Source of the DNA: Arthrobacter terrae
Lineage (GTDB): Bacteria > Actinomycetota > Actinomycetes > Actinomycetales > Micrococcaceae
Length of the DNA: 64,000 nucleotides
NCBI RefSeq assembly: GCF_015708085.1
Contig: NZ_JADNYM010000019.1
Location: forward strand, 1 to 64,000
Direction of reading: 5' to 3'
Below, piece after piece: positions 1 through 64,000 of this stretch (its first letter is position 1; each line of letters begins with the position of its first letter). Made by a program: the position numbers and the translations under genes. The notes under the pieces are model-generated. The model was not told the DNA's origin and ran no database searches. It saw only the letters and a list, made by a program, of their open reading frames with translations.

Positions 1-105
1 ATCGAGCTCTGCAACCACCTCACCACCACCAAAACCCGCTATCCCGGCACCAATCTCATCCTGCGTTATCAAGTCAAAGACAAAGCATCATCTCGAAAAA
101 ATTAA
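1..105 (+). CDS. C-terminal fragment of a probable transposase
   Basis: The first 34 codons are open from the window edge to a TAA stop, so this is the tail of a gene that begins outside. The ending, with a YPGTNLILRY stretch followed by a short basic tail, resembles the C-termini of putative transposases seen often in Arthrobacter and mycobacteria. That match is from memory, not a search. With only 34 residues no catalytic motif is visible. It sits at the edge of an accessory region with other mobile-element debris, which supports the idea. It could also be the tail of an unrelated gene. Confidence 0.4.
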   Translation: MELCNHLTTTKTRYPGTNLILRYQVKDKASSRKN

Positions 106-171
106 CTCGCTATATCCGGAGTCCTGAGCCTGCAGATCTCGGTCCGGGCGAAGGAACCCCTTCCGGCCGCA

Positions 172-540
172 TTGAAAGTATTGACCGCCTCCAAAGTCCC
201 GCTGGGGGTGATAGCGACGTCAAAGACGACGGGAAAATCGGCCATCGCGTTGTGGTCCGATCCTGACCTGTACTGCATCGAAATCGACGACAGAGACCGC
301 TGGGTTCACTACCGCTCCAGGCAGTCGTTGAACGTGATTCTTGCAGCAATGCAGTCTTCTGAAGGCGGACGGTTCAGAGTCAACCACGGACCCTTTAGCA
401 AAGCTATCCCCGAAGCGAAGGTACTAGCCGATCGCCTTGGCCTCCGGATCCCCAGAAAGGCTGGAATGCCTCCGGGTGTCTGCCCCGACTGCTATATGGT
501 CCTCACGCCCGCGGGCATTTGTGCAACGTGTGAGGCGTAG
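172..540 (+). CDS. Hypothetical protein with C-terminal zinc-ribbon-like motif
   Basis: This 122-residue protein is not recognised. Its last 20 residues hold two CxxC pairs (CPDC and CATC), a likely treble-clef or zinc-ribbon knuckle. The preceding 100 residues look globular, with alternating hydrophobic and charged stretches (LYCIEIDD, RDRWVHYRS). The start is uncertain: TTG at 172 has no good ribosome binding site. The frame is open back to the stop at 103-105, and no ATG or GTG lies between. It could be a truncated gene whose 5' end was lost when the adjacent transposase fragment arrived. The zinc knuckle echoes the zinc-rich protein encoded at 1659-3512. Confidence 0.55.
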   Translation: MKVLTASKVPLGVIATSKTTGKSAIALWSDPDLYCIEIDDRDRWVHYRSRQSLNVILAAMQSSEGGRFRVNHGPFSKAIPEAKVLADRLGLRIPRKAGMPPGVCPDCYMVLTPAGICATCEA

Positions 541-883
541 TCATTGGCAACTGATGCGTGGGTACATGCGGCAGCGGACTGGGACACGGCCTTAAAGGTC
601 TAGCGCCTCCCAGACGGTCCCGGCCAGGGGACATTCCGAGGGAGCCTGACAAGGTCAGAGCCCCGTGCAGCCGGTTTCCTCACGAAGATGACGGTCACCG
701 ACATGGCGACGAGCCGGCACCCGAGGCCGACGGGGTCATAGACCGGGGATGGCCGTAAATTACTGGGACTCGCTTGTGACCCACGCAACTCACGGGCGCC
801 GCCCAATGCCAAGATTCCAAAACACTAGTTCTCCCGTGGGGCGTGGAAGGAGTGTGACTCCGAGGCATTGCTAAGGTCGGTCC
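541..883. other. Intergenic region, 343 bp, no recognised feature
   Basis: Short open frames here have no coding-like composition or recognisable motif. The right end supplies a weak AAGG ribosome binding site (about 870) for the gene at 884. I see no clear terminator, RNA gene or repeat. Confidence 0.4.
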
Positions 884-1525
884 ATGAACATGATTCCCAG
901 CATCCCGCCACCAGTACAGAATCCGATCAAGTGGAAGCTACTGGAAGCTGTCGCCGCGACCGACTCGACGAACTACGCAGACCTTGTCGTAAAGGCTCCT
1001 TACGAGACCGATCGCAACTTCGCCGCGCACTATGCCTTTGCCGCCAAGCGATTGGCGGGCACCTTTGGCGGCAAGCCGCAGGATGACATGATCCTCCTCC
1101 CATTTCTTACGCTGTACCGGCAGGCATACGAGCTGGCTCTGAAGTCCTGTCTGGCTGATTTTGCCCGTTGGCGGCGGAAGTGGGTCGACGGAGGAAACCC
1201 AGATCTTGAATCCTCAGTAGTCCAAGACCGCATCCGCAATGTCCACGGCCATAACTTTCATAAGCTGTCCAGAGAACTGCGGGAACACTATGATGCCCTT
1301 GATCTTGGTGAGGAGTTCCCCACAGATCTCGCGGCGTTGATCGAGACATGGCACCTTACGGATAAACCTGGCACCAGCTTTAGGTACTCGACGGTCAATC
1401 AGCCTACGGAGGCGGCGCGCATCGATTTTCCGGTCCTGGCCGAAATGCTGGATAACGGCCTTCGGGAGCTATGGGCTGTCGAGGACTGGGTGGATGACCG
1501 TATGAGCGCGATTCCCGAGCCTTGA
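884..1525 (+). CDS. Hypothetical protein, possibly HEPN-like helical fold
   Basis: A 213-residue soluble protein that I cannot assign. It is predicted mostly helical. The pattern LYRQAYELALKSCL near residues 81-94, followed by a GHNFHKLSRELREHY segment near 122-136, resembles the paired helices of HEPN-type proteins, which are frequent in defence and toxin systems. An RX4H arrangement (R-I-R-N-V-H) precedes the second segment, but one such motif is weak evidence. The ATG at 884 has AAGG about 8 bases upstream. The gene points toward, and is convergent with, the zinc-repeat nuclease gene at 1659-3512. Function is unknown and the HEPN idea is a hypothesis. Confidence 0.6.
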   Translation: MNMIPSIPPPVQNPIKWKLLEAVAATDSTNYADLVVKAPYETDRNFAAHYAFAAKRLAGTFGGKPQDDMILLPFLTLYRQAYELALKSCLADFARWRRKWVDGGNPDLESSVVQDRIRNVHGHNFHKLSRELREHYDALDLGEEFPTDLAALIETWHLTDKPGTSFRYSTVNQPTEAARIDFPVLAEMLDNGLRELWAVEDWVDDRMSAIPEP

Positions 1526-1658
1526 GTAATCTGGGAGCCGTCACGGAGCCTAACAGCTCTGGAAACCGAGCCGCAGGCTCCAAAGCGGGCGCCAGCATTA
1601 CTCAATCCAGCAGGTCTTGGTGGGCGCCGATCCCTCCGGAACGGTTCGACTGTGCAGT

Positions 1659-3512
1659 CTAGCTCCGTTTTGATTTGCGTGGGCGCGCTCCAGGGCAGTC
1701 CTGACATACCCTTCCCCGCGACCGGGCGTTCAGCGTGTCCTGCGTGGAGTGGCCGTTAGGACATAGCCACCACACCAGTTGGTTCAGATAGGGGCGCACG
1801 TCGTGGGGTGTCAGTTCGGCGTTCAGGGTTGGGTGCCACTGCGACGCCAATTCCGGGAAGCGCGCCGCGAGCGATGTTTCTGCCCGGCGGCGTGACTTCG
1901 GGCATTCCTGACAGACCATCCCCTTGGCCCGGTCCTTCACCTTGTCCTGGGTGGCGTGACCCTCGGCGCATAGCCACCAGACGGTCAGGCCTGAGTGTGG
2001 CAACACGTCCTCCGGCGTAAGCTGACCGTTGAGTGTGGGGTGCCATTGGCCGGCCAAGTTGGGGCGGATGACGGCAAGCGACGTCGCCGGGGTGACGTAG
2101 CGCCCCGAGCACTGCCCGCAGCCCGTCCCGTCAGTCGTTCTTTGCACAATGGGCGTCAGGTACGCGTGGCCGGCGGGGCACAGCCACCATGCCGGTTTCC
2201 CTGAGTGCGCCATCACCTGGGCTGGAGTTAAATCTCCGTTCAACTGCGGGTGCCACTCGCCCGCCACCGCAGGGAACTTGTCGGCCAGCGACAGCTCCCC
2301 GTACTCTCGGAGCCGTAGGGCAGCAATGATCTGTCTTGCTTCAGTTTCCGCGACGGCAACACCGTTGAGGATGTATCTCCGTGCAGACTCTGCCGCCTCG
2401 TTCTCGATAAGACCACCTTCCAGCATCTCTTCGAGTGCTGCCGACGCGACGTCGTGGCCTGTAGGCGCGCGCCGCACCAGCGCGTCCTGAGGCGAAAGAG
2501 CCTCCAGCGGGTGCTCGCGTACCCGTATGACGCTGTATCCAAGCTCCTGTAGCTGGTCGGTCTTCTCCCGGTCCCTGTCTTCCTTGCCTTTGTGCCAGTA
2601 CGAGCCGTCGAATTCGATTGCGATGGTGCCGACAATGACATCCACCCGAATCTTCACCCCGCCGGCTGTTGCGATCCTCCAGTCGTGCTGGACCGGAGCC
2701 AGGTGCTCGCCGAGGACAGCCTTGAGTTCTGCGTACAAGCCGATCTCGAGCTCGGACAGGCCCACCAGCTTGCACTTCTCGCAGGCAGCACCGCAGGACC
2801 GCTTGAACACCATCGCCCGCCACTCGTGGCCGCTGCTGCACAGCCACCACACGTTGCTTCTGGCCCCCGACGTCACCTGGCCGGGTGTGACGTCATCGTT
2901 CCTCGTCGGATGCCACTCCTTGGCCAGGTCGGGAAAGCGCGTGGCGAGATCGTTGCCGTAGCCGACCTTCTGGTTAGCGCAGTAGGGGCACCCGGAGCGG
3001 ATCTTGTTGGTGCGGTTCGCCACCACAGCTTCCCATGGATGGCCACATGCACCCAGCCACCATGCTTTCGAATTGGAGCGAGGCGCGACCTGGTCGGGGG
3101 TCCGGTCGTCGTTCAAATAGGGGTGCCAGGTGGCCGCGACCTCCGGGAACTGGCTCGCCAAATCGTTGCCGTAGCCAACTTTGCGGTTCCCGCAATACGG
3201 GCACCCGCAGCCGATAGTGCGGCTATGGATGGTCGCTTCCCAAGGATGACCGCAGACGCCAAGCCACCAGATTTTCTGCGACGATCCCGCTGACACTGCG
3301 TCAGGTGTGAGATCCCCGTTTAATGTGGGATGCCACTCGTTGGCCAGCGCGGGAAAGGATTGGTCAAGACTGATCTCGGGGGCTGAACGTCGCTTCCTCC
3401 CGGCCAGTTCCACATGGCCGTTCTTCATGAAGCGTTGGTAGTGCTTGCGACACATGCCCCGGTTTAGAACTTCTGCCGGGCCACAGCCCTCTACACTGCA
3501 GTACTTTTCCAC
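1659..3512 (-). CDS. DUF4379 zinc-repeat protein with central Vsr-like PD-(D/E)XK nuclease
   Basis: The 617-residue protein opens with a small Cys/His knuckle (C5, C10, C21, H24). It then has three repeats of about 70 residues (48-116, 117-187, 188-250), each with an F-x-LA-x-x-WHP start, an N-x-D-x-TP turn, a WWL-x-x-GH core and a C-terminal Cys pair. Residues 255-345 form a nuclease-like core: R289-V-D291, E300-F-D302, then SYWH, an acidic-basic helix, and V-I-R-V-R-E. This matches Vsr/DUF559-type PD-(D/E)XK endonucleases. Three more repeats follow (407-478, 479-547, 548-610). The start is GTG with GGAG eight bases upstream. DUF4379 repeats are known zinc-binding modules of unknown function, often in phage or mobile contexts. 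I infer a DNA-targeting nuclease, possibly defensive. The partner and target are unknown. Confidence 0.85.
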   Translation of the reverse strand: MEKYCSVEGCGPAEVLNRGMCRKHYQRFMKNGHVELAGRKRRSAPEISLDQSFPALANEWHPTLNGDLTPDAVSAGSSQKIWWLGVCGHPWEATIHSRTIGCGCPYCGNRKVGYGNDLASQFPEVAATWHPYLNDDRTPDQVAPRSNSKAWWLGACGHPWEAVVANRTNKIRSGCPYCANQKVGYGNDLATRFPDLAKEWHPTRNDDVTPGQVTSGARSNVWWLCSSGHEWRAMVFKRSCGAACEKCKLVGLSELEIGLYAELKAVLGEHLAPVQHDWRIATAGGVKIRVDVIVGTIAIEFDGSYWHKGKEDRDREKTDQLQELGYSVIRVREHPLEALSPQDALVRRAPTGHDVASAALEEMLEGGLIENEAAESARRYILNGVAVAETEARQIIAALRLREYGELSLADKFPAVAGEWHPQLNGDLTPAQVMAHSGKPAWWLCPAGHAYLTPIVQRTTDGTGCGQCSGRYVTPATSLAVIRPNLAGQWHPTLNGQLTPEDVLPHSGLTVWWLCAEGHATQDKVKDRAKGMVCQECPKSRRRAETSLAARFPELASQWHPTLNAELTPHDVRPYLNQLVWWLCPNGHSTQDTLNARSRGRVCQDCPGARPRKSKRS

Positions 3513-3599
3513 TGTTCTCCATCCTTGGAAGGCCTGCCACGGCGCTTTCCTGTCGCGATCGACGCGTTGGCTGATGGTGAGCGTAGCGCAACTTTTTGG

Positions 3600-3680
3600 T
3601 TAAGAAAAGTCACAAAGTATATATACGTTGGATAATCATGTGTATAATACGCACCCAAGTTACGATGCGCAACCCAAGTT
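3600..3680 (+). promoter_or_regulatory. AT-rich promoter region with 9-bp direct repeats
   Basis: An AT-rich patch in otherwise GC-rich DNA holds the palindrome GTATATATAC (3617-3626) and a perfect TATAAT hexamer (3643-3648). Downstream are two copies of ACCCAAGTT (3653-3661 and 3672-3680), 19 bp apart, each preceded by GCA or GC. A -10 box with same-face repeats just downstream suggests a repressed promoter reading toward the gene at 3856. No convincing -35 box was found at 16-18 bp. Confidence 0.45.
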
Positions 3681-3692
3681 GAGACAACAAAG

Positions 3693-3709
3693 GGCTCGCC
3701 AATTAGGTC
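3693..3709 (+). repeat. Left copy of 17-bp direct repeat flanking a two-gene unit
   Basis: GGCTCGCCAATTAGGTC occurs here and recurs with one change (T to C) at 4734-4750, about 1.04 kb away. The two copies bracket exactly the genes at 3856-4248 and 4252-4734. They could be insertion or recombination scars, or chance similarity. Confidence 0.4.
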
Positions 3710-3855
3710 TGCCTACATTCACTACGTCGGGTGAAACGGTGATGATGATGCGTGCGGGCAGCAGCGCCGATGGGCTTTGACGCACCCGTTGTGAAAGGCC
3801 AGAGACGATGATTGCGGGGATGGAAGGACCGCGGCACGGGCCACCTTGAAGCGCC

Positions 3856-4248
3856 ATGAAGAAAGAGAACGGCATGGACGTGATGGCCAGGTTGACACCG
3901 ACGGCACCGGCTGAGCCGGTGATAACTTCGTCGGTCGTAGTTGCTGAGCCGCCGGAACCTCAGCCCACACCCGACGAGGCGCCCGCGTTTGTCTACAACC
4001 CCGGAAAGCTGACGGAGCCCCGCCGGCTGTCCGTCAACTTTCGGGACGCGACCAAGATCGGATACCTGGACCTAGCCACGATGGCAGCCGTTCCCGCGTC
4101 TTCGGCCGCCGGACTACTTAATCCCGACCCTATGATCAGCGAGTTCGAAACGAAAGTGAATCTGTGGGTATCATCGGGACGACAGCGGTTCCGGCGGAAA
4201 TCGACAGCACCGGTGCGGTCCGCGTTGCGGACGTACAGAAAAAGGTAG
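3856..4248 (+). CDS. Hypothetical protein with disordered Pro-rich N-terminus
   Basis: A 130-residue unrecognised protein. Residues 10-45 are rich in Pro, Ala, Thr, Glu and Val and probably disordered. Residues 46-100 look more ordered. The basic tail (Arg/Lys-rich, 118-130) is odd. In the -1 frame, coherent sequence beginning near 4158 (VGIIGTTAVPAEIDSTGAV and onward) continues to a TAG at 4299-4301, so a 3' frameshift or programmed slip is possible. Start choice is uncertain: ATG 3856 lacks a ribosome binding site, while ATG 3874 has AAAGAGA upstream. The gene is separated from the next one by 3 bp and is probably co-transcribed with it. Confidence 0.5.
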   Translation: MKKENGMDVMARLTPTAPAEPVITSSVVVAEPPEPQPTPDEAPAFVYNPGKLTEPRRLSVNFRDATKIGYLDLATMAAVPASSAAGLLNPDPMISEFETKVNLWVSSGRQRFRRKSTAPVRSALRTYRKR

Positions 4249-4251
4249 AGC

Positions 4252-4734
4252 GTGAACAGTCAGTCTCCCGGCGAGAACGAAAGCAAAAGCCTCACTCTTA
4301 GGCTTGTCCTTCCCGTGGCACATCACCTGATGGAAGGGGCAGGCAAGCTGAACGAGGCAACGCAGAGCACGCTCCTGCTGGGCGCCAAGAACCTCGCCGT
4401 CGACGGGTCCGGCGTGAGGATCTCCAAGCACTGGGGCATCGCCGCTGAGAACGCGGCAAGGGCCTGGTGGGGGAACGGTCCGCTGCGCAACGGCGGGCGC
4501 GGAATTCAGGGCGGAAACGCCAAGCTTGAGCTGATCGGGAACATCGTCGCCGTCACCGCTCTTGCCGCAGTCGTCGTTCCCCCGCTGGTTCTCGACATAC
4601 AGACCGCATTGGCGAAAAGGGCTCTCAAGAACACCTGTGAGGGCTGCCAGGAAGCGCTTCCCAGTACCCCGGTTGAAGGGGAGCCCGACGGTAGGACCGC
4701 CTGCCCCCACTGCGGAAACGGAAGCGCCGACTAG
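4252..4734 (+). CDS. Hypothetical protein with one membrane segment and C-terminal zinc ribbon
   Basis: A 160-residue protein of unknown function that starts at GTG, with AAAGG about eight bases before it, 3 bp after the upstream stop. Residues about 82-104 form a hydrophobic span (LIGNIVAVTALAAVVVPPLV) that could cross the membrane. The C-terminus holds CEGC near 125 and CPHC near 152, a plausible zinc-ribbon pair. The stop codon TAG overlaps the right 17-bp repeat by one base. The pairing with the upstream gene inside flanking repeats suggests a small cassette. No family was recognised. Confidence 0.55.
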   Translation: MNSQSPGENESKSLTLRLVLPVAHHLMEGAGKLNEATQSTLLLGAKNLAVDGSGVRISKHWGIAAENAARAWWGNGPLRNGGRGIQGGNAKLELIGNIVAVTALAAVVVPPLVLDIQTALAKRALKNTCEGCQEALPSTPVEGEPDGRTACPHCGNGSAD

Positions 4735-4750
4735 GCTCGCCAACTAGGTC
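4734..4750 (+). repeat. Right copy of 17-bp direct repeat
   Basis: GGCTCGCCAACTAGGTC matches the left copy at 3693-3709 in 16 of 17 positions and has the same orientation. It begins at the last base of the stop codon of the upstream gene. Confidence 0.4.
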
Positions 4751-5003
4751 GGTGAGCTGACCTGGGCGGTAGTTCACCAAAACCGCAGAATCACGGTGGT
4801 CCGCATCTGGCGCTTTTCGCCAGGTAATGATGAGTCTCACAGGAGTGCCGGCTGTGGGACAGATAGGTGGTGGTTGCGCCCTCGCAGTTTCGCGGGCGTA
4901 ACCGCTGTACTTGCGGATCTCCTTTGCGAGGTTGGCGGCGGCGTTGATGGCCTGGAGTGCCTTACCGGCAGTGGGCATGCCGTAGTCAGCTGTGGGGCTG
5001 GAA

Positions 5004-5387
5004 TTATTGGCGCTTCCTGCGGCTGCGGGAGATCAGTACGGCCGCGGCGGCAACACCCGCGGCCACAAAGAGGGCCAGTACACGAACGTCAGATCGCAAA
5101 AGTCTTTGTCCGCTCCTGTGGGATTCAGCGACCACTTCCCGTCCGGCAGATCCGAGAGCATCAACCACGTTATGCTTCCCGGCTTCAATTCGTTCCCCAA
5201 CCCGGGACTTGAGTTCTTCGGTCTTTTTTTCGGCCTGGGCCTTGACATCGAATTTCCCGGTCAGGGCCTCGATCGTTTCCTCGAGCTCTTCCCGCGTGTT
5301 CTCGATGTCGCTGTGAATCTGCGACACTGCGTCGTCCTGGCCGGGCCCGGAGGAATCGGGTCCTGAAGACGAAGTCGACATGCTCAT
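5004..5387 (-). CDS. DUF3618 domain membrane-anchored protein
   Basis: The 127-residue protein has a disordered Ser/Gly/Asp N-terminus (1-20). A charged segment follows with the IHSDIENTREELEETIEAL signature (24-42) typical of DUF3618, then an amphipathic stretch, a single transmembrane helix near 103-119 and a basic tail (RSRRKRQ). DUF3618 proteins are small actinobacterial envelope-associated proteins of unknown function, usually next to a phage-holin-like membrane protein as here. Its start overlaps the end of the upstream gene by 4 bp, so the two are likely translated together. Confidence 0.85.
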   Translation of the reverse strand: MSMSTSSSGPDSSGPGQDDAVSQIHSDIENTREELEETIEALTGKFDVKAQAEKKTEELKSRVGERIEAGKHNVVDALGSAGREVVAESHRSGQRLLRSDVRVLALFVAAGVAAAAVLISRSRRKRQ

Positions 5388-6025
5388 GGCTGACCGTGCT
5401 CCTTTACCGCGTTGACGTCGTCTTTTAGGCTTTCAACGGTACGCTCGGGAACCAGAGGAGCGGCAGCTGCGATTTCCTTCCGGCCTTTGAGCGCCGCCGC
5501 CCCGGCCGCTGTCGAAAGCACTACGGAAACAATCAGGGCGCTGAGCCAAGAGGGCACCACGCGGGCGAGAAGTAGGATCACCGAGGTGAGCGCTGCAGCT
5601 GCTCCCAAAAACCCCAGGAGGCCCGCGCCGCCCAAAAAGCCGAGTCCCAGACCTGCGCGCTTGATTTTGTCGGTGAGCTCCGTTTGAGCCAACCGCAGTT
5701 CATCCCGGAGCAGATGCGAGGACTGTTCGGAGAGCCTGGCGACGAGTTCAGCAACAGTGGGCTCATCCGAGGAGTGCAGGTCGCCGGTCGTATCCATCAG
5801 ACTCATCCGGATCACGACGACGGAGGTGAGGGTGGTTATCGCGAGGTGCTGGCGAAGCAGCGCAGAGTATTGGCCGTGCCGGTGCATCCTGATTGCGGCA
5901 AGATGTTCCGAGACTTGTGCGGGCATGTTCCGCACCGTCTGAGCAGCCCTGAAATCTTTTTCCCTCGCCAGTGGTATTTTTCGGATACCGGCGGCAAATC
6001 CACGGGCAAATGCGATCGCCTTCAT
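5384..6025 (-). CDS. Actinobacterial phage-holin-superfamily (holin-3_6 type) membrane protein, with extra N-terminus
   Basis: Residues 74-213 form the recognisable unit: an acidic leader (DTTGDLHSSDEPTVAELV), an amphipathic helix (LSEQSSHLLRDELRLAQTEL), then two hydrophobic hairpin helices (about 126-150 and 157-180) as in the Phage_holin_3_6 family. The family is chromosomal in Actinobacteria and is not evidence of a prophage. Residues 1-73 are not part of that family. Their beginning, MKAIAFARGFAAG, has a GGAG site upstream and resembles the start of small YtxH-like proteins that often precede this gene. I suspect a decayed upstream gene fused in frame. The native holin-like start is probably ATG 5806. 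Confidence 0.7.
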   Translation of the reverse strand: MKAIAFARGFAAGIRKIPLAREKDFRAAQTVRNMPAQVSEHLAAIRMHRHGQYSALLRQHLAITTLTSVVVIRMSLMDTTGDLHSSDEPTVAELVARLSEQSSHLLRDELRLAQTELTDKIKRAGLGLGFLGGAGLLGFLGAAAALTSVILLLARVVPSWLSALIVSVVLSTAAGAAALKGRKEIAAAAPLVPERTVESLKDDVNAVKEHGQP

Positions 6026-6225
6026 GAGAACGCTCCAATCGATGGCGCAGGAACTATGTACTCAGACTACGCTTTAGCCACGCGGCTGCGCCGCCCTATC
6101 GATCCGAAGATTTCCTCACCCGCAGGAGCACCGCCGCCGCATGACAGTGAGCCCTTGAAGTTCCGGCCGAGAGCGCGTAGAAGCGAACTGCCGGACCGGC
6201 GTGCAAATCACCTGGGAGAAACTTC

Positions 6226-6996
6226 ATGGCCGAAACTGTCCACTCCACCGACGGAACCACTATTGTCTACGAAACAGCCGGAAGCGGTCCGCCGCTCATT
6301 CTGGTCGGCGGGGCCCTGAATACCCGTCAGTCCCCCGGGGGCCTGGTGCCACTGCTCGCGGCAGATTTTACTGTCGTCGTCTACGACCGCCGTGGCCGCG
6401 GTGAGAGTACGGATATGCCGCCGTACGCCGTCGAGCGCGAGATCGAGGATTTGAGCGCACTGGTGGCAGCTGTTGGCGGGTCCGCGGGGGTGTACGGCCA
6501 TTCATCCGGGGGCATCCTGGCTCTTGAGGCGGCGGCCGCGGGGGTGGGGATCAGCAGACTGGCCGTGTATGAGCCGCCCTATTTCACGACCGAGGGAGGG
6601 GACGAGCCGTGGCAGATCTTTGTTGACAAGGTACAGGCGCTGGTGGACGAGGGCAACGCGGATCTGGCAGTGGAAAAATTCATCCGGCACACGGGCACAG
6701 ACTTCGATGCGGGAATGAAGCAATCGCCTTGGTGGCCGGCGCTGGTGGCTTTGGCGTCGACCTTGCGGTACGACCTGACGCTCACCGGGGACAGTGTTGT
6801 TCCGGTGCAGCGGCTGGGCCGCATTTCCGCCCCGACTTTGGCCTTGTACGGCGGTGCGAGCGCCGCATGGGCACAGGCTTCTGCATCGGCAGTGGCTACG
6901 GCGGTCCAGAACGGCAGGCAGGACGTCATTGACGGTCAGCAACATGCGGTGGCACCGGAGATGGTGGCACCGGCGCTGGTGGAATACTTGCGCTGA
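6226..6996 (+). CDS. Alpha/beta hydrolase
   Basis: A 256-residue alpha/beta hydrolase. The N-terminal strands lead to an oxyanion segment (LILVGGALN, 24-32) and a DRRGRGES motif (54-61). The nucleophile elbow G-H-S-S-G is at 91-95 (Ser93), and a C-terminal His near 240 is the likely catalytic base. It resembles small lipase or esterase-like hydrolases that act on unknown esters or lactones in the cytoplasm. ATG 6226 has a strong GGGAGAAA site. It is a single-gene unit followed by a strong hairpin. The substrate cannot be told from sequence. Confidence 0.9.
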   Translation: MAETVHSTDGTTIVYETAGSGPPLILVGGALNTRQSPGGLVPLLAADFTVVVYDRRGRGESTDMPPYAVEREIEDLSALVAAVGGSAGVYGHSSGGILALEAAAAGVGISRLAVYEPPYFTTEGGDEPWQIFVDKVQALVDEGNADLAVEKFIRHTGTDFDAGMKQSPWWPALVALASTLRYDLTLTGDSVVPVQRLGRISAPTLALYGGASAAWAQASASAVATAVQNGRQDVIDGQQHAVAPEMVAPALVEYLR

Positions 6997-7038
6997 CACG
7001 CGCGGATAAGCTGGGAACACCCGACGGCGGCAACGAAG

Positions 7039-7073
7039 CCGGTGGTCCGCGGCAACCAGCCGCGGACCACCGG
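7039..7073. terminator. Strong hairpin, probable terminator
   Basis: A perfect 15-bp inverted repeat (CCGGTGGTCCGCGGC with its complement) surrounds a 5-base loop, AACCA. It lies between the hydrolase stop and the end of the converging alcohol dehydrogenase pseudogene, so it could serve both strands. No clear T-tract follows. Confidence 0.7.
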
Positions 7074-7100
7074 TCAGTCTGGTGACGGCGTACGACCATA

Positions 7101-7650
7101 TTAAGGCTCGAGCACGACCTTGATACATCCGTCCTGCTTTTTTTGGAACGTTTCGTACAACTCGGGCCCTCGTGAGAGGGGAGCGGTATGGGTCACGAGG
7201 TCGTCGAGTCCCAGTGGGTAGGCGGCATCCTCGGTGAAGGGGAGAAGCTTTTCTGTCCAGCTCCGGACGTTGCACTGCCGCTCGCGTCATTGAATCTGCT
7301 TATCGAGCATCTCCACCAGCGGCATCAAGGTAGCCGCGCCGGCGTATACACCGCTCAGTGAGATCGTTCCGCCGCGGCGAACCGCAGAGATGGCGTTGTG
7401 CAGGACCCAGGTCGGATCTACCGATATCGTTTCCATGGCCTTCTGCGCCACATTGTCGGGCAGCAGGCCGGTTGCTGTCTGCATCACCTTTGCCCCGGCC
7501 GTTCCGTGGGCTTCCATGCCAACGGCATCAAGAATCGAATCCGGCCCGCGGTGGGTCATCTCCTGCAGTTCTGCAGCCACGTCGCTGGAGAAGTCCAAGA
7601 CCTCGATGCCGTGCCGGGCAGCCATGTCCCGACGCTCAGCCACGGGGATC
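7101..7650 (-). pseudogene. Truncated zinc-type alcohol/formaldehyde dehydrogenase
   Basis: The readable part begins around ERRDMAARHGIEVLDF and continues through the MDR-family coenzyme-binding half (DAVGMEAHG, AISAVRRGGTISLSGVYAG). An in-frame TGA at 7287-7289 falls after DKQIQ. Beyond it the frame continues with the expected C-terminus (NVRSWTEKLLP to KVVLEP) and stops at 7101-7103. The catalytic N-terminal half is missing. Upstream of about 7645 the reading changes to a transposase remnant. The intact relatives are glutathione-independent FdhA-like zinc alcohol dehydrogenases of about 380 residues. The gene is therefore dead: 5' truncated and carrying a nonsense codon. Confidence 0.85.
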
Positions 7651-7816
7651 AAAGCGCACGGGCCGGTCGTCCCATGCGCTTTTGCTTTTATGGGTGGCGA
7701 TCTGGTCCTTCGGGTAGGGCATGGCGCCCTTGAACCTCTTCTTCGCAACAGGGCTCGGTTGGTCAGGGATGAATACGCCTTGTCGTTCATGATCGCTGGC
7801 GCATTGCCTCGGATGG
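7640..7816 (-). mobile_element. IS5-type transposase C-terminal remnant
   Basis: On the minus strand, NDKAYSSLTNRALLRRRG followed in a shifted frame by KGAMPYPKDQIATHKSKS and DRPVRFDPRG matches the region around the conserved DKAYSSR...R..LR.RGI..VIP motif of IS5/IS427-type DDE transposases. The frame shifts and abrupt ends show that it is a remnant. Its 3' end abuts the alcohol dehydrogenase fragment, so insertion or deletion by this element probably removed the front of that gene. Inverted repeats were not identified. Confidence 0.6.
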
Positions 7817-7849
7817 TAGTGGTGGTCTGCGTTGGCGCAGAGCCGCCGG

Positions 7850-7924
7850 TGTCAAACCCCGGTCATCGATGGTCTTCCTCCGGCCCTGCAACAACAAGGC
7901 CATAATCGCGCGGTAATCGGCCAT
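7850..7924 (-). mobile_element. Possible IstA-like (IS21) N-terminal fragment
   Basis: An ATG at 7924, with an AAGGGGGCAAAG ribosome binding site, opens MADYRAIMALLLQGRRKTIDD, which resembles the first residues of IS21-type IstA transposases in Actinobacteria. Similarity is lost after about 25 codons. The well-formed ribosome site on a fragment this short suggests the front of a deleted element. This is recollection of family ends, not a search result. Confidence 0.35.
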
Positions 7925-8486
7925 AATCTTTGCCCCCTTGCAAAGAAACGGTGGCGCTCAACGCACCGCCGTAAATGACAGAAAACCACGAACAACCAAC
8001 AAGCGGGACCACAAACGCAGATACCCGGACACGTCCTACCACCAGAGGCTATGCGCCAATCGCCTCGGGGGTGGGTCCTGGGCCGGTCCCCATTTTGTCA
8101 GTAGCGTAGTCGCGGCCGCGGCGCTTAAATACGGTCTGACACGGCCTAAACTGCTCCGGCGGGACCCGGTGGTGATCGCCGAATAGCGCCCGGACACGCC
8201 GTCGGAGCGACTCACAGTGGATTGTTTGAGTTTCGACCCGCATGAGGGCTGCCCCTTGCGGTGACCGTGCCGATGGTGGTCATAATTATGTCTAGAGCCA
8301 GGGGGACGGGTCCTGCTGCCTACAGGCTCGCCGGCGTCGGCACCAGCGTCAGCGACTCCGTCGGCACCCCGTCAGCACTTCGCACAACCTCTGTCCGCAA
8401 GACACATTGAACCAATGGGCTGGGCGCAGCGCTCTCTTGCGGGAATCGATTGACAATCTCTTCCTCCATCACAAACACTAAGGTTT
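7925..8486. other. Non-coding or decayed region, about 560 bp
   Basis: No frame gives recognisable protein. The stretch lies between mobile-element remnants and an ArsR gene and is probably further decayed insertion-sequence DNA. The final 60 bp must hold the promoter of the ArsR gene. No tRNA or stable hairpin was noticed. Confidence 0.4.
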
Positions 8487-8798
8487 GTGCCTAACTATTA
8501 CGAAGAGCTCGACTCTGTGCTCCGCGCTCTCGCGGATCCCACACGCCGAGCCGTCGTAGAGCGATTGGCGAAGTCCCCAGCGGTCGTGTCCGAACTCGCG
8601 GCACCGTTCGAGATGGCGTTGCCGTCGCTCATGCAGCACTTGCGCGTCCTCGAGAACGCGGGAGTAGTCACGTCGGAGAAACTTGGACGGACCCGCACCG
8701 TGAGCCTGCGACCGGGTGCCCTCGACGTTCTGCACCTGTGGCTCGGTGAGCATCGAACAGCACGCCGACCGGCTTGGCATCCTCCTCACCCTCACTAA
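8487..8798 (+). CDS. ArsR-family transcriptional regulator, 3' end frameshifted
   Basis: A winged-helix repressor of 103 residues with the ArsR hallmarks ADPTRRAVVERL (16-27), a recognition region with PSLMQHLRVLENAGVV (46-61) and the wing SEKLGRTRTVSL (63-74). No metal-binding CxC motif is present, so it belongs to the group that regulates SRPBCC or DHFR-like neighbours. The expected ending (ADRLGILLTLTNPKEI) is present in the +1 frame and terminates at 8814, just before the next ATG, so a frameshift near 8758 replaced the last 17 residues. The DNA-binding domain is intact and may still work. The start is GTG with AAGG upstream. Confidence 0.8.
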   Translation: MPNYYEELDSVLRALADPTRRAVVERLAKSPAVVSELAAPFEMALPSLMQHLRVLENAGVVTSEKLGRTRTVSLRPGALDVLHLWLGEHRTARRPAWHPPHPH

Positions 8799-8815
8799 CC
8801 CGAAGGAAATCTGAT

Positions 8816-9460
8816 ATGACCCGCGTTCGCATGAACCTGTTCACCTCATTGGACGGATACACGCCAGCCAACCCGACGCCGCACGATCCGATGGGCGGAG
8901 ATTGGGGACGCCTCACGGAGACGTATGGCGCGACCCGAACGTTCCGGGAGAAGGTATTCGGCGAGACCAGCGGCGCTGGAACGACCGGCGTCGATGATCG
9001 ATACGCCGTCGCGTTCTTCGAGGGCGTCGGTTCCGAGATCATGGGGGCCGGCATGTTCGGGCTCCACGCCTTTCCAGAGGACCCGGACTGGAAAGGCTGG
9101 TGGGGTGACATGCCGTCGTTCGGAACCCCGGTCTACGTCCTCACCCATACCGCGCCGCGTCCGTCGATCCCGATGGAGGCCGGGACTACGTTCCATTTCC
9201 GCAGCACCGTAATTGAGGACGTGCTCGCGGAGGCGGTCGAGGCCGCAGGCGACCTGGACGTGCGAGTGGGCGGTGGTTACAGCACAGCCCGTGATTTCCT
9301 GCGCGCCGGCCTGGTCGACGACTTGCACCTTACAGTGGCCCCGATCTTCCTCGGCCGGGGCAACCGGCTGTGGGATGACCTGCGCGCCTTCGAACTGACC
9401 TACCAAGTAACGACGGAAGTGGCTGAAAGCGGCACGATCCACCTCACCCTGACGCGATAG
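8816..9460 (+). CDS. Dihydrofolate reductase-like (RibD C-terminal domain) protein
   Basis: The 214-residue protein begins with the MNLFTSLDGY signature of the RibD C-terminal/DHFR-like family. It carries the expected DVRVGGGYSTARDFLRAGLVDDLHLTVAP segment near 157-185 (shown here by its ends only, VGGG and HLTVAP) and FLGRGNRLWDD near 188-198. Members are NAD(P)H-binding reductases of mostly unknown substrate, typically encoded beside ArsR regulators and SRPBCC proteins. ATG 8816 follows the original ArsR stop by one base, with GAAGGAAA upstream, and marks the family start. Operon with the ArsR gene is likely. Confidence 0.85.
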   Translation: MTRVRMNLFTSLDGYTPANPTPHDPMGGDWGRLTETYGATRTFREKVFGETSGAGTTGVDDRYAVAFFEGVGSEIMGAGMFGLHAFPEDPDWKGWWGDMPSFGTPVYVLTHTAPRPSIPMEAGTTFHFRSTVIEDVLAEAVEAAGDLDVRVGGGYSTARDFLRAGLVDDLHLTVAPIFLGRGNRLWDDLRAFELTYQVTTEVAESGTIHLTLTR

Positions 9461-9470
9461 AAACGTACTC

Positions 9471-9972
9471 ATGACCATCCAACGACGACTCGCCCGCTCT
9501 GGTTTCACCCGGACCCGTGACTACCCAGCATCTGTGGAGTGCCTCTGGGGCGCGTTCGCTGACGAGAAGCAGAAGCTGGGCTGGTGGGCGGCGGTAACAG
9601 CATGGAGGCCCGCGACTGGTCCTTCGACGTCCGCGTCGGAGGACGGGACATAGCTAAGGGCAAATTTCACAACGGTCCCGTCTCTCGGTACGAGGCCACA
9701 GACACCGGCATTGTGGAGCACAGCCGCATCGCCACGATATACGACATGTGGCTCGATAGGATCCACACGTCGGCGCCGATGGCGTTGTTGGAGTTCGACA
9801 CGATCGACGAGCGCACCCGATTCACGCACGTCGATCGCAGTGTCTTCTTCGACCGGTTAAGGGCTGACAGCGACTTCGGTATTGGGCGTCGGTGCTGACC
9901 GGGTTCGAGCACATGATCGAGGCGTGGCCCGGTGATGCCCGGGGCAGACCCTTACCGGATAGAGATCACTGA
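9471..9972 (+). pseudogene. SRPBCC (AHSA1-like) protein, frameshifted
   Basis: The pieces of an AHSA1-type lipid-binding domain lie in three frames. The front is MTIQRRLARSGFTRTRDYPA to DEKQKLGWW. The middle (from about 9584) runs from GGGNSMEARDW to RSVFFDRLRAD. The end is VLTGFEHMIEAWPGDA, stopping at 9970-9972. Two frameshifts, near 9590 and 9885, separate them. This family normally follows an ArsR regulator and DHFR-like gene in actinobacterial operons, as here. The intact protein would be about 165 residues. The combination with the ArsR frameshift shows that the operon is decaying. Confidence 0.85.
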
Positions 9973-10102
9973 CCTCCAGCGGTAAGCAACCGCTGCGCGT
10001 CCCCGCACTTGGTGCACATTTTTTATAACGTCTGCATCACTATTTGCCACGCCACGGCGGGCGGCACCGGCACGTCTGGGTCCCCAGGTTCATACTGGGA
10101 CC

Positions 10103-10450
10103 ATGGGGAATGGCTACGAAACACGTCGAGGACCAATGCAGCACTCTACCCGGTACCGGCAATATTACCCATCGGTGATCGTCCTGCTGCTCGTTCTGGC
10201 TTTCTGGACTGTCGCAGTGCTCGGCGGTCTGGCTCTGTTGCGCTCCGGACGTGCACCCCTTGAAACGCTGACGTGGCTATATGCCGTGCTGGTGCTGATC
10301 GTGGGGTCACCCATCGCCCTCTGCCTGGCCGTTGTCGATATATTTCGCCGGATCCGGCGCGAACTGTGGGAATACCGGCAATTGGGCAGGGACCGTCAGC
10401 TGCAGACCGCTAAGAGCGCACTTTCTTTTTCCGACCGTAACCGCGCCTAG
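10103..10450 (+). CDS. Small membrane protein, two predicted helices
   Basis: An unrecognised 115-residue protein. Two hydrophobic segments, near residues 24-45 (VIVLLLVLAFWTVAVLGGLAL) and 57-80 (WLYAVLVLIVGSPIALCLAVV), are joined by a short RSGRAPLET loop. A basic, amphipathic tail (RRIRRELWEYRQLGRDRQ) probably lies in the cytoplasm. It precedes a potassium-channel remnant. Promoter and function cannot be told. Confidence 0.6.
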   Translation: MGNGYETRRGPMQHSTRYRQYYPSVIVLLLVLAFWTVAVLGGLALLRSGRAPLETLTWLYAVLVLIVGSPIALCLAVVDIFRRIRRELWEYRQLGRDRQLQTAKSALSFSDRNRA

Positions 10451-10469
10451 CGAATTCCCCGCGTGCGAG

Positions 10470-10735
10470 CGCGCAGCAGAGTGGCCACTAATCCTAAGTT
10501 CTGTCCTTTTCCTGGCGGCCTACTCCGTCCAGGTCTTGGTATCTGGAGCGGTCACAGACGTGGCCGGATGGTTCATGACGATCATCTGGGGATCGTTCCT
10601 GGTTGATTACGCGGTATCGCACTTCGTGGCCGGGCGGCTACTTATGTGATGGCCGCGTCCGGATTGTTGGTCTCCATCCGCGCGCTGGTCATCTACAACG
10701 GCAACGCTATCGAGCTAGTTGGGAGGTATCGGCCG
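10470..10735 (+). pseudogene. Remnant of a voltage-gated potassium channel family gene
   Basis: The stretch EWPLILSSVLFLAAYSVQVLV ... WGSFLVDYAVSHFVAGRL (given in part) resembles the first two helices of actinobacterial six-helix potassium channels, where EWPL and VDY are conserved. A stop follows at about 10647. A shifted frame then gives LLVSIRALVIYNGNAIELVGRY, similar to the later LRLLRLV.. segment. The pore (TVGYG) is absent, so the gene is an N-terminal remnant with an internal deletion. The assignment rests on pattern memory. Confidence 0.5.
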
Positions 10736-10743
10736 GTAAGAAG

Positions 10744-11166
10744 CTACTCGGCGGACGGCCGCTGGCGTTGCCGTTTTGTTGCTGACCGCTGCTGCTTTGC
10801 GGCGAGGTGCCGCCGCCGCGAGCTCCGCGTGGGCTTAGTCGGACGGCGGTCCGCCGCATCGGGAGCAAGACCGGCGCTGATGAGTTCGGCGAGTTTGCCC
10901 AGGGCGATTTCGCGATTGCGGAGTTGGGAGCGACGCTCGGAGGCGGTCACAGTGATCACTCCGGCAATGAGACGCCTTCCCAGACGAGTAACTAACATCA
11001 TCCGCTGTGTTTCGGAGAGCACAGCGGAGTCGGCAATGTTCCAGGAGAGCTCGACGCGACTGTCCGACGTGTTCACGTGCTGACCGCCGGGCCCGGACGA
11101 ACGCGAAAACCTCCAGCCGAGTTCCGATGCGGGAATCGTGAGCGCATGGGAGACGTCCAGATCCAT
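10744..11166 (-). CDS. arfB: Alternative ribosome-rescue factor ArfB
   Basis: A 140-residue class-I release-factor-like protein. The catalytic GGQ motif is at 27-29 within SSGPGGQHVN, the context specific to codon-independent peptidyl-tRNA hydrolases of the ArfB/YaeJ group. The domain that reads stop codons is absent. The C-terminus is basic (KPTRSSRRRHLAAKQQRSATKRQRQR) and would enter the mRNA channel of stalled ribosomes. ATG 11166 matches the family start, although its ribosome site is poor. It lies 76 bp after rnz in the same direction and may be transcribed with it. Confidence 0.92.
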   Translation of the reverse strand: MDLDVSHALTIPASELGWRFSRSSGPGGQHVNTSDSRVELSWNIADSAVLSETQRMMLVTRLGRRLIAGVITVTASERRSQLRNREIALGKLAELISAGLAPDAADRRPTKPTRSSRRRHLAAKQQRSATKRQRQRPSAE

Positions 11167-11242
11167 GTAATAAGTGTTACACGATGCGCCGCGCCGGGGT
11201 CGCGGCGCGTCGCTTGTTGGCGGCGAGGGACAGAGCCGAAAC

Positions 11243-12145
11243 CTAAGTCGGTCGGGGCGGACTCTGCCGCCGTTTGGGCAAGGCGATGCGGTCCAAGTCA
11301 TTTGCGGCCGTAACGGTTGCTCCGCCGGCGCGGATGCGGGCCTGGCCTGCGAGCGGGGATACGTTGGCGTACCGGGACGAGAAATGCGTAAGAACCAAAG
11401 TGCCGACGGCGGCCCGGGCCGCCAAGGCGCCTGCCTGACCGGCGGTGAGGTGGCGGTACTGCCGGGCAAGGTCTGCATCGTCGTCGCTGAAGGTGCATTC
11501 GGCCACGAGCAGGTCCGCGCCTTCTGCAAGCTCCTCGGCACCCGCGCACGGCGCTGTGTCCATGACGAAGGCGACGCGTTGGCCCGGCCGCCGTATGCTG
11601 ACGTCCGCAAGCCGGACGCCGCGCAGTGTTCCCTCGCGCTGCAGGCGCCCGGTATCCGGGCCGGCAATGCCGGCAGCCGTGAGGCGTTCCGGCAGGAGGG
11701 TGCGGCCGTCGGGCTCCACCAGCCGGTAGCCATACGTTTCAATCCGGTGATGCAGCGGCTGGACTTCCAAGCCTGGCGCGATCGCCCCGGCGCTCCCATG
11801 CGGGTGCAGCCGCAGGTCGATCCCCGGGGTGGCAAGGGACACCAGAGCCCGGACCACGTCCTCGCCGGATGCGGGGTAGTGCAGGTGCACCGGGTGTGCC
11901 ACACCGTCCAGGGCCATCCGGGAAAGCACGCCCGGCAGGCCGAAACAGTGGTCACCGTGGACATGGGTGAGGCAGATGCGCGTGACCTGTCCGGCTGAGA
12001 CCCCGGCATAGATCATTTGCCGTTGAGTGCCCTCGCCGGGATCAAAGAGCAGGCCTTCGCCGTCCCAGCGCAACAGATAGCCGTTGTGGTTGCGCGTTCG
12101 CGTCGGGACTTGCGAGGCGGTGCCGAGAACGACGAGTTCACGCAT
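11243..12145 (-). CDS. rnz: Ribonuclease Z
   Basis: The 300-residue metallo-beta-lactamase-fold nuclease has GTASQVPTRTRNHNGYLL at the N-terminus (8-25), the zinc motif H61-x-H63-x-D65-H66 (THVHGDHCFGLPG) and the D-T-A-P loop near 196. A late His is in LVLTHFSSRY. It processes tRNA 3' ends in the cytoplasm and is of normal length for a short-form RNase Z. It lies 9 bp downstream of the EEP nuclease gene and upstream of arfB, forming a compact minus-strand group concerned with RNA and nucleic acids. Confidence 0.93.
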   Translation of the reverse strand: MRELVVLGTASQVPTRTRNHNGYLLRWDGEGLLFDPGEGTQRQMIYAGVSAGQVTRICLTHVHGDHCFGLPGVLSRMALDGVAHPVHLHYPASGEDVVRALVSLATPGIDLRLHPHGSAGAIAPGLEVQPLHHRIETYGYRLVEPDGRTLLPERLTAAGIAGPDTGRLQREGTLRGVRLADVSIRRPGQRVAFVMDTAPCAGAEELAEGADLLVAECTFSDDDADLARQYRHLTAGQAGALAARAAVGTLVLTHFSSRYANVSPLAGQARIRAGGATVTAANDLDRIALPKRRQSPPRPT

Positions 12146-12154
12146 GCCGAAGGG

Positions 12155-12847
12155 TTAGAGGTATTCGGCGGAGATCAGGATCGGCATATGGTCGGACTTG
12201 CCGCGCGGCAAAGTTTCCACATTGGTGATATCCAGGCCCAATGAGGTAGCGAAGTCAAAGTGGCCCCGGAAAACTTTGTATCGGGTATACGTCCTGCTGT
12301 CACTCATTGTGAGGTCATAGCCGGTCTTGTTCACTTGTTCCGTGAGGTTCTTTTTGAAGAAGGGGTAGTTGAAATCCCCGACCATCAGAGTGACCAGTTC
12401 GCCACCCATGCTGAGCATTTCAACGTGCGCGGCGTGGATCTGCTTGCGGCGCAGCGAATTAGACGCCGTCAGCGGTGCGGCGTGAAACGACGCGATGGCA
12501 AGGTTGCGCCCGGTCTCACGATCGATCAGCCGGGTTGCGATCAGCCGCTCGTGGGCCGGTGCGAGCATCCGATCGTGCATGGACTTTTTGAGCGCAAAGG
12601 CCTTCGTCTCCAATGCCGTGAAGCGGTCCCTGCGGTAGTACATTGCCAGGCCCAGCCGGTTGCCCTTGGTTGAATCCGCCAGGTGCAGGTGTCCTACGGT
12701 CTCCGGGAGTTCGGCAGCGTCGCACTCCTGCAGGCACAGCAGATCGATTCCGGCATCCTTGGCCAGCTCAACGAGTTCATCGCTCGCGTGGTTCTTCCGG
12801 AGGTTATAACTGATGACTCGTAGCAGGGGAAAACCTCTTCCGGTCAA
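12155..12847 (-). CDS. Endonuclease/exonuclease/phosphatase family protein
   Basis: The 230-residue protein has the EEP fold order: VISYNLRKNHAS (N-term Asn), LLCLQECD with the metal-binding Glu near 43, IASFHAAPLT, LMVGDFNYP (catalytic Asp/Asn near 157) and a final SDHMPI with Asp-His near 220. Such enzymes cleave phosphodiesters in DNA, RNA, lipids or small molecules, and the substrate here is open. The start is uncertain: the frame begins at TTG 12847 with no good ribosome site. It is the first gene of the minus-strand group ending in arfB and is divergent from the acyl-CoA dehydrogenase gene. Confidence 0.85.
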   Translation of the reverse strand: MTGRGFPLLRVISYNLRKNHASDELVELAKDAGIDLLCLQECDAAELPETVGHLHLADSTKGNRLGLAMYYRRDRFTALETKAFALKKSMHDRMLAPAHERLIATRLIDRETGRNLAIASFHAAPLTASNSLRRKQIHAAHVEMLSMGGELVTLMVGDFNYPFFKKNLTEQVNKTGYDLTMSDSRTYTRYKVFRGHFDFATSLGLDITNVETLPRGKSDHMPILISAEYL

Positions 12848-12941
12848 TCGGGGTGAGTTACCATCTACTGCTTAGTTTAGCAACGGGTCGCCGCAGGCAA
12901 AGTAATTCTGCTGCCGGGTCGCACCGCCGTGCTTGAATCGT

Positions 12942-12972
12942 AAACAATTTGCAGATAGTGTGCAAATTGTTT
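12942..12972. promoter_or_regulatory. Perfect 12+12 bp inverted-repeat operator
   Basis: AAACAATTTGCA (12942-12953) and its exact complement TGCAAATTGTTT (12961-12972) are separated by 7 bp. The site lies 50 bp before the acyl-CoA dehydrogenase ATG, in AT-rich sequence between divergent genes. The size and symmetry fit a TetR-family operator, and the nearest candidate repressor is the TetR gene at 16441 in the same cluster. Confidence 0.75.
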
Positions 12973-13022
12973 GTGAAGGTGAGCTGGACCACTGCTGCGC
13001 AGCGCAGGAAGAGGATGAAACC

Positions 13023-14255
13023 ATGGCCGAACGCGAAGTGAATGTGGACTATTTCCGGCTTGACGACGCCTTGACGGATGATGAGCGGGCGCTCCGGGAC
13101 CGGATTCGGGCCTACGTTGCCTCCGATATCCTGCCGATGATCAACGATTATTGGGAACGCGCGGACTTCCCTGCGGAACTACTCCCGGGCCTGGCCCGAC
13201 TGGGCGTCATCGGAAGTACCATCGACGGATATGGCTGCCCGGGGCTGAGCCGGCGGGCGGCGGGAATCGTAGCGCGGGAGATGGCCCGGGGCGACGGATC
13301 GATCAACACCTTTCTGGGCGTGCATTCGAGTCTGTGCATGGGCGCCATCAATATGCTGGGCAGCGAGGAACAGAAGCAGCGCTGGCTCCCGCCCCTGGCC
13401 ACGCTGGAAAAGACTGGCGCCTTCGCGCTGACGGAGCCGGCGCACGGCTCGGATTCGGTGGCATTGGAAACCAGCGCACGTCGGGACGGGGATGATTTTG
13501 TGCTCAATGGGCACAAACGGTGGATCGGGAACGGAGACCGGGCCGACGTCGTGGTGATCTTTGCCCGCGACGTTGCGGATTCCCAGGTGAAGGCCTTTGT
13601 GCTGGAGAAGGGCGACGACGTCCTGGTGCAGGGCGACGACGTCCCCGCGACGAGCGGCGACGGCGCCTACCCTGCCGGGTACCGTCCGACGGTGATCACC
13701 GGCAAGATCGGGAAGCGTGCCATTATGCAGGCGGACATTGTGCTGGAGGATCTGCGGATCCCCGCGCGGAATGTCTTGGAATTCTGCAATTCCTTCAAGG
13801 ACGTGTCCTTGGTGCTGACGGCAACCCGCGGCGGCGCTGCGTGGGAGGCCGTGGGGCACGGCATGGCGGCCTACGAGATCGCCGCGGCCTACGCCCTTGA
13901 GCGCAGGCAGTTCGGCAAGCCGATCGGTTCCTTCCAGCTGGTGCAAGGCAGGCTCGCCAACATGCTCAGCGAGCTGACGTCCATGCAGCTGATGTGCACG
14001 CGGATGGCGGAGCTCGCCGAGGCGGGCCAGCTGACCGGACCTATGGCCTCCATGGTCAAAATGTCCACGGCACAAAAAGGGAAGTGGATCTGCGCCGAGG
14101 CCAGGGACATCCTGGCCGGCAACGGTCTGCTGCTGGAACGGCACGTGGCACGGCACCTGACGGACATGGATGTGGTGAGTACCTACGAGGGCACCGATTC
14201 CATCCAGTCCCTGCTGGTGGGCCGGGACATCACCGGTATTTCCGCGTTCAAGTAG
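13023..14255 (+). CDS. Acyl-CoA dehydrogenase (glutaryl-CoA dehydrogenase-like)
   Basis: A 410-residue flavoprotein that oxidises acyl-CoA to enoyl-CoA. FAD and substrate signatures are clear: GAFALTEPAHGSDS (about 136-149), GHKRWIGNGDRADV, a RRQFGKPIGSFQLVQGRLA segment and the active-site YEGTDSIQSLLVGR near the C-terminus, where Glu is the likely catalytic base. The short extra loop (VQGDDVPATSGDGAYPAG) and overall layout resemble glutaryl-CoA dehydrogenases, but the substrate is not proven. ATG 13023 is chosen because GAGGAT lies just upstream. It is followed by the FadB-like gene and preceded by the operator. Confidence 0.9.
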   Translation: MAEREVNVDYFRLDDALTDDERALRDRIRAYVASDILPMINDYWERADFPAELLPGLARLGVIGSTIDGYGCPGLSRRAAGIVAREMARGDGSINTFLGVHSSLCMGAINMLGSEEQKQRWLPPLATLEKTGAFALTEPAHGSDSVALETSARRDGDDFVLNGHKRWIGNGDRADVVVIFARDVADSQVKAFVLEKGDDVLVQGDDVPATSGDGAYPAGYRPTVITGKIGKRAIMQADIVLEDLRIPARNVLEFCNSFKDVSLVLTATRGGAAWEAVGHGMAAYEIAAAYALERRQFGKPIGSFQLVQGRLANMLSELTSMQLMCTRMAELAEAGQLTGPMASMVKMSTAQKGKWICAEARDILAGNGLLLERHVARHLTDMDVVSTYEGTDSIQSLLVGRDITGISAFK

Positions 14256-14359
14256 ACAGTATTTGGCGGGGCAGTTTTACCAGGCTGTTTTTTACCAGGC
14301 AGCAGCCCGGCGGGCAGCAGCGGGATGGGCAGAGCAAACACGAAAGCGGGTTGTGCATA

Positions 14360-16444
14360 ATGAGTGAAGTTTCAACCGGACCGGTAACGGTGGAAATGAT
14401 CGACGGCGTCGCCCGGGTCACCATGTTCGGCCCGCCGGTCAATGCCTTGGGCCTGCCGCTGCGCAAGGCACTGGTGGAAGCACTTGACGGCATTGCCCAC
14501 GATCCGCAGGCAACGGCGGTACTGCTGACGGGGCAAGCCAAAGCATTCTCCGCCGGCGCGGACATTACCGAGTTCGATGCGGCCGCAAGCTCCCCGGATC
14601 TGCGCGAGCTCGTCGCCAAGGTGGAGGACTTCCCGCTGCCGGTCATCGCGGCGATCACGGGAGTGGCGCTGGGTGGGGGCCTGGAGCTGGCAATGGCGGC
14701 CAACGCGCGGATTGCCGACCCGGAAGCCCGGCTCGGCCTGCCGGAGATCACCCTCGGTCTGCTCCCCGGCGCTGGCGGAACCGGCCGCTTGCCGCGGCTG
14801 GTTGGTCCCGCACGCGCCCTTGACATGATCCTCAGCGGAAAACCAGTCTCCGCTGCCCAAGCCCACCACGACGGACTCGTCGACGCCGTATTTGCCGACC
14901 CTGCCGCGAAAGACGGCGTTCGATGGGTAGCCCACTTCGCGCTGAAGGGTGACCGGACGCGGACGCGGGACCGGCAGGAAAAGGTCGAGGTGGCGCACGC
15001 CGCCCCGGGAACTGTGGCAAAGCTGGCGGCGGTCCCGCTGCACAAGGCCAAGGATCCTTACGCAGCTCAGGCCGCCGTTGATGCCATCACCGCCGGCATT
15101 GAAGTCTCCTTCGAGACCGGGGCGCAGCTGGAGCGGGAAAAGTTCGATGAGCGGCGCCAAAGCCCCGAGTCGGCGGCCCAGCGTTACCTGTTCACCGCTG
15201 AACGTGCCGCCCGCAAACCCAGGAACCTCAGCACCGGGGTCGGCAGGCGCGTGGCCCGGGCAGGCGTCGTCGGCGCTGGAACCATGGGCAGCGGTATTGC
15301 CATGGCATTGGCAGCTGCGGGAATTCCCGTGACCATCGTTGAAGCGGAGCAGGATGCGCTGGATCGCGGCCTGGCACGGATCGTGGATAACCTCGCCACC
15401 TCGGTCGCCCATGGGAGCCGGACCGAAGCGGCCGCCAGCAGCGAGCGCGCTTTGATTGAGACCAGTCTGAACTACGGCGCACTCGCTGCGGCAGATCTTG
15501 TCATAGAGGCGGCGTTTGAGGATCTGCAGGTCAAAAAGGACATCTTTGCCACCTTGGAGCGCCATGTCCGCCCGGATGCGGTGCTGGCCTCCAATACCTC
15601 ATATTTGAACATTGATGTGCTCGCGGCCGGAACCGCCCATCCTGAGCGCGTGCTCGGTATGCACTTTTTCAGTCCCGCAAATGTGATGCCGCTGGTGGAG
15701 GTGGTCCGCGGTGCGCAAGCGGACGCCGAAGCTTTGGCCACCGGCTTCGAACTGGTCCGCCGCATCGGTAAGACGCCCGTCGTCGTCGGGGTCTGCCACG
15801 GATTTGTGGGCAATCGCATGCTGGAGGTCCGGTCTGCACAAGCCGAGCGGCTGCTGGTCGAGGGAGCTCTTCCCGGACAGGTGGATAGGGTGTTGACGGA
15901 TTTCGGCTTCCGGATGGGCCCGTTCGCCATGGGGGATATGGCCGGCTTGGACATCGGTTGGCGTAATCGCAAGGCGCAGGGCCTTACAGCGCCAGTCAGC
16001 GACGCCATCTGCAAGTCAGGTCGGTTCGGGCAGAAAACAGGCGCCGGCTTCTATGCCTATGAGGGCCGGGATCGACAGGATGACAGGTTCGTGGCGGAGC
16101 TGATCGAAGGGGTCTCGGCGGAGCTGGGCATAGTGCGGCGGCCCATTTGCGACCAGGAGATCCTGGATCGCCTGACCTTCCCGATGATCAATGAAGGTGC
16201 GCGGATCCTGGCCGAGGGCATCGCGGACCGGTCCGGGGACATCGACGTGATCTGGGTTAAAGGCTACAACTGGCCTGCCTACCGGGGCGGACCAATGTGG
16301 TACGCGGACCAGGTGGGGCTGGCGCACGTCGCGGAACGCCTGCAGCATTATGCGCTTTTGACGGGCGATGAGTCGCTGCAGCCGTCGCCGTTGTTGGGGC
16401 AGCTGGCCGACGACGGCACCACCTTTGGCGGGGACAGCCGGTGA
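14360..16444 (+). CDS. Bifunctional enoyl-CoA hydratase/3-hydroxyacyl-CoA dehydrogenase (FadB-like)
   Basis: The 694-residue protein joins two activities of beta-oxidation. Residues 1-190 are a crotonase domain (AFSAGADITEF, VALGGGLELAMAA, GLLPGAGGTGRLPRL, holding the two catalytic Glu positions). From about 297 a 3-hydroxyacyl-CoA dehydrogenase domain begins with the NAD loop GVVGAGTMGSG. It includes SNTSYLNI, GMHFFSPANVMPLVEVV with the catalytic His, and C-terminal helices ending in YNWPAYRGGPMWYAD. Length and order match the single-chain FadJ/PaaZ-like group rather than the longer Mycobacterium FadB. The gap to the dehydrogenase gene is 104 bp and holds a duplicated TTTTACCAGGC. The stop overlaps the TetR start by 4 bp. 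Confidence 0.93.
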   Translation: MSEVSTGPVTVEMIDGVARVTMFGPPVNALGLPLRKALVEALDGIAHDPQATAVLLTGQAKAFSAGADITEFDAAASSPDLRELVAKVEDFPLPVIAAITGVALGGGLELAMAANARIADPEARLGLPEITLGLLPGAGGTGRLPRLVGPARALDMILSGKPVSAAQAHHDGLVDAVFADPAAKDGVRWVAHFALKGDRTRTRDRQEKVEVAHAAPGTVAKLAAVPLHKAKDPYAAQAAVDAITAGIEVSFETGAQLEREKFDERRQSPESAAQRYLFTAERAARKPRNLSTGVGRRVARAGVVGAGTMGSGIAMALAAAGIPVTIVEAEQDALDRGLARIVDNLATSVAHGSRTEAAASSERALIETSLNYGALAAADLVIEAAFEDLQVKKDIFATLERHVRPDAVLASNTSYLNIDVLAAGTAHPERVLGMHFFSPANVMPLVEVVRGAQADAEALATGFELVRRIGKTPVVVGVCHGFVGNRMLEVRSAQAERLLVEGALPGQVDRVLTDFGFRMGPFAMGDMAGLDIGWRNRKAQGLTAPVSDAICKSGRFGQKTGAGFYAYEGRDRQDDRFVAELIEGVSAELGIVRRPICDQEILDRLTFPMINEGARILAEGIADRSGDIDVIWVKGYNWPAYRGGPMWYADQVGLAHVAERLQHYALLTGDESLQPSPLLGQLADDGTTFGGDSR

Positions 16445-17157
16445 GTGCAGCTGCCGTGGACGGGCGAAGCGCCCGCGCGCAGCGGACCCGGCAGATCATT
16501 GCCGATGCGCACATCGCCTTGATTAACGACGGCGAACTTCGGCCGTCCGCGAAACAGATCGCCGCCCGGGCGGGTGTGTCCCAGCGCGCGCTCTGGGACA
16601 ATTTCAAGGACATGGAAAGCCTGATGGCAGGTACTGCCCGGCAGCAGCTGGACCGGCAGGATGAAGCCTTCATATCCGTCGAACCGGACGTTTCCCTGCC
16701 GGAGCGGATCGAGCGCTACTGCCGGCAGCGTGCCGCGCTGCTCGAATCGGTGGCCCCGCTGGCACGCGCAGCAGATCTCCAGCGCCCCTTTTCCCCGGTA
16801 CTACAGGAAAACCTGCGGGAGAATCTGCGCCGGATCCGCGCCGCCTTCGAAGCTCTTTTTATGAAGGAGCTTGCTGCGTTGGCGCCGGGGGACCGCGAAC
16901 GCTTCACCCTCGCAGCCTGTGCCGCCGCGGACTGGGCCAGCTGGCAATTACTGCGGGACCAGCTGGGGCTGGGTGTGGAGCAGGCGGGCGAGGTGCTGCA
17001 GCTGACTCTGACCGCGCTGCTGACCCACGTTGCCGGGGCAGCAGCGCAGGGGGCCACCGTGCCCGGTACCGCCCCGCCCACCCCGCCCGCCCCGCCCGGG
17101 GTCACCGCGCCCGGGGCTACCCTGCGGGAGGGCGCTGCGTTGAGCGGTCCGGGATGA
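16441..17157 (+). CDS. TetR/AcrR-family regulator with Pro/Gly-rich tail
   Basis: A 238-residue regulator. The N-terminal helix-turn-helix reads KQIAARAGVSQRALWDNFKDMESLM (about 38-62, with YxxF replaced by WDNF). The ligand domain spans about 65-200, and a low-complexity tail of Pro, Gly, Ala and Thr (TAPPTPPAPPG) follows. GTG 16441 overlaps the upstream stop, so it is translationally coupled to the FadB-like gene. In this context the ligand is probably an acyl-CoA, and the operator may be the perfect inverted repeat at 12942-12972. The tail has no known role. Confidence 0.85.
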   Translation: MSAAAVDGRSARAQRTRQIIADAHIALINDGELRPSAKQIAARAGVSQRALWDNFKDMESLMAGTARQQLDRQDEAFISVEPDVSLPERIERYCRQRAALLESVAPLARAADLQRPFSPVLQENLRENLRRIRAAFEALFMKELAALAPGDRERFTLAACAAADWASWQLLRDQLGLGVEQAGEVLQLTLTALLTHVAGAAAQGATVPGTAPPTPPAPPGVTAPGATLREGAALSGPG

Positions 17158-17227
17158 CCGCAGGCGCCTGCAGACAGGCGCCTACACACAAGGGACTATG
17201 CCAGGACAATGAAAAGGAACAGCAGAC

Positions 17228-18772
17228 ATGAGCGTTTTATCACTGGCCGCAATCCTGGCTGAATCAGCCCGGAAATACCCGCAGAAGACGGCCGTCATTG
17301 ATGCCGGCGTGCATTATTCCTACGCCGCGCTTTGGCAGCAGGCACGCAGCTACGCCGCACAGCTCAAGGACGCCGGTCTGGCGCCCGGAGACGTTGCGGG
17401 CATTATGTCTCCCAATGTAGTGGAGTTTCCGCGGGCCTATTACGGCGTGCAGGCCGTCGGCGCCGTCGTCGTTCCTGTGCATTTGCTGCTCACTGTCCAA
17501 GAGATCGTCCAGGTGCTGCGCGACAGTGGCACAAAGCTGCTCATCTGCCACAGTGCCTTCCTCAAAGTCGGCGCCGCGGCCGCCCGCGAAGTACGGATTC
17601 CGCTGCTGGTCGCCGGGCCGCTGCCGGAGAACGAGCGGGTGAGCCTGACCGTGCTGGATCCGGATGCGCCGCAGGAGGCAGACAGTTACGCGCCCCGGAG
17701 CCCGGAGGACCCGGCCGTCATTTTCTACACCTCCGGCACCACCGGCAAGCCCAAAGGCGCTGTCCTGACGCAGCTCAATATGGTCATGAATGCCACCGTT
17801 TCGGCCGTGGACGCCAATGATGTCCGCACGGATGACATTGCTCTCGGGTGCCTGCCGATGTTCCACGTCTTCGGCCAAACCGCCAGCATGAACGCGATTT
17901 TCCGGCTCGGTGCAACGCTGGTGCTGCTGCCCAAATTCAGCCCGGAAGCGGCGTTGGAAACGATGGTCGCGGAAAACGTGAACGTTTTTCACGGTGTGCC
18001 GACCATGTACATGCAGCTGTTGGCCGCGGCCAAGGACCGGGAAGATTTGCCGAAGCTGCGGCTGTGCGTCTCCGGTGGTGCCTCCATGCCCGTCGCCGTT
18101 ATGGAGAAATTCAACGCAACCTTCGACGTCACTATTTACGAGGGTTACGGCCTCTCCGAAACGTCACCGGTGGTCTGTACTAATTCACCCGCTTCCGGCG
18201 TCAAGCCCGGAACTGTCGGGCCGGCGATTTGGGGCGTGGAAGTGCAAATCGCCGATCACACACTTCCGGAGCGGCTGGAATTCGTGCCCAATGGCCAGCT
18301 CGGCGAGATCGTCGTGCGCGGCCACAATGTCTTCGCCGGCTATTTAAACGATCCCGAAGCCACCGCGGCTGCCATGACGGAGGACTGGTTCCATACCGGG
18401 GACCTGGGAACCAAGGACGACGACGGCTTCATCACCGTCGTGGACCGCACCAAGGACGTCATTATCCGCTCTGGATACAACGTCTACCCGCGCGAGGTGG
18501 AGGAAGTACTGGCCCGCCACCCAGCGGTGATGCAGGTTGCGGTCATCGGGCTGCCGGACGAGCTGCGAGGCGAGGAAGTCTGCGCTGTGATCAAGCTGGA
18601 GCAGGAGTATGTGCAGAATCCGCCCAGTGCGGAGGAAATTATTGCCTGGAGCAAGGAACATCTGGCCAAGCACAAATACCCGCGCGTCATTCGCTTCATC
18701 GACCAAATCCCGCTGGGACCCAGCCAAAAAGTCCTCAAGCGGGAGCTGCGGAACACCTACTCGGGCCAATGA
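17228..18772 (+). CDS. Long-chain fatty acid-CoA ligase (AMP-forming)
   Basis: A 514-residue adenylate-forming enzyme that makes acyl-CoA from a fatty acid, ATP and CoA. The P-loop-like signature FYTSGTTGKPKGA is at about 165-177. YEGYGLSETSPV (A5 motif), DWFHTGDLG, and VDRTKDVIIRSGYNVYPREVE (A7/A8) are all present, as is the catalytic Lys in GPSQKVLKREL. ATG 17228 has AAAAGGAAC before it. It is 70 bp after the TetR gene and completes the local set acyl-CoA synthetase, acyl-CoA dehydrogenase, hydratase/dehydrogenase. No thiolase is in the window. Confidence 0.92.
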   Translation: MSVLSLAAILAESARKYPQKTAVIDAGVHYSYAALWQQARSYAAQLKDAGLAPGDVAGIMSPNVVEFPRAYYGVQAVGAVVVPVHLLLTVQEIVQVLRDSGTKLLICHSAFLKVGAAAAREVRIPLLVAGPLPENERVSLTVLDPDAPQEADSYAPRSPEDPAVIFYTSGTTGKPKGAVLTQLNMVMNATVSAVDANDVRTDDIALGCLPMFHVFGQTASMNAIFRLGATLVLLPKFSPEAALETMVAENVNVFHGVPTMYMQLLAAAKDREDLPKLRLCVSGGASMPVAVMEKFNATFDVTIYEGYGLSETSPVVCTNSPASGVKPGTVGPAIWGVEVQIADHTLPERLEFVPNGQLGEIVVRGHNVFAGYLNDPEATAAAMTEDWFHTGDLGTKDDDGFITVVDRTKDVIIRSGYNVYPREVEEVLARHPAVMQVAVIGLPDELRGEEVCAVIKLEQEYVQNPPSAEEIIAWSKEHLAKHKYPRVIRFIDQIPLGPSQKVLKRELRNTYSGQ

Positions 18773-18811
18773 CCTTCGCCGGGATTTACAGCCGAAGGTA
18801 GGCTGGCCGGA

Positions 18812-18840
18812 TGCTGACCATCAGCACCGAACGTTTTGTT
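18812..18840. terminator. Candidate terminator between converging genes
   Basis: TGCTGA-CCA-TCAGCA forms a perfect 6-bp stem with a 3-base loop, followed by a CGTTTTGTT stretch. A second imperfect stem (CCTTCG ... CGAAGG) lies just upstream. The site separates the ligase from the converging hsdR gene. Confidence 0.45.
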
Positions 18841-18850
18841 CCGATCGACA

Positions 18851-21800
18851 TTATCCGCGCGCTTGGGCGAAGCGGGGGGCCATGGATTCCATCTGTTCCA
18901 TGACCAGCTTGATTGCTTCGGGCTGTTTGTCCGGCGGGTAACCGAACTTGACCAGCAACCGCTTGATGGAGGAGCGGAGCTTGGCACGGACGTCGTCGCG
19001 GACGGTCCAGTCGGTGCGGACGTCCCGGCGCATGACGGCAACCAGTTCGCGGGCGATGTCCGCCAGAATGCCTTCGCCCTGCACTTGAACAGCGGATTCG
19101 TTTTGCGCCACAGCGTCATAAAACGCGAGTTCGTCGGTATTGAGCGGCGGAGTGAAGTGTTCGCCGCGCTGTGACTCGGCGGCAACTTCACGTGCCAGCG
19201 CCACCAGTTCGGCAATGACTTCCGCGGAGGTGAGCTGTTGGTTGGTGTATTTCTTCATCAGCTCGGTGATCCGCTCGGAGAAGGCGCGCTGCCGGATGAC
19301 GTTATTGCGGGTGGATGCGACGGTTTCATCGGCAATGAGTTTGCGCAGCGCCTCGATAGCCAGTTGCGGGTTGCGCGCCTGCTGCGTTTTGGTGATGAAC
19401 TCGGGCGTGAGGTCATCCAGCGACGGTTTAGGCATCCCGGCGGCATCGTAAATGTCCAGTACTTCCCCGGAAGACGTTGCCGTGGCAATCAGTTCACCCA
19501 GCAGCCGCTGGATCTCCGCGGGCACAGGTTCCCCGCTGGCCTGCCTGTCAGCGGCGTCGTACTTAGCCATCCAAACGCGGATTTCCTCGTACACCGCAAT
19601 GTCCGGCCGGAGAGCGGCCAGGGTCCCGGAGCCGGAGCAGAGCGCCCAGGCACGGGAGAGTTGGCTGGAGAAGCGACGGTATTTGGCAGCCGAGGTCTCT
19701 TCGCCGGCAGCAGGCTGGTTTCCGAAGGTGGCGGGATCGCGCAGGTAGGCGGTCGCGCCGCTGACGGCGTTGAGGAAGGGCCGTTTGCCGCCGGCGTTGA
19801 GCACCTTCCGCCAGTCGTAGCCGGCCAGCAGCGCCGCGAGGGTATCCACCAAGGCCAAAGTCAGGGCCACGGCCTCGTCGATGTTCTTCCCCACGGGCTT
19901 GTTGGCCTGATCGCCGGCGGTGTATTCACCCAGCGCCTTGGCCAGGTTCTCGGCCAGCGGCGCATAGGCAACCAGCAGGCCATCCTCCTTGCCGCGGAAC
20001 GTCCGGTTGACCCGGGCCAGGGTCTGCATCAGCAGCGCGCCCTTCAGCGGCCGGTCCAAGTACAGGGTGTGCAGGGGAGGGGAATCGTACCCGGTGAGCA
20101 TCATGTCCTTGACGATCACGATTTCCAGCTCGTCATCGACGTCCTTGAGCCGGCCCTTGATCACGGCGTTGGCGGAATCCCGGCGCACATGCTCGGACAC
20201 GGGCGGCAGGTCCGACGCGGAACCGGAATAGACAACCTTGATCCGACCCTTGTCCAACTCCGCCGAGTGCCAGTCCGGCCGCAGCTCCACGAGGGCGCTG
20301 TAAAGCCTGGCGCAGATCTCCCGCGTGCCGCCCACGATCATCGCCTTGCCGGGCGCATTGATGAACTTATGCATCCGCGCGCGCCGGTTTTCCCAATGCT
20401 CCACCAAATCCGCGGCCAGGGCCGCGATGCGCTCCGGCGCGCCATAGACGGCATTGACGACGGCGACGCTCGCCTCAAGGCGGGCACGTTCCGTATCGTC
20501 CAGCCCCAGGGTCGCCTCATCGGCGGCGACGTCCAGAATCTCTTCGGTGACGTTCTCCGCCAGTCCTACTTTTATTAAGCGCGGCTCGAAGTACACCGGA
20601 ACGGTGGCGCCGTCGTCGACCGCCCTGGAAAGGTCGTAAATGTCGATGTAATCGCCAAAAACGTCCCGTGTGTTGCGGTCGGCGAAAGAAATTGGCGTAC
20701 CGGTGAACGCAATCAGCGTCGCGTGCGGTAGGGCGTCGCGAAGGTGCCGTGCGTACCCGTCCAGGTCGTCGTAGTGGCTGCGATGCGCCTCATCGACGAC
20801 GACGATAATGTTCCGCCGCGCGCTGAGCAGCGGATGGTCCGTGCCGGCATCCTTCTCCGATTGGCTGCGGCCGAACTTCTGCAAAGTGGTGAAATAAATG
20901 CCGCCGGTGGTCCGGTTGCTCAGCTCCCCGCGCAGCTCGGAGCGCCTGCGGATTTGCCGGGGGGCCTCCGGCAGCAGCAGGCTCTGCTTAAACGTCTCAT
21001 AGAGCTGGCCGTCGAGTTCATTGCGGTCGGTTATGACGACGACGGTCGGGTTCAGCAGCTTGGGGTGCCGGACCACCTGATTGGTGTACAGCTCCATCTC
21101 CATGGACTTGCCCGAACCCTGGGTGTGCCAAACGACGCCGGCCTTGCCGTTGCTCTGGACCGCCTGGACCGTGCTGCCCACGGCGCGCGTGACCGCAAAG
21201 TACTGGTGCGGTTTCGCGATCCGTTTGGTCAGTCCCGCGGAACCCTCGTCGAAGGCTGTGAAGTTCCGCAGCAGCTGCCCAAAGCGGGTCAGGTTGTACA
21301 GACCGTCCAGCGCGGTCTGCATCGGGGTGACGGCTTCCCCGGCCATGAGGAAGCCCGGCGGAACCGGGACGCCGTCGTCGTCCACGGTCCACGGCGAAAA
21401 GTGGTTCAGCGGCGTAAACGGCGTGCCGTATTTGGCCAGAATTCCATCCGAGGCGAGGGTGAAGACGCAGAAGCGGAACGCCATGGGAAATTCGCGCAGG
21501 TACGTCTGCAGCTGCGCATGCGCGCCGGCAACGTCTGCCTGCCGGCTGCCGGCTTTCTTCAGTTCCACGATGCTCACCGGCATGCCGTTGCAGTACAGCA
21601 CTAAATCGAAGCGGCGGCGGTAGTCGCCCTGCACTATGGTCACCTGGCTGACGGCGAGCCAGTCATTGGCGTCCTCGTCCGCACTGATCAGCCGCAGGGT
21701 CGGATTAACTTCGCTGCCGTCGGAGTCGATGAAGCTGATCCCACGGAAGCCGTCCACCAGGTAGCTGTGCAGCCGATGATTTTCGGTGACCGCATCCTGG

Positions 21801-22042
21801 GACTTGGGCACCGCGATCTCCGCCGCGGCCTGCTGCAGGTACTGTTCCGGGACGGACGGATTGAACTTCCGCAGCGCGTTCAGCAGCCGCGGGCGGATCA
21901 GCAGCTCGTCCCACGAATCGCGTTCACCGGTACCCGGCGCGATGTCCTCGCCATGCTTGGGCCGCCAGCCAAGCTCAGCCAGCTGCTCGAGAGCAAGGCC
22001 TTCCCAGTCGGCCTCGGAGAACGCGGTCGCCGTTTGTGTCAT
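18851..22042 (-). CDS. hsdR: Type I restriction endonuclease subunit R (orphan)
   Basis: A 1063-residue HsdR. The N-terminal nuclease shows D146 ... E160-L-K162 (FDLVLY, VELKK). Next come the Walker A box TQGSGKS at 307-313, ITDRNELDGQLYETF, the DEAH box VVVDEAHRSH and FTGTPISFADRNT. The second RecA-like domain has a YDSPPLHTLYLDRPLKG and RVNRTFRGK region, and the C-terminus is helical. Normally HsdR works with HsdM and HsdS, and neither is present here; both neighbours are unrelated. Length and motifs look complete. It may use methylase and specificity subunits encoded elsewhere, or be stranded. ATG 22042 follows the expected family start. Confidence 0.92.
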   Translation of the reverse strand: MTQTATAFSEADWEGLALEQLAELGWRPKHGEDIAPGTGERDSWDELLIRPRLLNALRKFNPSVPEQYLQQAAAEIAVPKSQDAVTENHRLHSYLVDGFRGISFIDSDGSEVNPTLRLISADEDANDWLAVSQVTIVQGDYRRRFDLVLYCNGMPVSIVELKKAGSRQADVAGAHAQLQTYLREFPMAFRFCVFTLASDGILAKYGTPFTPLNHFSPWTVDDDGVPVPPGFLMAGEAVTPMQTALDGLYNLTRFGQLLRNFTAFDEGSAGLTKRIAKPHQYFAVTRAVGSTVQAVQSNGKAGVVWHTQGSGKSMEMELYTNQVVRHPKLLNPTVVVITDRNELDGQLYETFKQSLLLPEAPRQIRRRSELRGELSNRTTGGIYFTTLQKFGRSQSEKDAGTDHPLLSARRNIIVVVDEAHRSHYDDLDGYARHLRDALPHATLIAFTGTPISFADRNTRDVFGDYIDIYDLSRAVDDGATVPVYFEPRLIKVGLAENVTEEILDVAADEATLGLDDTERARLEASVAVVNAVYGAPERIAALAADLVEHWENRRARMHKFINAPGKAMIVGGTREICARLYSALVELRPDWHSAELDKGRIKVVYSGSASDLPPVSEHVRRDSANAVIKGRLKDVDDELEIVIVKDMMLTGYDSPPLHTLYLDRPLKGALLMQTLARVNRTFRGKEDGLLVAYAPLAENLAKALGEYTAGDQANKPVGKNIDEAVALTLALVDTLAALLAGYDWRKVLNAGGKRPFLNAVSGATAYLRDPATFGNQPAAGEETSAAKYRRFSSQLSRAWALCSGSGTLAALRPDIAVYEEIRVWMAKYDAADRQASGEPVPAEIQRLLGELIATATSSGEVLDIYDAAGMPKPSLDDLTPEFITKTQQARNPQLAIEALRKLIADETVASTRNNVIRQRAFSERITELMKKYTNQQLTSAEVIAELVALAREVAAESQRGEHFTPPLNTDELAFYDAVAQNESAVQVQGEGILADIARELVAVMRRDVRTDWTVRDDVRAKLRSSIKRLLVKFGYPPDKQPEAIKLVMEQMESMAPRFAQARG

Positions 22043-22256
22043 GTTTTGTCTTCCCCCAGGTGGCTATTCGCCTAGCCTATCCTCCGGCAGCGGCTCGACG
22101 ATCCCAGTCTTCCACGCCGCGGCGCCGATCGGCACTGGGCGGAGCGGGCCCGGGCGGGTCATTAGCCCGCAGGCGCCGGATATTGTGGGGAACACCAGCA
22201 ATAAGTCCGTCGCTCCTATCTGAGGTGCCATCCTGAAAATCCTTCGACGCGTTCCG

Positions 22257-22976
22257 GTGCCACCGTTCCCGGCTGTAACGGTCCCGACTGTAACGATCCC
22301 GGCTGTAACCCAGACGGCCGCTACCCGGGCGGCCGTCATCCGGGCACGGCGGCGGTACTGCGCTGCCGCGATGGCGGGCGTCGTGACGTACATAGCGGTC
22401 GACGTCGTACTGCAGCGGTTGCCGCCGCATTACAGCCCGATCCGCGATGCCGAGAGCAATCTGGCGGTGGGACCATACGGCTGGGTGATGAATCTGAATT
22501 TTTTGGGCCGGGCGGTCACCACGTTCGCGGTGACGCGGGCCGTGCTGGGGACCGGCGGCGCGTCGCGGAGGAAAACCGCCGGAGCCACCCTTTTGGGTAT
22601 CGGTGGAGTATCTTCGGCGGTGCTGGCTTTCTTCCCCACCGATATCCCCAGCGCCGAGTCTGCGGCTGCCGGACTCACGACGGCGACGCCCGGCGGCATG
22701 GTGCATCTGGTCGTGGCGGGGACCGGGTTTGCCAGTGCCCTGGCTGGAATCGCAGTATTGACCCAATGGCTCCGGCGCTGCCCATCGCTGCTGCGGACAT
22801 CCCGGGCTGCCGTCGTATGTGCCGGCGTCGGCGCCGTCGGCCTCGCAGCACTGGGGCTGTCCATTAGATTCTTCCCGGCGTTTCTCGGGCTTGCTGAGCG
22901 GGTGGCGCTTGCAGGGATCCTCGGCTGGGCATTTAGCGTGTCAGTGGGACTCCGCTCGCTGTCGCGGGCCCGATGA
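22257..22976 (+). CDS. DUF998 family membrane protein
   Basis: An integral membrane protein with about six hydrophobic segments (from residues 36, 81, 112, 146, 180 and 210). The PHYSPIRDAESNLAVGPYGWVMNLNF motif (57-82, in part) is characteristic of DUF998, a family of unknown function. The first 35 residues, encoded partly by 15-bp repeats (PAVTV/PTVTI/PAVTQ), are not part of the family. An alternative start at ATG 22371 would leave those repeats as upstream DNA. It is divergent from hsdR and converges on, with 44-bp overlap, the MFS transporter gene. Confidence 0.75.
   Translation: MPPFPAVTVPTVTIPAVTQTAATRAAVIRARRRYCAAAMAGVVTYIAVDVVLQRLPPHYSPIRDAESNLAVGPYGWVMNLNFLGRAVTTFAVTRAVLGTGGASRRKTAGATLLGIGGVSSAVLAFFPTDIPSAESAAAGLTTATPGGMVHLVVAGTGFASALAGIAVLTQWLRRCPSLLRTSRAAVVCAGVGAVGLAALGLSIRFFPAFLGLAERVALAGILGWAFSVSVGLRSLSRAR
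22269..22313 (+). repeat. Three 15-bp tandem repeats
   Basis: Three head-to-tail copies of CCG-RCT-GTA-ACN-NNN lie between hsdR and the DUF998 body. If translated they give PAVTV-PTVTI-PAVTQ. If the downstream gene starts at 22371 they are an iteron-like array in a divergent promoter region. Confidence 0.6.
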
Positions 22977-24168
22977 TCCGGTCGCGGCCGGAGTACACGG
23001 CAGCGACGCACAGGAGCGCCATACCCGCGGCGATGACGGCCAATGGCAGCGTCCAGCCGCCGGTCCAGTCGTGCAGCGCGCCAAAAAGGACTGGACCGGC
23101 CGCTCCGACGGCGTACCCCACCGACTGGGCCATGCCGGAAAGGGCTGCGGCCTGTGTGTGATGCACGGTGCGCAGGCTGAACAACGACAGGGCGACGACG
23201 ATGAGGCTTCCGCAGCCGAGGGCACCGAAGATAATCCAGAGCAGCATCAAACCAGGTGCCGCCGCCATGCCCGCATAGGCGATAAATACGAGGATGCTGC
23301 TTAGCACAGCGATGAGCCGTTGATCGTGAAATCTGTGCAGCACGGCTCCCGCGGCGAAGCTCGTCACGACGTTGATCAGCAGGAAAAGTGACAAATGTGT
23401 CCCTGCCGCGGCTTCGGAAACTCCCTGGCTGTGTTCAATGCTGGGCAGCCAGGCCATGAAGACGTAGAACGAGACGGACTGCAGCCCCATGAACGCGGTG
23501 ACCTGCCAGCCGAGCGCCGATTTCCAGGGCGAGAGATATGCGGCCCGGCGCGGGCCGGAATCCCGCTTCGGTGCCGGGCGGCGCCGTAGGAAGGGCAAAA
23601 GGAACCCCATCGCCAGCAGGACGAGCCCAACCCAGATACCCAAGGCCAGGCGCCAACCACCCGGAGAGGATTGTGCAATCGGCACAACGAGCGCAGTCCC
23701 GATGGCTGCCGCCCCTGCTTGTACGGCCGTGTAGCTCCCTGTCACCTGGCTGACCCGGTCCGGGAAGTCGCGTTTCACCAGCGAGGGCACCAGGACATTG
23801 AGGAAAGCGATGCCCACCCCCACCAGTCCGGTTCCGATCCATACGTAGCCCATGACAGGGACCGAACGAAGCACAATCCCGGTGGCGAGGATCAACAACG
23901 CGGCCCACAGCGCGCGGTCAAGTCCCAACCACCGTGCAAAAGCCGGAGCGATAGGAGAGGACAGAGCAAAGACGATCAGCGGTAGACCGGTCAGGAAGCC
24001 GGCAGCGGTGCTGGAGAGGCCCAGGTCGGCACTGATGTCGCTTAGAAGAGGCCCGACGCTGACAAAGGAAACCCGCAGGTTTACCGCTATTAATATGACG
24101 CCGATAAAGGCAAAGCCGAAGCGGACGCTTCGACCGGTCTTCTTGTTCAGCTCGGCTGTGACGGGCAT
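22933..24168 (-). CDS. MFS transporter, CynX/NimT (cyanate-type) family
   Basis: About 411 residues with twelve predicted helices. The N-terminus contains NLRVSFVSVGPLLSDI (helix 1), then STAAGFLTGLPLIVFAL, and later WLPSIEHSQGVSEAAAG. These are typical of the CynX/NimT branch of major facilitator permeases, which move cyanate, nitroimidazoles or other small solutes. ATG 24168 is chosen because the preceding 20 codons overlap the neighbouring channel gene and look unnatural (GKKKEM). The ribosome site (AAGAAAG) is weak. Translation is probably coupled to the upstream formate/nitrite-type channel gene, which suggests related small-anion traffic. Confidence 0.85.
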   Translation of the reverse strand: MPVTAELNKKTGRSVRFGFAFIGVILIAVNLRVSFVSVGPLLSDISADLGLSSTAAGFLTGLPLIVFALSSPIAPAFARWLGLDRALWAALLILATGIVLRSVPVMGYVWIGTGLVGVGIAFLNVLVPSLVKRDFPDRVSQVTGSYTAVQAGAAAIGTALVVPIAQSSPGGWRLALGIWVGLVLLAMGFLLPFLRRRPAPKRDSGPRRAAYLSPWKSALGWQVTAFMGLQSVSFYVFMAWLPSIEHSQGVSEAAAGTHLSLFLLINVVTSFAAGAVLHRFHDQRLIAVLSSILVFIAYAGMAAAPGLMLLWIIFGALGCGSLIVVALSLFSLRTVHHTQAAALSGMAQSVGYAVGAAGPVLFGALHDWTGGWTLPLAVIAAGMALLCVAAVYSGRDRIIGPATASGVPLTR

Positions 24169-24178
24169 TTCTTTCTTC

Positions 24179-25030
24179 TTACCGTGGCGCATCCGGGTCC
24201 TCTGGGGACTTCCGTCGCCGGTCCTCAATCAGGTCTTTGCTGCGCAGCAGGCGCAGCGCGGTCACCAGCAGCAGGCCGCCGGCGATGTTGAAGGCCAGTG
24301 TGTAGCCGAACCATCCCAGCCATTGGAGGTAGGTGATGGGCGCGCCGGCGTGAAGCGCGCCGAAGATCAGCAGCGAATCCAGTATCGAGTGGAACAGCGG
24401 CAGTCCGGAGAGCAGGAAGCCGCCGGCAATGGCGGCGACTATCTTAGCGACGGCGGACTCGGTGCCGTGCTGCATCCGGGTCATCAGCGTGATGGTGCTG
24501 CCGCCCAGGACGGCCAGGCAGACATTCTGCACGGAAATCGGTGTACCGACAAAATGCTGCGCGGACTCGGTGACCGTTCCGGTCCACTCCGGGAAGGCCC
24601 GCATAACCAGCCACATGAAGGCCCAGCCGCTGACCAGGTTGGCAACGAGCGTGCCCGACCACAACTTTGCCAGCTTGCCGATGCTTGCCTCACGGGCGGC
24701 GACGGCAGCGATCGGCACCAGGAAGCCCTCGGTGAAGAGTTCGCTCTTGGCCAGCAGCAGGGCTATAAAGCCGATACTGAAAGCCAGGCCGGCCAACAGG
24801 GAGTTGCCGGTTTCATGCTTAACCGCCAGGTATGCCATGATTCCGGAGCCGATTTCCAGACCACCGAAGGTTCCGGTAATGAGGACGGAGGCCCAGGTGC
24901 GGTTAAGCCGCTGGGCTCCCTCATCCACGATTCGCTTAAACGAGTCCTGGATTTCGTCTTCGACCGGGGCATCGCTTTCGCCCAGTTGCTTGCGCCGCGC
25001 CGGGTCACTCATTCGCTGGAAGCCTTTCAT
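24179..25030 (-). CDS. Formate/nitrite transporter family channel
   Basis: A 283-residue FNT-family pentameric channel protein. A cytoplasmic N-terminal helix (residues 20-45, EDEIQDSFKRIVDEGAQRL) precedes six membrane segments. FGGLEIGSGIMAYL and AKSELFTEGFLVPIAAV carry the conserved loop elements, and a GTLVANLVSGW segment follows. It belongs to the longer YfdC-like subgroup with polar N-terminus rather than to FocA or NirC proper. Permeant ions are probably small monovalent anions. The start may be ATG 25012 (MSDPARRK) instead. It precedes the CynX-like gene, possibly as a two-gene operon. Confidence 0.88.
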   Translation of the reverse strand: MKGFQRMSDPARRKQLGESDAPVEDEIQDSFKRIVDEGAQRLNRTWASVLITGTFGGLEIGSGIMAYLAVKHETGNSLLAGLAFSIGFIALLLAKSELFTEGFLVPIAAVAAREASIGKLAKLWSGTLVANLVSGWAFMWLVMRAFPEWTGTVTESAQHFVGTPISVQNVCLAVLGGSTITLMTRMQHGTESAVAKIVAAIAGGFLLSGLPLFHSILDSLLIFGALHAGAPITYLQWLGWFGYTLAFNIAGGLLLVTALRLLRSKDLIEDRRRKSPEDPDAPR

Positions 25031-25172
25031 CGCGGGATCTGGGTTTTTATCCTAGTAGAGGCGGCGCCCAAACCGCGTGGCCGCAACCTGAGAACCGTCA
25101 TCTTCCCGGAGCCCAACGGCTGCAGAGGCGCTTATTAGTAGTGGGAAAGTGCCGGCGGGTTGTCCTCCGTCC

Positions 25173-26318
25173 TCAGCGCCCGTTCTGCCGCGGAATGACG
25201 ACCTTGTGAATGATGATCAGGGCGGACGCGGCAATCGGTATGGCCACCAGGGCGCCGAGAATGCCTGCCAGCGTGCCGCCGGTTATGGCGGCGACGACCA
25301 CTAATGATCCCGGCACGGAAACGGCCCGGTTCATAATCCGCGGAGTGAGAATGTATGCCTCCACCTGCATGTAAATCAAGTAGTAGATACCGACTATTAG
25401 TGCCGTCTGCGGCGATGCGATCAGACAGACCAAGGTGATGATCACCGCGGAAACGACGGTCCCCACCAGGGGAATGAGAGCACCAATCAGGGCGAGCAGG
25501 GCCAGCAGCAACGGGATGGGGGCGCCGACAATGGTCAGGACGATCGCGGAGAGGACGCCGTTGAGCACGGCGAGAATGAGTTGCCCGATGACGTAGCTGC
25601 TCACCGCGTCCGAAATGTCCTCGGTCACCTCAGCGAATTTTTTCCGTTTGCTGGCGGCCACCAGCTGGTACAGAGATCTTTTCATACCGCGCAGTGAGAC
25701 GACGAAATAGAGGGTGAGGACGACGACGATAAGCAGGCCGGTCACGCCGTTCGCCAGCCCTTCACCTACCGACAGCAGGCCGCCACCAATGGCTACCAGA
25801 TTCGCCGGGTCACTCAGAAAGGTGCCCGCACTGCTGACGAGGGAGTTTACGTCCAGGAAGCCGCCTAGCAGTTCCTGAAGTTGCCGGACCCAGCCGCTCG
25901 CGGAGATCTGGGCCACAATGGCAGGAACCTGCTCGATCAGATCCCGGGTCTGCTCGATAATGCGGGGAATGACCAGAACCAGGAGACCGGCGACGGCAGC
26001 CAACAGGCCGGCAAGGACGACGACGACGGCTGCGGGGCGCGGAAGGCGCCGCTTTTCCAGCCACCTGACGACGGGGTCAAGCCCGAGGGCGATGAATAGG
26101 GAAATCCCGATATAGCTCAGGACGGTGCTGAGGGAGGAGACCGCTCCCCAGATGAGAATACCGACGCCAACGCCCAGGGTGCCGACCAGACCCGTCCGGA
26201 ACGTCTTTTGCTGCACAATGGAGAGCCATCCGGTTTTCGCCGGCGCCGTAGCCGTGGTTTGCGTCCGGGCCTGTCCGCGCAGGCCAATCCGTGACTTCCG
26301 CGCCTTGTTGACCCGCAT
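25173..26318 (-). CDS. AI-2E family transporter (UPF0118)
   Basis: A 381-residue membrane protein. A basic N-terminus (1-40) is followed by paired helices (about 45-85 and 95-115) and a periplasmic or extracellular segment (about 120-195). A long hydrophobic C-terminal half contains LIGALIPLVGTVVSAVIITL and PRIMNRAVSVPGSLVVVAAITGGTLAGILGALVAIP, shown here by the ends PRIMNRAV and GALVAIP, which are the family signatures. Members export autoinducer-2 in a few cases and act as Na+/H+ exchangers in others, so the substrate is open. It ends 142 bp before the FNT gene. Confidence 0.9.
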   Translation of the reverse strand: MRVNKARKSRIGLRGQARTQTTATAPAKTGWLSIVQQKTFRTGLVGTLGVGVGILIWGAVSSLSTVLSYIGISLFIALGLDPVVRWLEKRRLPRPAAVVVVLAGLLAAVAGLLVLVIPRIIEQTRDLIEQVPAIVAQISASGWVRQLQELLGGFLDVNSLVSSAGTFLSDPANLVAIGGGLLSVGEGLANGVTGLLIVVVLTLYFVVSLRGMKRSLYQLVAASKRKKFAEVTEDISDAVSSYVIGQLILAVLNGVLSAIVLTIVGAPIPLLLALLALIGALIPLVGTVVSAVIITLVCLIASPQTALIVGIYYLIYMQVEAYILTPRIMNRAVSVPGSLVVVAAITGGTLAGILGALVAIPIAASALIIIHKVVIPRQNGR

Positions 26319-26351
26319 GGCTCCTCGTTTCGTCCGGCGGTTGTGTCCTCC

Positions 26352-28772
26352 TCAAATGACCTTATAGTGCTGAAGAATCCGAAAGGCCACAATTCCGGGC
26401 AGCACGGGGAGCCAGTAGGTCAGCACCCGCGAGGTAAGTACCGCCGCCACCGCATTGGTCGGCGCGATGCCTATTGCCGTCAGTCCGGCGATAACGGCCG
26501 CCTCGACAGTTCCCAGACCGCCCGGAGTGGGGGCCAACTGACCCAATGTGGAACCAACGACAAAGACGGCCAGGACCGGAAGCAGGGGAAAGTCGGGCGT
26601 GAAGGCAGCCAACGTTGTGGCCAGACCGGCAGCGGAGAGCAGCAGATACGCGCTGCAGCCGCCCAGGAGCTGGACGGCTCTAAGCGGCTGGCGGAGAGTG
26701 GGCAGGAGCTCACTGAGGATTTCGCGGCCACGCGTCATCCCGGGCCGCAGGATCCGGCGCTGCCCGAACGGGGATCCGAGGAACAGCACCACAGCGGTCA
26801 GCAGCGCCGCGGCGCCGGCAAGCACCGGCCAGCCAAGCGGAATCGCGTCAGTGCTGATGGGAACGGCGGTTCCGATGATGACAATTCCCAGGGCTGTGCC
26901 CACGGCGCTCACCAGGCCCATCGCCACCCGGTTCAGGGCAATAACGGCCACCGCGTGTGTGCCGCGCAGACCCGTACGCTCCAGGAAAACCCAATTGATC
27001 CGAAAGAAGCCGATGCCTGCCGCCGTCGTCCGGCCGGTGAAAGCCGCCGCGACCTGGACAGCAACCGTTTTCCATACCGGCAGCCGCCGGGGGCTGGAGC
27101 CGAGCACCGAGATCGCCGAGGCCAGAATGGCCAAAAAGCCGATCACAACGGTGATGCTAAGCCACAGCCGGTCGCCGCGGTCCACCAGCACCAGCACCTG
27201 GTCAATGTTGGAGAGCTCCGGGAGCACAAGGTAGATGGCTAAGCCACCCACGAGCAGGACGAGGACAGTGGTCGGGCGGATTGGCGATCGAAAAGACGGA
27301 ATCGGCGCATCGATCCGCTCGGCGAGTGTTTCACGCAGTTGGGCCAGTGAGTATCGTTCGGAAGGGAGCTGCCGGCGAAGTCTGCGGTGTAGTGCCAGGC
27401 GCTGCAGATGGGGAAGGGTGCCGCGCAGGACCGGCGCCGGCAGACAGCGCTGGATGCTGGCGACGGCGCGTCCGGTGCCGACCACTGAGGCCACGGATAC
27501 CAGCATCTCCGCGGCGTCCTGCCAGAGCTGTTCGCCGGGTCCGCCAATCCGGCTGAACGTGAAGTCGGTGATGTGCGGGTGGCCTTCATTGTCTATCAGG
27601 ATGTTCTGCGCCCGCAGGTCGTGGTGCGTAATGTGGGCGTCTCCCATTGCCAGGACGTTGGCCCAGAGTTCATCGAGCAATGTATCGCTGACGTCACCGG
27701 CCTCGAGGCTGGAGAGCTGGCGCCCTGGAATGTCACGGCGGATCAGATACGGTGGTCCGTGCTCTATTTCGCCGGCCAAAACGACCGGCAGCGTGCCAAC
27801 CCCGGCACGCTCGGCGAGCAGGGTGATATACGCCTCGTGCTCCACCTCGTGCCGGGGAGTTGACAGGCGTGGATCATTCTCCACCTCCAGGGACGCAAGG
27901 GTGCGCCGGAGCTTATACAGCGGTCCAGCGCGCCGGTTCAGCCGCCGGACAATTTTCATCTGCAGCCGGTTTCCGTCCGGGGTGAGCAGCTTATATTCCC
28001 GGGGGCGAAGCATGCCAGTGTGAACCGCGAGAATCTGCGCTCCCGTGATGCCGGCCTGCTCCAGCGCAAGCCGGACCACCGGCTCTGAGGTCCGGCGCCC
28101 CGGAGCTCCGAGCAAAATGTGGAACAGTGCACCGGTGCCCCAGCCCAGTACGGCACCGGCAAACACATCCACCGGCAGACTATGTCCGAGGAATACATCG
28201 GTCGCCGCCACCAGTACTACCAGGACCCAGCCGAAGTTCCGCGTGAAACGGCCCAGATATGGCCCGGCGACCGACGCAAGCGCGGCAACAACCGCCGTCC
28301 GGGCGTCCGGAAAATCGAAGCCATTGGGACCGGGGCCGCGCAAAAGACCACCCGGGACGGGGCGCGGGAGCAGCGTCCAGCCGAGAACGACGGCGAGAAC
28401 CCAACTGGCGGCGCCCGATGCCGCTAAGGCCAGGCCCAACCGAAGGCGCTTCAGATACAGGGCCACCGCCGCTCCGGCGACGATCCCGGGCCACCACCCC
28501 AGCCAGCTGAACACCTCGGCACCGTAGACCAGCCGGCTGGGCAACTGCTGGATCTGGGACGCGATCGCCGCCTCAACCGGGTTGGTGCCGGGTGTCTGGG
28601 CAATGTACCTGCACCCCAGCAGGACAACGCCCGCGACCACGATTCGGATCAGATCGGAGGGGTGCCGGCCGATCGAGAGCCTGAGCCGGGTGTATCGTCC
28701 GGACCGCGCGGATTTCCCGGGCTCGTGTGCGGAGTCCGAAGCGTCCTTGTGGCCAGGCGGGTTCGTCGCCAT
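26352..28772 (-). CDS. Three-part membrane protein: PAP2-like, kinase-like and flippase-like (UPF0104/LPG-synthase TM) domains
   Basis: From ATG 28772 the protein has 806 residues. Residues 40-225 hold six helices and degenerate PAP2 motifs: FPDARTA in place of PSGHT, then FLGHSLPVDVFAG with His197 and Asp202. Residues 245-480 form a kinase-like domain with the catalytic loop HHDLRAQNIL (383-392, Asp385) and DF at 403-404. Residues 500-806 are seven to eight helices ending in the UPF0104 signature APTPGGLGTVEAAV. That part resembles the flippase half of MprF. I infer a membrane-lipid handling protein, possibly moving a glycolipid. The PAP2 part may be inactive. It is divergent from the glycosyltransferase-acyltransferase gene 84 bp away. 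A TTG at 28808 is an alternative start. Confidence 0.85.
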   Translation of the reverse strand: MATNPPGHKDASDSAHEPGKSARSGRYTRLRLSIGRHPSDLIRIVVAGVVLLGCRYIAQTPGTNPVEAAIASQIQQLPSRLVYGAEVFSWLGWWPGIVAGAAVALYLKRLRLGLALAASGAASWVLAVVLGWTLLPRPVPGGLLRGPGPNGFDFPDARTAVVAALASVAGPYLGRFTRNFGWVLVVLVAATDVFLGHSLPVDVFAGAVLGWGTGALFHILLGAPGRRTSEPVVRLALEQAGITGAQILAVHTGMLRPREYKLLTPDGNRLQMKIVRRLNRRAGPLYKLRRTLASLEVENDPRLSTPRHEVEHEAYITLLAERAGVGTLPVVLAGEIEHGPPYLIRRDIPGRQLSSLEAGDVSDTLLDELWANVLAMGDAHITHHDLRAQNILIDNEGHPHITDFTFSRIGGPGEQLWQDAAEMLVSVASVVGTGRAVASIQRCLPAPVLRGTLPHLQRLALHRRLRRQLPSERYSLAQLRETLAERIDAPIPSFRSPIRPTTVLVLLVGGLAIYLVLPELSNIDQVLVLVDRGDRLWLSITVVIGFLAILASAISVLGSSPRRLPVWKTVAVQVAAAFTGRTTAAGIGFFRINWVFLERTGLRGTHAVAVIALNRVAMGLVSAVGTALGIVIIGTAVPISTDAIPLGWPVLAGAAALLTAVVLFLGSPFGQRRILRPGMTRGREILSELLPTLRQPLRAVQLLGGCSAYLLLSAAGLATTLAAFTPDFPLLPVLAVFVVGSTLGQLAPTPGGLGTVEAAVIAGLTAIGIAPTNAVAAVLTSRVLTYWLPVLPGIVAFRILQHYKVI

Positions 28773-28856
28773 GCTTTGGATATTGCCCCGACTTGGGCTC
28801 CGAGTCAACGGCGGGGACGGGTACCGGCGGCCGGAGCGAAGGGATAGTATCGCACC

Positions 28857-31460
28857 ATGGCGGAACTACACGGGTACTCCGACCCCCTGGAGATGATCGC
28901 TGGGGGGAGTTCGGCGCGGCGGGTCCTGACCTTATCGGCCAGCATGGGCGGCGGGCACGATGCCACGGCGGCAGGACTGGAAGAGGCCGTACGCAAGCTG
29001 TGGGCGGGAAGTGAAATCCGCCGATTGGACACCCTGGATGATTTGTTGGGTCCGGGAATCGGGCGGCTCTTTCGCGGTATCTATGTGTCGAATGTTGAGA
29101 CGACGCCCTGGCTCTACGAATTTTTTTACTCTTCGTTGTGGCGGCATCAGTGGTTCGCCCGCGCCTCGAAGGCCTTCACCGGCGCTTGGTGCGCGGTCCG
29201 CCTGGCGCGGCATATCGATAAATTCGATCCGGACCTGATCCTGTCGACATACCCGCTGGCGACTTCGGGCTTGGCATGGTTGCGCCGGCACCGTGGCCTG
29301 GCCGTACCCTGCGGTGCCTGGGTCTCCGATTTTGCCCCGCATCCCTTCTGGATTTACCGCGACATCGACGCTAACTTCGTGATGCATGAGGTGTCCGTGC
29401 CGCATGGCCAGGCGGCTGCACCGGGCGCCGTCGTGGAGGCATGTTCTCCGCCGGTGATCGGAGCGTTCGTGCCGGGGGACCGGAATGCAGCCCGCGCACA
29501 AGTGGGCCTGCAGCGTGATGCCTTCGTGGTGCTGGTGACATGCGGGGCCTATGCCTTCGGTGACGTGGAGGCGATTGTCCGGACATTACTCGAAGCCGCC
29601 CCGGATGTGCAGGTGGTAGCTGCCTGCGGGCGCAACACGGCCAGCCGGATCCGGCTGGAAAACCTCGGTATGCCGGCAGAACGTCTGCTGGCACTGGGCT
29701 GGACGGACAGCATGGCAGACTACGTGCGTGCGGCGGACCTGGTCCTGACCAACGCCGGCGGCGCCTCGGCGCTTGAAGCACTGGCCTGCGCCAGACCGAT
29801 CCTGATGTGCCGCCCGATCGCCGCGCACGGGGCGGCAAATGCCCAACTCATGGTGGTCAGCGGACTCGCCGATATCTGTGCCAATGAGGAACGCCTGCGG
29901 GACTACATCCGGACCGGCGTGGCCGATCGGGAGGCATTTGAAGACCTGGAACGTAAGGCCGGCGAACGCGGAAAGGTGCGGGATCTGCCCGCGGCACTGA
30001 CCCGACTGGCTGCACCCCGTTCGGCTCCAATCCGGCCCGGGCGGCCCTGGCCGATGCGTGCCGCCGACGAGTTTTTTACGCATGTGGAATCCGAGGACGT
30101 GCGCCAGGAAATTGGAGCGGTCCTCACCCTGGACGCCGTCGGACCCGACAGGACACTCAACGTGCACACGCTCCGCCGGGCCTTGGCCGGGCCGGCCCGC
30201 GGCTTGCCCTCCCTGCGCCGCCGGCTGGAGCGCAGCCCACGGGCCGGTTGGACCCTGCAGGAGAGTCTAAACATCGACGAACACATCTTCGAGACTGTAG
30301 TGGCTCCGTCGGCAACGGAAACAGAAATAGCGGAGGTGGTCGATGGGTTTTGGTCCGGACCTCTGCCCGCGGACCGGCCGGCGTGGCAGATGCTCCTGGT
30401 CCGTGGCCGGGCCAACGGCACTGCAGTGCTTGCCGTCAAAATGCACCATGCCCTGGGGGACGGGGTGTCCGCGCTTAGCCTGCTTGACCGGCTGCTTACT
30501 CCGGCGCCGGAGGACAGGCTGCGCGAGCGCACCGGCGCGATTCCCTCCTCGACACAACGGACACCGGCCCAGGCCCTCCACGCTGCGGGGCTGCTGGCCC
30601 GCGGGCTGTGGAGCCTGGCAAGCCGTGGAGGCCCACCTCATGCTGTCCTGAACCGGGACGGTATTGCCGGGCAGGGCCGGCAGTTCGTTGCGGTTCCGCT
30701 GCCTGCGGCCCAGTTAAGGAGAACCGCACGTTCCCTGCATGCCCATCCGCACGAACTCGTGCTGTCCATCATTGCCGACGGACTTGGCCGGGTACTGGGA
30801 CCAGCCGGGTTGTTGCGGACCGGAGGGTTACCGGAAGGGCCACGGGATGAATCGCTGCGGGCGGGGACGGCGCGTAACGGAACGCCGGAAAACACTGCGA
30901 CGTTAAGGGTAATGGTTCCGGTCGCCATGCGGGCGCCCCGGCTGGACCGGGTTTTCGGCAACTGGACGGGCGCTGCCGCACTGGATCTCCCGGTGGAGCC
31001 AATGACGCCGCCGCAGCGGGTGTCCTTGGTGCAAACCGAGCTTCGCCGAAGCGCTCGGCACGGCGAAGCCGAGGCGGCCCAGTGGGTCATGCAGCTGGCG
31101 GGACGGCTGCCGGCCGCCGCGCACGCCCGGTTCGCCCGACTGGCCTACACGCGCAGATTTTTCAATTCCATCGTCACTTATATGCCCGGGGCACGAGGTC
31201 CGCGGTGGTGTGCGGGCGCGCGCGTGCGGGCCATGTACCCGGTGCTGCCGTTGACGGACGGCGTACCGCTTACCGTTGGCGCGGTCCTCGCCGGGGACAC
31301 CATCGGCGTTGGCGTATATTTCGATCCGGCACTGGGCCTGGACCGTACCGTCGTCGCAGCCTCCATGGCGGACGCATTTGAGTCGGCGGTGCAGGCCGCC
31401 GCAGCGGTCCCCAGCGGAAGTTCCAATGGGGCGCCCGCACCGGGATCCAGGAAGGGCTGA
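28857..31460 (+). CDS. Glycosyltransferase (GT28/MGDG-synthase-like) fused to WS/DGAT acyltransferase
   Basis: The 867-residue protein joins two enzymes. Residues 20-395 are a GT-B glycosyltransferase: SASMGGGHDATA (27-38) as in monogalactosyl- and glucosyl-diacylglycerol synthases, DLILSTYPL, and a donor-site NAGGASALEAL (299-309). Residues 398-850 are a wax ester synthase/diacylglycerol acyltransferase domain. ADEFF replaces the usual D-x-x-F start, the active site HHALGDG (HHxxxDG) is at 530-536, and GNWTG near 701 matches the later family block. I infer synthesis of an acylated glycolipid, with sugar transfer and acyl transfer on one chain. No signal peptide is seen. It overlaps no neighbour, is followed after 1 bp by a DMT transporter, and is divergent from the flippase-like gene. 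Confidence 0.88.
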   Translation: MAELHGYSDPLEMIAGGSSARRVLTLSASMGGGHDATAAGLEEAVRKLWAGSEIRRLDTLDDLLGPGIGRLFRGIYVSNVETTPWLYEFFYSSLWRHQWFARASKAFTGAWCAVRLARHIDKFDPDLILSTYPLATSGLAWLRRHRGLAVPCGAWVSDFAPHPFWIYRDIDANFVMHEVSVPHGQAAAPGAVVEACSPPVIGAFVPGDRNAARAQVGLQRDAFVVLVTCGAYAFGDVEAIVRTLLEAAPDVQVVAACGRNTASRIRLENLGMPAERLLALGWTDSMADYVRAADLVLTNAGGASALEALACARPILMCRPIAAHGAANAQLMVVSGLADICANEERLRDYIRTGVADREAFEDLERKAGERGKVRDLPAALTRLAAPRSAPIRPGRPWPMRAADEFFTHVESEDVRQEIGAVLTLDAVGPDRTLNVHTLRRALAGPARGLPSLRRRLERSPRAGWTLQESLNIDEHIFETVVAPSATETEIAEVVDGFWSGPLPADRPAWQMLLVRGRANGTAVLAVKMHHALGDGVSALSLLDRLLTPAPEDRLRERTGAIPSSTQRTPAQALHAAGLLARGLWSLASRGGPPHAVLNRDGIAGQGRQFVAVPLPAAQLRRTARSLHAHPHELVLSIIADGLGRVLGPAGLLRTGGLPEGPRDESLRAGTARNGTPENTATLRVMVPVAMRAPRLDRVFGNWTGAAALDLPVEPMTPPQRVSLVQTELRRSARHGEAEAAQWVMQLAGRLPAAAHARFARLAYTRRFFNSIVTYMPGARGPRWCAGARVRAMYPVLPLTDGVPLTVGAVLAGDTIGVGVYFDPALGLDRTVVAASMADAFESAVQAAAAVPSGSSNGAPAPGSRKG

Positions 31461-31461
31461 T

Positions 31462-32352
31462 ATGCAAACCGCCGAACTCTTTGCCATCCTCCCCGCCATC
31501 GGCGCCTCGGCATCGTTTGGCGCAGCCGGTCTGCTCCAGCACCGTGCCAGCCGCCAGGCGCCCCCGAGCGGTCCGCTGCGCCCGCAGCTGCTCTTTGATC
31601 TGATCCGTATCCCGGCCTTCCGCTGGGGCGTGATTCTCGGGGCACTCGGTTTCGCTCTGCAGGTCACCGCCCTTGGCTTTGGTCCGCTGGGCCTGGTACA
31701 GCCGATCCTCGCAAGCCAGGTGTTGTTTTACCTGGCCATCGCCGCGAAAATAATGCACCGGTCCCCGGACTGGCCGCTCGTGGGCGCCGCGCTGCTGACG
31801 ATGGCGGGCATCAGCGCCTTCCTGTTAGCGGCCCGCCCCAGTCAGGGGCAGTCGCACTTCACCGGCGCCGTGTGGCCGCTCGCCGCCGTCCTGGCCGGGA
31901 TTATCGCCCTGTGCCTGCTGCTGGCCGCCCGGCTGTCCTCGACCATGCGATCACTGGCGCTCGCCGTGGCGGCGGCAGTCTGCTACGGAGTGACCGCCGG
32001 ACTGGTCCGCAGCATCGTCACCAGCGACGTGTCAACACTGCTGAGCCAATGGCAGTTGTATGCGGTCATTGTCCTTGGCCCGGCTGGTTTCCTGCTCAAC
32101 CAGAATGCCTTCCAGGCCGGGGTCGTCGGCTCCATTGCGGTGACGGTCATAACCGTCGGAGACCCCATCGTTTCCATCATTGTGGGTGCAATGTGGTTGG
32201 GTGAGTCGTTGAGCGGCGGTCCTTGGCGGATCACCATCGAAGTGCTCGCCTTGCTGGTCATGGTTGCCGGCATAGTCCTCCTGGCCAAGCGATCCCAGGA
32301 GGTCGGGGCAAACATGCGCGGGGAGAACTCCGACACGCCGGAGGTCCAGTGA
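31462..32352 (+). CDS. DMT-superfamily transporter (EamA/NIPA-like)
   Basis: A 296-residue protein with about nine hydrophobic helices in the inverted-repeat layout of DMT permeases. Clear elements are LPAIGASASFGAAGLLQHRA (N-term), GPLGLVQPILASQVLFYL and, in the second half, GSIAVTVITVGDPIVSIIVGAMWLGE, shown by ends GSIAVTV and AMWLGE. ATG 31462 lies 1 bp after the upstream stop, within GGAAGGGC-like sequence. The substrate is unknown. Its tight spacing to the glycosyltransferase-acyltransferase gene suggests that it moves a precursor or product of that pathway. Confidence 0.85.
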   Translation: MQTAELFAILPAIGASASFGAAGLLQHRASRQAPPSGPLRPQLLFDLIRIPAFRWGVILGALGFALQVTALGFGPLGLVQPILASQVLFYLAIAAKIMHRSPDWPLVGAALLTMAGISAFLLAARPSQGQSHFTGAVWPLAAVLAGIIALCLLLAARLSSTMRSLALAVAAAVCYGVTAGLVRSIVTSDVSTLLSQWQLYAVIVLGPAGFLLNQNAFQAGVVGSIAVTVITVGDPIVSIIVGAMWLGESLSGGPWRITIEVLALLVMVAGIVLLAKRSQEVGANMRGENSDTPEVQ

Positions 32353-32368
32353 AGATACCGATCGCCCG

Positions 32369-33190
32369 ATGAAACTCGATGGAGCACGGGTACTTGTCAC
32401 CGGCGCATCTTCGGGTATCGGCTGGGCTGTGGCGCAGGCACTGGCGCACGCCGGCTGCAGCCTATTGCTCACCGGCACGGATACCAACCGGCTCAGTCGG
32501 ATCGCCGCACTGACCGGAGGAGAAGCCGTCGCCGCCGATCTCGCCGAAGCCGGCGGCGTCGAGCGGCTTGTCAGCGCCGCGATCTCCACCGGGAACCCTG
32601 ACGTGGTGGTGCACTGCGCCGGCATGGGCAAGGTGGGCACGGTGCTCGGGCAAACCCGGCGCGACGGCGGCGGCCAGGTCCCCGGCGACGGGAACCGGTG
32701 TGCCGCCGTACGTCAGGACGATGGTGGGCAGGAGGAGTACAATCGGCTGTTCCGGCTGAACCTTGTGGCGCCCATGCGCCTGTCGCAGGCGCTGCTTCCG
32801 GCAATGCTGCGCAAGGGCGCCGGTCAGCTGGTCTTCGTGACCTCGATTGCGGGCGTCCTCGGGGTAGCGGGGGAATCGGCCTATGCTGCGTCCAAGGCCG
32901 CCCTTGGCACCTATGCCTCAAGTCTTCGCGTCGAACTGGCCGGCAGTGGAATTGGCGTCACGACGGTGATCCCCGGGGTGGTGGACACCGACTTCTTCAA
33001 CCGCCGCGGCGTTGCCTACCAGCGGCGCTTTCCCCGTCCCGTGCCGCCGTCGAGAGTTGCCGCTGCAGTGAAGTTTGCGCTGGAGAACAACCGGGCGCAG
33101 GTGGTGGTCCCCGGCTGGCTTCGCCTGCCGATCGTGGTCCAGGCCTGCGCGCCGCAGACTTATGCCCGCTTTGCCGGGCGCTGGGGCTGA
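32369..33190 (+). CDS. Short-chain dehydrogenase/reductase
   Basis: A 273-residue classical SDR. The NAD(P) loop is TGASSGIG (11-18), catalytic Ser lies in VFVTSIAG, and the YAASK motif supplies Tyr and Lys. An insertion of roughly 35 residues (RRDGGGQVPGDGNRCAAVRQ region, about 94-125) sits after the HCAGMG strand. The insertion is Gly/Gln/Arg-rich and unlike the rest. The C-terminus (PGWLRLPIVVQACAPQTYARF) resembles SDRs acting on lipids or isoprenoids. It is the last plus-strand gene of the lipid module and converges on hpnH. The substrate is unknown. Confidence 0.88.
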   Translation: MKLDGARVLVTGASSGIGWAVAQALAHAGCSLLLTGTDTNRLSRIAALTGGEAVAADLAEAGGVERLVSAAISTGNPDVVVHCAGMGKVGTVLGQTRRDGGGQVPGDGNRCAAVRQDDGGQEEYNRLFRLNLVAPMRLSQALLPAMLRKGAGQLVFVTSIAGVLGVAGESAYAASKAALGTYASSLRVELAGSGIGVTTVIPGVVDTDFFNRRGVAYQRRFPRPVPPSRVAAAVKFALENNRAQVVVPGWLRLPIVVQACAPQTYARFAGRWG

Positions 33191-33228
33191 TTTACGACAG
33201 GACCACAAACACGCTCCCTGCGCAGTGC

Positions 33229-34236
33229 TTAGCCGCGCATGGCGCGAAGGGATTCGCGCAGAGATCCCATCGTCGCCATCACCGCGGTTGGCTCGTAGCC
33301 GCAGTGCGCCATACAGTTTGCACACCTGTCGTCGCGGCCGCGGCCGTATTTCTCCCACTCGGTTTCTTCGATCAGTTCCTTGTACGTCTTGGCGTAGCCA
33401 TCCGACATCAGATAGCACGGCTTCTGCCAGCCGAACAGCGAGTAGCTTGGAATGCCCCACGCCGTACATTGGTAATCCTGCTTGCCCTCCAGGAAGTCCA
33501 GGAACAGGGGCGTGTGATTGAGCCTCCACCGCTTGCGGTTACCGCCGGCAAACGCCTTGGAAAACAGCTCCCGTGTTTCGGCCACCACTGGAAAATGCTC
33601 CTGGTCGGGGGCCTTCTCATAAGCATAGGCGGGCGAGATCATCATTTGATCGACCTTGAGATCGTCATTGAGGAAGTTCATCACATCGATGATGGAGGCC
33701 GGCGTATCCGTGTTGAAGATTGTCGTGTTCGTGGTGACCCGGAACCCGCGCTCCTTAAGCCATCGAACAGCTTCCACGGCTTCGTCAAAGACACCATCCT
33801 GGCAAACGGATTTGTCGTGCCGTTCGCGCAGACCATCGAGGTGAATGGTGAAGGCAAAATACGGCGAGGGGGTGAAATTGAACTTATTCCACCATTTGCG
33901 CACCAGCAGCGCGTTGGTGCACAGATACACGAACTTCTTCCGCGCCACCAGTTCGTTGACGATCGTGTCGATTTCGGGGTGCATCAGCGGCTCACCGCCG
34001 GCAATGGAGACCATCGGGGCGCCGCACTCCTCTATCGCACCGAGGGCCTGCTCCACCGGCATCCTACGACGCAACTGGTCCGCTGGATGCTGGATCTTGC
34101 CGCACCCGGCGCAGCCCAGGTTACAGGCGAACAATGGCTCTAGCTCGACCAGCAGCGGAAACTTCTTGTTGCCTTTGATCTTCTGAGTCGCCAGATAAGC
34201 GGCCATCCGTAGATTCTGACGCATTGGCACGGTCAT
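33229..34236 (-). CDS. hpnH: Adenosyl-hopene transferase HpnH (radical SAM)
   Basis: A 335-residue radical SAM enzyme that adds the adenosyl group of SAM to diploptene, giving adenosylhopane. The iron-sulfur motif is C38-x3-C42-x2-C45 (FACNLGCAGCGKIQHP). The SIAGGEPLMHPEID segment follows. A C-terminal Cys-rich region (CANCMAHCGYEP) is as in known HpnH. ATG 34236 has AGGAGGTGCGGTAACC upstream. It is the last gene of the hopanoid operon, 2 bp after the HpnG-IspH gene. Length and motifs are normal for HpnH. Confidence 0.95.
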   Translation of the reverse strand: MTVPMRQNLRMAAYLATQKIKGNKKFPLLVELEPLFACNLGCAGCGKIQHPADQLRRRMPVEQALGAIEECGAPMVSIAGGEPLMHPEIDTIVNELVARKKFVYLCTNALLVRKWWNKFNFTPSPYFAFTIHLDGLRERHDKSVCQDGVFDEAVEAVRWLKERGFRVTTNTTIFNTDTPASIIDVMNFLNDDLKVDQMMISPAYAYEKAPDQEHFPVVAETRELFSKAFAGGNRKRWRLNHTPLFLDFLEGKQDYQCTAWGIPSYSLFGWQKPCYLMSDGYAKTYKELIEETEWEKYGRGRDDRCANCMAHCGYEPTAVMATMGSLRESLRAMRG

Positions 34237-34238
34237 GG

Positions 34239-35747
34239 TTACCGCACCTCCTTCGGTAGGGTGAATTGGATTTGTTCTTCTGCTATTTGCCGTTCGATAA
34301 CGTCAACCGGTCCGAGGCCGCGCAAAGCGGCGATGACCGAGTCGACCATTGCCGACGGGGCCGATGCACCGGCCGTGAGGGCAATAACGTCGACGCCGAT
34401 AAGCCACTGCAGCGAGATGTCTGAGACATCGTCAATCAGATGGGCAGGGGTGTCCATCCGCTCAGCCTTCTCCACGAGCCGCAGTGAATTTGAGGAGTTT
34501 GTTGAGCCGATCACCAAAGCAAGACCGGCTTCACGGGCCACCTGCCGCAGCGCTTCCTGACGGTTGGTGGTCGCGAAACAAATATCGTCCGACGGAGGCT
34601 CACGCAGTTCGGGGAATCTGGCCTGCAGTATGTCGACGAGTTCGGCTACTTCATCGGCGGCCAAGGTGGTCTGCATAAGGTATGAGACCCGGTCCGGGTC
34701 CGCCACCGCCACCGTCCGCGCGTCATTGGCGGTCTCAACCAACACGGTGTTCTGCGGGCGTTCACCCATCGTGCCTTCGGTTTCTTCGTGGCCCGCGTGA
34801 CCAAGAAAAAGGACAGTATCGCCGTCGTCGGCAAAACGCCGCACCTCGGTATGGACCTTGCGGACCAGCGGGCAGGTGGCGTCAATGACGTCCAGGCCGC
34901 GTCGCTGCGCCTCGGCGCGGACCGCCGGCGAGACGCCGTGCGCTGAAAAAATGACAGTGGACCCGGCGGGTACTTCATCGAGTTCATCGACAAAGACCGC
35001 GCCTCGGCTCGCCAGATCCTTTACCACGTGGGTGTTGTGCACGATCTGCTTACGCACATAAACGGGTGCGCCGCGCTGCGCGAGCGCGTTGTCCACGACA
35101 TCGATGGCTCGAACGACGCCGGCGCAGAAGGACCGTGGCCCGGCCAGCAGTACCTGGCGCGGTCCGGCAGCCCGTCCCCAGATTTCCAGCGAAGGCCCGA
35201 GCCGGGCCAGGGCCCGCATGGCCGTGCCCATCCGTCCCATACTGGCCGGGCGCAGCAGTGGGCTGGCGGCTACATCGGCAATGACCCGGACGACGGCGCG
35301 GGCGGTACCCGGGGCCGCCGCCAGGACGGCAGCCGATTCCATATCCACACACAGGGCGCCGGTGGCCGCAAGGGCCCCGCGTTCTTTCCCTGTCACCACA
35401 TGGTCCGTGCTGACTATGGGTCCGGTATGAATGCGTAGCCCCTGGCTGCGCAGTTCGGCCGCGAGCAGCTCGGCGCCGGGGCACGGATACGTTACGCCCG
35501 CGCCCCGGACCTCCGAGGCGACGACGACGTCCCCGGCAACCAGGTCGGCGCGCAGGCCCCCGCCAATGCCCGCGACCACCAGCGCACCGGCCCCGCGCAC
35601 GGCAGGGGAGCCGCCTGCCCGGGCCCCTGCCTTCGTCCCGGTCCCGCATTGGAAGACCGTCGCCTCCGTGACAACGCGCCTCAGCGCCGCGGCTTCGAAC
35701 CAACTCGGTGCGCAAATCATCAGTTTCGTCATCTTCTGCGGTGTCAT
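34239..35747 (-). CDS. Fusion of HpnG (adenosylhopane nucleosidase) and IspH (HMBPP reductase)
   Basis: Translation starts at ATG 35747 (AGGAGGT site), overlapping the shc stop by 4 bp. Residues 5-195 match HpnG, the MTA/SAH-nucleosidase-like protein that removes adenine from adenosylhopane (GIGGGLRADLVAGDVVVASEV, 60-80 region; CVDMESAAVLA, 133-143). Residues 198-502 are IspH, the 4Fe-4S enzyme that makes IPP and DMAPP. Cluster cysteines are C208, C292 and C390, and VHNTHVV and GHEETEGTMGE carry the catalytic His and Glu. IspH alone is usually 310-330 residues. The fusion links the last MEP-pathway step to a late hopanoid step. Both halves appear intact. Confidence 0.93.
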   Translation of the reverse strand: MTPQKMTKLMICAPSWFEAAALRRVVTEATVFQCGTGTKAGARAGGSPAVRGAGALVVAGIGGGLRADLVAGDVVVASEVRGAGVTYPCPGAELLAAELRSQGLRIHTGPIVSTDHVVTGKERGALAATGALCVDMESAAVLAAAPGTARAVVRVIADVAASPLLRPASMGRMGTAMRALARLGPSLEIWGRAAGPRQVLLAGPRSFCAGVVRAIDVVDNALAQRGAPVYVRKQIVHNTHVVKDLASRGAVFVDELDEVPAGSTVIFSAHGVSPAVRAEAQRRGLDVIDATCPLVRKVHTEVRRFADDGDTVLFLGHAGHEETEGTMGERPQNTVLVETANDARTVAVADPDRVSYLMQTTLAADEVAELVDILQARFPELREPPSDDICFATTNRQEALRQVAREAGLALVIGSTNSSNSLRLVEKAERMDTPAHLIDDVSDISLQWLIGVDVIALTAGASAPSAMVDSVIAALRGLGPVDVIERQIAEEQIQFTLPKEVR

Positions 35748-37855
35748 TGTGGCGACCTCCTCAGGCAGCGGCCCAGCGCACTGATGGGAAACACCAGGCG
35801 ATACAGGTGGTAATTGATGTAAAAGTCGCCGGGAAATCCGGTCCCCGTGTACTGCGGCTCGTCCCAGCCTCCGTCGGGCTTTTGAGCCGCGACGAGCCAG
35901 CCAATGCCGTGGCGGGCGGGTCCGCCGTCGTCGTGCTGTGCCGCATGGAGTGCCAGCAGTGCCCACGCCGTCTGCGACGCTGTCGACTCTCCCCGCCCGA
36001 CCCAGGATGCGTCGGCATACGAGCGAAGGTCTTCCCCCCAGCCGCCGTCGGTATTTTGGTGGGAGTACAGCCACTGGACGGCCCGGTGAATGGCGGGGCT
36101 GTCCACGGACTCGCCTGCGGCTATCAGCGCCGGCACGACGGCCCCGGTACCATACACATGATTGGCTCCCCAGCGGCCGAACCACGACCCGTCGGCCTCC
36201 TGATGTTCCAGCAACCAGCGGACACCGCGTTGCATGGCCTGGTCGCCGATGCCCCGGCGCGCCAGCATCTCGACGACGTGGGCGGTGACATCGGCGCTGG
36301 GCGGGTCAATCACCGCCCCGAAGTCACAAAACGGCAGCCGGTAGGCGAGTTCGCGCGTATTGTCGGCGTCGAATGCGGCCCAGCCGCCGTCCCGGCTTTG
36401 CATCCCGATCACCCATTCGGCGCCGCGGGACATGGCCGCTGTCCGGGGCGGAACGGCTTCGGCGCACGCCAGCCCCAGCACGACTTCGGCGGTATCATCG
36501 ATGTCCGGATAGCCGTCGTTGTCGAACTCAAAGGCCCAGCCGCCGGCCGCAGTGCCTGGCCGGCGCACGGCCCAGTCGCCGCGGCTGCGGATTTCTTCCC
36601 GGCACAACCACTCCGCGGCCCGGTCAATGGCGGGATCACCGGGGGGAATCCCGGCATCGCCCAGCGCCACGAGTGCGAGCGCGGTATCCCAGACCGGTGA
36701 CTGGCAGGCCTCGATCCTGCGCAGCCGGCCTGCGGGCGTGTCTTCAATGATCGTGAACCTGTCCCAGCCGGCCAGCCCGGCCAGCATCGCCGGATGATCA
36801 AGGGCATAGCCGCTGGCATGCAGGGCCATCAGGGAGTAGACCCATGGGGGCTGAATTCCTCCCCAGGAACCATCGTGCTCCTGCCGGCCCAGAATCCATC
36901 CGACGGTGCGCTTGAGCGCGGCCGTGCGCAGCGGCCGGCCGGGAAACCTCTTATGCCGGTGCAGCAGCCCTTCATACCGGTGCAGCAGCGCATCGAGAGC
37001 GCCGAAGCCGCGGGTGGCCAGGCGGCCGCGGGCAGCCTTCGCCGACCACCGGGACGGGGAGGTACCGGACTTGGACGACCATAAAGGCCCCGCGGCGGCG
37101 CTTACCGGGGCGGGGTTTACCGGGGCCGGGTTTACCGCGGCAGCCGGCGCGCACAATTCCTCCACGGTAAAACCAAGGTCACGCTGCGGGCGCAGAGCAG
37201 ATAGGACGGTTAGCGGGGCGATGGTCTGTCGGGCCCAGCAGGCAAAATCATAGAGATTCAGCGGGACCGACGGTGGCAGGAACACCAGTTCCGGCGGCAG
37301 CGCAGGCACCTCGTCCCAGCTCCACGCGCCAAATAGCGCCAACCAGATTCTGGTGAAGACGCGGGTGCCCGCCAAACCGCCGTGCTCCAGAATAACCTTC
37401 CTGGCGGACTGCATATGGGCTTCGTGCAGCTCATCGCCGGCCAGGCGCAGCGCCAGGTAGGCTTCCGCCGTGGTGGAGGGGTCGGCCGGGCCACCGTAGA
37501 AGTTGGCCCAGGACCCGTCCGTACGCTGCTGGGAGCGGATCCAGCGTGCGGACTGCGCTGTCTGTTCGGCGGTGCGCACACCCAAAAACTGGCGCATCAG
37601 CAGGTCTTCGGCGTCCATGGTCACATTGGTCTCCAGCTCGCCCTGCCACCAGCCCTCGTCGTGCTGAAGTTCCTTTAGGCGGTGGAGGGCACGGTCCAGG
37701 GCAGCCAGCGCGTTTGTGTCGACGTCCGCACGGGTATGGGTACTGACGTCGCTATCGGTGTCGGTGTTGAGGTCCGCGGATGGCACCCCTGTGTCTGCTC
37801 GCCGGGTCGCCGTTTCGAAGCCGGACGCGGAGGGGCTTTTGTCAACGGTAGTCAT
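35744..37855 (-). CDS. shc: Squalene-hopene cyclase
   Basis: A 703-residue cyclase that turns squalene into hopene and hopanol on the membrane. The catalytic DIDD motif (DXDD) is at 451-454, and repeated QW motifs are visible (for example QHDEGWWQGE, QQRTDGSWANF, RQEHDGSWGGI, HQEADGSWFGRWG, HQNTDGGWGED, QKPDGGWDE). A low-complexity insertion at about 236-282 (VNPAPVNPAPVSAAAG) is not part of the fold. The first 45 residues are Thr/Asp-rich and variable. ATG 37855 is selected for GGAG upstream and for lying after the prenyl synthase stop. It is preceded by a 58-bp gap and overlaps the next gene by 4 bp. Confidence 0.95.
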   Translation of the reverse strand: MTTVDKSPSASGFETATRRADTGVPSADLNTDTDSDVSTHTRADVDTNALAALDRALHRLKELQHDEGWWQGELETNVTMDAEDLLMRQFLGVRTAEQTAQSARWIRSQQRTDGSWANFYGGPADPSTTAEAYLALRLAGDELHEAHMQSARKVILEHGGLAGTRVFTRIWLALFGAWSWDEVPALPPELVFLPPSVPLNLYDFACWARQTIAPLTVLSALRPQRDLGFTVEELCAPAAAVNPAPVNPAPVSAAAGPLWSSKSGTSPSRWSAKAARGRLATRGFGALDALLHRYEGLLHRHKRFPGRPLRTAALKRTVGWILGRQEHDGSWGGIQPPWVYSLMALHASGYALDHPAMLAGLAGWDRFTIIEDTPAGRLRRIEACQSPVWDTALALVALGDAGIPPGDPAIDRAAEWLCREEIRSRGDWAVRRPGTAAGGWAFEFDNDGYPDIDDTAEVVLGLACAEAVPPRTAAMSRGAEWVIGMQSRDGGWAAFDADNTRELAYRLPFCDFGAVIDPPSADVTAHVVEMLARRGIGDQAMQRGVRWLLEHQEADGSWFGRWGANHVYGTGAVVPALIAAGESVDSPAIHRAVQWLYSHQNTDGGWGEDLRSYADASWVGRGESTASQTAWALLALHAAQHDDGGPARHGIGWLVAAQKPDGGWDEPQYTGTGFPGDFYINYHLYRLVFPISALGRCLRRSPQ

Positions 37856-37913
37856 TTTCGTCTCTGCTCCTTCGGTGCGTATTCGGTGCGTACCCTGCTT
37901 GGAGGTGGTCTGT

Positions 37914-38924
37914 TCAGTGATCCCGGTGATTGAGCTGATATGCCAGGGCGATGAATTCATGGGCGATCGGCGCCGGTATTGTCAGGGCCTCGATGGCCGC
38001 GAGTGCTTCCTGTAGCTCACGGTCGGCCCGCTGTTCGGTCCATTCTCTGCCGCCGGCCGTCTCGACCAGTTCCGCTGCCTCGCTTAACTCGGTTTCGCTA
38101 AGCTCGCCGGGACGGAAGTAAAGGGACTTCAAGCGCGTTCCGGCGTCGGTGTCTGATTGCAGTGCATACACCACAGGCACCGATTTTTTGCGCGAACGCA
38201 GGTCCGACAGGACTGGTTTACCGGTGCGTTCAGGATTTCCCCAGATCCCGAGAATGTCGTCGCTGAGCTGGAACGCCATGCCCAAATGTGTGCCGAAATC
38301 TGCCAGGCCCAACGCAAGTTCCGCTGGAGCGTCGGCCAGCACCGCTCCCAGCGAGGCACTGCAGGCCATCAACGCCCCGGTCTTGTCGTCTGCCATTTTC
38401 AGGCATTCGACCAGACTGACGTCCTCGCGCGTTTCGAAGTCGAGGTCCGCGGCCTGCCCGGCAATGAGCCGTCTGGTGCTGGCACCGACGCACCTTAACG
38501 CCCAGATGGCAGTGCTGGACGGCGCCTCGGCCAGCAGTTCGCTGGCCAGCGAACACAGCGCGTCCCCGGCGAGAATCGCAGCGGGAATGCCAAACTGCGC
38601 CCACGCAGTGGTCCGGTGCCGGCGCTCGGTGTCATGGTCCATCACATCGTCGTGCAGCAAGGAGAAATTGTGGATCAGTTCGCAGGCGAGGGCGGCCGGA
38701 ACGCCAATCTCGTCGCCGGCACCTGCCGCCCGGGCGGAAAGCAGCGCCAAGGTGGGCCGGATCCCCTTCCCCATGCTCCCGGTCGGCACGCCGTCCGGGT
38801 CCCACAGACCCAGATGATAGCCACAGCAGTGGCGGGTATGCGGGTCCAGCCGGTCCAACGCCGACCGCAGCGGGACCTCAATGCGCCGCTGGCTGTCGGC
38901 CAGGCTGTCAATGGTCGTGCTCAT
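37914..38924 (-). CDS. Polyprenyl diphosphate synthase (FPP/GGPP-type)
   Basis: A 336-residue trans-prenyl transferase. The first aspartate-rich motif is LLHDDVMD (DDxxD). The second, FQLSDDILGIWG, has DDxxG in place of DDxxD, as in several actinobacterial synthases. KGIRPTLALLSAR supplies the substrate-binding Lys/Arg, and PVLSDLRSRKKSVPVVYA is the conserved basic lid. In the hopanoid operon it should supply the C15 farnesyl diphosphate used by HpnD, but product length was not derived. It starts within the hpnE stop (4-bp overlap). Confidence 0.9.
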   Translation of the reverse strand: MSTTIDSLADSQRRIEVPLRSALDRLDPHTRHCCGYHLGLWDPDGVPTGSMGKGIRPTLALLSARAAGAGDEIGVPAALACELIHNFSLLHDDVMDHDTERRHRTTAWAQFGIPAAILAGDALCSLASELLAEAPSSTAIWALRCVGASTRRLIAGQAADLDFETREDVSLVECLKMADDKTGALMACSASLGAVLADAPAELALGLADFGTHLGMAFQLSDDILGIWGNPERTGKPVLSDLRSRKKSVPVVYALQSDTDAGTRLKSLYFRPGELSETELSEAAELVETAGGREWTEQRADRELQEALAAIEALTIPAPIAHEFIALAYQLNHRDH

Positions 38925-40285
38925 ACAATCACTTCCCTTAATGCGGATCGGACGGGACCGGATTGACTGAGGGCATCAGCGGCCGACAGGCCGCTGCGGA
39001 CTGCGCCCTCCATGGTGTCCGGCCATCCGGTGGCGGTCCACGCGCCTGCCAAAACCAAGGCCGGCCACTTCGTGCCCGGTTGTGGACGGAAACGAGCGCT
39101 GCCGGCCCGTTGGCGAAACGTCGCCCGTGGTTCGCGGGTCACAAAAACATCAATAACCTTCGCGCTACGGGCCTTGGGAAGGACGCGGTTCAGGGCGGCA
39201 AGGTGGCTGCGGCTAATGTCCGCCCCCGGCAGGGCAATTTGTGCATCTGCGGCAGATAGCGAGGAAACCAGATACTGACCGCTATTAACCCCGGCCGCAG
39301 CGGTCCGGTCGAAGATCCAGCCGGTGGCAGGATCAAGGACTGCAGCGTACGGCAGATCCATAACCCTGCGGTCAAAGAGCACATGGACGTTGACAATGGG
39401 GGAATCGCCGAGCTGGTCCCAGCAGCCGGGCTCCGTTTTGGCGTCCGTAGGGACCAGGCGGGCCGCCGCCGCATGGGGAACCGCCATCACGACCGCATCC
39501 GCAGCCAGCTCACCGGAATCCGTGCGGACCACCAGTCCGTGACCGGCCGCGCTTCCAGCAACCGCCCGCACCCGTTCGCCGGTATGCAGCCGAACACCGC
39601 TTTGGGCAAAGGCGGTCCTTGCGGGGCCGTCGTGCAGCAGTGCCAGCGGCACGTCCGCAATTCCCATGTCACCGGCTCCGGCATGGTCCAGGAGTCCGGT
39701 TCGAAAAACCCGTGCTGCCAGGGCCAGGGACGCTTCGGACGGATCGATATTCAGTGCGGCGACCGTCAGCAGACCCCAGAGCCGGGATACGGCGCGGGGT
39801 CCCTGGCCGTGGCGGTGCAGCCATTCGCCGAACGTCGTGGCGTCGTTTGCCGGATTGTCCGGATCTACATTGCGCAGGGCAGCTGCGCAAAGAGCGGCGC
39901 GGAAACGCTCCGACGGTGACAGCGCGCGGTACCCGGCCAGAGCCGGCAGGAGGTGCAGCGGGGCGGGACCAAACATAGATCGCCGCAAACCGATATCCGA
40001 CCGTCTCGGCACCAGGACCGGAATGTCCAGCCGTGGCTGGATAGTCACCAAATGGCCCACGCCCAAGCGGTCCAGCAATTCGCGGTACCGCAGGTAGCAG
40101 CGCAGGAAGACGTGCTGGCCGGTGTCAACGCTCAGGCCGCCGCGTGAAAATGAGTAGGTGGCACCGCCCAGCCGCGGGCGCGACTCCAGAAGCGTCACGT
40201 CACTGCCCCGATCGGCGAGCCGGAGGGCGGCGGTGATCCCGGCAAGACCGCCGCCAACAACCACTACCGTGCCAACCCGGTTCAT
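38921..40285 (-). CDS. hpnE: Hydroxysqualene dehydroxylase HpnE
   Basis: A 454-residue FAD-dependent amine-oxidase-fold enzyme that reduces hydroxysqualene to squalene. The dinucleotide loop is VVVVGGGLAGITAAL (7-21). The RPRLGGATYSFSRGG and DTGQHVFLRCY segments are family signatures, and the C-terminal FAD block LVLAGAWTATGWPDTMEGAVRSG is present (in part). It overlaps hpnD upstream by 4 bp and the prenyl synthase downstream by 4 bp, so the three are coupled. With HpnC and HpnD it makes squalene without a squalene synthase. Confidence 0.95.
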   Translation of the reverse strand: MNRVGTVVVVGGGLAGITAALRLADRGSDVTLLESRPRLGGATYSFSRGGLSVDTGQHVFLRCYLRYRELLDRLGVGHLVTIQPRLDIPVLVPRRSDIGLRRSMFGPAPLHLLPALAGYRALSPSERFRAALCAAALRNVDPDNPANDATTFGEWLHRHGQGPRAVSRLWGLLTVAALNIDPSEASLALAARVFRTGLLDHAGAGDMGIADVPLALLHDGPARTAFAQSGVRLHTGERVRAVAGSAAGHGLVVRTDSGELAADAVVMAVPHAAAARLVPTDAKTEPGCWDQLGDSPIVNVHVLFDRRVMDLPYAAVLDPATGWIFDRTAAAGVNSGQYLVSSLSAADAQIALPGADISRSHLAALNRVLPKARSAKVIDVFVTREPRATFRQRAGSARFRPQPGTKWPALVLAGAWTATGWPDTMEGAVRSGLSAADALSQSGPVRSALREVIV

Positions 40286-41223
40286 GCCCGGCCCCTGACC
40301 AATGCGCGCGCCGCGACCTGCAACTTCCCGGCCGCGGACAAGGACAGCCGCTGGCTGCGGACCGGTTCAGGATCCGCGGCGATCCGGGCCAGGAGACGGC
40401 GGTAGATACCTGCCATCGCCGCGGTGCAGGCGGCGCTGCGGTGATCGAGCAGGGGCAATAATGCCAGACCTTCCCGGTACCAGGACTCGGCGCGATCGGC
40501 TTCAAACCTGATCAACGCCGCAAACCGTTCCGGGGGATCCACAAGGCATCCGTCGGCGTCGAGCTCCATCGTGCAGCCGAAGCGCTCCAGATCTTCGCCC
40601 GGAAGGTAGATCCGGCCATTGCGCCTGTCCTCGCACACGTCGCGGAGAATATTGGTCAGCTGCAGCGCAACCCCAAGGGTGTCCGCGAGCGGGTTTGCGC
40701 GCTGAAGTTTCGGCGGATTGTACACACCAACGGACATTCGGCCTACCGATCCGGCGACGCAGCGGCAGTACACGACCAGGTCCTCGAAGGTGCGGTACTG
40801 GACACCGTCGACGTCGGCCTGGCATCCGTCGATCAACTCCTCAAGTGCCTCCAACGGAATCGGCAGACGGCCGGCAGCGTCGGCGAGGGCCACGAGGACG
40901 GGATCCGCGCTGTCTATAACGCCATGCCGGTCCAGCACGCCGGCAGCGGCGCCACTCGCAGCGGCTGCGTGTGCCTCGGCGGTGATTCCGGCACGAATGC
41001 CACGCAGGCTCTCCCTGACCCTGCCCAGCTGGACGGTCTTCTGCCCGGCCGGCAGATCGCCGTCGCCAATATCGTCAATGCGTCTGGCGACTGCGTAGAC
41101 GGCGGACAGCGCCCGGCGCTTGACGGGCGGCAACAAGCGGATCCCGTAGGAGAAGTTCCGGGCTTCGCGGCGCGTTATGTCCGCGCACACGGCGTACGCC
41201 GCCTCGACACTCATCCCGGCCAC
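40282..41223 (-). CDS. hpnD: Presqualene diphosphate synthase HpnD
   Basis: A 313-residue squalene/phytoene-synthase-fold enzyme joining two farnesyl diphosphates into presqualene diphosphate. The first Asp-rich motif is RRIDDIGDG near 57, and the second is LTNILRDVCEDRRNGRIYLP near 191. The N-terminus ARNFSYGIRLLPPVKRRAL identifies HpnD rather than HpnC. Its start lies inside the end of hpnC (13-bp overlap) and its stop overlaps hpnE by 4 bp. All active-site aspartates are present. Confidence 0.93.
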   Translation of the reverse strand: MAGMSVEAAYAVCADITRREARNFSYGIRLLPPVKRRALSAVYAVARRIDDIGDGDLPAGQKTVQLGRVRESLRGIRAGITAEAHAAAASGAAAGVLDRHGVIDSADPVLVALADAAGRLPIPLEALEELIDGCQADVDGVQYRTFEDLVVYCRCVAGSVGRMSVGVYNPPKLQRANPLADTLGVALQLTNILRDVCEDRRNGRIYLPGEDLERFGCTMELDADGCLVDPPERFAALIRFEADRAESWYREGLALLPLLDHRSAACTAAMAGIYRRLLARIAADPEPVRSQRLSLSAAGKLQVAARALVRGRA

Positions 41224-42080
41224 CGCACCGTTGCCACGGCCCAGGCCACAGCAATCTGCCGGGTCGAGGGCTTTCGCGCCTTCATGGGGTCGTGTCCACT
41301 GAGCCGCAGTGCATGGGCGGCCGCCCTGCCGCCGGCAATGTAACCGGAAACCGCCAGCCGGGACCAGCCGTGCAGCGTTGAGACCAGCGGTGCTCCGGCG
41401 TCGAGCCAGGCCAGCGCCCGGTCGGTTTCAAACGCGATAAGGGCCCGGACATCATCGGTGGCTTCACCGCTGCCCAGCAGAGGCTCGGCCACCTTGAACC
41501 GGCGCAGGTCCCGCTGCGGGACATAGACCCGGCCGGAGGCATAGTCCTCGCCAATATCCTGCCAGTGCTCCAGCAATTGCAGCGCCGTACAGATGCGGTT
41601 GGAAAAGGCAATGCATTCAACGCTCGCGCGGTCAAAAATATGCAGCACAATCTCGCCCACCGGATTCGCCGAAAGCCGGCAATATCCTTCCAGCTCGTCA
41701 AACGTCTCGTAGCGCACTACCCGTTGGTCGACAATGTTCGCCTCAATTAGACGCAGCATCGGCTCCATCGGCACGGTTGTGTCCGCTACCAGCGGCCTGA
41801 GCGCTGCCACCACCGGGTCCCCGGGAATACCTCCGGCGTAAAGGAGCCGGACCTCCGCCGCCACCTGCTCCAGCCGCGGAATGCGTGCTCCGGGCGCCTT
41901 ATCGCCGAGATCATCAACGTAACGGGCGTAGTTATAGGCGGCGGTGAGATGGCGGCGGATATGCCTGGGTAACACCGCCAGTGCGACCGGGAAATTCTCG
42001 TTGCGCATGGCAGCACGGGCAGCGGCCGGTTCCATTGCCACCGATCGGTCCGCCGATTCCTGCCATCGCGGCTCGGTCAT
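41211..42080 (-). CDS. hpnC: Hydroxysqualene synthase HpnC
   Basis: A 289-residue squalene/phytoene-synthase-like enzyme converting presqualene diphosphate to hydroxysqualene. The signature RNENFPVALAVLPRHIRRHL and YARYVDDLGD near the N-terminus mark HpnC. The second motif, QLLEHWQDIGEDYASGRVYVP, has the expected HpnC form. ATG 42080 is preferred for GGTGAGG upstream. A GTG at 42101, joined directly to the dxs stop, would add seven residues. It is coupled to hpnD by overlapping ends. Confidence 0.93.
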   Translation of the reverse strand: MTEPRWQESADRSVAMEPAAARAAMRNENFPVALAVLPRHIRRHLTAAYNYARYVDDLGDKAPGARIPRLEQVAAEVRLLYAGGIPGDPVVAALRPLVADTTVPMEPMLRLIEANIVDQRVVRYETFDELEGYCRLSANPVGEIVLHIFDRASVECIAFSNRICTALQLLEHWQDIGEDYASGRVYVPQRDLRRFKVAEPLLGSGEATDDVRALIAFETDRALAWLDAGAPLVSTLHGWSRLAVSGYIAGGRAAAHALRLSGHDPMKARKPSTRQIAVAWAVATVRWPG

Positions 42081-42101
42081 CGCATCCTCACCGGCTCTCA
42101 C

Positions 42102-44126
42102 TTACCGGGTCCGCTGGCTACGCTGCAGGGGGCGGAGCGCAGGCGAGTTGCGCGTCCCACCGCCGGTGCCGCCCCCGTCACGTGCGGCTGCGCCAAGGCC
42201 GCGGCCGCTAAGACCGGAGCCGCTAACTCCGGAGCCGCTGCGTTCCGCCGCATCAAGTCCGGACATGCCAAGGCCAGCGCGGACGGGGCCGGAAGCGCCG
42301 GAATTAATCCCGCGCACGGCCGCCAGGACGGCACCGGTGATTCCGGCGGCGTCCAAACCGTAATGCGCGAGCAATTCGGCCCGGCTGCCGTGCGGCACAT
42401 ACTCGGTGGGTAGAGCCACGTTCGTGACCGGCACACTGGTCCCGGCCGCGGAAAGTGCATGGCGCACGTGGGAGCCGACGCCGCCGCTGCGGATTCCGTC
42501 CTCGACAGTCACTACCAGCAGATGGCGGTCGGCAAGATCCACAATGGACGGGTTGACGGGCAGCACCCAGCGCGGATCCACCACCGTGCATTCCACGCCG
42601 CCCTCCGCAAGTGTCCCCGCCGCGGCCAGGGCTGCCTGAGCTGTTGAACCGACGGCGACGATCAGTACCGTGGCTTGATCTGCTGTGCGCAGCACGTCCA
42701 TGCCATCCCACTGCTGCACAGCACGGATCGGCGGCCCCAGAGCACTCTTGGGGTAACGCAGCGCCGTCGGTCCGTCCGCGTATCCGACGGCCTCATGCAG
42801 TTCTTCGGCAAGGGATTGGGCGTCCCGCGGGGCAGCGACGCGCATTCCCGGGATACTGGCCAGCATCGACAGATCCCAGATTCCGTGGTGGCTGGGGCCG
42901 TCCGGCCCGGTGATACCCGCCCGGTCCAGGCACAGAGTCACCGGCAGGCGATGCAGTCCTACATCGAGCAGCAGCTGATCGAACGCCCGGTTCGCGAAGG
43001 TTGCATAGAGGGCGACGACGGGATGCGCACCCCCCATCGCCAGCCCGGCGGCCGAGGTGATCGCATGCTGTTCGGCAATGCCGACGTCGAAGCACCTGTC
43101 CGGAAAGCGATCGGCGAATCGTTGCAGTCCGGTGGGGTCAAGCATCGCTGCACTGATGGCCACCAGCTCGGGGAATACCTCGCCGGCACTCAGCAGCCCA
43201 TCGGCAAAAGCATCCGTCCAGGTCAAAACGGGCGTGTGGGTCGTGTGGGCGCTCCGGGGTGTGCGTCCGGTTGCAACATCAACAATGCCCACCGCATGCA
43301 GCTTGTCGACCGCATCGTTTTCCGCCGGAGCATAGCCACGGCCCTTGCTGGTCAGGCAGTGGACCACCACGGGCACCCGGCGGCCCCGCGCCTCGTTCAG
43401 GACGGATTCCACTGCCGCTATGTCGTGGCCATCCACCGGGCCCAGATAATCCAGCCCGAGCGCGGTGAAGATGGAGTCCACTCCTGCCGCTGCCGGCACG
43501 GCTGTCCCGCCAAGAAGTTCAACGACGGCCGCATACCCGCTGCGGTCCTGCAGACGTTTGAGGTGCCGGGCCAGCCCGCCGGCCGTCGGCGCGTAGGACC
43601 GTCCGTTGTCGTTGAGGACGACTATGACCGGGCGGGTGGAGACCCCCAGATTGTTCAGCGCTTCCCACGCCAGACCACCGGTGAGTGCGCCGTCACCCAC
43701 AACCGCAACCACGGTCCGATCGCTGCCGGCATGTTCGAACGCCTTACTGAGTCCATCTGCATAGGACAATGCCGTGGACGCATGGGAATTTTCGATCACG
43801 TCGTGCACGGATTCCGCGCGGCTGGGGTACCCCGACAGGCCGCCGGCGGTGCGCAGAGACGGAAATCCCGCGCGACGTCCGGTGAGCAGCTTGTGGACAT
43901 AAGCCTGGTGCCCGGTGTCGAAGACAATCGGCGTCAGCGGTGAATCGAATACCCGATGCAAGGCGATGGTCAGCTCAACGACACCAAGGTTCGGCCCCAG
44001 ATGGCCGCCTGTGGAACAAACCGAGGCAATCAGGAACTGACGTATTTCCTCGCCGAGTTCGGACAGTTGTGCATTGTCAAATGAGCTTAAGTCCATCGGA
44101 CCGCTCAGGTCGTTGAGAATACTCAT
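42102..44126 (-). CDS. dxs: 1-deoxy-D-xylulose-5-phosphate synthase
   Basis: A 674-residue thiamine-diphosphate enzyme that makes DXP from pyruvate and glyceraldehyde-3-phosphate, the first MEP-pathway step. [33 protein letters not shown] (thiamine-diphosphate site) and [13 protein letters not shown]-like transketolase blocks are present (ATFANRAF). ATG 44126 follows a GGAGGATC ribosome site. The last 65 residues (Gly, Ser, Ala, Arg) are low-complexity and beyond the usual end. As first structural gene of the hopanoid operon it probably serves as a dedicated isoprenoid supply; another dxs may exist elsewhere. Confidence 0.95.
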
Positions 44127-44244
44127 GCTGATCCTCCGCACGTCACGAAAAGCAGCCTCTTGCTTAACTGCAGAATCGCTCGACCTGCCATAACTTCTAT
44201 CGCGTTGCGAGCCTTCGTGGCATGAGCCTACCTGCTTGGCCGGA

Positions 44245-44694
44245 CTATGTGTAGCCCTTTGTGGCTGCGCCAAGAAAATTGGCCGAGAGGTGCTGGAGGA
44301 ACTCCTCGGATATCTGCAGCATCTCCGCTGCCCGCTCAAGCTCAGCCAGATGGACCCGGCTCAGATCAGCAAGGATCACGCGTGCCTTGTCGGTCAGGAC
44401 CAGCCGCACCACCCGGTGATCATGAAGGTCGCGGCAGCGCTCCAGCAGTTTCATGGTCTCGGCGCGCCGGACCAGCCCGACCGCGCTGTGATGCCTGATC
44501 TGCAGCGCCGAAGCCACGTCTCCCACGCTTGCGGGAGGCACACCCGTACGGGCGCGGATCACCAGCAGCAACTGATGTTGTTGCGCTGTTAAGCCGGCCT
44601 TGGCGGCTTCTTGCTCGCTCCAGACCAGAAATTCCCGCAGTGCGCAGCGGAAGGTTAATAGTACGTTGTACTGCGCGTCGGTCAGATCCGACAT
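44245..44694 (-). CDS. MarR-family transcriptional regulator
   Basis: A 149-residue winged-helix protein. The recognition region is [33 protein letters not shown] (54-86, in part) and the wing [17 protein letters not shown] (88-104). It reads in the same direction as dxs and is 118 bp upstream. It may control the hopanoid operon in response to an unknown ligand, or be its first gene. It is divergent from the pRiA4b-like gene. The 44695-44996 interval carries both promoters and has no other clear gene. Confidence 0.85.
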
Positions 44695-44996
44695 AGGCTC
44701 ATGCTACGCCCATGACGCCGTCTCCACGAGGTTCGGGCAAGTCCGGCAAATCGGCAGAAGGCGTGCCATCCCGGCGAGCCGTGGGCAGCACCGCGGGGCG
44801 CCACAGCGGGGCAGAACTGCAGGGCGCCACAGCGGGCACGATCGGCGGCAACGTGGTCCGGATCCAATGCAACGGTGAGCGGCATCCGTTGGGCATACCG
44901 GTCCTGGCAGCGCTCTGCCGCGCAATAAACTGGCATCCTGGCCGACTGGAACGTAGCGTCGTCGTAAGACCATTTCCGCGACCAGGCAGGGATACC

Positions 44997-46898
44997 GTGA
45001 GCAGGAACAGCAGAAACCGGCACAATGCCAAAGACACCACAAGCCGTAAGGCCAGCAAGGGTGCCGCCGGTTCGGCGTCGACCTCGATGAGTACGTTCCG
45101 CGCGGGCCGCGCCATTGATGCGCTCACGCCTGCATTTGTGCAGTGGTTCGACGACGGTTCAGCCGGCACCGCCACGGCGGCTTTGGAATGCCTGGCGGAC
45201 ATCAAGGAGGTCATAAGCCGATATATGGAAGGTACGGCCGCGGCGGAGGTGACGGCCTTCGAATCCATACCGTTGGCGGTAGCGATCACCGACGTTCTGG
45301 TGTCCACGGACGAGGAAGCGGATGCCGCGTTAATCGTGGACGCCATGGCCGCGTACATCAGTTTCCTCACCGAAACGGGCAGGTGGGCCGGGTCCGCTGA
45401 ACAGCTGGCGCAGATCATGGACTTCTTCGAAACGGTTCAGGCGGACGACGACCTTGGCCGGATCGATATACCGGATCTGGCCGAGGATGAAGCCCTCGAG
45501 GTGTTCGCCGGCCTGCCGCTGATTCAGCGGACAACAGCACTGCTGAAGTGGATCGGTGCCGGCCGGCCGGTTACCGGCACCGGAGCTTTGCGCCTGATAG
45601 ATCTTCACGAGGCGGCTGCCTGCGTCGGGATTTCAGTCCGCGGCGCCGTCAAGGGAGCACAGCCAGACGGAGCGGTTCCGACCGTCAGATCCATGCAGGA
45701 TGTGCCGCTTCTGCCCCAGATCTGGGCTGCGCTGGAAGCTGCAGAGCTGATTGAAATCAAGGCAACGAAGGCGGTGCCGTCCAAGGACGCCGTCGGCTTC
45801 CTGTCCGGCACTTCGCCCGAGCGCCTTGCAGAATACAGCTACTTCAGCACCCGGTTCCTGGAGCAGACCGTGCTGGGCATGGACCCGGCTTTTCCCGACG
45901 TATCGGCAATTCTGAGCGGGTTGGAGGTGTCGATCCTGATCGCTGCGTCGACTCCTGAGCCTCCGCCGGTGGAACGCGTCCTGGCCCTGGCTGACCAGGC
46001 GCCGGAAGAGGAAAAAATGATGGCGGATATCATCGGCCGGATGACTGTGGGTCGGTTGGAGAGGCTCGCTGAGCTGGGCCTGTTGACCATCGATACACAT
46101 TTCCGGGTGCCACCGGCATTAATCGGCTGTATTGTGGATGCCTTCGACGATGACGTGATTGATCGGCTGGAGCTTGGCGAAGCCGTTGACCACACGACGG
46201 CCCAGGAGCAGGGCCCCGCCAGAAAGGCACCCAAGGCTACCCCGGCGAAGAAGGCTACCCCGGCGCAGAAGGGTTCCCCGGCGCAGAAGGGTTCCCCGGC
46301 GCAGAAGGGTTCTGCTGCCGGCACCATCCTGCAGCTGAAGATCCAACTCAAAAATGCCAAACCGCCCATCTGGCGGCGCGTCCTGGTTCCGGCCAGCATG
46401 CCGCTGGATGAGTTGCATACCGTCATTCAGACCCTGTTCGGGTGGCTGGACTACCATCTGCACAACTTCCAGACCGGTGGTTTCCGCGGGCCCAGCTACG
46501 CGCCGGCGGATCCGGATGACGTGCTGGACTCCTTTGGCGAACCTTCCATCGACGAGTCCACGGTCAGGCTCGGCGAACTGCTTGCGGAGGTGGGCAGCAA
46601 AATGGTCTACACCTATGACTTCGGTGATGACTGGGAGCACACCATCGTCGTGGAAAAGATCCTGACGGTCGACGACGGCGGGCAGCTTCCGCGGTGCACC
46701 GGCGGCAGGGGCGCCGCGCCGGCGGAGGACAGCGGCGGAACCTTGGGCTGGACCAATATTGTGCAGGCCGTCAACGATCCCGAGCATGAGGAGCACGAAG
46801 AGTACCGGCAATGGCTGGGCCTGCAGCCGGGGGAGACTCTGGACCCCAAGGCCTTCGACGTGGAGCAGGCCAACGAGGACCTGGCCGATATCTTCTAA
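44997..46898 (+). CDS. pRiA4b ORF-3-like protein with long helical N-terminal region
   Basis: A 633-residue cytoplasmic protein. Residues 1-30 are basic, and 35-395 form an Ala/Glu/Leu-rich helical region without a recognised family. A linker of KATPAK/KGSPAQ hexapeptide repeats follows (about 410-440). The C-terminal 190 residues match the plasmid pRiA4b ORF-3 domain (QLKIQLKNAKPPIWRRVLVP, HNFQ and YTYDFGDDWEHTIVVE, and ending FDVEQANEDLADIF), a family of unknown function. GTG 44997 has GGGATACC upstream. The frame is open 5' to 44712, but that part looks non-coding. It could bind nucleic acid, though nothing proves it. Confidence 0.8.
   Translation: MSRNSRNRHNAKDTTSRKASKGAAGSASTSMSTFRAGRAIDALTPAFVQWFDDGSAGTATAALECLADIKEVISRYMEGTAAAEVTAFESIPLAVAITDVLVSTDEEADAALIVDAMAAYISFLTETGRWAGSAEQLAQIMDFFETVQADDDLGRIDIPDLAEDEALEVFAGLPLIQRTTALLKWIGAGRPVTGTGALRLIDLHEAAACVGISVRGAVKGAQPDGAVPTVRSMQDVPLLPQIWAALEAAELIEIKATKAVPSKDAVGFLSGTSPERLAEYSYFSTRFLEQTVLGMDPAFPDVSAILSGLEVSILIAASTPEPPPVERVLALADQAPEEEKMMADIIGRMTVGRLERLAELGLLTIDTHFRVPPALIGCIVDAFDDDVIDRLELGEAVDHTTAQEQGPARKAPKATPAKKATPAQKGSPAQKGSPAQKGSAAGTILQLKIQLKNAKPPIWRRVLVPASMPLDELHTVIQTLFGWLDYHLHNFQTGGFRGPSYAPADPDDVLDSFGEPSIDESTVRLGELLAEVGSKMVYTYDFGDDWEHTIVVEKILTVDDGGQLPRCTGGRGAAPAEDSGGTLGWTNIVQAVNDPEHEEHEEYRQWLGLQPGETLDPKAFDVEQANEDLADIF
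46230..46312 (+). repeat. In-frame 18-bp tandem repeats
   Basis: Near-identical units encoding KATPAK and KGSPAQ repeats lie in the linker of the pRiA4b-like gene. The last three units (GGTTCCCCGGCGCAGAAG) are nearly identical, which suggests recent slippage expansion. Confidence 0.7.
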
Positions 46899-46922
46899 GC
46901 CAGTCTTCTCCCGGCCAGGCGG

Positions 46923-47387
46923 CTACTCTACGTCCGGCTCTCCACTGATGCTGCTCAAGCGACGGCCACGCGGCTGGACAGGGAAGCGGCGCCCGCTGAT
47001 CTGGTCCGGAACAATACGGACGAAGTGGTTTTTTTCCCCGGCCTGCCAGGGAAAAATCGGCAACATGGCGGCGGCCGCGGCCTCATCTATGTCCCGCGGC
47101 TCCTCCGCCGTGCCCTTGATGACAGCGCTCCAGGCCCGGTTGGTGCTCCTGTCATAGCCGTCCACTTCAAAGGCCAGCGGGTGGCCGGAGCGCACCCCGT
47201 CCACCTTGGAACCCTCAGCACTGCGGAAAACCACCGTCCCGTGGTCCACCATGTAGGTCAGCGGAAAGATCTCCGGATGGTCGTCGATGATCACGGCCAG
47301 CCGGCCGATGTCAGCGCTGCGCAGGGCGTCCCAGCACTCGTGGATGGAGAGGTGCTCGATTCCGTTAACTTCGTCGTTGGCGTCCAT
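46923..47387 (-). CDS. Pyridoxamine 5'-phosphate oxidase-like flavin protein
   Basis: A 154-residue split-barrel protein of the PNPOx-like group. RLAVIIDDHPEIFPLTYMVDHGTVVFRSAEGSK (29-61, in part) and ESVVIKGTAEE-like segment SAVIKGTAEE match actinobacterial F420- or FMN-binding members. No Arg/His constellation of true PNPOx was identified. The cofactor and substrate are unknown. The gene converges on the pRiA4b-like gene across 24 bp and lies 71 bp upstream of narI on the same strand, but in the order of transcription it is downstream of narI. Confidence 0.85.
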   Translation of the reverse strand: MDANDEVNGIEHLSIHECWDALRSADIGRLAVIIDDHPEIFPLTYMVDHGTVVFRSAEGSKVDGVRSGHPLAFEVDGYDRSTNRAWSAVIKGTAEEPRDIDEAAAAAMLPIFPWQAGEKNHFVRIVPDQISGRRFPVQPRGRRLSSISGEPDVE

Positions 47388-47458
47388 AGGGCCATCCTAG
47401 GCTGGTCGGGGCCACTATGGGCCAGCCGGTACTCCTTAGCGCTCCGTCGGCTGCCCTT

Positions 47459-48223
47459 TCACCGGTTCCGGGTGTCGCGATCGCGGGTACCGACTGCGGA
47501 CCAGCCGCGGCGCACCGGTTCGGCAGCAGACCTGCCTGCGATCCGGCCCTTGTCCCGGCTCCGGTAAACGATGTAGGGCCGGAACAGGTAATGCAGCGGC
47601 GCCGTGAAGGCGTGCACCAGCCGGGTGAAGGGCCAGATGGTGAACAGCAGCATGCCCACCAGCGTGTGCAAATGGAAGGAGAACGGGGCGATGGCCATCG
47701 ACGTAATGTCCGGCTGGAAGATGAACAGGGAACGGAACCAGGGGGAGACGGTTTCGCGGTAGTTGTGACCTTCCCCGCCCAGGAAGACGCTCGCCAGTGT
47801 GGTCCAGAGGCCGAACACGATGGCACCGGTCAGCACCACGTACATCATCTTGTCGTTGCGGGTCGTCGCCATGAACACCGGACCCGTCACCCGCCGTCGG
47901 TAAATCAGCAAAATGATGCCGCCCAGCGTGCCGATACCGGCGATGCCGCCCACGAAGAGCGCATTGAAGTGGTAGAAGTCCTGGCTCATGCCCACCGCCT
48001 GGGTCCAGGACATCGGTATCACCAGACCGAATAGGTGTCCGGCGATGACGGCCAGCAGGCCGAAGTGGAAGACCGGTGAGCCGATGCGCAGCAGCCTGGA
48101 TTCATACAACTGCGACGACCTGGTGGTCCAGCCGAACTGGTCGTACTTGTACCGCCAGATGAGTCCGCCAACCAGTATGACCATCATGACGTACGGCAGC
48201 ACACCCCACAGCAGGATGTCCAT
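47459..48223 (-). CDS. narI: Respiratory nitrate reductase subunit gamma
   Basis: A 254-residue cytochrome b subunit with five membrane helices that passes electrons from quinol to NarH. GSPVFHFGLLAVIAGHLFGLVIP and FSFHLHTLVGMLLFTIWPFTRLVHAF (in part) hold the four heme-ligating His. The C-terminal tail is basic and divergent. It starts 1 bp after the narJ stop and is the last gene of the nar operon. All structural subunits are present and in the usual order. Confidence 0.95.
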   Translation of the reverse strand: MDILLWGVLPYVMMVILVGGLIWRYKYDQFGWTTRSSQLYESRLLRIGSPVFHFGLLAVIAGHLFGLVIPMSWTQAVGMSQDFYHFNALFVGGIAGIGTLGGIILLIYRRRVTGPVFMATTRNDKMMYVVLTGAIVFGLWTTLASVFLGGEGHNYRETVSPWFRSLFIFQPDITSMAIAPFSFHLHTLVGMLLFTIWPFTRLVHAFTAPLHYLFRPYIVYRSRDKGRIAGRSAAEPVRRGWSAVGTRDRDTRNR

Positions 48224-48224
48224 C

Positions 48225-48923
48225 TCAGCTCCTTGCCAGCGGCAGCAGCCGCGGATCGTAGGGTTCCAGTCCCACCGATTCGGTAGGCGGGCCGTAGCCG
48301 GCCATTTTCATGACCGCTTGTTGGTCCGCCGGGGATTTCCCGGGCAGGGTGTCACAGATGGCGCGCAGAATGAGGCTGTGGGGCAGTTTGTCATCGAGCA
48401 GGCCGAGCCGGAGCATTTCCAGGCTGGGCCGGTACTGGATCAGCAGTTCCCGGCCGGCATCCAGATCGACGCGCGCGGCGAATTCCAGCACCATGGGAAG
48501 GTAGTCCGGCAGTTCGCCATGGGTATCCACCAGGAAGTTGCTGCGCCGATAGACCTGCTTAAAGATGCCCAAAACCTCGCCGCGGCGCCGGGTGTCACCG
48601 TCGGTCCAATAGGACAGATGAAGAGCGTGCCGCTTGCCGAGGTCGAATTCCTGCACGTACCGGGCCTGCACCTCCATCGGTGGAACGGAACTCAGCTGCG
48701 CCAGGACGGGCGCAAAGTCCTCGGCCGCGTCCGGGTGCTCCGCCAGCACCGACCTGATCAGCGGCAGCCGCTCCAGGACGTCCTGGTCCGGGTACGAAAG
48801 GCACCAGGCAGCGGCCAGATAAACCGCCCTGTCACGGCTCGCAGCTTCACGAACCGCCGTTGCTTTTTTAGCACCCATTTTTTTGCCGGCCGGCTTGCTC
48901 CTGGACAGCTTGCGATCCCTCAC
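48225..48923 (-). CDS. narJ: Nitrate reductase assembly chaperone NarJ
   Basis: The 232-residue chaperone inserts the molybdenum cofactor and clusters into NarG before membrane attachment. The ALHLSYWTDGDTRRRGEVLG segment and helical core are typical of NarJ/TorD. GTG 48923 overlaps the narH stop (GTGA) and has GGAGGAGCC upstream. The first 20 residues are basic (VRDRKLSRSKPAGKKMG). Confidence 0.92.
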   Translation of the reverse strand: MRDRKLSRSKPAGKKMGAKKATAVREAASRDRAVYLAAAWCLSYPDQDVLERLPLIRSVLAEHPDAAEDFAPVLAQLSSVPPMEVQARYVQEFDLGKRHALHLSYWTDGDTRRRGEVLGIFKQVYRRSNFLVDTHGELPDYLPMVLEFAARVDLDAGRELLIQYRPSLEMLRLGLLDDKLPHSLILRAICDTLPGKSPADQQAVMKMAGYGPPTESVGLEPYDPRLLPLARS

Positions 48924-50722
48924 GGCTCCTCCAGGGCAATGGCATTGGGTTCGTTGTCCGCCGGATTCCCCGAGGCGCCGGAGGCCGATGCGCTGGGTCC
49001 GCCGGCGTCGGGGCTGGGACCGGCGCGGCCGCCGCTGTGCGCGGGGGAATCCGCGCTCATCCGTGGCGCGTCCCGCTTGTCCGGAAACAACCCGCGCGGT
49101 GTCCCGTTGCCGTCCCAATTGAGCAGGTTGACCCGGCCGCGCAGGGATTCTTCACCGGCAACGTTGTCGGAGGTCTGCCGGTCGCGCAGGGCATTGAACG
49201 TCTCCACCGCTACCGGAGCGGGTTTGCCGCTGGCTTCCCCGAACGGGGAATCCTGCATGCCTGGGCCGCCGTCGAAATCCAGCGAGCAGCCCATTTCCTC
49301 CAGATCGTGGGCCTGTTCCATGTGCGCCTGCGGGATGACGTAGCGTTCCTCGTATTTGGCGATTGCCATCAGCCGGTACATCTCGTACATTTCCTGTCCC
49401 GCCATGCCCACCGCGGCGGGGATGGAATCGTCGGGATCGTTGCCCATGCTGATGCCGCGCATATAGGAGCGCATGGCTGCGAGCTTTTTCAGCACAGCCG
49501 TGACCCGGTCCGCATCCCCGGCGGTGAAAAGCTCCGCCAGGTACTCCACCGGAATCCGCAACGCATCGATGGCCCCGAACAGGTTTCCGTAGTCCTCCGC
49601 GTCGTGGCCCTGTTCCTTGAGCAGGTCCACCACGGGGGACAGCGGCGGGACGTACCAGACCATCGGCATGGTCCGGTATTCGGGGTGCAGCGGCAGGGCC
49701 ACCTTGTAGACCTTGGCGAGCGCATAGACAGGCGAGCGCTGCGCGGCGTCAATCCAGTCGTCCTGGATGCCCTGAGCCCGGGCCGCGGCTATTACGGCGG
49801 GGTCATGCGGGTCCAGCAGCACGTCCATCTGCGCGTCATAGAGTTCCTGCGGATCGGTCACCGACGCCGCCTCGGTGACCGCGTCGGCGTCGTACAGGAA
49901 GAGCCCCAGGTAGCGCAGCCGGCCCACGCAGGTTTCCGAGCACACCGTCGGCAGCCCCACCTCGATCCGGGGGTAGCAGAAGGTGCACTTCTCGGCCTTG
50001 CCGGTCTTGTGGTTGAAATACATCTTCTTGTAGGGGCAGCCGGTAATGCACTGCCGCCAGCCGCGGCACTTGTCCTGGTCCACCAGCACGATGCCGTCTT
50101 CCACCCGCTTGTAAATGGCACCGGAGGGACAGGACGCCATGCACGACGGGTTCAGGCAGTGCTCACAGATCCGCGGCAGATAGAACATAAAGGTCTTCTC
50201 GAATTCGAGCTTGATCGTGTCCTCGGATTCGCGCCGGAGCTTTTCAATGACCGGATCCAGGTGGCCCATTTCGGGGGAGCCGCCCAGGTCATCGTCCCAG
50301 TTCGCGGACCAGGTGATTTTTGTGTCCTTGCCGGTGATCAGGGACTTTGGCCGGGCCACCGGAAAATCGTCGCCCAGGGGTGCATCGATGAGGGTCTTGT
50401 AGTCGTAGGTCCACGGCTCGTAATAGTCCTTGAGCTCGGGTTGGACCGGGCTGGCGAAGAGTCCGAACATTTTGCTGACCCGCCCGCCCGCTTTCAGGAC
50501 CAGTTTCCCGCGCTTGTTCAGCGACCAGCCGCCCTGCCACTTTTCCTGATCCTCGTACCGGCGCGGATATCCCTGTCCGGGCCGGGTCTCCACATTGTTG
50601 AACCAGACATATTCGGTGCCGGCCCGGTTAGTCCAAGCCTGTTTGCAGGTGACCGAACAGGTGTGGCAGCCAATGCATTTGTCCAGATTCATCACCATGC
50701 CCATTTGAGCCATAACACGCAT
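48920..50722 (-). CDS. narH: Respiratory nitrate reductase subunit beta
   Basis: A 600-residue four-cluster iron-sulfur protein. CIGCHTCSVTCKQAW (16-30), CEHCLNPSCMASCPSG, CRGWRQCITGCPYKKMYFN and CTFCYPRIEVGLPTVCSETC supply the cysteines; one position is Trp in CRGW, giving the 3Fe-4S cluster. ATG 50722 overlaps narG by one base and has AGGAGGTG upstream. The last 70 residues (SADSPAHSGGRAGPSPDAGG onward) are a low-complexity tail beyond the usual end. Confidence 0.96.
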   Translation of the reverse strand: MRVMAQMGMVMNLDKCIGCHTCSVTCKQAWTNRAGTEYVWFNNVETRPGQGYPRRYEDQEKWQGGWSLNKRGKLVLKAGGRVSKMFGLFASPVQPELKDYYEPWTYDYKTLIDAPLGDDFPVARPKSLITGKDTKITWSANWDDDLGGSPEMGHLDPVIEKLRRESEDTIKLEFEKTFMFYLPRICEHCLNPSCMASCPSGAIYKRVEDGIVLVDQDKCRGWRQCITGCPYKKMYFNHKTGKAEKCTFCYPRIEVGLPTVCSETCVGRLRYLGLFLYDADAVTEAASVTDPQELYDAQMDVLLDPHDPAVIAAARAQGIQDDWIDAAQRSPVYALAKVYKVALPLHPEYRTMPMVWYVPPLSPVVDLLKEQGHDAEDYGNLFGAIDALRIPVEYLAELFTAGDADRVTAVLKKLAAMRSYMRGISMGNDPDDSIPAAVGMAGQEMYEMYRLMAIAKYEERYVIPQAHMEQAHDLEEMGCSLDFDGGPGMQDSPFGEASGKPAPVAVETFNALRDRQTSDNVAGEESLRGRVNLLNWDGNGTPRGLFPDKRDAPRMSADSPAHSGGRAGPSPDAGGPSASASGASGNPADNEPNAIALEEP

Positions 50723-53700
50723 TAGTACTGCACCTCCTGGGAACGACGGCGGATGGTGGTTACGTTGTCCCGCTGGTTTCCGGTGGGGCCAAGGTAGTTG
50801 AAAGCGTAGGTCAGCTGGGCGTAGCCGCCGATCAGGTGTGAGGGTTTCACCAGCAGCCGCGTCAGCGAGTTGTGGATGCCGCCGCGCCGGCCGGTCGCCT
50901 CCGATTTGGGAACATCGATGGTGCGCTCCTGCGCGTGGTAGACGTACACCACGCCCTCCGGCATCCGGTGGCTGACCACCGCCCGCGCCACGTAGACGCC
51001 GTTGATATTCACACATTCCACCCAGTCGTTGTCCTTGGCCTCGATGGAAGCCGCATCCGCCGGGCTCATCCAGACGGTAGGTCCGCCGCGGGAGAGTGAG
51101 AGCATCAGCAGATTGTCCTGGTATTCGGAATGGATGGACCACTTCGAGTGCGGCGTCAGGTAGCGCACCACCACCTCCTTTGTCCCGTTCGGCCCCAGCT
51201 TCGGCTCGCCGAACAAACGTTGCATGTCCAGCGGGGGCCGATAGATGGGCAGCGCCTCCCCGACGTCGCGGATCCAGTCGTGGTCCAGGAAGAAGTGCAT
51301 CCTTCCGGTGAGGGTGTGCCAGGGCTTGAGCCGTTCCACATTGATGGTGAAAGGGGAGTACCGCCGGCCGCCGGATTCGGATCCGGACCATTCCGGGGAG
51401 GTAATCACCGGGACAGGGCCGGCCTGTGTCTGGGCGAAGGTGATGAATTTTTCCTCGGATCCTTCGGCGAGGTCGGCCAGTTTCCGGCCGGTCCGTATTT
51501 CCAGATCCTTGAATCCCTGCACCGCCAGCTGGCCGTTGGTGGTGCCGGAAAACGTCAGGATCGCCTCGGCCATCTTTGCATCGGTATCGATCGCCGGCCG
51601 CCCGTTGGCTACGCCGCCAAGCATTACGCCATTGGCGTGGCTGAGCCGGTTCAGTGCGCCGTCGAGCTTATATGTAACGTTCTTGACGGTGAAGCCGAGC
51701 TTGTCCGCCAGCGGGCCGACGGCGGCAAGCTTCTGCGCGATCGCCGTATAGTCCCGCTCCACCACGGAAAAGACGGGCATGTTCTGCCCCGGCACGGCCG
51801 GGATGTCCGGCTCGCGCCAGTCCCGGACGATGCCGCCGGGTTGGGCCACCTGCCCCGGAGTATCGTGCTGGAGCGGGACGCTGACTAAATCGCGGCGCAC
51901 ACCCAGGTGCGTCTTGGCCTGCCGGGAGAGCTCTTCGGCCAGCAGATGGAAGGTTTCGAAGTCGGTCTTGGTTTCCCACGGCGGATCGATGGCCGGGGTG
52001 AACGCGTGCACAAAGGGGTGCATGTCCGTGGAGGAGAGATCGTGTTTCTCATACCAGGTGGCGGCCGGAAAAACGATGTCCGAGAGCAGCGTGGTGGAGG
52101 TCATCCGGAAATCGGCGGAGACCAGCAGGTCGAGCTTGCCCTCCGGCGCCTGCTCATGCCATTTGACGTCCCGCGGTTTGAGCCCCTCCGCATGGTCCCT
52201 GCCCATCACGTTGTTGTGCGTTCCGAGCAGGTTCCGCAGAAAATATTCATTGCCTTTCGCCGAGGAGCCAAACAGGTTCGACCGCCACAGCACCAGGGTC
52301 CGCGGCCAGTTTTCCGGTGCATCCACGTCCTCGATGGCCGGCGTCAGCGTCCGGTTCTTAAGGGCAGCGGCAATATAGGTCGGCGTGTCCTTTGCGGTTC
52401 CGGCGGCGACGGCGGCCTCGGCCTCGTCCGCTATGTCCAGCGGGTTCCGGTCGAACTGCGGATAGAACGGCATCCACCCGAGCCGGGCAGACTGGGCCAG
52501 AGTGTCAGCGGTGTGCATGCCGTCCAGTGCCCCCGTGGAGAGCGGGGATTTCAGCGCATCCGCGGAGTAGCCGTCCTGCCGCCACTGGTCGGTGTGCATG
52601 TACCAGTAGCCGGTGCCGATCATGGTCCGCGGCGGCCTGGCCCAGTCGAGGGCATTGGCAATGGAGATCCAGCCCGTCGTGGGCCGGGTTTTTTCCTGCC
52701 CCACATAATGCGCCCAGCCGCCGCCGTTGCGTCCCATGCAGCCGGTGAGCATCACCAAAGACAGCACCGCGCGGTAGGTGGCGTCGCCGTGAAACCATTG
52801 GCAGATGCCCGCGCCCATAATGATCATCGAGCGGCCCTTGGACTGCTCGGCATTGCGGGCAAATTCCCGGGCCACCCGGATGCAGGCCTGCGCCGGGACG
52901 GAGGTGATTTCCTCCTGCCAGGCCGGTGTGTATGGTGTGCCGGCGTCGTCGTAATCGGCGGCCCAGTCCCCTGGCAGCCCGGGCCGGCCGACTCCGTACT
53001 GCGCCAGCATTAGATCGAATACGGTGGTGACCAGATGCCCGTCCACCCGCAGCACCGGCACGCCGCGGCGCAGCACGCTGCCGGCACCGGCCGGATCTTC
53101 GAAGCAGGGCAGCAGGATTTCAGCACTTTCGGACGAGACCTCCAGCAGCGACAGCGCCGGGTCGATGCCCTCCAGGTCCAGGTTCCACTTGCCCTTGCCG
53201 GATTCGTTGTAGCGGAACCCCATGGACCCGTTGGGCACCACGGCGCGGGCGGTGAGCTTATCAAAGAGCACTGTCCGGAACGCCGGGTCCTGCGCACCCG
53301 CCTCAGCCGGCAGGTCAGCGGCGGTGAGGAATTTTGCCGGGACTAGGCCGCCGCCGTCGTGCTCCTCCAACCGCACCAAAAACGGCAGGTCCGTGTACTG
53401 CCGGACGTAGCCGGAGAAGTACGGCACCTCGCGGTCAACGAAGAATTCCTTGAGCATCACATGACCCATGGCCATGGCCAGGGCGGCGTCGGTGCCCGCC
53501 TGCGCCGGCAGCCACTCGTCCGCAAACTTGGTGTTGTCCGCGTAGTCCGGACTGATCGCGACCACCTTGGTCCCGCGGTAGCGCACCTCCGTCATCCAGT
53601 GCGCGTCCGGCGTCCGGGTTACCGGCACGTTGGAACCCCACATCATCAGGTAGGTGGAATCCCACCAGTCACCGGATTCCGGCACATCCGTCTGGTCCCC

Positions 53701-54441
53701 GAATACCTGCGGACTGGCCACGGGCAGGTCCGCGTACCAGTCGTAGAAGGAGGTCATCACCCCGCCGATCAGCTGGATGAAACGGTTGCCGACGGCGTGG
53801 GAGACCATGGACATTGCCGGGATCGGGGAGAAGCCCGAGCACCGGTCCGGCCCGTAGGTCTTGATCGTATGGGTGTGCGCGGCGGCCGCCATCTCGATGG
53901 CTTCCTGCCAGGAGACGCGCACCAGCCCGCCCTTGCCGCGCGCCTGCTGGTAGCGCCGCCGTCGTTCCGGGTCGGTGACGACGTCCGCCCACGCCAACAC
54001 CGGATCCTTCAGCCGGCCCTTGGCCTCGCGGTACATTTCCACCAGGACGCCGCGGGCATAGGGGAACCGGACCCGGGTGGGCGAATAGGTGTACCAGGAG
54101 AAGGCAGCCCCGCGCGGGCAGCCCCGCGGCTCATACTCCGGGCTGTCCGCCCCGACGGAGGGGTAATCCGTCTGCTGCGACTCCCAGGTGATGATCCCGT
54201 CCTTGACATAGACCTTCCAGGAGCAGGACCCGGTGCAGTTCACCCCGTGCGTGGAGCGCACCACCTTGTCATGGCTCCACCTGTCCCGGTAGAAAATATC
54301 GCCCTTGCGGCCTCCCTCGCGGAACACCGCCCGGGAGTCGTCCGTCTGGTCCCATTTCGTGAAGAAACGGCCCAGCTTGAGCATTGCGTCCGAAATGGGT
54401 CCGTCAAGTCCCGGCGTGATCCGTTCAGTAACCATGCTCAT
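50722..54441 (-). CDS. narG: Respiratory nitrate reductase subunit alpha
   Basis: A 1239-residue molybdopterin enzyme that reduces nitrate to nitrite on the cytoplasmic side of the membrane. HGVNCTGSCSWKVYVKDG gives the His/Cys ligands of the N-terminal 4Fe-4S cluster. The YDWYADLPVASPQVFGDQTD segment holds the molybdenum-ligating Asp. GIHNSLTRLLVKPSHLIGGYAQLTY (in part) is near the C-terminus. ATG 54441 (MSMVTERITP) is preferred; the upstream codons to 54492 are not conserved. Promoter elements are expected in 54442-54591. No narK or regulator is adjacent. Confidence 0.96.
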   Translation of the reverse strand: MSMVTERITPGLDGPISDAMLKLGRFFTKWDQTDDSRAVFREGGRKGDIFYRDRWSHDKVVRSTHGVNCTGSCSWKVYVKDGIITWESQQTDYPSVGADSPEYEPRGCPRGAAFSWYTYSPTRVRFPYARGVLVEMYREAKGRLKDPVLAWADVVTDPERRRRYQQARGKGGLVRVSWQEAIEMAAAAHTHTIKTYGPDRCSGFSPIPAMSMVSHAVGNRFIQLIGGVMTSFYDWYADLPVASPQVFGDQTDVPESGDWWDSTYLMMWGSNVPVTRTPDAHWMTEVRYRGTKVVAISPDYADNTKFADEWLPAQAGTDAALAMAMGHVMLKEFFVDREVPYFSGYVRQYTDLPFLVRLEEHDGGGLVPAKFLTAADLPAEAGAQDPAFRTVLFDKLTARAVVPNGSMGFRYNESGKGKWNLDLEGIDPALSLLEVSSESAEILLPCFEDPAGAGSVLRRGVPVLRVDGHLVTTVFDLMLAQYGVGRPGLPGDWAADYDDAGTPYTPAWQEEITSVPAQACIRVAREFARNAEQSKGRSMIIMGAGICQWFHGDATYRAVLSLVMLTGCMGRNGGGWAHYVGQEKTRPTTGWISIANALDWARPPRTMIGTGYWYMHTDQWRQDGYSADALKSPLSTGALDGMHTADTLAQSARLGWMPFYPQFDRNPLDIADEAEAAVAAGTAKDTPTYIAAALKNRTLTPAIEDVDAPENWPRTLVLWRSNLFGSSAKGNEYFLRNLLGTHNNVMGRDHAEGLKPRDVKWHEQAPEGKLDLLVSADFRMTSTTLLSDIVFPAATWYEKHDLSSTDMHPFVHAFTPAIDPPWETKTDFETFHLLAEELSRQAKTHLGVRRDLVSVPLQHDTPGQVAQPGGIVRDWREPDIPAVPGQNMPVFSVVERDYTAIAQKLAAVGPLADKLGFTVKNVTYKLDGALNRLSHANGVMLGGVANGRPAIDTDAKMAEAILTFSGTTNGQLAVQGFKDLEIRTGRKLADLAEGSEEKFITFAQTQAGPVPVITSPEWSGSESGGRRYSPFTINVERLKPWHTLTGRMHFFLDHDWIRDVGEALPIYRPPLDMQRLFGEPKLGPNGTKEVVVRYLTPHSKWSIHSEYQDNLLMLSLSRGGPTVWMSPADAASIEAKDNDWVECVNINGVYVARAVVSHRMPEGVVYVYHAQERTIDVPKSEATGRRGGIHNSLTRLLVKPSHLIGGYAQLTYAFNYLGPTGNQRDNVTTIRRRSQEVQY

Positions 54442-54591
54442 ACCATAGGAGTCGGACTTACCCGGCGCTAGAGGCCACCAAATAGTCAACAAAATTCTGC
54501 GCTAATAGCTAATTGACTGGCATGGCAGTGGAGGCGGAGTTGGATCAGCAGAACTGCCGGGACACCGACGCGGGCGGGCCACGTCGGGGGA

Positions 54592-55779
54592 TCATTGCGT
54601 TGCTGGGGGAGGAGGGCTTTCGAACTGCCTGGCCACGATGACGTCGGTTGACGAATGGGCGAGGATGGACAGCACAATGACCAGCCCGACGAGGTGAAAG
54701 AGCTCATCGGAGCGCGCGGCACCTGATTGGAGGACCAGAAGCCCGTACACCACCGAAGCGAACCCTTTGGGCCCGAACCACATAGCAGCGAGCTGTTCTT
54801 TGGCGGGCAGCCGTGTGCCCAGGAATGAAACCAGCAGGGCCAGCGGGCGGGCCGCGACGATGGCCAGGACGGCGAAGACCCAGCCTGTCCACGAGATCTC
54901 TGAAAACAGGAACGTTGGCGTGATCAGCGCGCCAAAGACCAGGATTGCCGCCAGCTTCAGCAGTTCCGACACCAGTTCCCCGAACTGTTCGAATTCCTCC
55001 CGGAATCCCGGGCCCGCGTTAGCCACGGTGATGCCGGCTGAGAAAGCGGCGAGGAAGAGGTTGGCTCCCGTTACCAGGCAGATGGCGAGTACGAGCAGCC
55101 CAATGGAAACCGCCACCAGCGGTTGGAGTCCTTTCGTTGCCATCAAAAAGGGAAGCCGCTCAAGCCAGATGACGATCAGCGGCACCAGGACTCCGATCAG
55201 CAGACCAAGGCCGATTTCTTCGGCAAGGCCGCCGATCCCGACCTCCATTCCGTCACCGAGGGCCAGCAGCACGAGGACTATAGGCAGGGCCAATCCGTCA
55301 TTGAGCCCTGACTCGACGTTGAGGAGGTGGCGTAGGCGTCCGGGAACTTCCTTACGCCCCACAATGGCGGCCGCGAACACCGGATCAGTCGGCGACAGCA
55401 CCGCACCGAGCAAGAAGCTCTGAAGCCAAGGAAGACCTGCAATGAAATGGGCCAGCAGCGCGGTGATAAGAAGTGTCAACGGCAGCCCCAGCAGCAGCGC
55501 ACGGCCGGGTAATCGCCACGCCCTCCTCAGACCAGACAGCGGCACTTTCATTCCGTCGGTAAACAGGACCGAAAACAGGGCCAGCTGGGCCAGTACGCCC
55601 ACGACGGGATCACTGGGCTGGATGGGAATGACGCCAAGCATGCCCTGGCCAAGGGCGAATCCGCCCAGTAAAAACAGCACGGCGGTGGAAAGCACCGTCC
55701 GGCTGGCGCGTTCGGAAATGAGAACGCCGAGGATCAGCAGCACCGCGAAAGCGAGCGTGAGCATCGGTATCATCCACAT
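54592..55779 (-). CDS. Cation/proton antiporter (CPA-type, NhaP-like)
   Basis: A 395-residue membrane protein with about 11-12 helices. GAVLSPTDPVFAAAIVGRKEVPGRLRHLLNVESGLNDGLALPIV contains the SPTDP and ESGLNDG motifs of sodium/proton exchangers, with the ion-binding Asp (shown in part: SPTDP, NVESGLNDG). AMWFGPKGFASVVYG is the conserved C-terminal helix. ATG 55779 is selected over a 98-residue unlikely extension. It lies upstream of narG and is divergent from the kinase gene. Possible counter-ion: Na+ or K+. Confidence 0.9.
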   Translation of the reverse strand: MWMIPMLTLAFAVLLILGVLISERASRTVLSTAVLFLLGGFALGQGMLGVIPIQPSDPVVGVLAQLALFSVLFTDGMKVPLSGLRRAWRLPGRALLLGLPLTLLITALLAHFIAGLPWLQSFLLGAVLSPTDPVFAAAIVGRKEVPGRLRHLLNVESGLNDGLALPIVLVLLALGDGMEVGIGGLAEEIGLGLLIGVLVPLIVIWLERLPFLMATKGLQPLVAVSIGLLVLAICLVTGANLFLAAFSAGITVANAGPGFREEFEQFGELVSELLKLAAILVFGALITPTFLFSEISWTGWVFAVLAIVAARPLALLVSFLGTRLPAKEQLAAMWFGPKGFASVVYGLLVLQSGAARSDELFHLVGLVIVLSILAHSSTDVIVARQFESPPPPATQ

Positions 55780-55934
55780 TCCCCTATCTGTTGGTGGCGC
55801 CAGAATACAGGAACGGAACTGCTTTGGCGGCAGCAGCCAGCTGCCGCGCCATCCCCTCCGAAGCACGAGGAAGTCCGATACGCTGGGATGACTATCGTTG
55901 CCCTGGTTCGTTACGTTACGTCGGGAGGACGGGA

Positions 55935-57587
55935 TTGGCCAACCACTTTGAGCGCTATCGCCAGGTAGCGGAAACGCTCTCCCGGCACGGTCTCGCCTGG
56001 CTGCTCGGTGCCACCGGACTTGAAAGGCTTGTCCCCTTCCCACGCGGGGTCGGGGGCGGGGAGCAGGCACCACTGAGCAATGCCGAACACCTGCGTCTTG
56101 CCTTAGCGGAGCTCGGCCCCACGTTCATCAAGCTCGGCCAGGTCCTGTCCACTCGCTCGGACCTGCTGCCTCCGGAGTTCAGAAATGAATTGGCCAAGCT
56201 TCAGGACGATGCTCCAGCTTTGCCTGCAGGGACCGTAGAAGAGCTGATTGTCCAGGAACTGGGCGCTCTCCCGACCACCTTGTTTGCGGCCTTTGACTCC
56301 GAACCGCTCGCCTGCGCCTCCATTGGCCAGGCCCATACCGCCACCGCGATGGATGGAACAGAACTGGTGGTGAAGATCCGCCGTCCTGGTGCCGTCCGCC
56401 AGATCGAAGAGGATCTGGAAATTCTGCAGAATCTTGCCGCTCAGGCAAGCCGCCGTTGGGCCATCGCCGAAGACTACGATCTCATGGGAATCGCTGCGGA
56501 ATTTGCGCAGACATTGCGGGCCGAATTGGACTATCTGCAGGAGGGCCGAAGCGCCGAGCGCTTTACCGTCAACTTTTCCGGTGACGACGGTGTTCATATC
56601 CCGAAGATTTTCTGGGACTTCACTACCTCACGTGTTCTGACCATGGAGCGGATCCGAGGAATCAAGGTCAGCGATCTTGCGGCCCTTGACGCCGCCGGCA
56701 TAGACAGGCGGGACCTTGCCAAGCGTGCGGCCGGCGCCGCTGCGAAAATGATTTTCGAGGACGGTTTTTTCCACGCCGATCCGCACCCGGGAAACCTGTT
56801 TATCCAAGACGGCGGACGAATTGGCCTGATCGACTTCGGCATGGTTGGCCAGGTGGACGAGAAGCTGCGAGCGCAGCTGGGAATGCTGCTGCTGGCCTTG
56901 GTCCGGCACGACCCGGAGCGGGTGACTGCCGCGCTGCTGGACCTGGCCGCATCCCGTCGAAGTGCCGAATCTGTCCGGTTGCACCGCGATGTGGTGTCGC
57001 TGATCGGCCTCTATGAAGGCAAGCCGCTGGCGGAGGTCCCGGTTGTCCGGCTCATTCAGGAAACGTTGGCCATTTTGCGCCGTCATCACCTTCAGCTGCC
57101 CCGCGAGATGGCGATGCTGCTGAAAATGGTGCTCATGCTGGAGGGACTCGGGGTGCTGTTGGACCCGGCATTTCAACTCGGAGAAGTGCTCGGTCCCTAT
57201 GTCCAGAAACTGGCTGCTGAACGGATATCCGTGGCTGCCTTCGCCCGCAAGCTCGGTAAGGCCGGGAGTGAGGCCGTGGAGCTTGGCCTGGATCTTCCCG
57301 GGCAGCTGCGCCGCCTCCTTGCCATCGTGGACCGCGACGGTGTCGAAGTTCATCTCCGGGCCGCTGAACTTGAACCGCTGGTGGGTCGGATTGAACGGAT
57401 AGGCAACCGGCTCGTCGTCGGCATGCTGACCGCAGCCTTCATTAGGGGGATCGGTGAACTCACCACCGCCGACACCTCACGCTGGCAGCAATGGCAACGG
57501 CCGCTGCTCGGTTCCGGTCTCGGAGCCGTCGGGAGCCTGGGTGCCTACCTGGGTTGGACGGCGCTGCGCAGACGTCGGCCGCGCTGA
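55935..57587 (+). CDS. ABC1/UbiB-family kinase-like protein
   Basis: A 550-residue atypical kinase. The KxGQ motif KLGQ (66-69), ASIGQAHTA (Ala-rich loop), LVVKIRRPG with the invariant Lys, HADPHPGNLF and IDFGMVG are all in order. Helices near the C-terminus (GSGLGAVGSLGAYLGWTAL) probably anchor it to the membrane. UbiB-family members support quinone or lipid metabolism; the substrate here is unknown. The start is TTG 55935 with GGGAGG seven bases upstream. The longer frame from 55791 has no signal. It is followed by a hairpin and the magnesium ATPase. Confidence 0.9.
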   Translation: MANHFERYRQVAETLSRHGLAWLLGATGLERLVPFPRGVGGGEQAPLSNAEHLRLALAELGPTFIKLGQVLSTRSDLLPPEFRNELAKLQDDAPALPAGTVEELIVQELGALPTTLFAAFDSEPLACASIGQAHTATAMDGTELVVKIRRPGAVRQIEEDLEILQNLAAQASRRWAIAEDYDLMGIAAEFAQTLRAELDYLQEGRSAERFTVNFSGDDGVHIPKIFWDFTTSRVLTMERIRGIKVSDLAALDAAGIDRRDLAKRAAGAAAKMIFEDGFFHADPHPGNLFIQDGGRIGLIDFGMVGQVDEKLRAQLGMLLLALVRHDPERVTAALLDLAASRRSAESVRLHRDVVSLIGLYEGKPLAEVPVVRLIQETLAILRRHHLQLPREMAMLLKMVLMLEGLGVLLDPAFQLGEVLGPYVQKLAAERISVAAFARKLGKAGSEAVELGLDLPGQLRRLLAIVDRDGVEVHLRAAELEPLVGRIERIGNRLVVGMLTAAFIRGIGELTTADTSRWQQWQRPLLGSGLGAVGSLGAYLGWTALRRRRPR

Positions 57588-57591
57588 ATCT

Positions 57592-57609
57592 AAGACCGGC
57601 CGCGGTCTT
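57592..57609 (+). terminator. Short hairpin after the kinase gene
   Basis: AAGACCG, a 4-base loop GCCG and CGGTCTT form a perfect 7-bp stem starting 4 bp after the stop codon. No long T-tract follows. A second small stem, GGAGC-AGGT-GCTCC at 57715-57728, lies in the leader of the next gene. Confidence 0.5.
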
Positions 57610-57760
57610 GAGCCGTGAATTCGCCGTCATGAATGCGACCAATTTTGGACCACGACCATGAGGGGACCTTTGGCCGCAGCCGGACGCAGGTACGGGGCCT
57701 ACACTAATGCTGGCGGAGCAGGTGCTCCGGGGGACCGCCTGAAAGCATTGGACATTCCTT

Positions 57761-60442
57761 TTGGATCCGGACAATTCCGACAGTACGTTCACCGGTCCCG
57801 ATACCAGTGCGCCTCCGGCCCTGAAGGATCCGGCCCTGAAGGATCTGCCCCTGAAGGATCTGGCCCGCGCCGGCAGCGAGGACGCCCTGCATGCCCTGCA
57901 AACGGATTCGAGCGGACTGAGTTCTGACGAGGCGCGGCGGCGCCTGCTGGATTACGGGTCCAATGCCCTGCGGACCCACAAGGCAAACCCGTGGAAAGTA
58001 CTGTTGCGGCAACTCGCCAGTCCGATTCTATTGTTGCTGATCATCACGGCGGGAATTTCTGTGTTTCTGGGCGACGCAACCAATTCCATCGTCATTGGCG
58101 TGATCCTCCTGGTCAGCGTCGGCCTGGGATTCAGCAACGAGTACCGGGCCGAACTCGCGGCCGAGGCGCTCCATTCCTCGGTCCGGCACCGGGCCGTCGT
58201 CGTCCGCGATGGAGCGGAGAAAACCGTGAACGTCGTGGAACTAGTGCCCGGGGACATTGTCCGGCTCACCCTTGGCGCGGTCATTCCCGCGGACATGCGG
58301 CTCCTCACCGCCACAGATCTCCTTTGCGACGAGAGCATCCTGACAGGCGAGTCCCTGCCGGCGGCCAAGGACCCGGCGCCGGTCATCGGAACGGCAGCGT
58401 TGGGTGACCTTACGTCGTGCATCTTCATGGGCACGATCGTCCAGTCCGGGACCTGTAGCGGTGTGGTGGCCGCTACGGGCGGCCGCACAGAATTCGGCCG
58501 GATTGCCCTCGGGCTCGGGGAACATCAGCCGCAGACGGAATTCCAGCGGGGTCTGAAAAAGTTTTCCTATCTGCTCCTGCAGGTTGCCACGGTCCTGACT
58601 ACCCTGATCCTGATCGCCAATCTGCTGCTGCGCCGGCCCCTGATCGAGTCCCTCCTCTTTTCGCTGGCTATCGCGGTGGGAATCACCCCGCAGCTGCTGC
58701 CCGCCGTCGTCAGCACCTGCCTTGCTGCCGGAAGCCGGGCACTGGCCAAGCGGAAAGTCCTGGTCAAGCGCCTGGTCTGCATCGAGGATCTGGGCGACAT
58801 GGATGTGCTCGTCACTGACAAAACCGGGACCCTGACCGATGGCCGGATCAGCTTCCTGGCAGCGATCCCTGCCGACAGCATGTTCACTGCCAATGCGGTC
58901 AATGTGCTGGGCCTGCTTGCCACCGAGTCCGACCTCGGGCACGGGCGCAGCGGTGCTGCAGGGGCGAACTCCCTGGATGCGGCGTTGTGGGAATCGCCTG
59001 CGGGGCAGTCCTGGGAGCCCAAAAGTTACCGCCGGCTGGACCTGGTTCCCTTCGACCACCGGAGCCGGATGACCACCGTCCTGATCGAGGACGGCGGCGG
59101 GAACCGGCAGATGATCGTCAAGGGGGCGCCGGAGGACGTGCTGAAATACTGTGCCGGGGTACCGGCGGCTGCGCGTGCGGCGCTGGACGCCCAGTTCGAC
59201 GCCGGTGCCCGGGTTGTCGCCGTCGCCCGTTGCCCTGCTCCGGCGCTGGAAAGCCTCAAAGGTGCTGACCGGACCGGTTTGGTACTCGCGGGTTTTCTGT
59301 GTTTTTTGGACAATCCAAAAAACAGCGCCAAGGAATCGCTCGAGCAGCTGGCAAAACTAGGGGTAACCGTCAAGGTCGCCACCGGCGACAACGCGCGGGT
59401 GGCCGAAAAGGTCTGCACAGATCTCGGCCTGGACTACGGGAGGACCCTGACGGGGGCGCAAATAGATGCCATGGATGACGACGAACTCAGTGCCGCAGTG
59501 GGCGGGACCGGGATTTTTGCCCGTGTTTCCCCGGAGCAGAAGGGCCGACTGGTGGGCATGCTGCGCACCACGGGCAGGTCAGTAGGGTTCCTGGGCGACG
59601 GCGTCAACGACGCCCTGGCGCTGCACGGCGCCGACGTGGGCATCTCGGTGGACAGCGGTGCCGACGTGGCCAAGGACGCCGCCGACATCGTGCTGATGGA
59701 CAAGGACCTCGGCGTGCTCGCCGACGGCATCAGGGAGGGGCGGCGGATCTTCGCGAACACCATTAAGTACGTGCTGATGGGCACGTCGAGTAATTTCGGC
59801 AACATGTTCAGCGCCGCGGCAGCGTCCGTTGTGCTGAGCTTCCTGCCGATGCTCCCGGGCCAGATCCTGCTGAACAATCTGCTCTACGATACCGGCCAGC
59901 TGGCCATTCCGGGGGACAAAGTGGATCCGGAGCAGCTACGGGCGCCCTCACACTGGAACATTGCGTTCATCCGCCGGTTCATGCTCACCTTCGGGCCTAT
60001 CAGCTCGCTCTTCGATTTCGCTACATTTGCGCTGATGCTGTTTATTTTCCACGCGGCTCCTGGCGAATTCCGTGCCGGGTGGTTCATTGAGTCGATAGCC
60101 ACCCAGAGCCTGATCATCTTCGCCATCCGTACGCGCAGGGTGCCGTTCTTCCGCAGCAGGCCGTCCTCCGGCCTGCTCCTGGCCACTGTGGCTGTGGTGG
60201 CCGTGGGGATCTATCTCCCGCTCTCCCCGGTGGGAGGTTTCCTTGGTTTTGATCCGCTCCCGTTGCCGTTCTTCCTGGCCCTGTTGGCGATGACGGTGCT
60301 GTACCTGGTGCTGGTGGAAATTGCCAAGAAGCAATTCTTCGCCCGGGCCGCGGAGCCGCAGAAGGCTCCGGCCCCGCGCACAGCCGAGCACCACATTCAC
60401 CGACGCGCAGCACGCTTCAGCGCTTCGGGCCGGCATCCATAG
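57761..60442 (+). CDS. Magnesium-transporting P-type ATPase (MgtA/B type)
   Basis: An 893-residue P3-type ATPase. The phosphorylation motif DKTGT is at about 353 (VTDKTGTLTD), and TGES lies near 203. ATGDN, GDGVNDALAL and the membrane motif GITPQLLPAVV place it with MgtA/MgtB magnesium importers. An extra N-terminal segment carries PALKD repeats. The start is TTG 57761, with no strong ribosome site. The leader of 173 bp has hairpins but no riboswitch that I can identify. It converges with the membrane-protein gene across 11 bp. Confidence 0.92.
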   Translation: MDPDNSDSTFTGPDTSAPPALKDPALKDLPLKDLARAGSEDALHALQTDSSGLSSDEARRRLLDYGSNALRTHKANPWKVLLRQLASPILLLLIITAGISVFLGDATNSIVIGVILLVSVGLGFSNEYRAELAAEALHSSVRHRAVVVRDGAEKTVNVVELVPGDIVRLTLGAVIPADMRLLTATDLLCDESILTGESLPAAKDPAPVIGTAALGDLTSCIFMGTIVQSGTCSGVVAATGGRTEFGRIALGLGEHQPQTEFQRGLKKFSYLLLQVATVLTTLILIANLLLRRPLIESLLFSLAIAVGITPQLLPAVVSTCLAAGSRALAKRKVLVKRLVCIEDLGDMDVLVTDKTGTLTDGRISFLAAIPADSMFTANAVNVLGLLATESDLGHGRSGAAGANSLDAALWESPAGQSWEPKSYRRLDLVPFDHRSRMTTVLIEDGGGNRQMIVKGAPEDVLKYCAGVPAAARAALDAQFDAGARVVAVARCPAPALESLKGADRTGLVLAGFLCFLDNPKNSAKESLEQLAKLGVTVKVATGDNARVAEKVCTDLGLDYGRTLTGAQIDAMDDDELSAAVGGTGIFARVSPEQKGRLVGMLRTTGRSVGFLGDGVNDALALHGADVGISVDSGADVAKDAADIVLMDKDLGVLADGIREGRRIFANTIKYVLMGTSSNFGNMFSAAAASVVLSFLPMLPGQILLNNLLYDTGQLAIPGDKVDPEQLRAPSHWNIAFIRRFMLTFGPISSLFDFATFALMLFIFHAAPGEFRAGWFIESIATQSLIIFAIRTRRVPFFRSRPSSGLLLATVAVVAVGIYLPLSPVGGFLGFDPLPLPFFLALLAMTVLYLVLVEIAKKQFFARAAEPQKAPAPRTAEHHIHRRAARFSASGRHP
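57815..57859 (+). repeat. Three 15-bp tandem repeats in the mgtA-like gene
   Basis: CCGGCCCTGAAGGAT occurs twice exactly and a third time as CTGCCCCTGAAGGAT, encoding PALKD-PALKD-LPLKD in the N-terminal cytoplasmic segment. Confidence 0.8.
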
Positions 60443-60453
60443 CCGGCTTCACT

Positions 60454-61053
60454 TCACTTTGTGGAGGACGGTTGCGGGACTGTGCGGACGGCGTCGGCTG
60501 CGATGATCGCCAGCATCACGATGCCGCTGATCACCGCCATGGCCGCGGCGGCTCGTGTGTGCCAGAGCCAGCCCACTGTAAGTCCCACTGCACCGAGAAT
60601 TGCCATGATCACACCCAACGGGGTGAACATGGGTGTGTGAAAGGCAACGGCGAAGGGAATGAAGTGCAGCCCCACAGCCACCACTATCACGGCCGCCCGC
60701 AGCTCAGCTTTGTCGGCGTTGTCGAGCACAATGGTGCCAAGACGGATCAGCAGCAGCATTCCGGCCACACTGCCGAGATAGATGAACCCGCTTCCGGCAC
60801 CGACACGACTGGCCTTGGTGAAAACTCTCGGCGTGACGAATACCAGAACGATGTAGGCCAACAGCGCCACCGCCCAAACGACGACAGCCACCACAGGCCA
60901 CGGGGCCATCAAAGCGCCACGGTAGGCCATCACGAACACCGTCGCCCCGGCTGCCCCGATCAGTGTTCCCCATACGCGAGGGTCCCACGCCCGTTGGATG
61001 CCGCGAGTACGGATGCGAAGCTGGCGCTGATCAGTCTCATTCATACGTGCCAT
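60454..61053 (-). CDS. Hypothetical membrane protein, about six helices
   Basis: A 199-residue protein that I do not recognise. Six hydrophobic segments span about 27-190, preceded by a basic Arg/Gln-rich leader (RQLRIRTRGIQRAW). The LGTIVLDNADKAEL loop near 105-118 separates two helical halves. The alternative start ATG 61044 (MNETDQRQ) has no better site. It converges on the magnesium ATPase and no operon partner is evident. Function is unknown. Confidence 0.7.
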   Translation of the reverse strand: MARMNETDQRQLRIRTRGIQRAWDPRVWGTLIGAAGATVFVMAYRGALMAPWPVVAVVVWAVALLAYIVLVFVTPRVFTKASRVGAGSGFIYLGSVAGMLLLIRLGTIVLDNADKAELRAAVIVVAVGLHFIPFAVAFHTPMFTPLGVIMAILGAVGLTVGWLWHTRAAAAMAVISGIVMLAIIAADAVRTVPQPSSTK

Positions 61054-61203
61054 TGTCCATTAGTCCCGGCTTGAGCGGGATCCCGGAATACGATTCAGCC
61101 GAGCCAGTTAGCAGTCCTTGTCGAGTCGCTGATACTAAGCAGATTAAGAACCGTGTTCACCTGAATCGTGCTCGGTGACCCGCGGCCGGCGTTCCAGTCG
61201 GGC

Positions 61204-61785
61204 TCAGGAGACCCAGAACCCGACGGTGCAGAGCAGACGCGTCTCGTCGTCGGCGTCGGCCGGTGGTTCGATAGCGGGTGGGAACACCCCGAAGCCGCGC
61301 CAGTCCTCGGCGTTGGGCACGACGTGCTCGTTCATTCCGGCGATTATCTCCGTCGAGAGGTGGAACGGGATACCGAGGTGCTTCGCGATCAGCCAGGCCT
61401 GGAACGCGCGGTAGAGCGCCAGGTGCACCAGGCCCTCCTTCGCCGGATAGTCGCCGTACTGGAAGCGGAAGGTCGTACCGGGGTCTACCCCGGCGCGCAC
61501 GGCAGCTGTCGCGATGTCGTTGAGAGCGTCGTAGGCTGCGATCGGATCATCGCCGAGCAGATCACGGTCGCGCAAGTCGTCGCCGTCGGCGATCGAGCCG
61601 CCGGCAAGTATTCCCGGGACCCAGGCCTCGTCGTAAGCGTGAGCTTTCAGGATGTCGCGGATGGTCGGGTTTGGGGTTTGGGTCCACCCGGCCGGAGCGG
61701 GCTTGTCGAGATCCTCGGGTGTGACACGGTCGATCACGGTGCGAAGGGCGGCATCAGAGGCGAGGAACAGCTGATTGGTTTCCAT
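61204..61785 (-). CDS. TIGR03086/mycothiol-dependent maleylpyruvate isomerase-like (DinB-fold) protein
   Basis: A 193-residue protein. LDKPAPAGWTQTPNPTIRDILKAHAYDEAW (25-54, in part) has the DinB-like helical pattern with His and Asp/Glu candidates for metal binding (HAYDEAW) and the later HLALYRAFQAWLIAKHLG helix. The TIGR03086 family is actinobacterial and some members use mycothiol. Substrate unknown. No clear operon. The region on either side is non-coding or decayed. Confidence 0.7.
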   Translation of the reverse strand: METNQLFLASDAALRTVIDRVTPEDLDKPAPAGWTQTPNPTIRDILKAHAYDEAWVPGILAGGSIADGDDLRDRDLLGDDPIAAYDALNDIATAAVRAGVDPGTTFRFQYGDYPAKEGLVHLALYRAFQAWLIAKHLGIPFHLSTEIIAGMNEHVVPNAEDWRGFGVFPPAIEPPADADDETRLLCTVGFWVS

Positions 61786-62038
61786 TTTCGGATTATACCC
61801 GCGGTATGCGGCTCTTCCTCTGGGCGCCTTACCGCACCCCGCGCAGGACGCCTGCTCGGGGCAGCCTTATCCTGACGAGCCGTCAGTAACGGCTGTGTCG
61901 ACTGCCTCCCGGCTATCGCGGAAGATTGGGACGGACGCAGTAATCACCCGCACCTGCCGGCACGTCGACCTGGCCGTCCACATATGCGGGTTCGCCTTGC
62001 CCGAGATGACCAAGGAACCTGATTACGGTCCCTCCGAC

Positions 62039-62590
62039 CTAGGACCATGGCGTCTGAGGTCGCAGCCGGGCAATGCCGTCGATCGTGACATCGACCCGCT
62101 CATCGAGGAAGGCGATATGGTCTCTGACCTCTTCGGCGTCGATCAGCGGCTGCCTGTATGACCAAGCCAGATCTTTGATGGGGACTGTGTTAAATTCGCG
62201 CGCACATCCTGCCGCGGAACATAGAAACGCATGGGCAATCCTGTCTCGTAGAGAATACGACCATGACCCGTCTCCGCCAGGATCTCACCGTTGAGGGAAA
62301 TGCGGATGACGCGCAAGGTGCTGCGAATGTCGATTCGCGGGAATGGGTCGTGCGGATGCCTGATGCTCGCCCGTCGCCGGCGAGCTGAGTTACCGTGACT
62401 TCGCGTCAGCCGGTCTCGCGTACCGAGAAGGGGATGCGGGGATCCCATACCTGAATCTGCTCGAAATTGACGGGGGGGCGCTTGCTTTTCGGGCTGTTCG
62501 TCGATGACGCACCGGATATCCGAGGGGGAACCGCATAGCTGGGAACCACACGACGCGGCTCCCGCATCGATGAGTGGATAGTCCGCAGAA
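62039..62590 (-). pseudogene. Decayed DUF427 protein gene
   Basis: Pieces of a DUF427 protein are readable in several frames on the minus strand. EPRRVVPSYAVP is near 62570 and DPRIPFSVRE near 62440. DPFPRIDIRSTLRVIRISLNGEILAE, with GRILYETGLPMRFYVPRQDVR, lies at 62210-62350. After a deletion and frameshift comes NTVPIKDLAWSYRQPLIDAEEV to RLRPQTPWS, ending with the stop at 62039-62041. The central Cys-containing segment between DVR and TVPIKDLAW is lost. The gene is clearly inactive. Confidence 0.8.
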
Positions 62591-62740
62591 TAGGCCGAAG
62601 TCACACCGCAGGCAATGGCACGATGAGGCACTACGTGGGGCTCGTTCGTTCCGGCGTCAGGTCCGGCAATTGGATTTGCTGCCTCAGCCCCCTGCAGAAC
62701 AATAACTGTTCAGCCCTTGCCGGCCAGCGGTAGTCCGCGA

Positions 62741-62752
62741 TACTATGTAGTA
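62741..62752. promoter_or_regulatory. Palindrome in PadR promoter region
   Basis: TACTA-TG-TAGTA forms a perfect short palindrome within an ACTATGTAGTAGTAGT stretch, 30 bp before the PadR start. PadR regulators often bind such TA-rich dyads in their own promoters, so this is a candidate autoregulatory operator. Confidence 0.5.
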
Positions 62753-62781
62753 GTAGTCAGTGTCACCGAGTAGTAAAGAGA

Positions 62782-63144
62782 ATGGAATCCATGAGCAAGC
62801 AGCAGATGACCGAGATGCTCAAAGGGACGCTCGAAGGAATTGTGCTCGAGATCCTGGCCGGGCAGCCGGCATACGGGTACGAGATCACGGCTCAGCTGCG
62901 CGAGCAGGGCTTCTCCGACATCGTCGAGGGCACCGTCTATGCGTTGCTGATCAGGATCGAGCAGCGCGGATTTGTGGACGTGGCGAAGGTTCCATCTGAG
63001 AAAGGGCCTCCACGCAAGGTCTACTCCCTTAACGCCCTCGGCGGCGAGTACCTCGGCGGGTTTTGGAGCACCTGGGATTTCCTCGCAGAACGCATCGAAC
63101 GGCTTCACCACCACAGCGAACACCATCAGGGAAAAGGACAGTAG
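62782..63144 (+). CDS. PadR-family transcriptional regulator
   Basis: A 120-residue PadR regulator. The winged helix begins MLKGTLEGIVLEILAGQPAYGYEITAQLREQGF (with YGYEI), continues with IVEGTVYALLIRIEQRGFV and ends in a helical dimerisation tail (ERLHHHSEHHQGKGQ). An alternative start is ATG 62791 (MSKQQMTE), which has GGAATCC before it. It is followed after 2 bp by a DUF1048 gene and then an ABC transporter gene with a GTGA overlap, a common export-operon order. It probably represses this operon in the absence of its ligand. Confidence 0.92.
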   Translation: MESMSKQQMTEMLKGTLEGIVLEILAGQPAYGYEITAQLREQGFSDIVEGTVYALLIRIEQRGFVDVAKVPSEKGPPRKVYSLNALGGEYLGGFWSTWDFLAERIERLHHHSEHHQGKGQ

Positions 63145-63146
63145 CA

Positions 63147-63515
63147 ATGGCCACAAAGTGGATCGAGACCCTCACGGGATCGCTTGAGCAAAAGAAGCAG
63201 TACAAACAGGACAAAGCCCGCATTGACGCCCTTCACGAGCCATACAGGAGTGCCGCGCAGGCCATGCACCGGTATTTCATGTACTACGGCGGCGTGACCG
63301 ACGGCGGGACACTCATCAGAATGTTCGGCCACTTGGCCGATCTGTGGGAGCGTGCCGCGGTCGACGGGATGCCCGTGCGCGAGATTGTCGGCGACGATCC
63401 GGTTGATTTTGCCGAAACCTTTGGCCAGGCCTATGCGGGCAGGCACTGGATCGACAAGGAACGTGCGCGACTGAACAGGAGCATCGAGGACGCCGTGCGC
63501 GAGGAACGAAAGTGA
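63147..63515 (+). CDS. DUF1048 family protein
   Basis: A 122-residue helical protein. KKQYKQDKARIDALHEPYRSAAQAMHRYFMYYGG (in part) and ERARLNRSIEDAV match DUF1048, which regularly accompanies PadR regulators and ABC exporters. ATG 63147 has AAAAGGACAG upstream. It overlaps the ABC gene by 4 bp, so translation is coupled. No activity is known. Confidence 0.9.
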   Translation: MATKWIETLTGSLEQKKQYKQDKARIDALHEPYRSAAQAMHRYFMYYGGVTDGGTLIRMFGHLADLWERAAVDGMPVREIVGDDPVDFAETFGQAYAGRHWIDKERARLNRSIEDAVREERK

Positions 63516-64000
63516 CTGCCCAACCTGCTGTCCAGGTGAAGGGCATCAGGAAGTCATTTAAGGACGTGGACGTGCTATGCGGCGTCGACTTCGATGTGGA
63601 GGCGGGGAGTATCTTCGCGCTGCTCGGCTCGAACGGGGCAGGCAAGACCACGTTGGTACGAATCCTGTCGACGCTGCTGAAGGCCGACGCAGGCACCGCT
63701 ACGGTCCACGGCGTCGACGTCGCCGCGAATCCGGGCAAAGTGCGGGAGTCGATCAGCCTCACGGGCCAGTTCGCCGCCGTCGATGACGTGCTCACCGGGA
63801 GGGAGAATCTCGTGCTCGTCGCCAAGCTGCGTCACCTGAAGAATGCAGGGGCCATCGCTGACGACCTCCTCGCTCGCTTCTCGCTCACCGACGCAGGGGA
63901 CCGCAAGGCGTCAACGTACTCGGGCGGTATGCGACGCCGGCTCGACATCGCGATGTCCCTGATCGGGAACCCCCCGATCATTTTCCTCGACGAACCGACG
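63512..64000 (+). CDS. ABC transporter ATP-binding protein, N-terminal part
   Basis: The frame is open from GTG 63512 to the right edge, giving 163 residues of an ABC ATPase. Walker A is GSNGAGKTT (about 40-48). The Q-loop is TGQFAAVD, the signature is YSGGMRRRLDIA, and Walker B runs IIFLDEPT at the end. It is a DrrA-type drug or daunorubicin exporter subunit by sequence style. The membrane partner must lie beyond the window. It is co-transcribed with the PadR and DUF1048 genes. Confidence 0.93.
   Translation, partial: MTAQPAVQVKGIRKSFKDVDVLCGVDFDVEAGSIFALLGSNGAGKTTLVRILSTLLKADAGTATVHGVDVAANPGKVRESISLTGQFAAVDDVLTGRENLVLVAKLRHLKNAGAIADDLLARFSLTDAGDRKASTYSGGMRRRLDIAMSLIGNPPIIFLDEPT

Follow-up and report, generated by a model that had tools for sequence, protein, structure and literature searches.

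What lipid would be made by a protein in which a glycosyltransferase and an acyltransferase are joined in one chain? The question is raised by a gene in the window, i.e. the whole stretch of 64,000 nucleotides of Arthrobacter terrae DNA that was analysed. The gene is on the margin of a hopanoid locus, with HpnH, squalene-hopene cyclase (SHC), HpnE and HpnC, all scoring above curated cut-offs, beside it. A sequence-only reading of this DNA had recognised the two domains, their fusion and an intact acyltransferase site, which held up under Pfam, AlphaFold2 and Foldseek analysis, and had overlooked the hopanoid locus.

The fusion protein and its locus

Genes and domains of the locus (coordinates in the window, strand, assignment and its basis).
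26352-28808, minus strand, divergent neighbour, PAP2-like/kinase-like/flippase-like (LPG_synthase_TM), 818 aa; only LPG_synthase_TM above the Pfam cut-off
28857-31460, plus strand, fusion of GT28 (MGDG-synthase type) and WS/DGAT, 867 aa; Pfam, AlphaFold2, Foldseek
28917-29975, plus strand, N-terminal GT-B domain of the fusion, about residues 21-373
30054-31382, plus strand, C-terminal WS/DGAT domain of the fusion, residues 400-842, with HHALGDG at 530-536
31462-32352, plus strand, DMT-family transporter; start inferred (ATG one base after the fusion stop codon)
32369-33190, plus strand, short-chain dehydrogenase (SDR); family search
33229-34236, minus strand, HpnH, adenosylhopane synthase; 522 bits against a cut-off of 225
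34239-35750, minus strand, HpnG-like phosphorylase fused to IspH/LytB, 503 aa; start inferred, HpnG part 73.0 against a cut-off of 187.1
35744-37960, minus strand, SHC; true start may be internal
37914-38924, minus strand, polyprenyl diphosphate synthase, IdsB-like; below the curated cut-off
38921-40285, minus strand, HpnE, hydroxysqualene dehydroxylase; family search
40282-41223, minus strand, HpnD-like; 275.1 bits, just under the cut-off of 278.6
41211-42101, minus strand, HpnC, squalene synthase; 252.9 bits against a cut-off of 250.45
42102-44339, minus strand, DXS, first enzyme of the MEP pathway; family search

The fusion is encoded by a single unbroken frame from the ATG at 28857 to the TGA at 31458-31460. 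Four Pfam families matched the protein above their gathering scores, namely MGDG_synth (residues 34-178, 47.5 bits), Glyco_tran_28_C (residues 224-360, 35.5 bits), WS_DGAT_cat (residues 400-585, 84.7 bits) and WS_DGAT_C (residues 701-842, 50.6 bits). The motifs quoted in the sequence-only reading were all found, SASMGGGH at residues 27-34, NAGGASALEAL from residue 299 and the intact HHALGDG site. In the AlphaFold2 model, for which 19 fused proteins were aligned, the GT and WS/DGAT domains were both folded (mean pLDDT 85.9, pTM 0.86). Foldseek matched the WS/DGAT structures 6chj and 7nxg (TM 0.76 and 0.77, both by target) and MGD1 (4wyi, TM 0.77 by target), and in a profile search of PDB sequences the N-terminal half was matched by 9wde and 4wyi, the C-terminal one by 6chj and 7nxg. 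NCBIfam returned the same families as Pfam, all under their subfamily or equivalog cut-offs. Because the WS/DGAT half scored 173.8 bits against the curated TIGR02946 cut-off of 309.95, it is, judged by this score, a superfamily member outside the named TIGR02946 subfamily. With PF06925 and PF04101 above their gathering scores and a GT-B fold, the other half has the features of GT28/MGDG-synthase-type enzymes.

Since only one base separates the fusion stop codon from the ATG of the DMT gene and 16 bases separate the latter from the SDR gene, the three look like one operon. On the opposite strand, the HpnG-like and IspH parts share one frame; several related loci matched both parts, and elsewhere the match ended before IspH. 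The plus strand also encodes, at 44712-46898, a 728-aa protein with AQKGSP repeats that gave no NCBIfam match at E 1e-20.

Fused and unfused relatives

We scanned a genome collection for six exact peptide patterns taken from the protein in the window, a scan biased to near relatives, which yielded 36 related loci, all in Actinomycetota. Both domains were present in one frame in 29 of them, each from its own genome (L057, which looks like the same genome as L023, is excluded from this count) and together spanning several families. The other seven, all from Amycolatopsis, carry the GT alone, and a WS/DGAT was not found in their flanks. As the 29 fused loci come from separate genomes, chance and misassembly are excluded, and an artefactual joining of two genes by an assembly or frame error, which the sequence-only reading had named as its possible undoing, is left with next to no probability. 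The closest match, at 60% identity, was in a metagenome bin of Amnibacterium, and relatives occur in named strains of Prauserella, Kutzneria, Amycolatopsis and Intrasporangium.

In the GT tree the fusion clade forms one group (99/99), within which the GT-only genes group with the fused Amycolatopsis genes (96/88; 90/56 in a smaller tree of 16 fused and four of the seven GT-only rows, omitting L064, which duplicates the L107 gene, and three distant rows, L004, L006 and L007). Given this position among fused genes, loss of the second domain would be the simpler reading of the GT-only genes.

Of the 36 loci, L021 alone has a counterpart of the divergent neighbour at 26352-28808 close to the fusion (61% identity), and the membership of this neighbour in the system is doubtful. 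The SDR of the window carries an in-frame insert of 24 residues (residues 93-116; 32645-32716 in the window), a stretch that is gapped in at least 24 of the 26 relatives aligned. In L029 the SDR match (13456-14186) consists of two adjoining pieces in different frames, which suggests a frameshift in this metagenome bin.

Association with hopanoid genes

Core hopanoid genes were found in the flanks of 25 of the 29 fused loci (the others are L026, on a short contig, L027, L031 and L054) and of none of the seven GT-only loci. The SDR was similarly distributed (26 of 29 fused, none of seven GT-only), and a DMT match, on varying sides, was present in 27 of 29 fused and in all seven GT-only loci. At the level of genomes, HpnH exceeded its cut-off in 37 of 38 entries, two of which (G661 and G742) appear to be the same genome; the sole miss was the genome of L025, with an HpnH fragment at a contig end. 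The GT-only Amycolatopsis genomes hold HpnH despite having no hopanoid gene in the flanks of the GT gene.

In a class sample of 296 genomes, 70 carry HpnH. Matches covering both domains were found in two of the 70 HpnH-positive against none of the 226 HpnH-negative genomes, a comparison that treats two 296-genome draws as the same set, as the genome labels show, and that rests on a single-protein search by which very distant fusions could be missed. A laxer search (E 1e-10) yielded no third fusion among the 70. The fusion is therefore accessory: it tracks hopanoid genomes, yet most of the hopanoid genomes sampled are without it.

To the neighbourhood of HpnH we devoted a set of 20 regions from 19 of the 70 HpnH-positive genomes, picked for spread and not randomly. 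An SDR lay near HpnH in nine of these regions with the fusion absent. An HpnO-like aminotransferase was present in four (the query's own included), and two had both genes, so the SDR as a strict alternative to an HpnO-type aminotransferase is not supported; no HpnO-like aminotransferase occurred in the flanks of the 36 fusion and GT-only loci. The SDR is hopanoid-linked and a candidate ribosylhopane reductase. For the conversion of ribosylhopane to bacteriohopanetetrol no enzyme was established as of November 2025, according to the available part of PMC12583986.

Unfused GT28 genes can also lie close to hopanoid genes. They adjoin HpnC in L107, L121 and L122 (two genera), each with an adjacent DMT gene, and in G599 and G613 their coordinates put them no more than 9 kb from HpnH. 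In the GT tree these genes did not group with the fusion clade, so a single ancestral hopanoid GT28 is not supported, and the linkage either has several origins or is in part a coincidence.

An acquired block

HpnH was present in one of 149 genomes sampled from the family of the window. Between 45 and 64 kb, long stretches match G001-G003 at 84-93%. Of four genomes from the same genus, two match over 68 bases ending just short of 45 kb, at 81-84%, and two show 69-73% matches in the interval 25.2-26.2 kb. From about 26.2 to 44.9 kb the four same-genus genomes give only short matches of 67-72%, at DXS and IspH. Since the flanks match same-genus genomes and the interior barely does, the locus looks to have been acquired as a block of about 18-19 kb. 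A contaminant contig is thought unlikely, as it is the DNA on both sides of the locus that matches some same-genus genomes. The same genome has a second DXS-like stretch on contig C13 and a second IspH-like stretch also elsewhere, so the locus appears to bring its own isoprenoid supply.

Proposed function

We propose that the fusion glycosylates bacteriohopanetetrol or a similar polyol and acylates the product, i.e. that it is a two-step hopanoid-modifying enzyme, a reading to which we give about an even chance. A hopanoid acceptor is favoured over diacylglycerol because the gene sits at a hopanoid locus. HpnC, HpnD and HpnE together with SHC would yield hopene, to which HpnH would add adenosine; the HpnG part would then take off adenine, and a reductase, for which the neighbouring SDR is the candidate, would produce bacteriohopanetetrol. 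The N-terminal GT-B domain would transfer a sugar from a nucleotide-sugar to the polyol side chain, and the C-terminal WS/DGAT domain, with His531 as the base, would place a fatty acyl group on a hydroxyl of the sugar or of the polyol. The DMT protein may move the product across the membrane, and in GT-only species the acyl step would be absent or performed elsewhere. It is fair to infer from the two domains that one protein makes a lipid both glycosylated and acylated; the order glycosylated then acylated, as the sequence-only reading had it, goes beyond the evidence, and the order of steps given here is likewise presumptive.

The glycosyltransferase half and its acceptor

None of the 30 fused proteins, and none of the 37 clade members, deviates at H34 or E307, and these residues are kept in 25 and 24, respectively, of 25 outgroup GTs; we take them to be the catalytic His of the GxGH loop and the Glu that binds the nucleotide. 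Seven aromatic residues in the acceptor half (F89, F90, W95, W99, F100, W111 and W141) occur in at least 97% of the 37 clade members and in at most 8% of the 25 outgroup GTs, a comparison that omits the distant L004, L006 and L007. Such a pattern would be expected from a changed lipid acceptor.

The outgroup GT28 genes differ in their surroundings, too. A NodB-type polysaccharide deacetylase adjoins them at 20 of 28 mostly short loci, comprising 20 of 23 from the class search (L058, L066 and L080 are without it) and none of five from the relatives search (L002, L004, L006, L007 and L020). At the same threshold none was found in the 36 fusion and GT-only loci or in the window. The missing deacetylase together with the seven clade-specific aromatics suggests that the GT was taken over for a new, bulkier lipid acceptor and that deacetylation in the parent cassette was replaced by acylation. 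GT28 and NodB-type deacetylase genes, some with a DMT transporter, form a recurring set in actinomycetes (L122:2586-5498 and other GT28 loci).

The acceptor could nevertheless be diacylglycerol, in which case the fusion would make an acylated glycosyl-diacylglycerol, an ordinary membrane glycolipid, and its adjacency to hopanoid genes would reflect shared control of membrane lipids. The best-scoring solved GT, 9wde, is a processive diacylglycerol glucosyltransferase (E 7.3e-41), MGD1 matches as well, and diglucosyl diacylglycerol synthase is the top NCBIfam match of the GT half, although at 110.9 bits against a cut-off of 500; for the UgtP equivalogs NF010135 and NF010134 the scores were 110.9 against 500 and 62.3 against 557. 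The GT-only Amycolatopsis genes, with no hopanoid gene in their flanks, would also suit a diacylglycerol product. We nonetheless consider this explanation unlikely in view of the HpnH and linkage counts given above (37 of 38 entries; 25 of 29 fused loci) and of the clade-specific change in the acceptor half, and also since the related PAP2-WS/DGAT type described below adjoins HpnC in two of three tree rows, or two of the five genes seen.

The acyltransferase half and a second fusion type

Within HHxxxDG, all 30 fused proteins, among them that of the window, have the second His (H531), the Asp (D535) and the Gly (G536); the first His is kept in 29, with Leu in L021. As far as sequence can tell, a dead acyltransferase, the other outcome by which the sequence-only reading would have fallen, is thus rejected.

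A second type of fusion, PAP2-WS/DGAT, was found in L114 (11695-16938) and L115 (1876-5016), where it adjoins HpnC, and unlinked in L085 (8510-10534). Pfam PAP2_3 was run on the L085 protein, which L114 and L115 match at 56% and 49% over nearly the full length. In the class sample, five of the 70 HpnH-positive genomes gave a match, i.e. G688 (the query's own), G526, G506, G520 and G534 (partial), on the HpnH contig in two genomes and on another contig in three. In the WS/DGAT tree (omitting L078 and L082, the same genes as L090 and L085, L011 and L019 with short matched stretches, and L057), the GT28-fused and PAP2-fused domains form a common group, separate from 13 other WS/DGATs (99/94). In this unrooted tree the two are probably sisters, and because they group together, it appears that one acyltransferase lineage associated with hopanoids has been combined with two different partners. 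In PAP2-WS/DGAT, a phospho-headgroup transferase may be coupled to an acyltransferase for hopanoids.

The seven GT-only loci and the PAP2-WS/DGAT forms have one domain in the absence of the other, which would fit a model in which the two draw on one hopanoid pool and act in parallel, yielding glycosylated and acylated hopanoids separately, and are joined for dosage or co-localisation. Hopanoids with acylated polyol side chains and hopanoid glycosides are both reported (excerpt of PMC8537080). Parallel action is nevertheless improbable in our view, as 29 loci from several families retain the GT-AT arrangement, and this speaks for a common substrate of the two domains in the proposed hopanoid-modifying enzyme.

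C30 carotenoids of the Methylobacterium type are glycosyl esters, and by analogy the enzyme might act on a carotenoid or another squalene-derived lipid, HpnC, HpnD and HpnE supplying the squalene. The available part of a paper on the Methylobacterium C30 carotenoid cluster uses the words for both enzymes (PMC10448405). We regard this as very improbable, since no carotenoid-specific gene exceeded its curated NCBIfam cut-off among the matches listed for the window proteins searched, and since HpnH is the constant partner.

Significance

Hopanoids are widely used as lipid fossils of bacteria. In the accessible parts of PMC12583986 and PMC8537080, some steps in hopanoid side-chain synthesis are without known genes and acylated hopanoids are known chemically. 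The operon brings together a candidate glycosyltransferase, acyltransferase, transporter and reductase, which makes the question testable in the named-strain relatives. With somewhat less than an even chance of being right throughout, a fuller claim is that the protein is a single-chain acylated glycosyl-hopanoid synthase, and, by our searches, that no hopanoid acyltransferase and no glycosyl-plus-acyl hopanoid synthase had been assigned a gene before; that it works with a dedicated flippase and with the long-missing ribosylhopane reductase next to it; and that it belongs to a wider actinomycete family of hopanoid-tailoring acyltransferases in which the N-terminal partner, GT28 or PAP2, is exchanged. 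Confirmation of the proposed function would imply that a new class of lipids exists, which might serve as a biomarker of actinomycetes. Neither a GT28-WS/DGAT fusion nor a hopanoid acyltransferase gene was met in the titles and abstract openings, from few subscription journals, among the matches listed; both domains are known singly, and within the same matches neither their combination nor its hopanoid setting appeared.

Comparison with known systems

HpnI, HpnK and HpnJ make bacteriohopanetetrol cyclitol ether, and this route resembles the proposed one in placing a sugar on bacteriohopanetetrol and in being encoded in a hopanoid locus (excerpt of PMC12583986). It differs in having no acyltransferase, whereas the 36 fusion and GT-only loci are without a NodB-type deacetylase; an HpnI search matched none of 23 genomes, with the controls equally silent. 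Among known lipids, PMC8537080 lists, in the part available, hopanoid glycosides, N-acyl hopanoids and N-acylglucosaminyl bacteriohopanetetrol. The last, from Alicyclobacillus, is a hopanoid with both sugar and acyl group and the nearest product that we met in publications, but it is N-acylated, comes from Firmicutes and has no gene named alongside it in that part of the source (PMC8537080).

The diacylglycerol glycosyltransferases of the MGD1/UgtP type (PF06925 and PF04101) share the fold and the conserved residues; the fusion differs by its acyltransferase, by a score far under the diglucosyl-diacylglycerol equivalog cut-off and by acceptor-side aromatics unlike those of the outgroup GTs compared. 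WS/DGAT enzymes usually form esters. Those of known structure (6chj, 7nxg) have the same fold and HHxxxDG site, whereas the fusion scores under the TIGR02946 cut-off, groups with PAP2-WS/DGAT and carries an N-terminal GT. In Helicobacter, cholesteryl glucoside, a sterol-like lipid, is glycosylated and then acylated, by separate proteins of other families.
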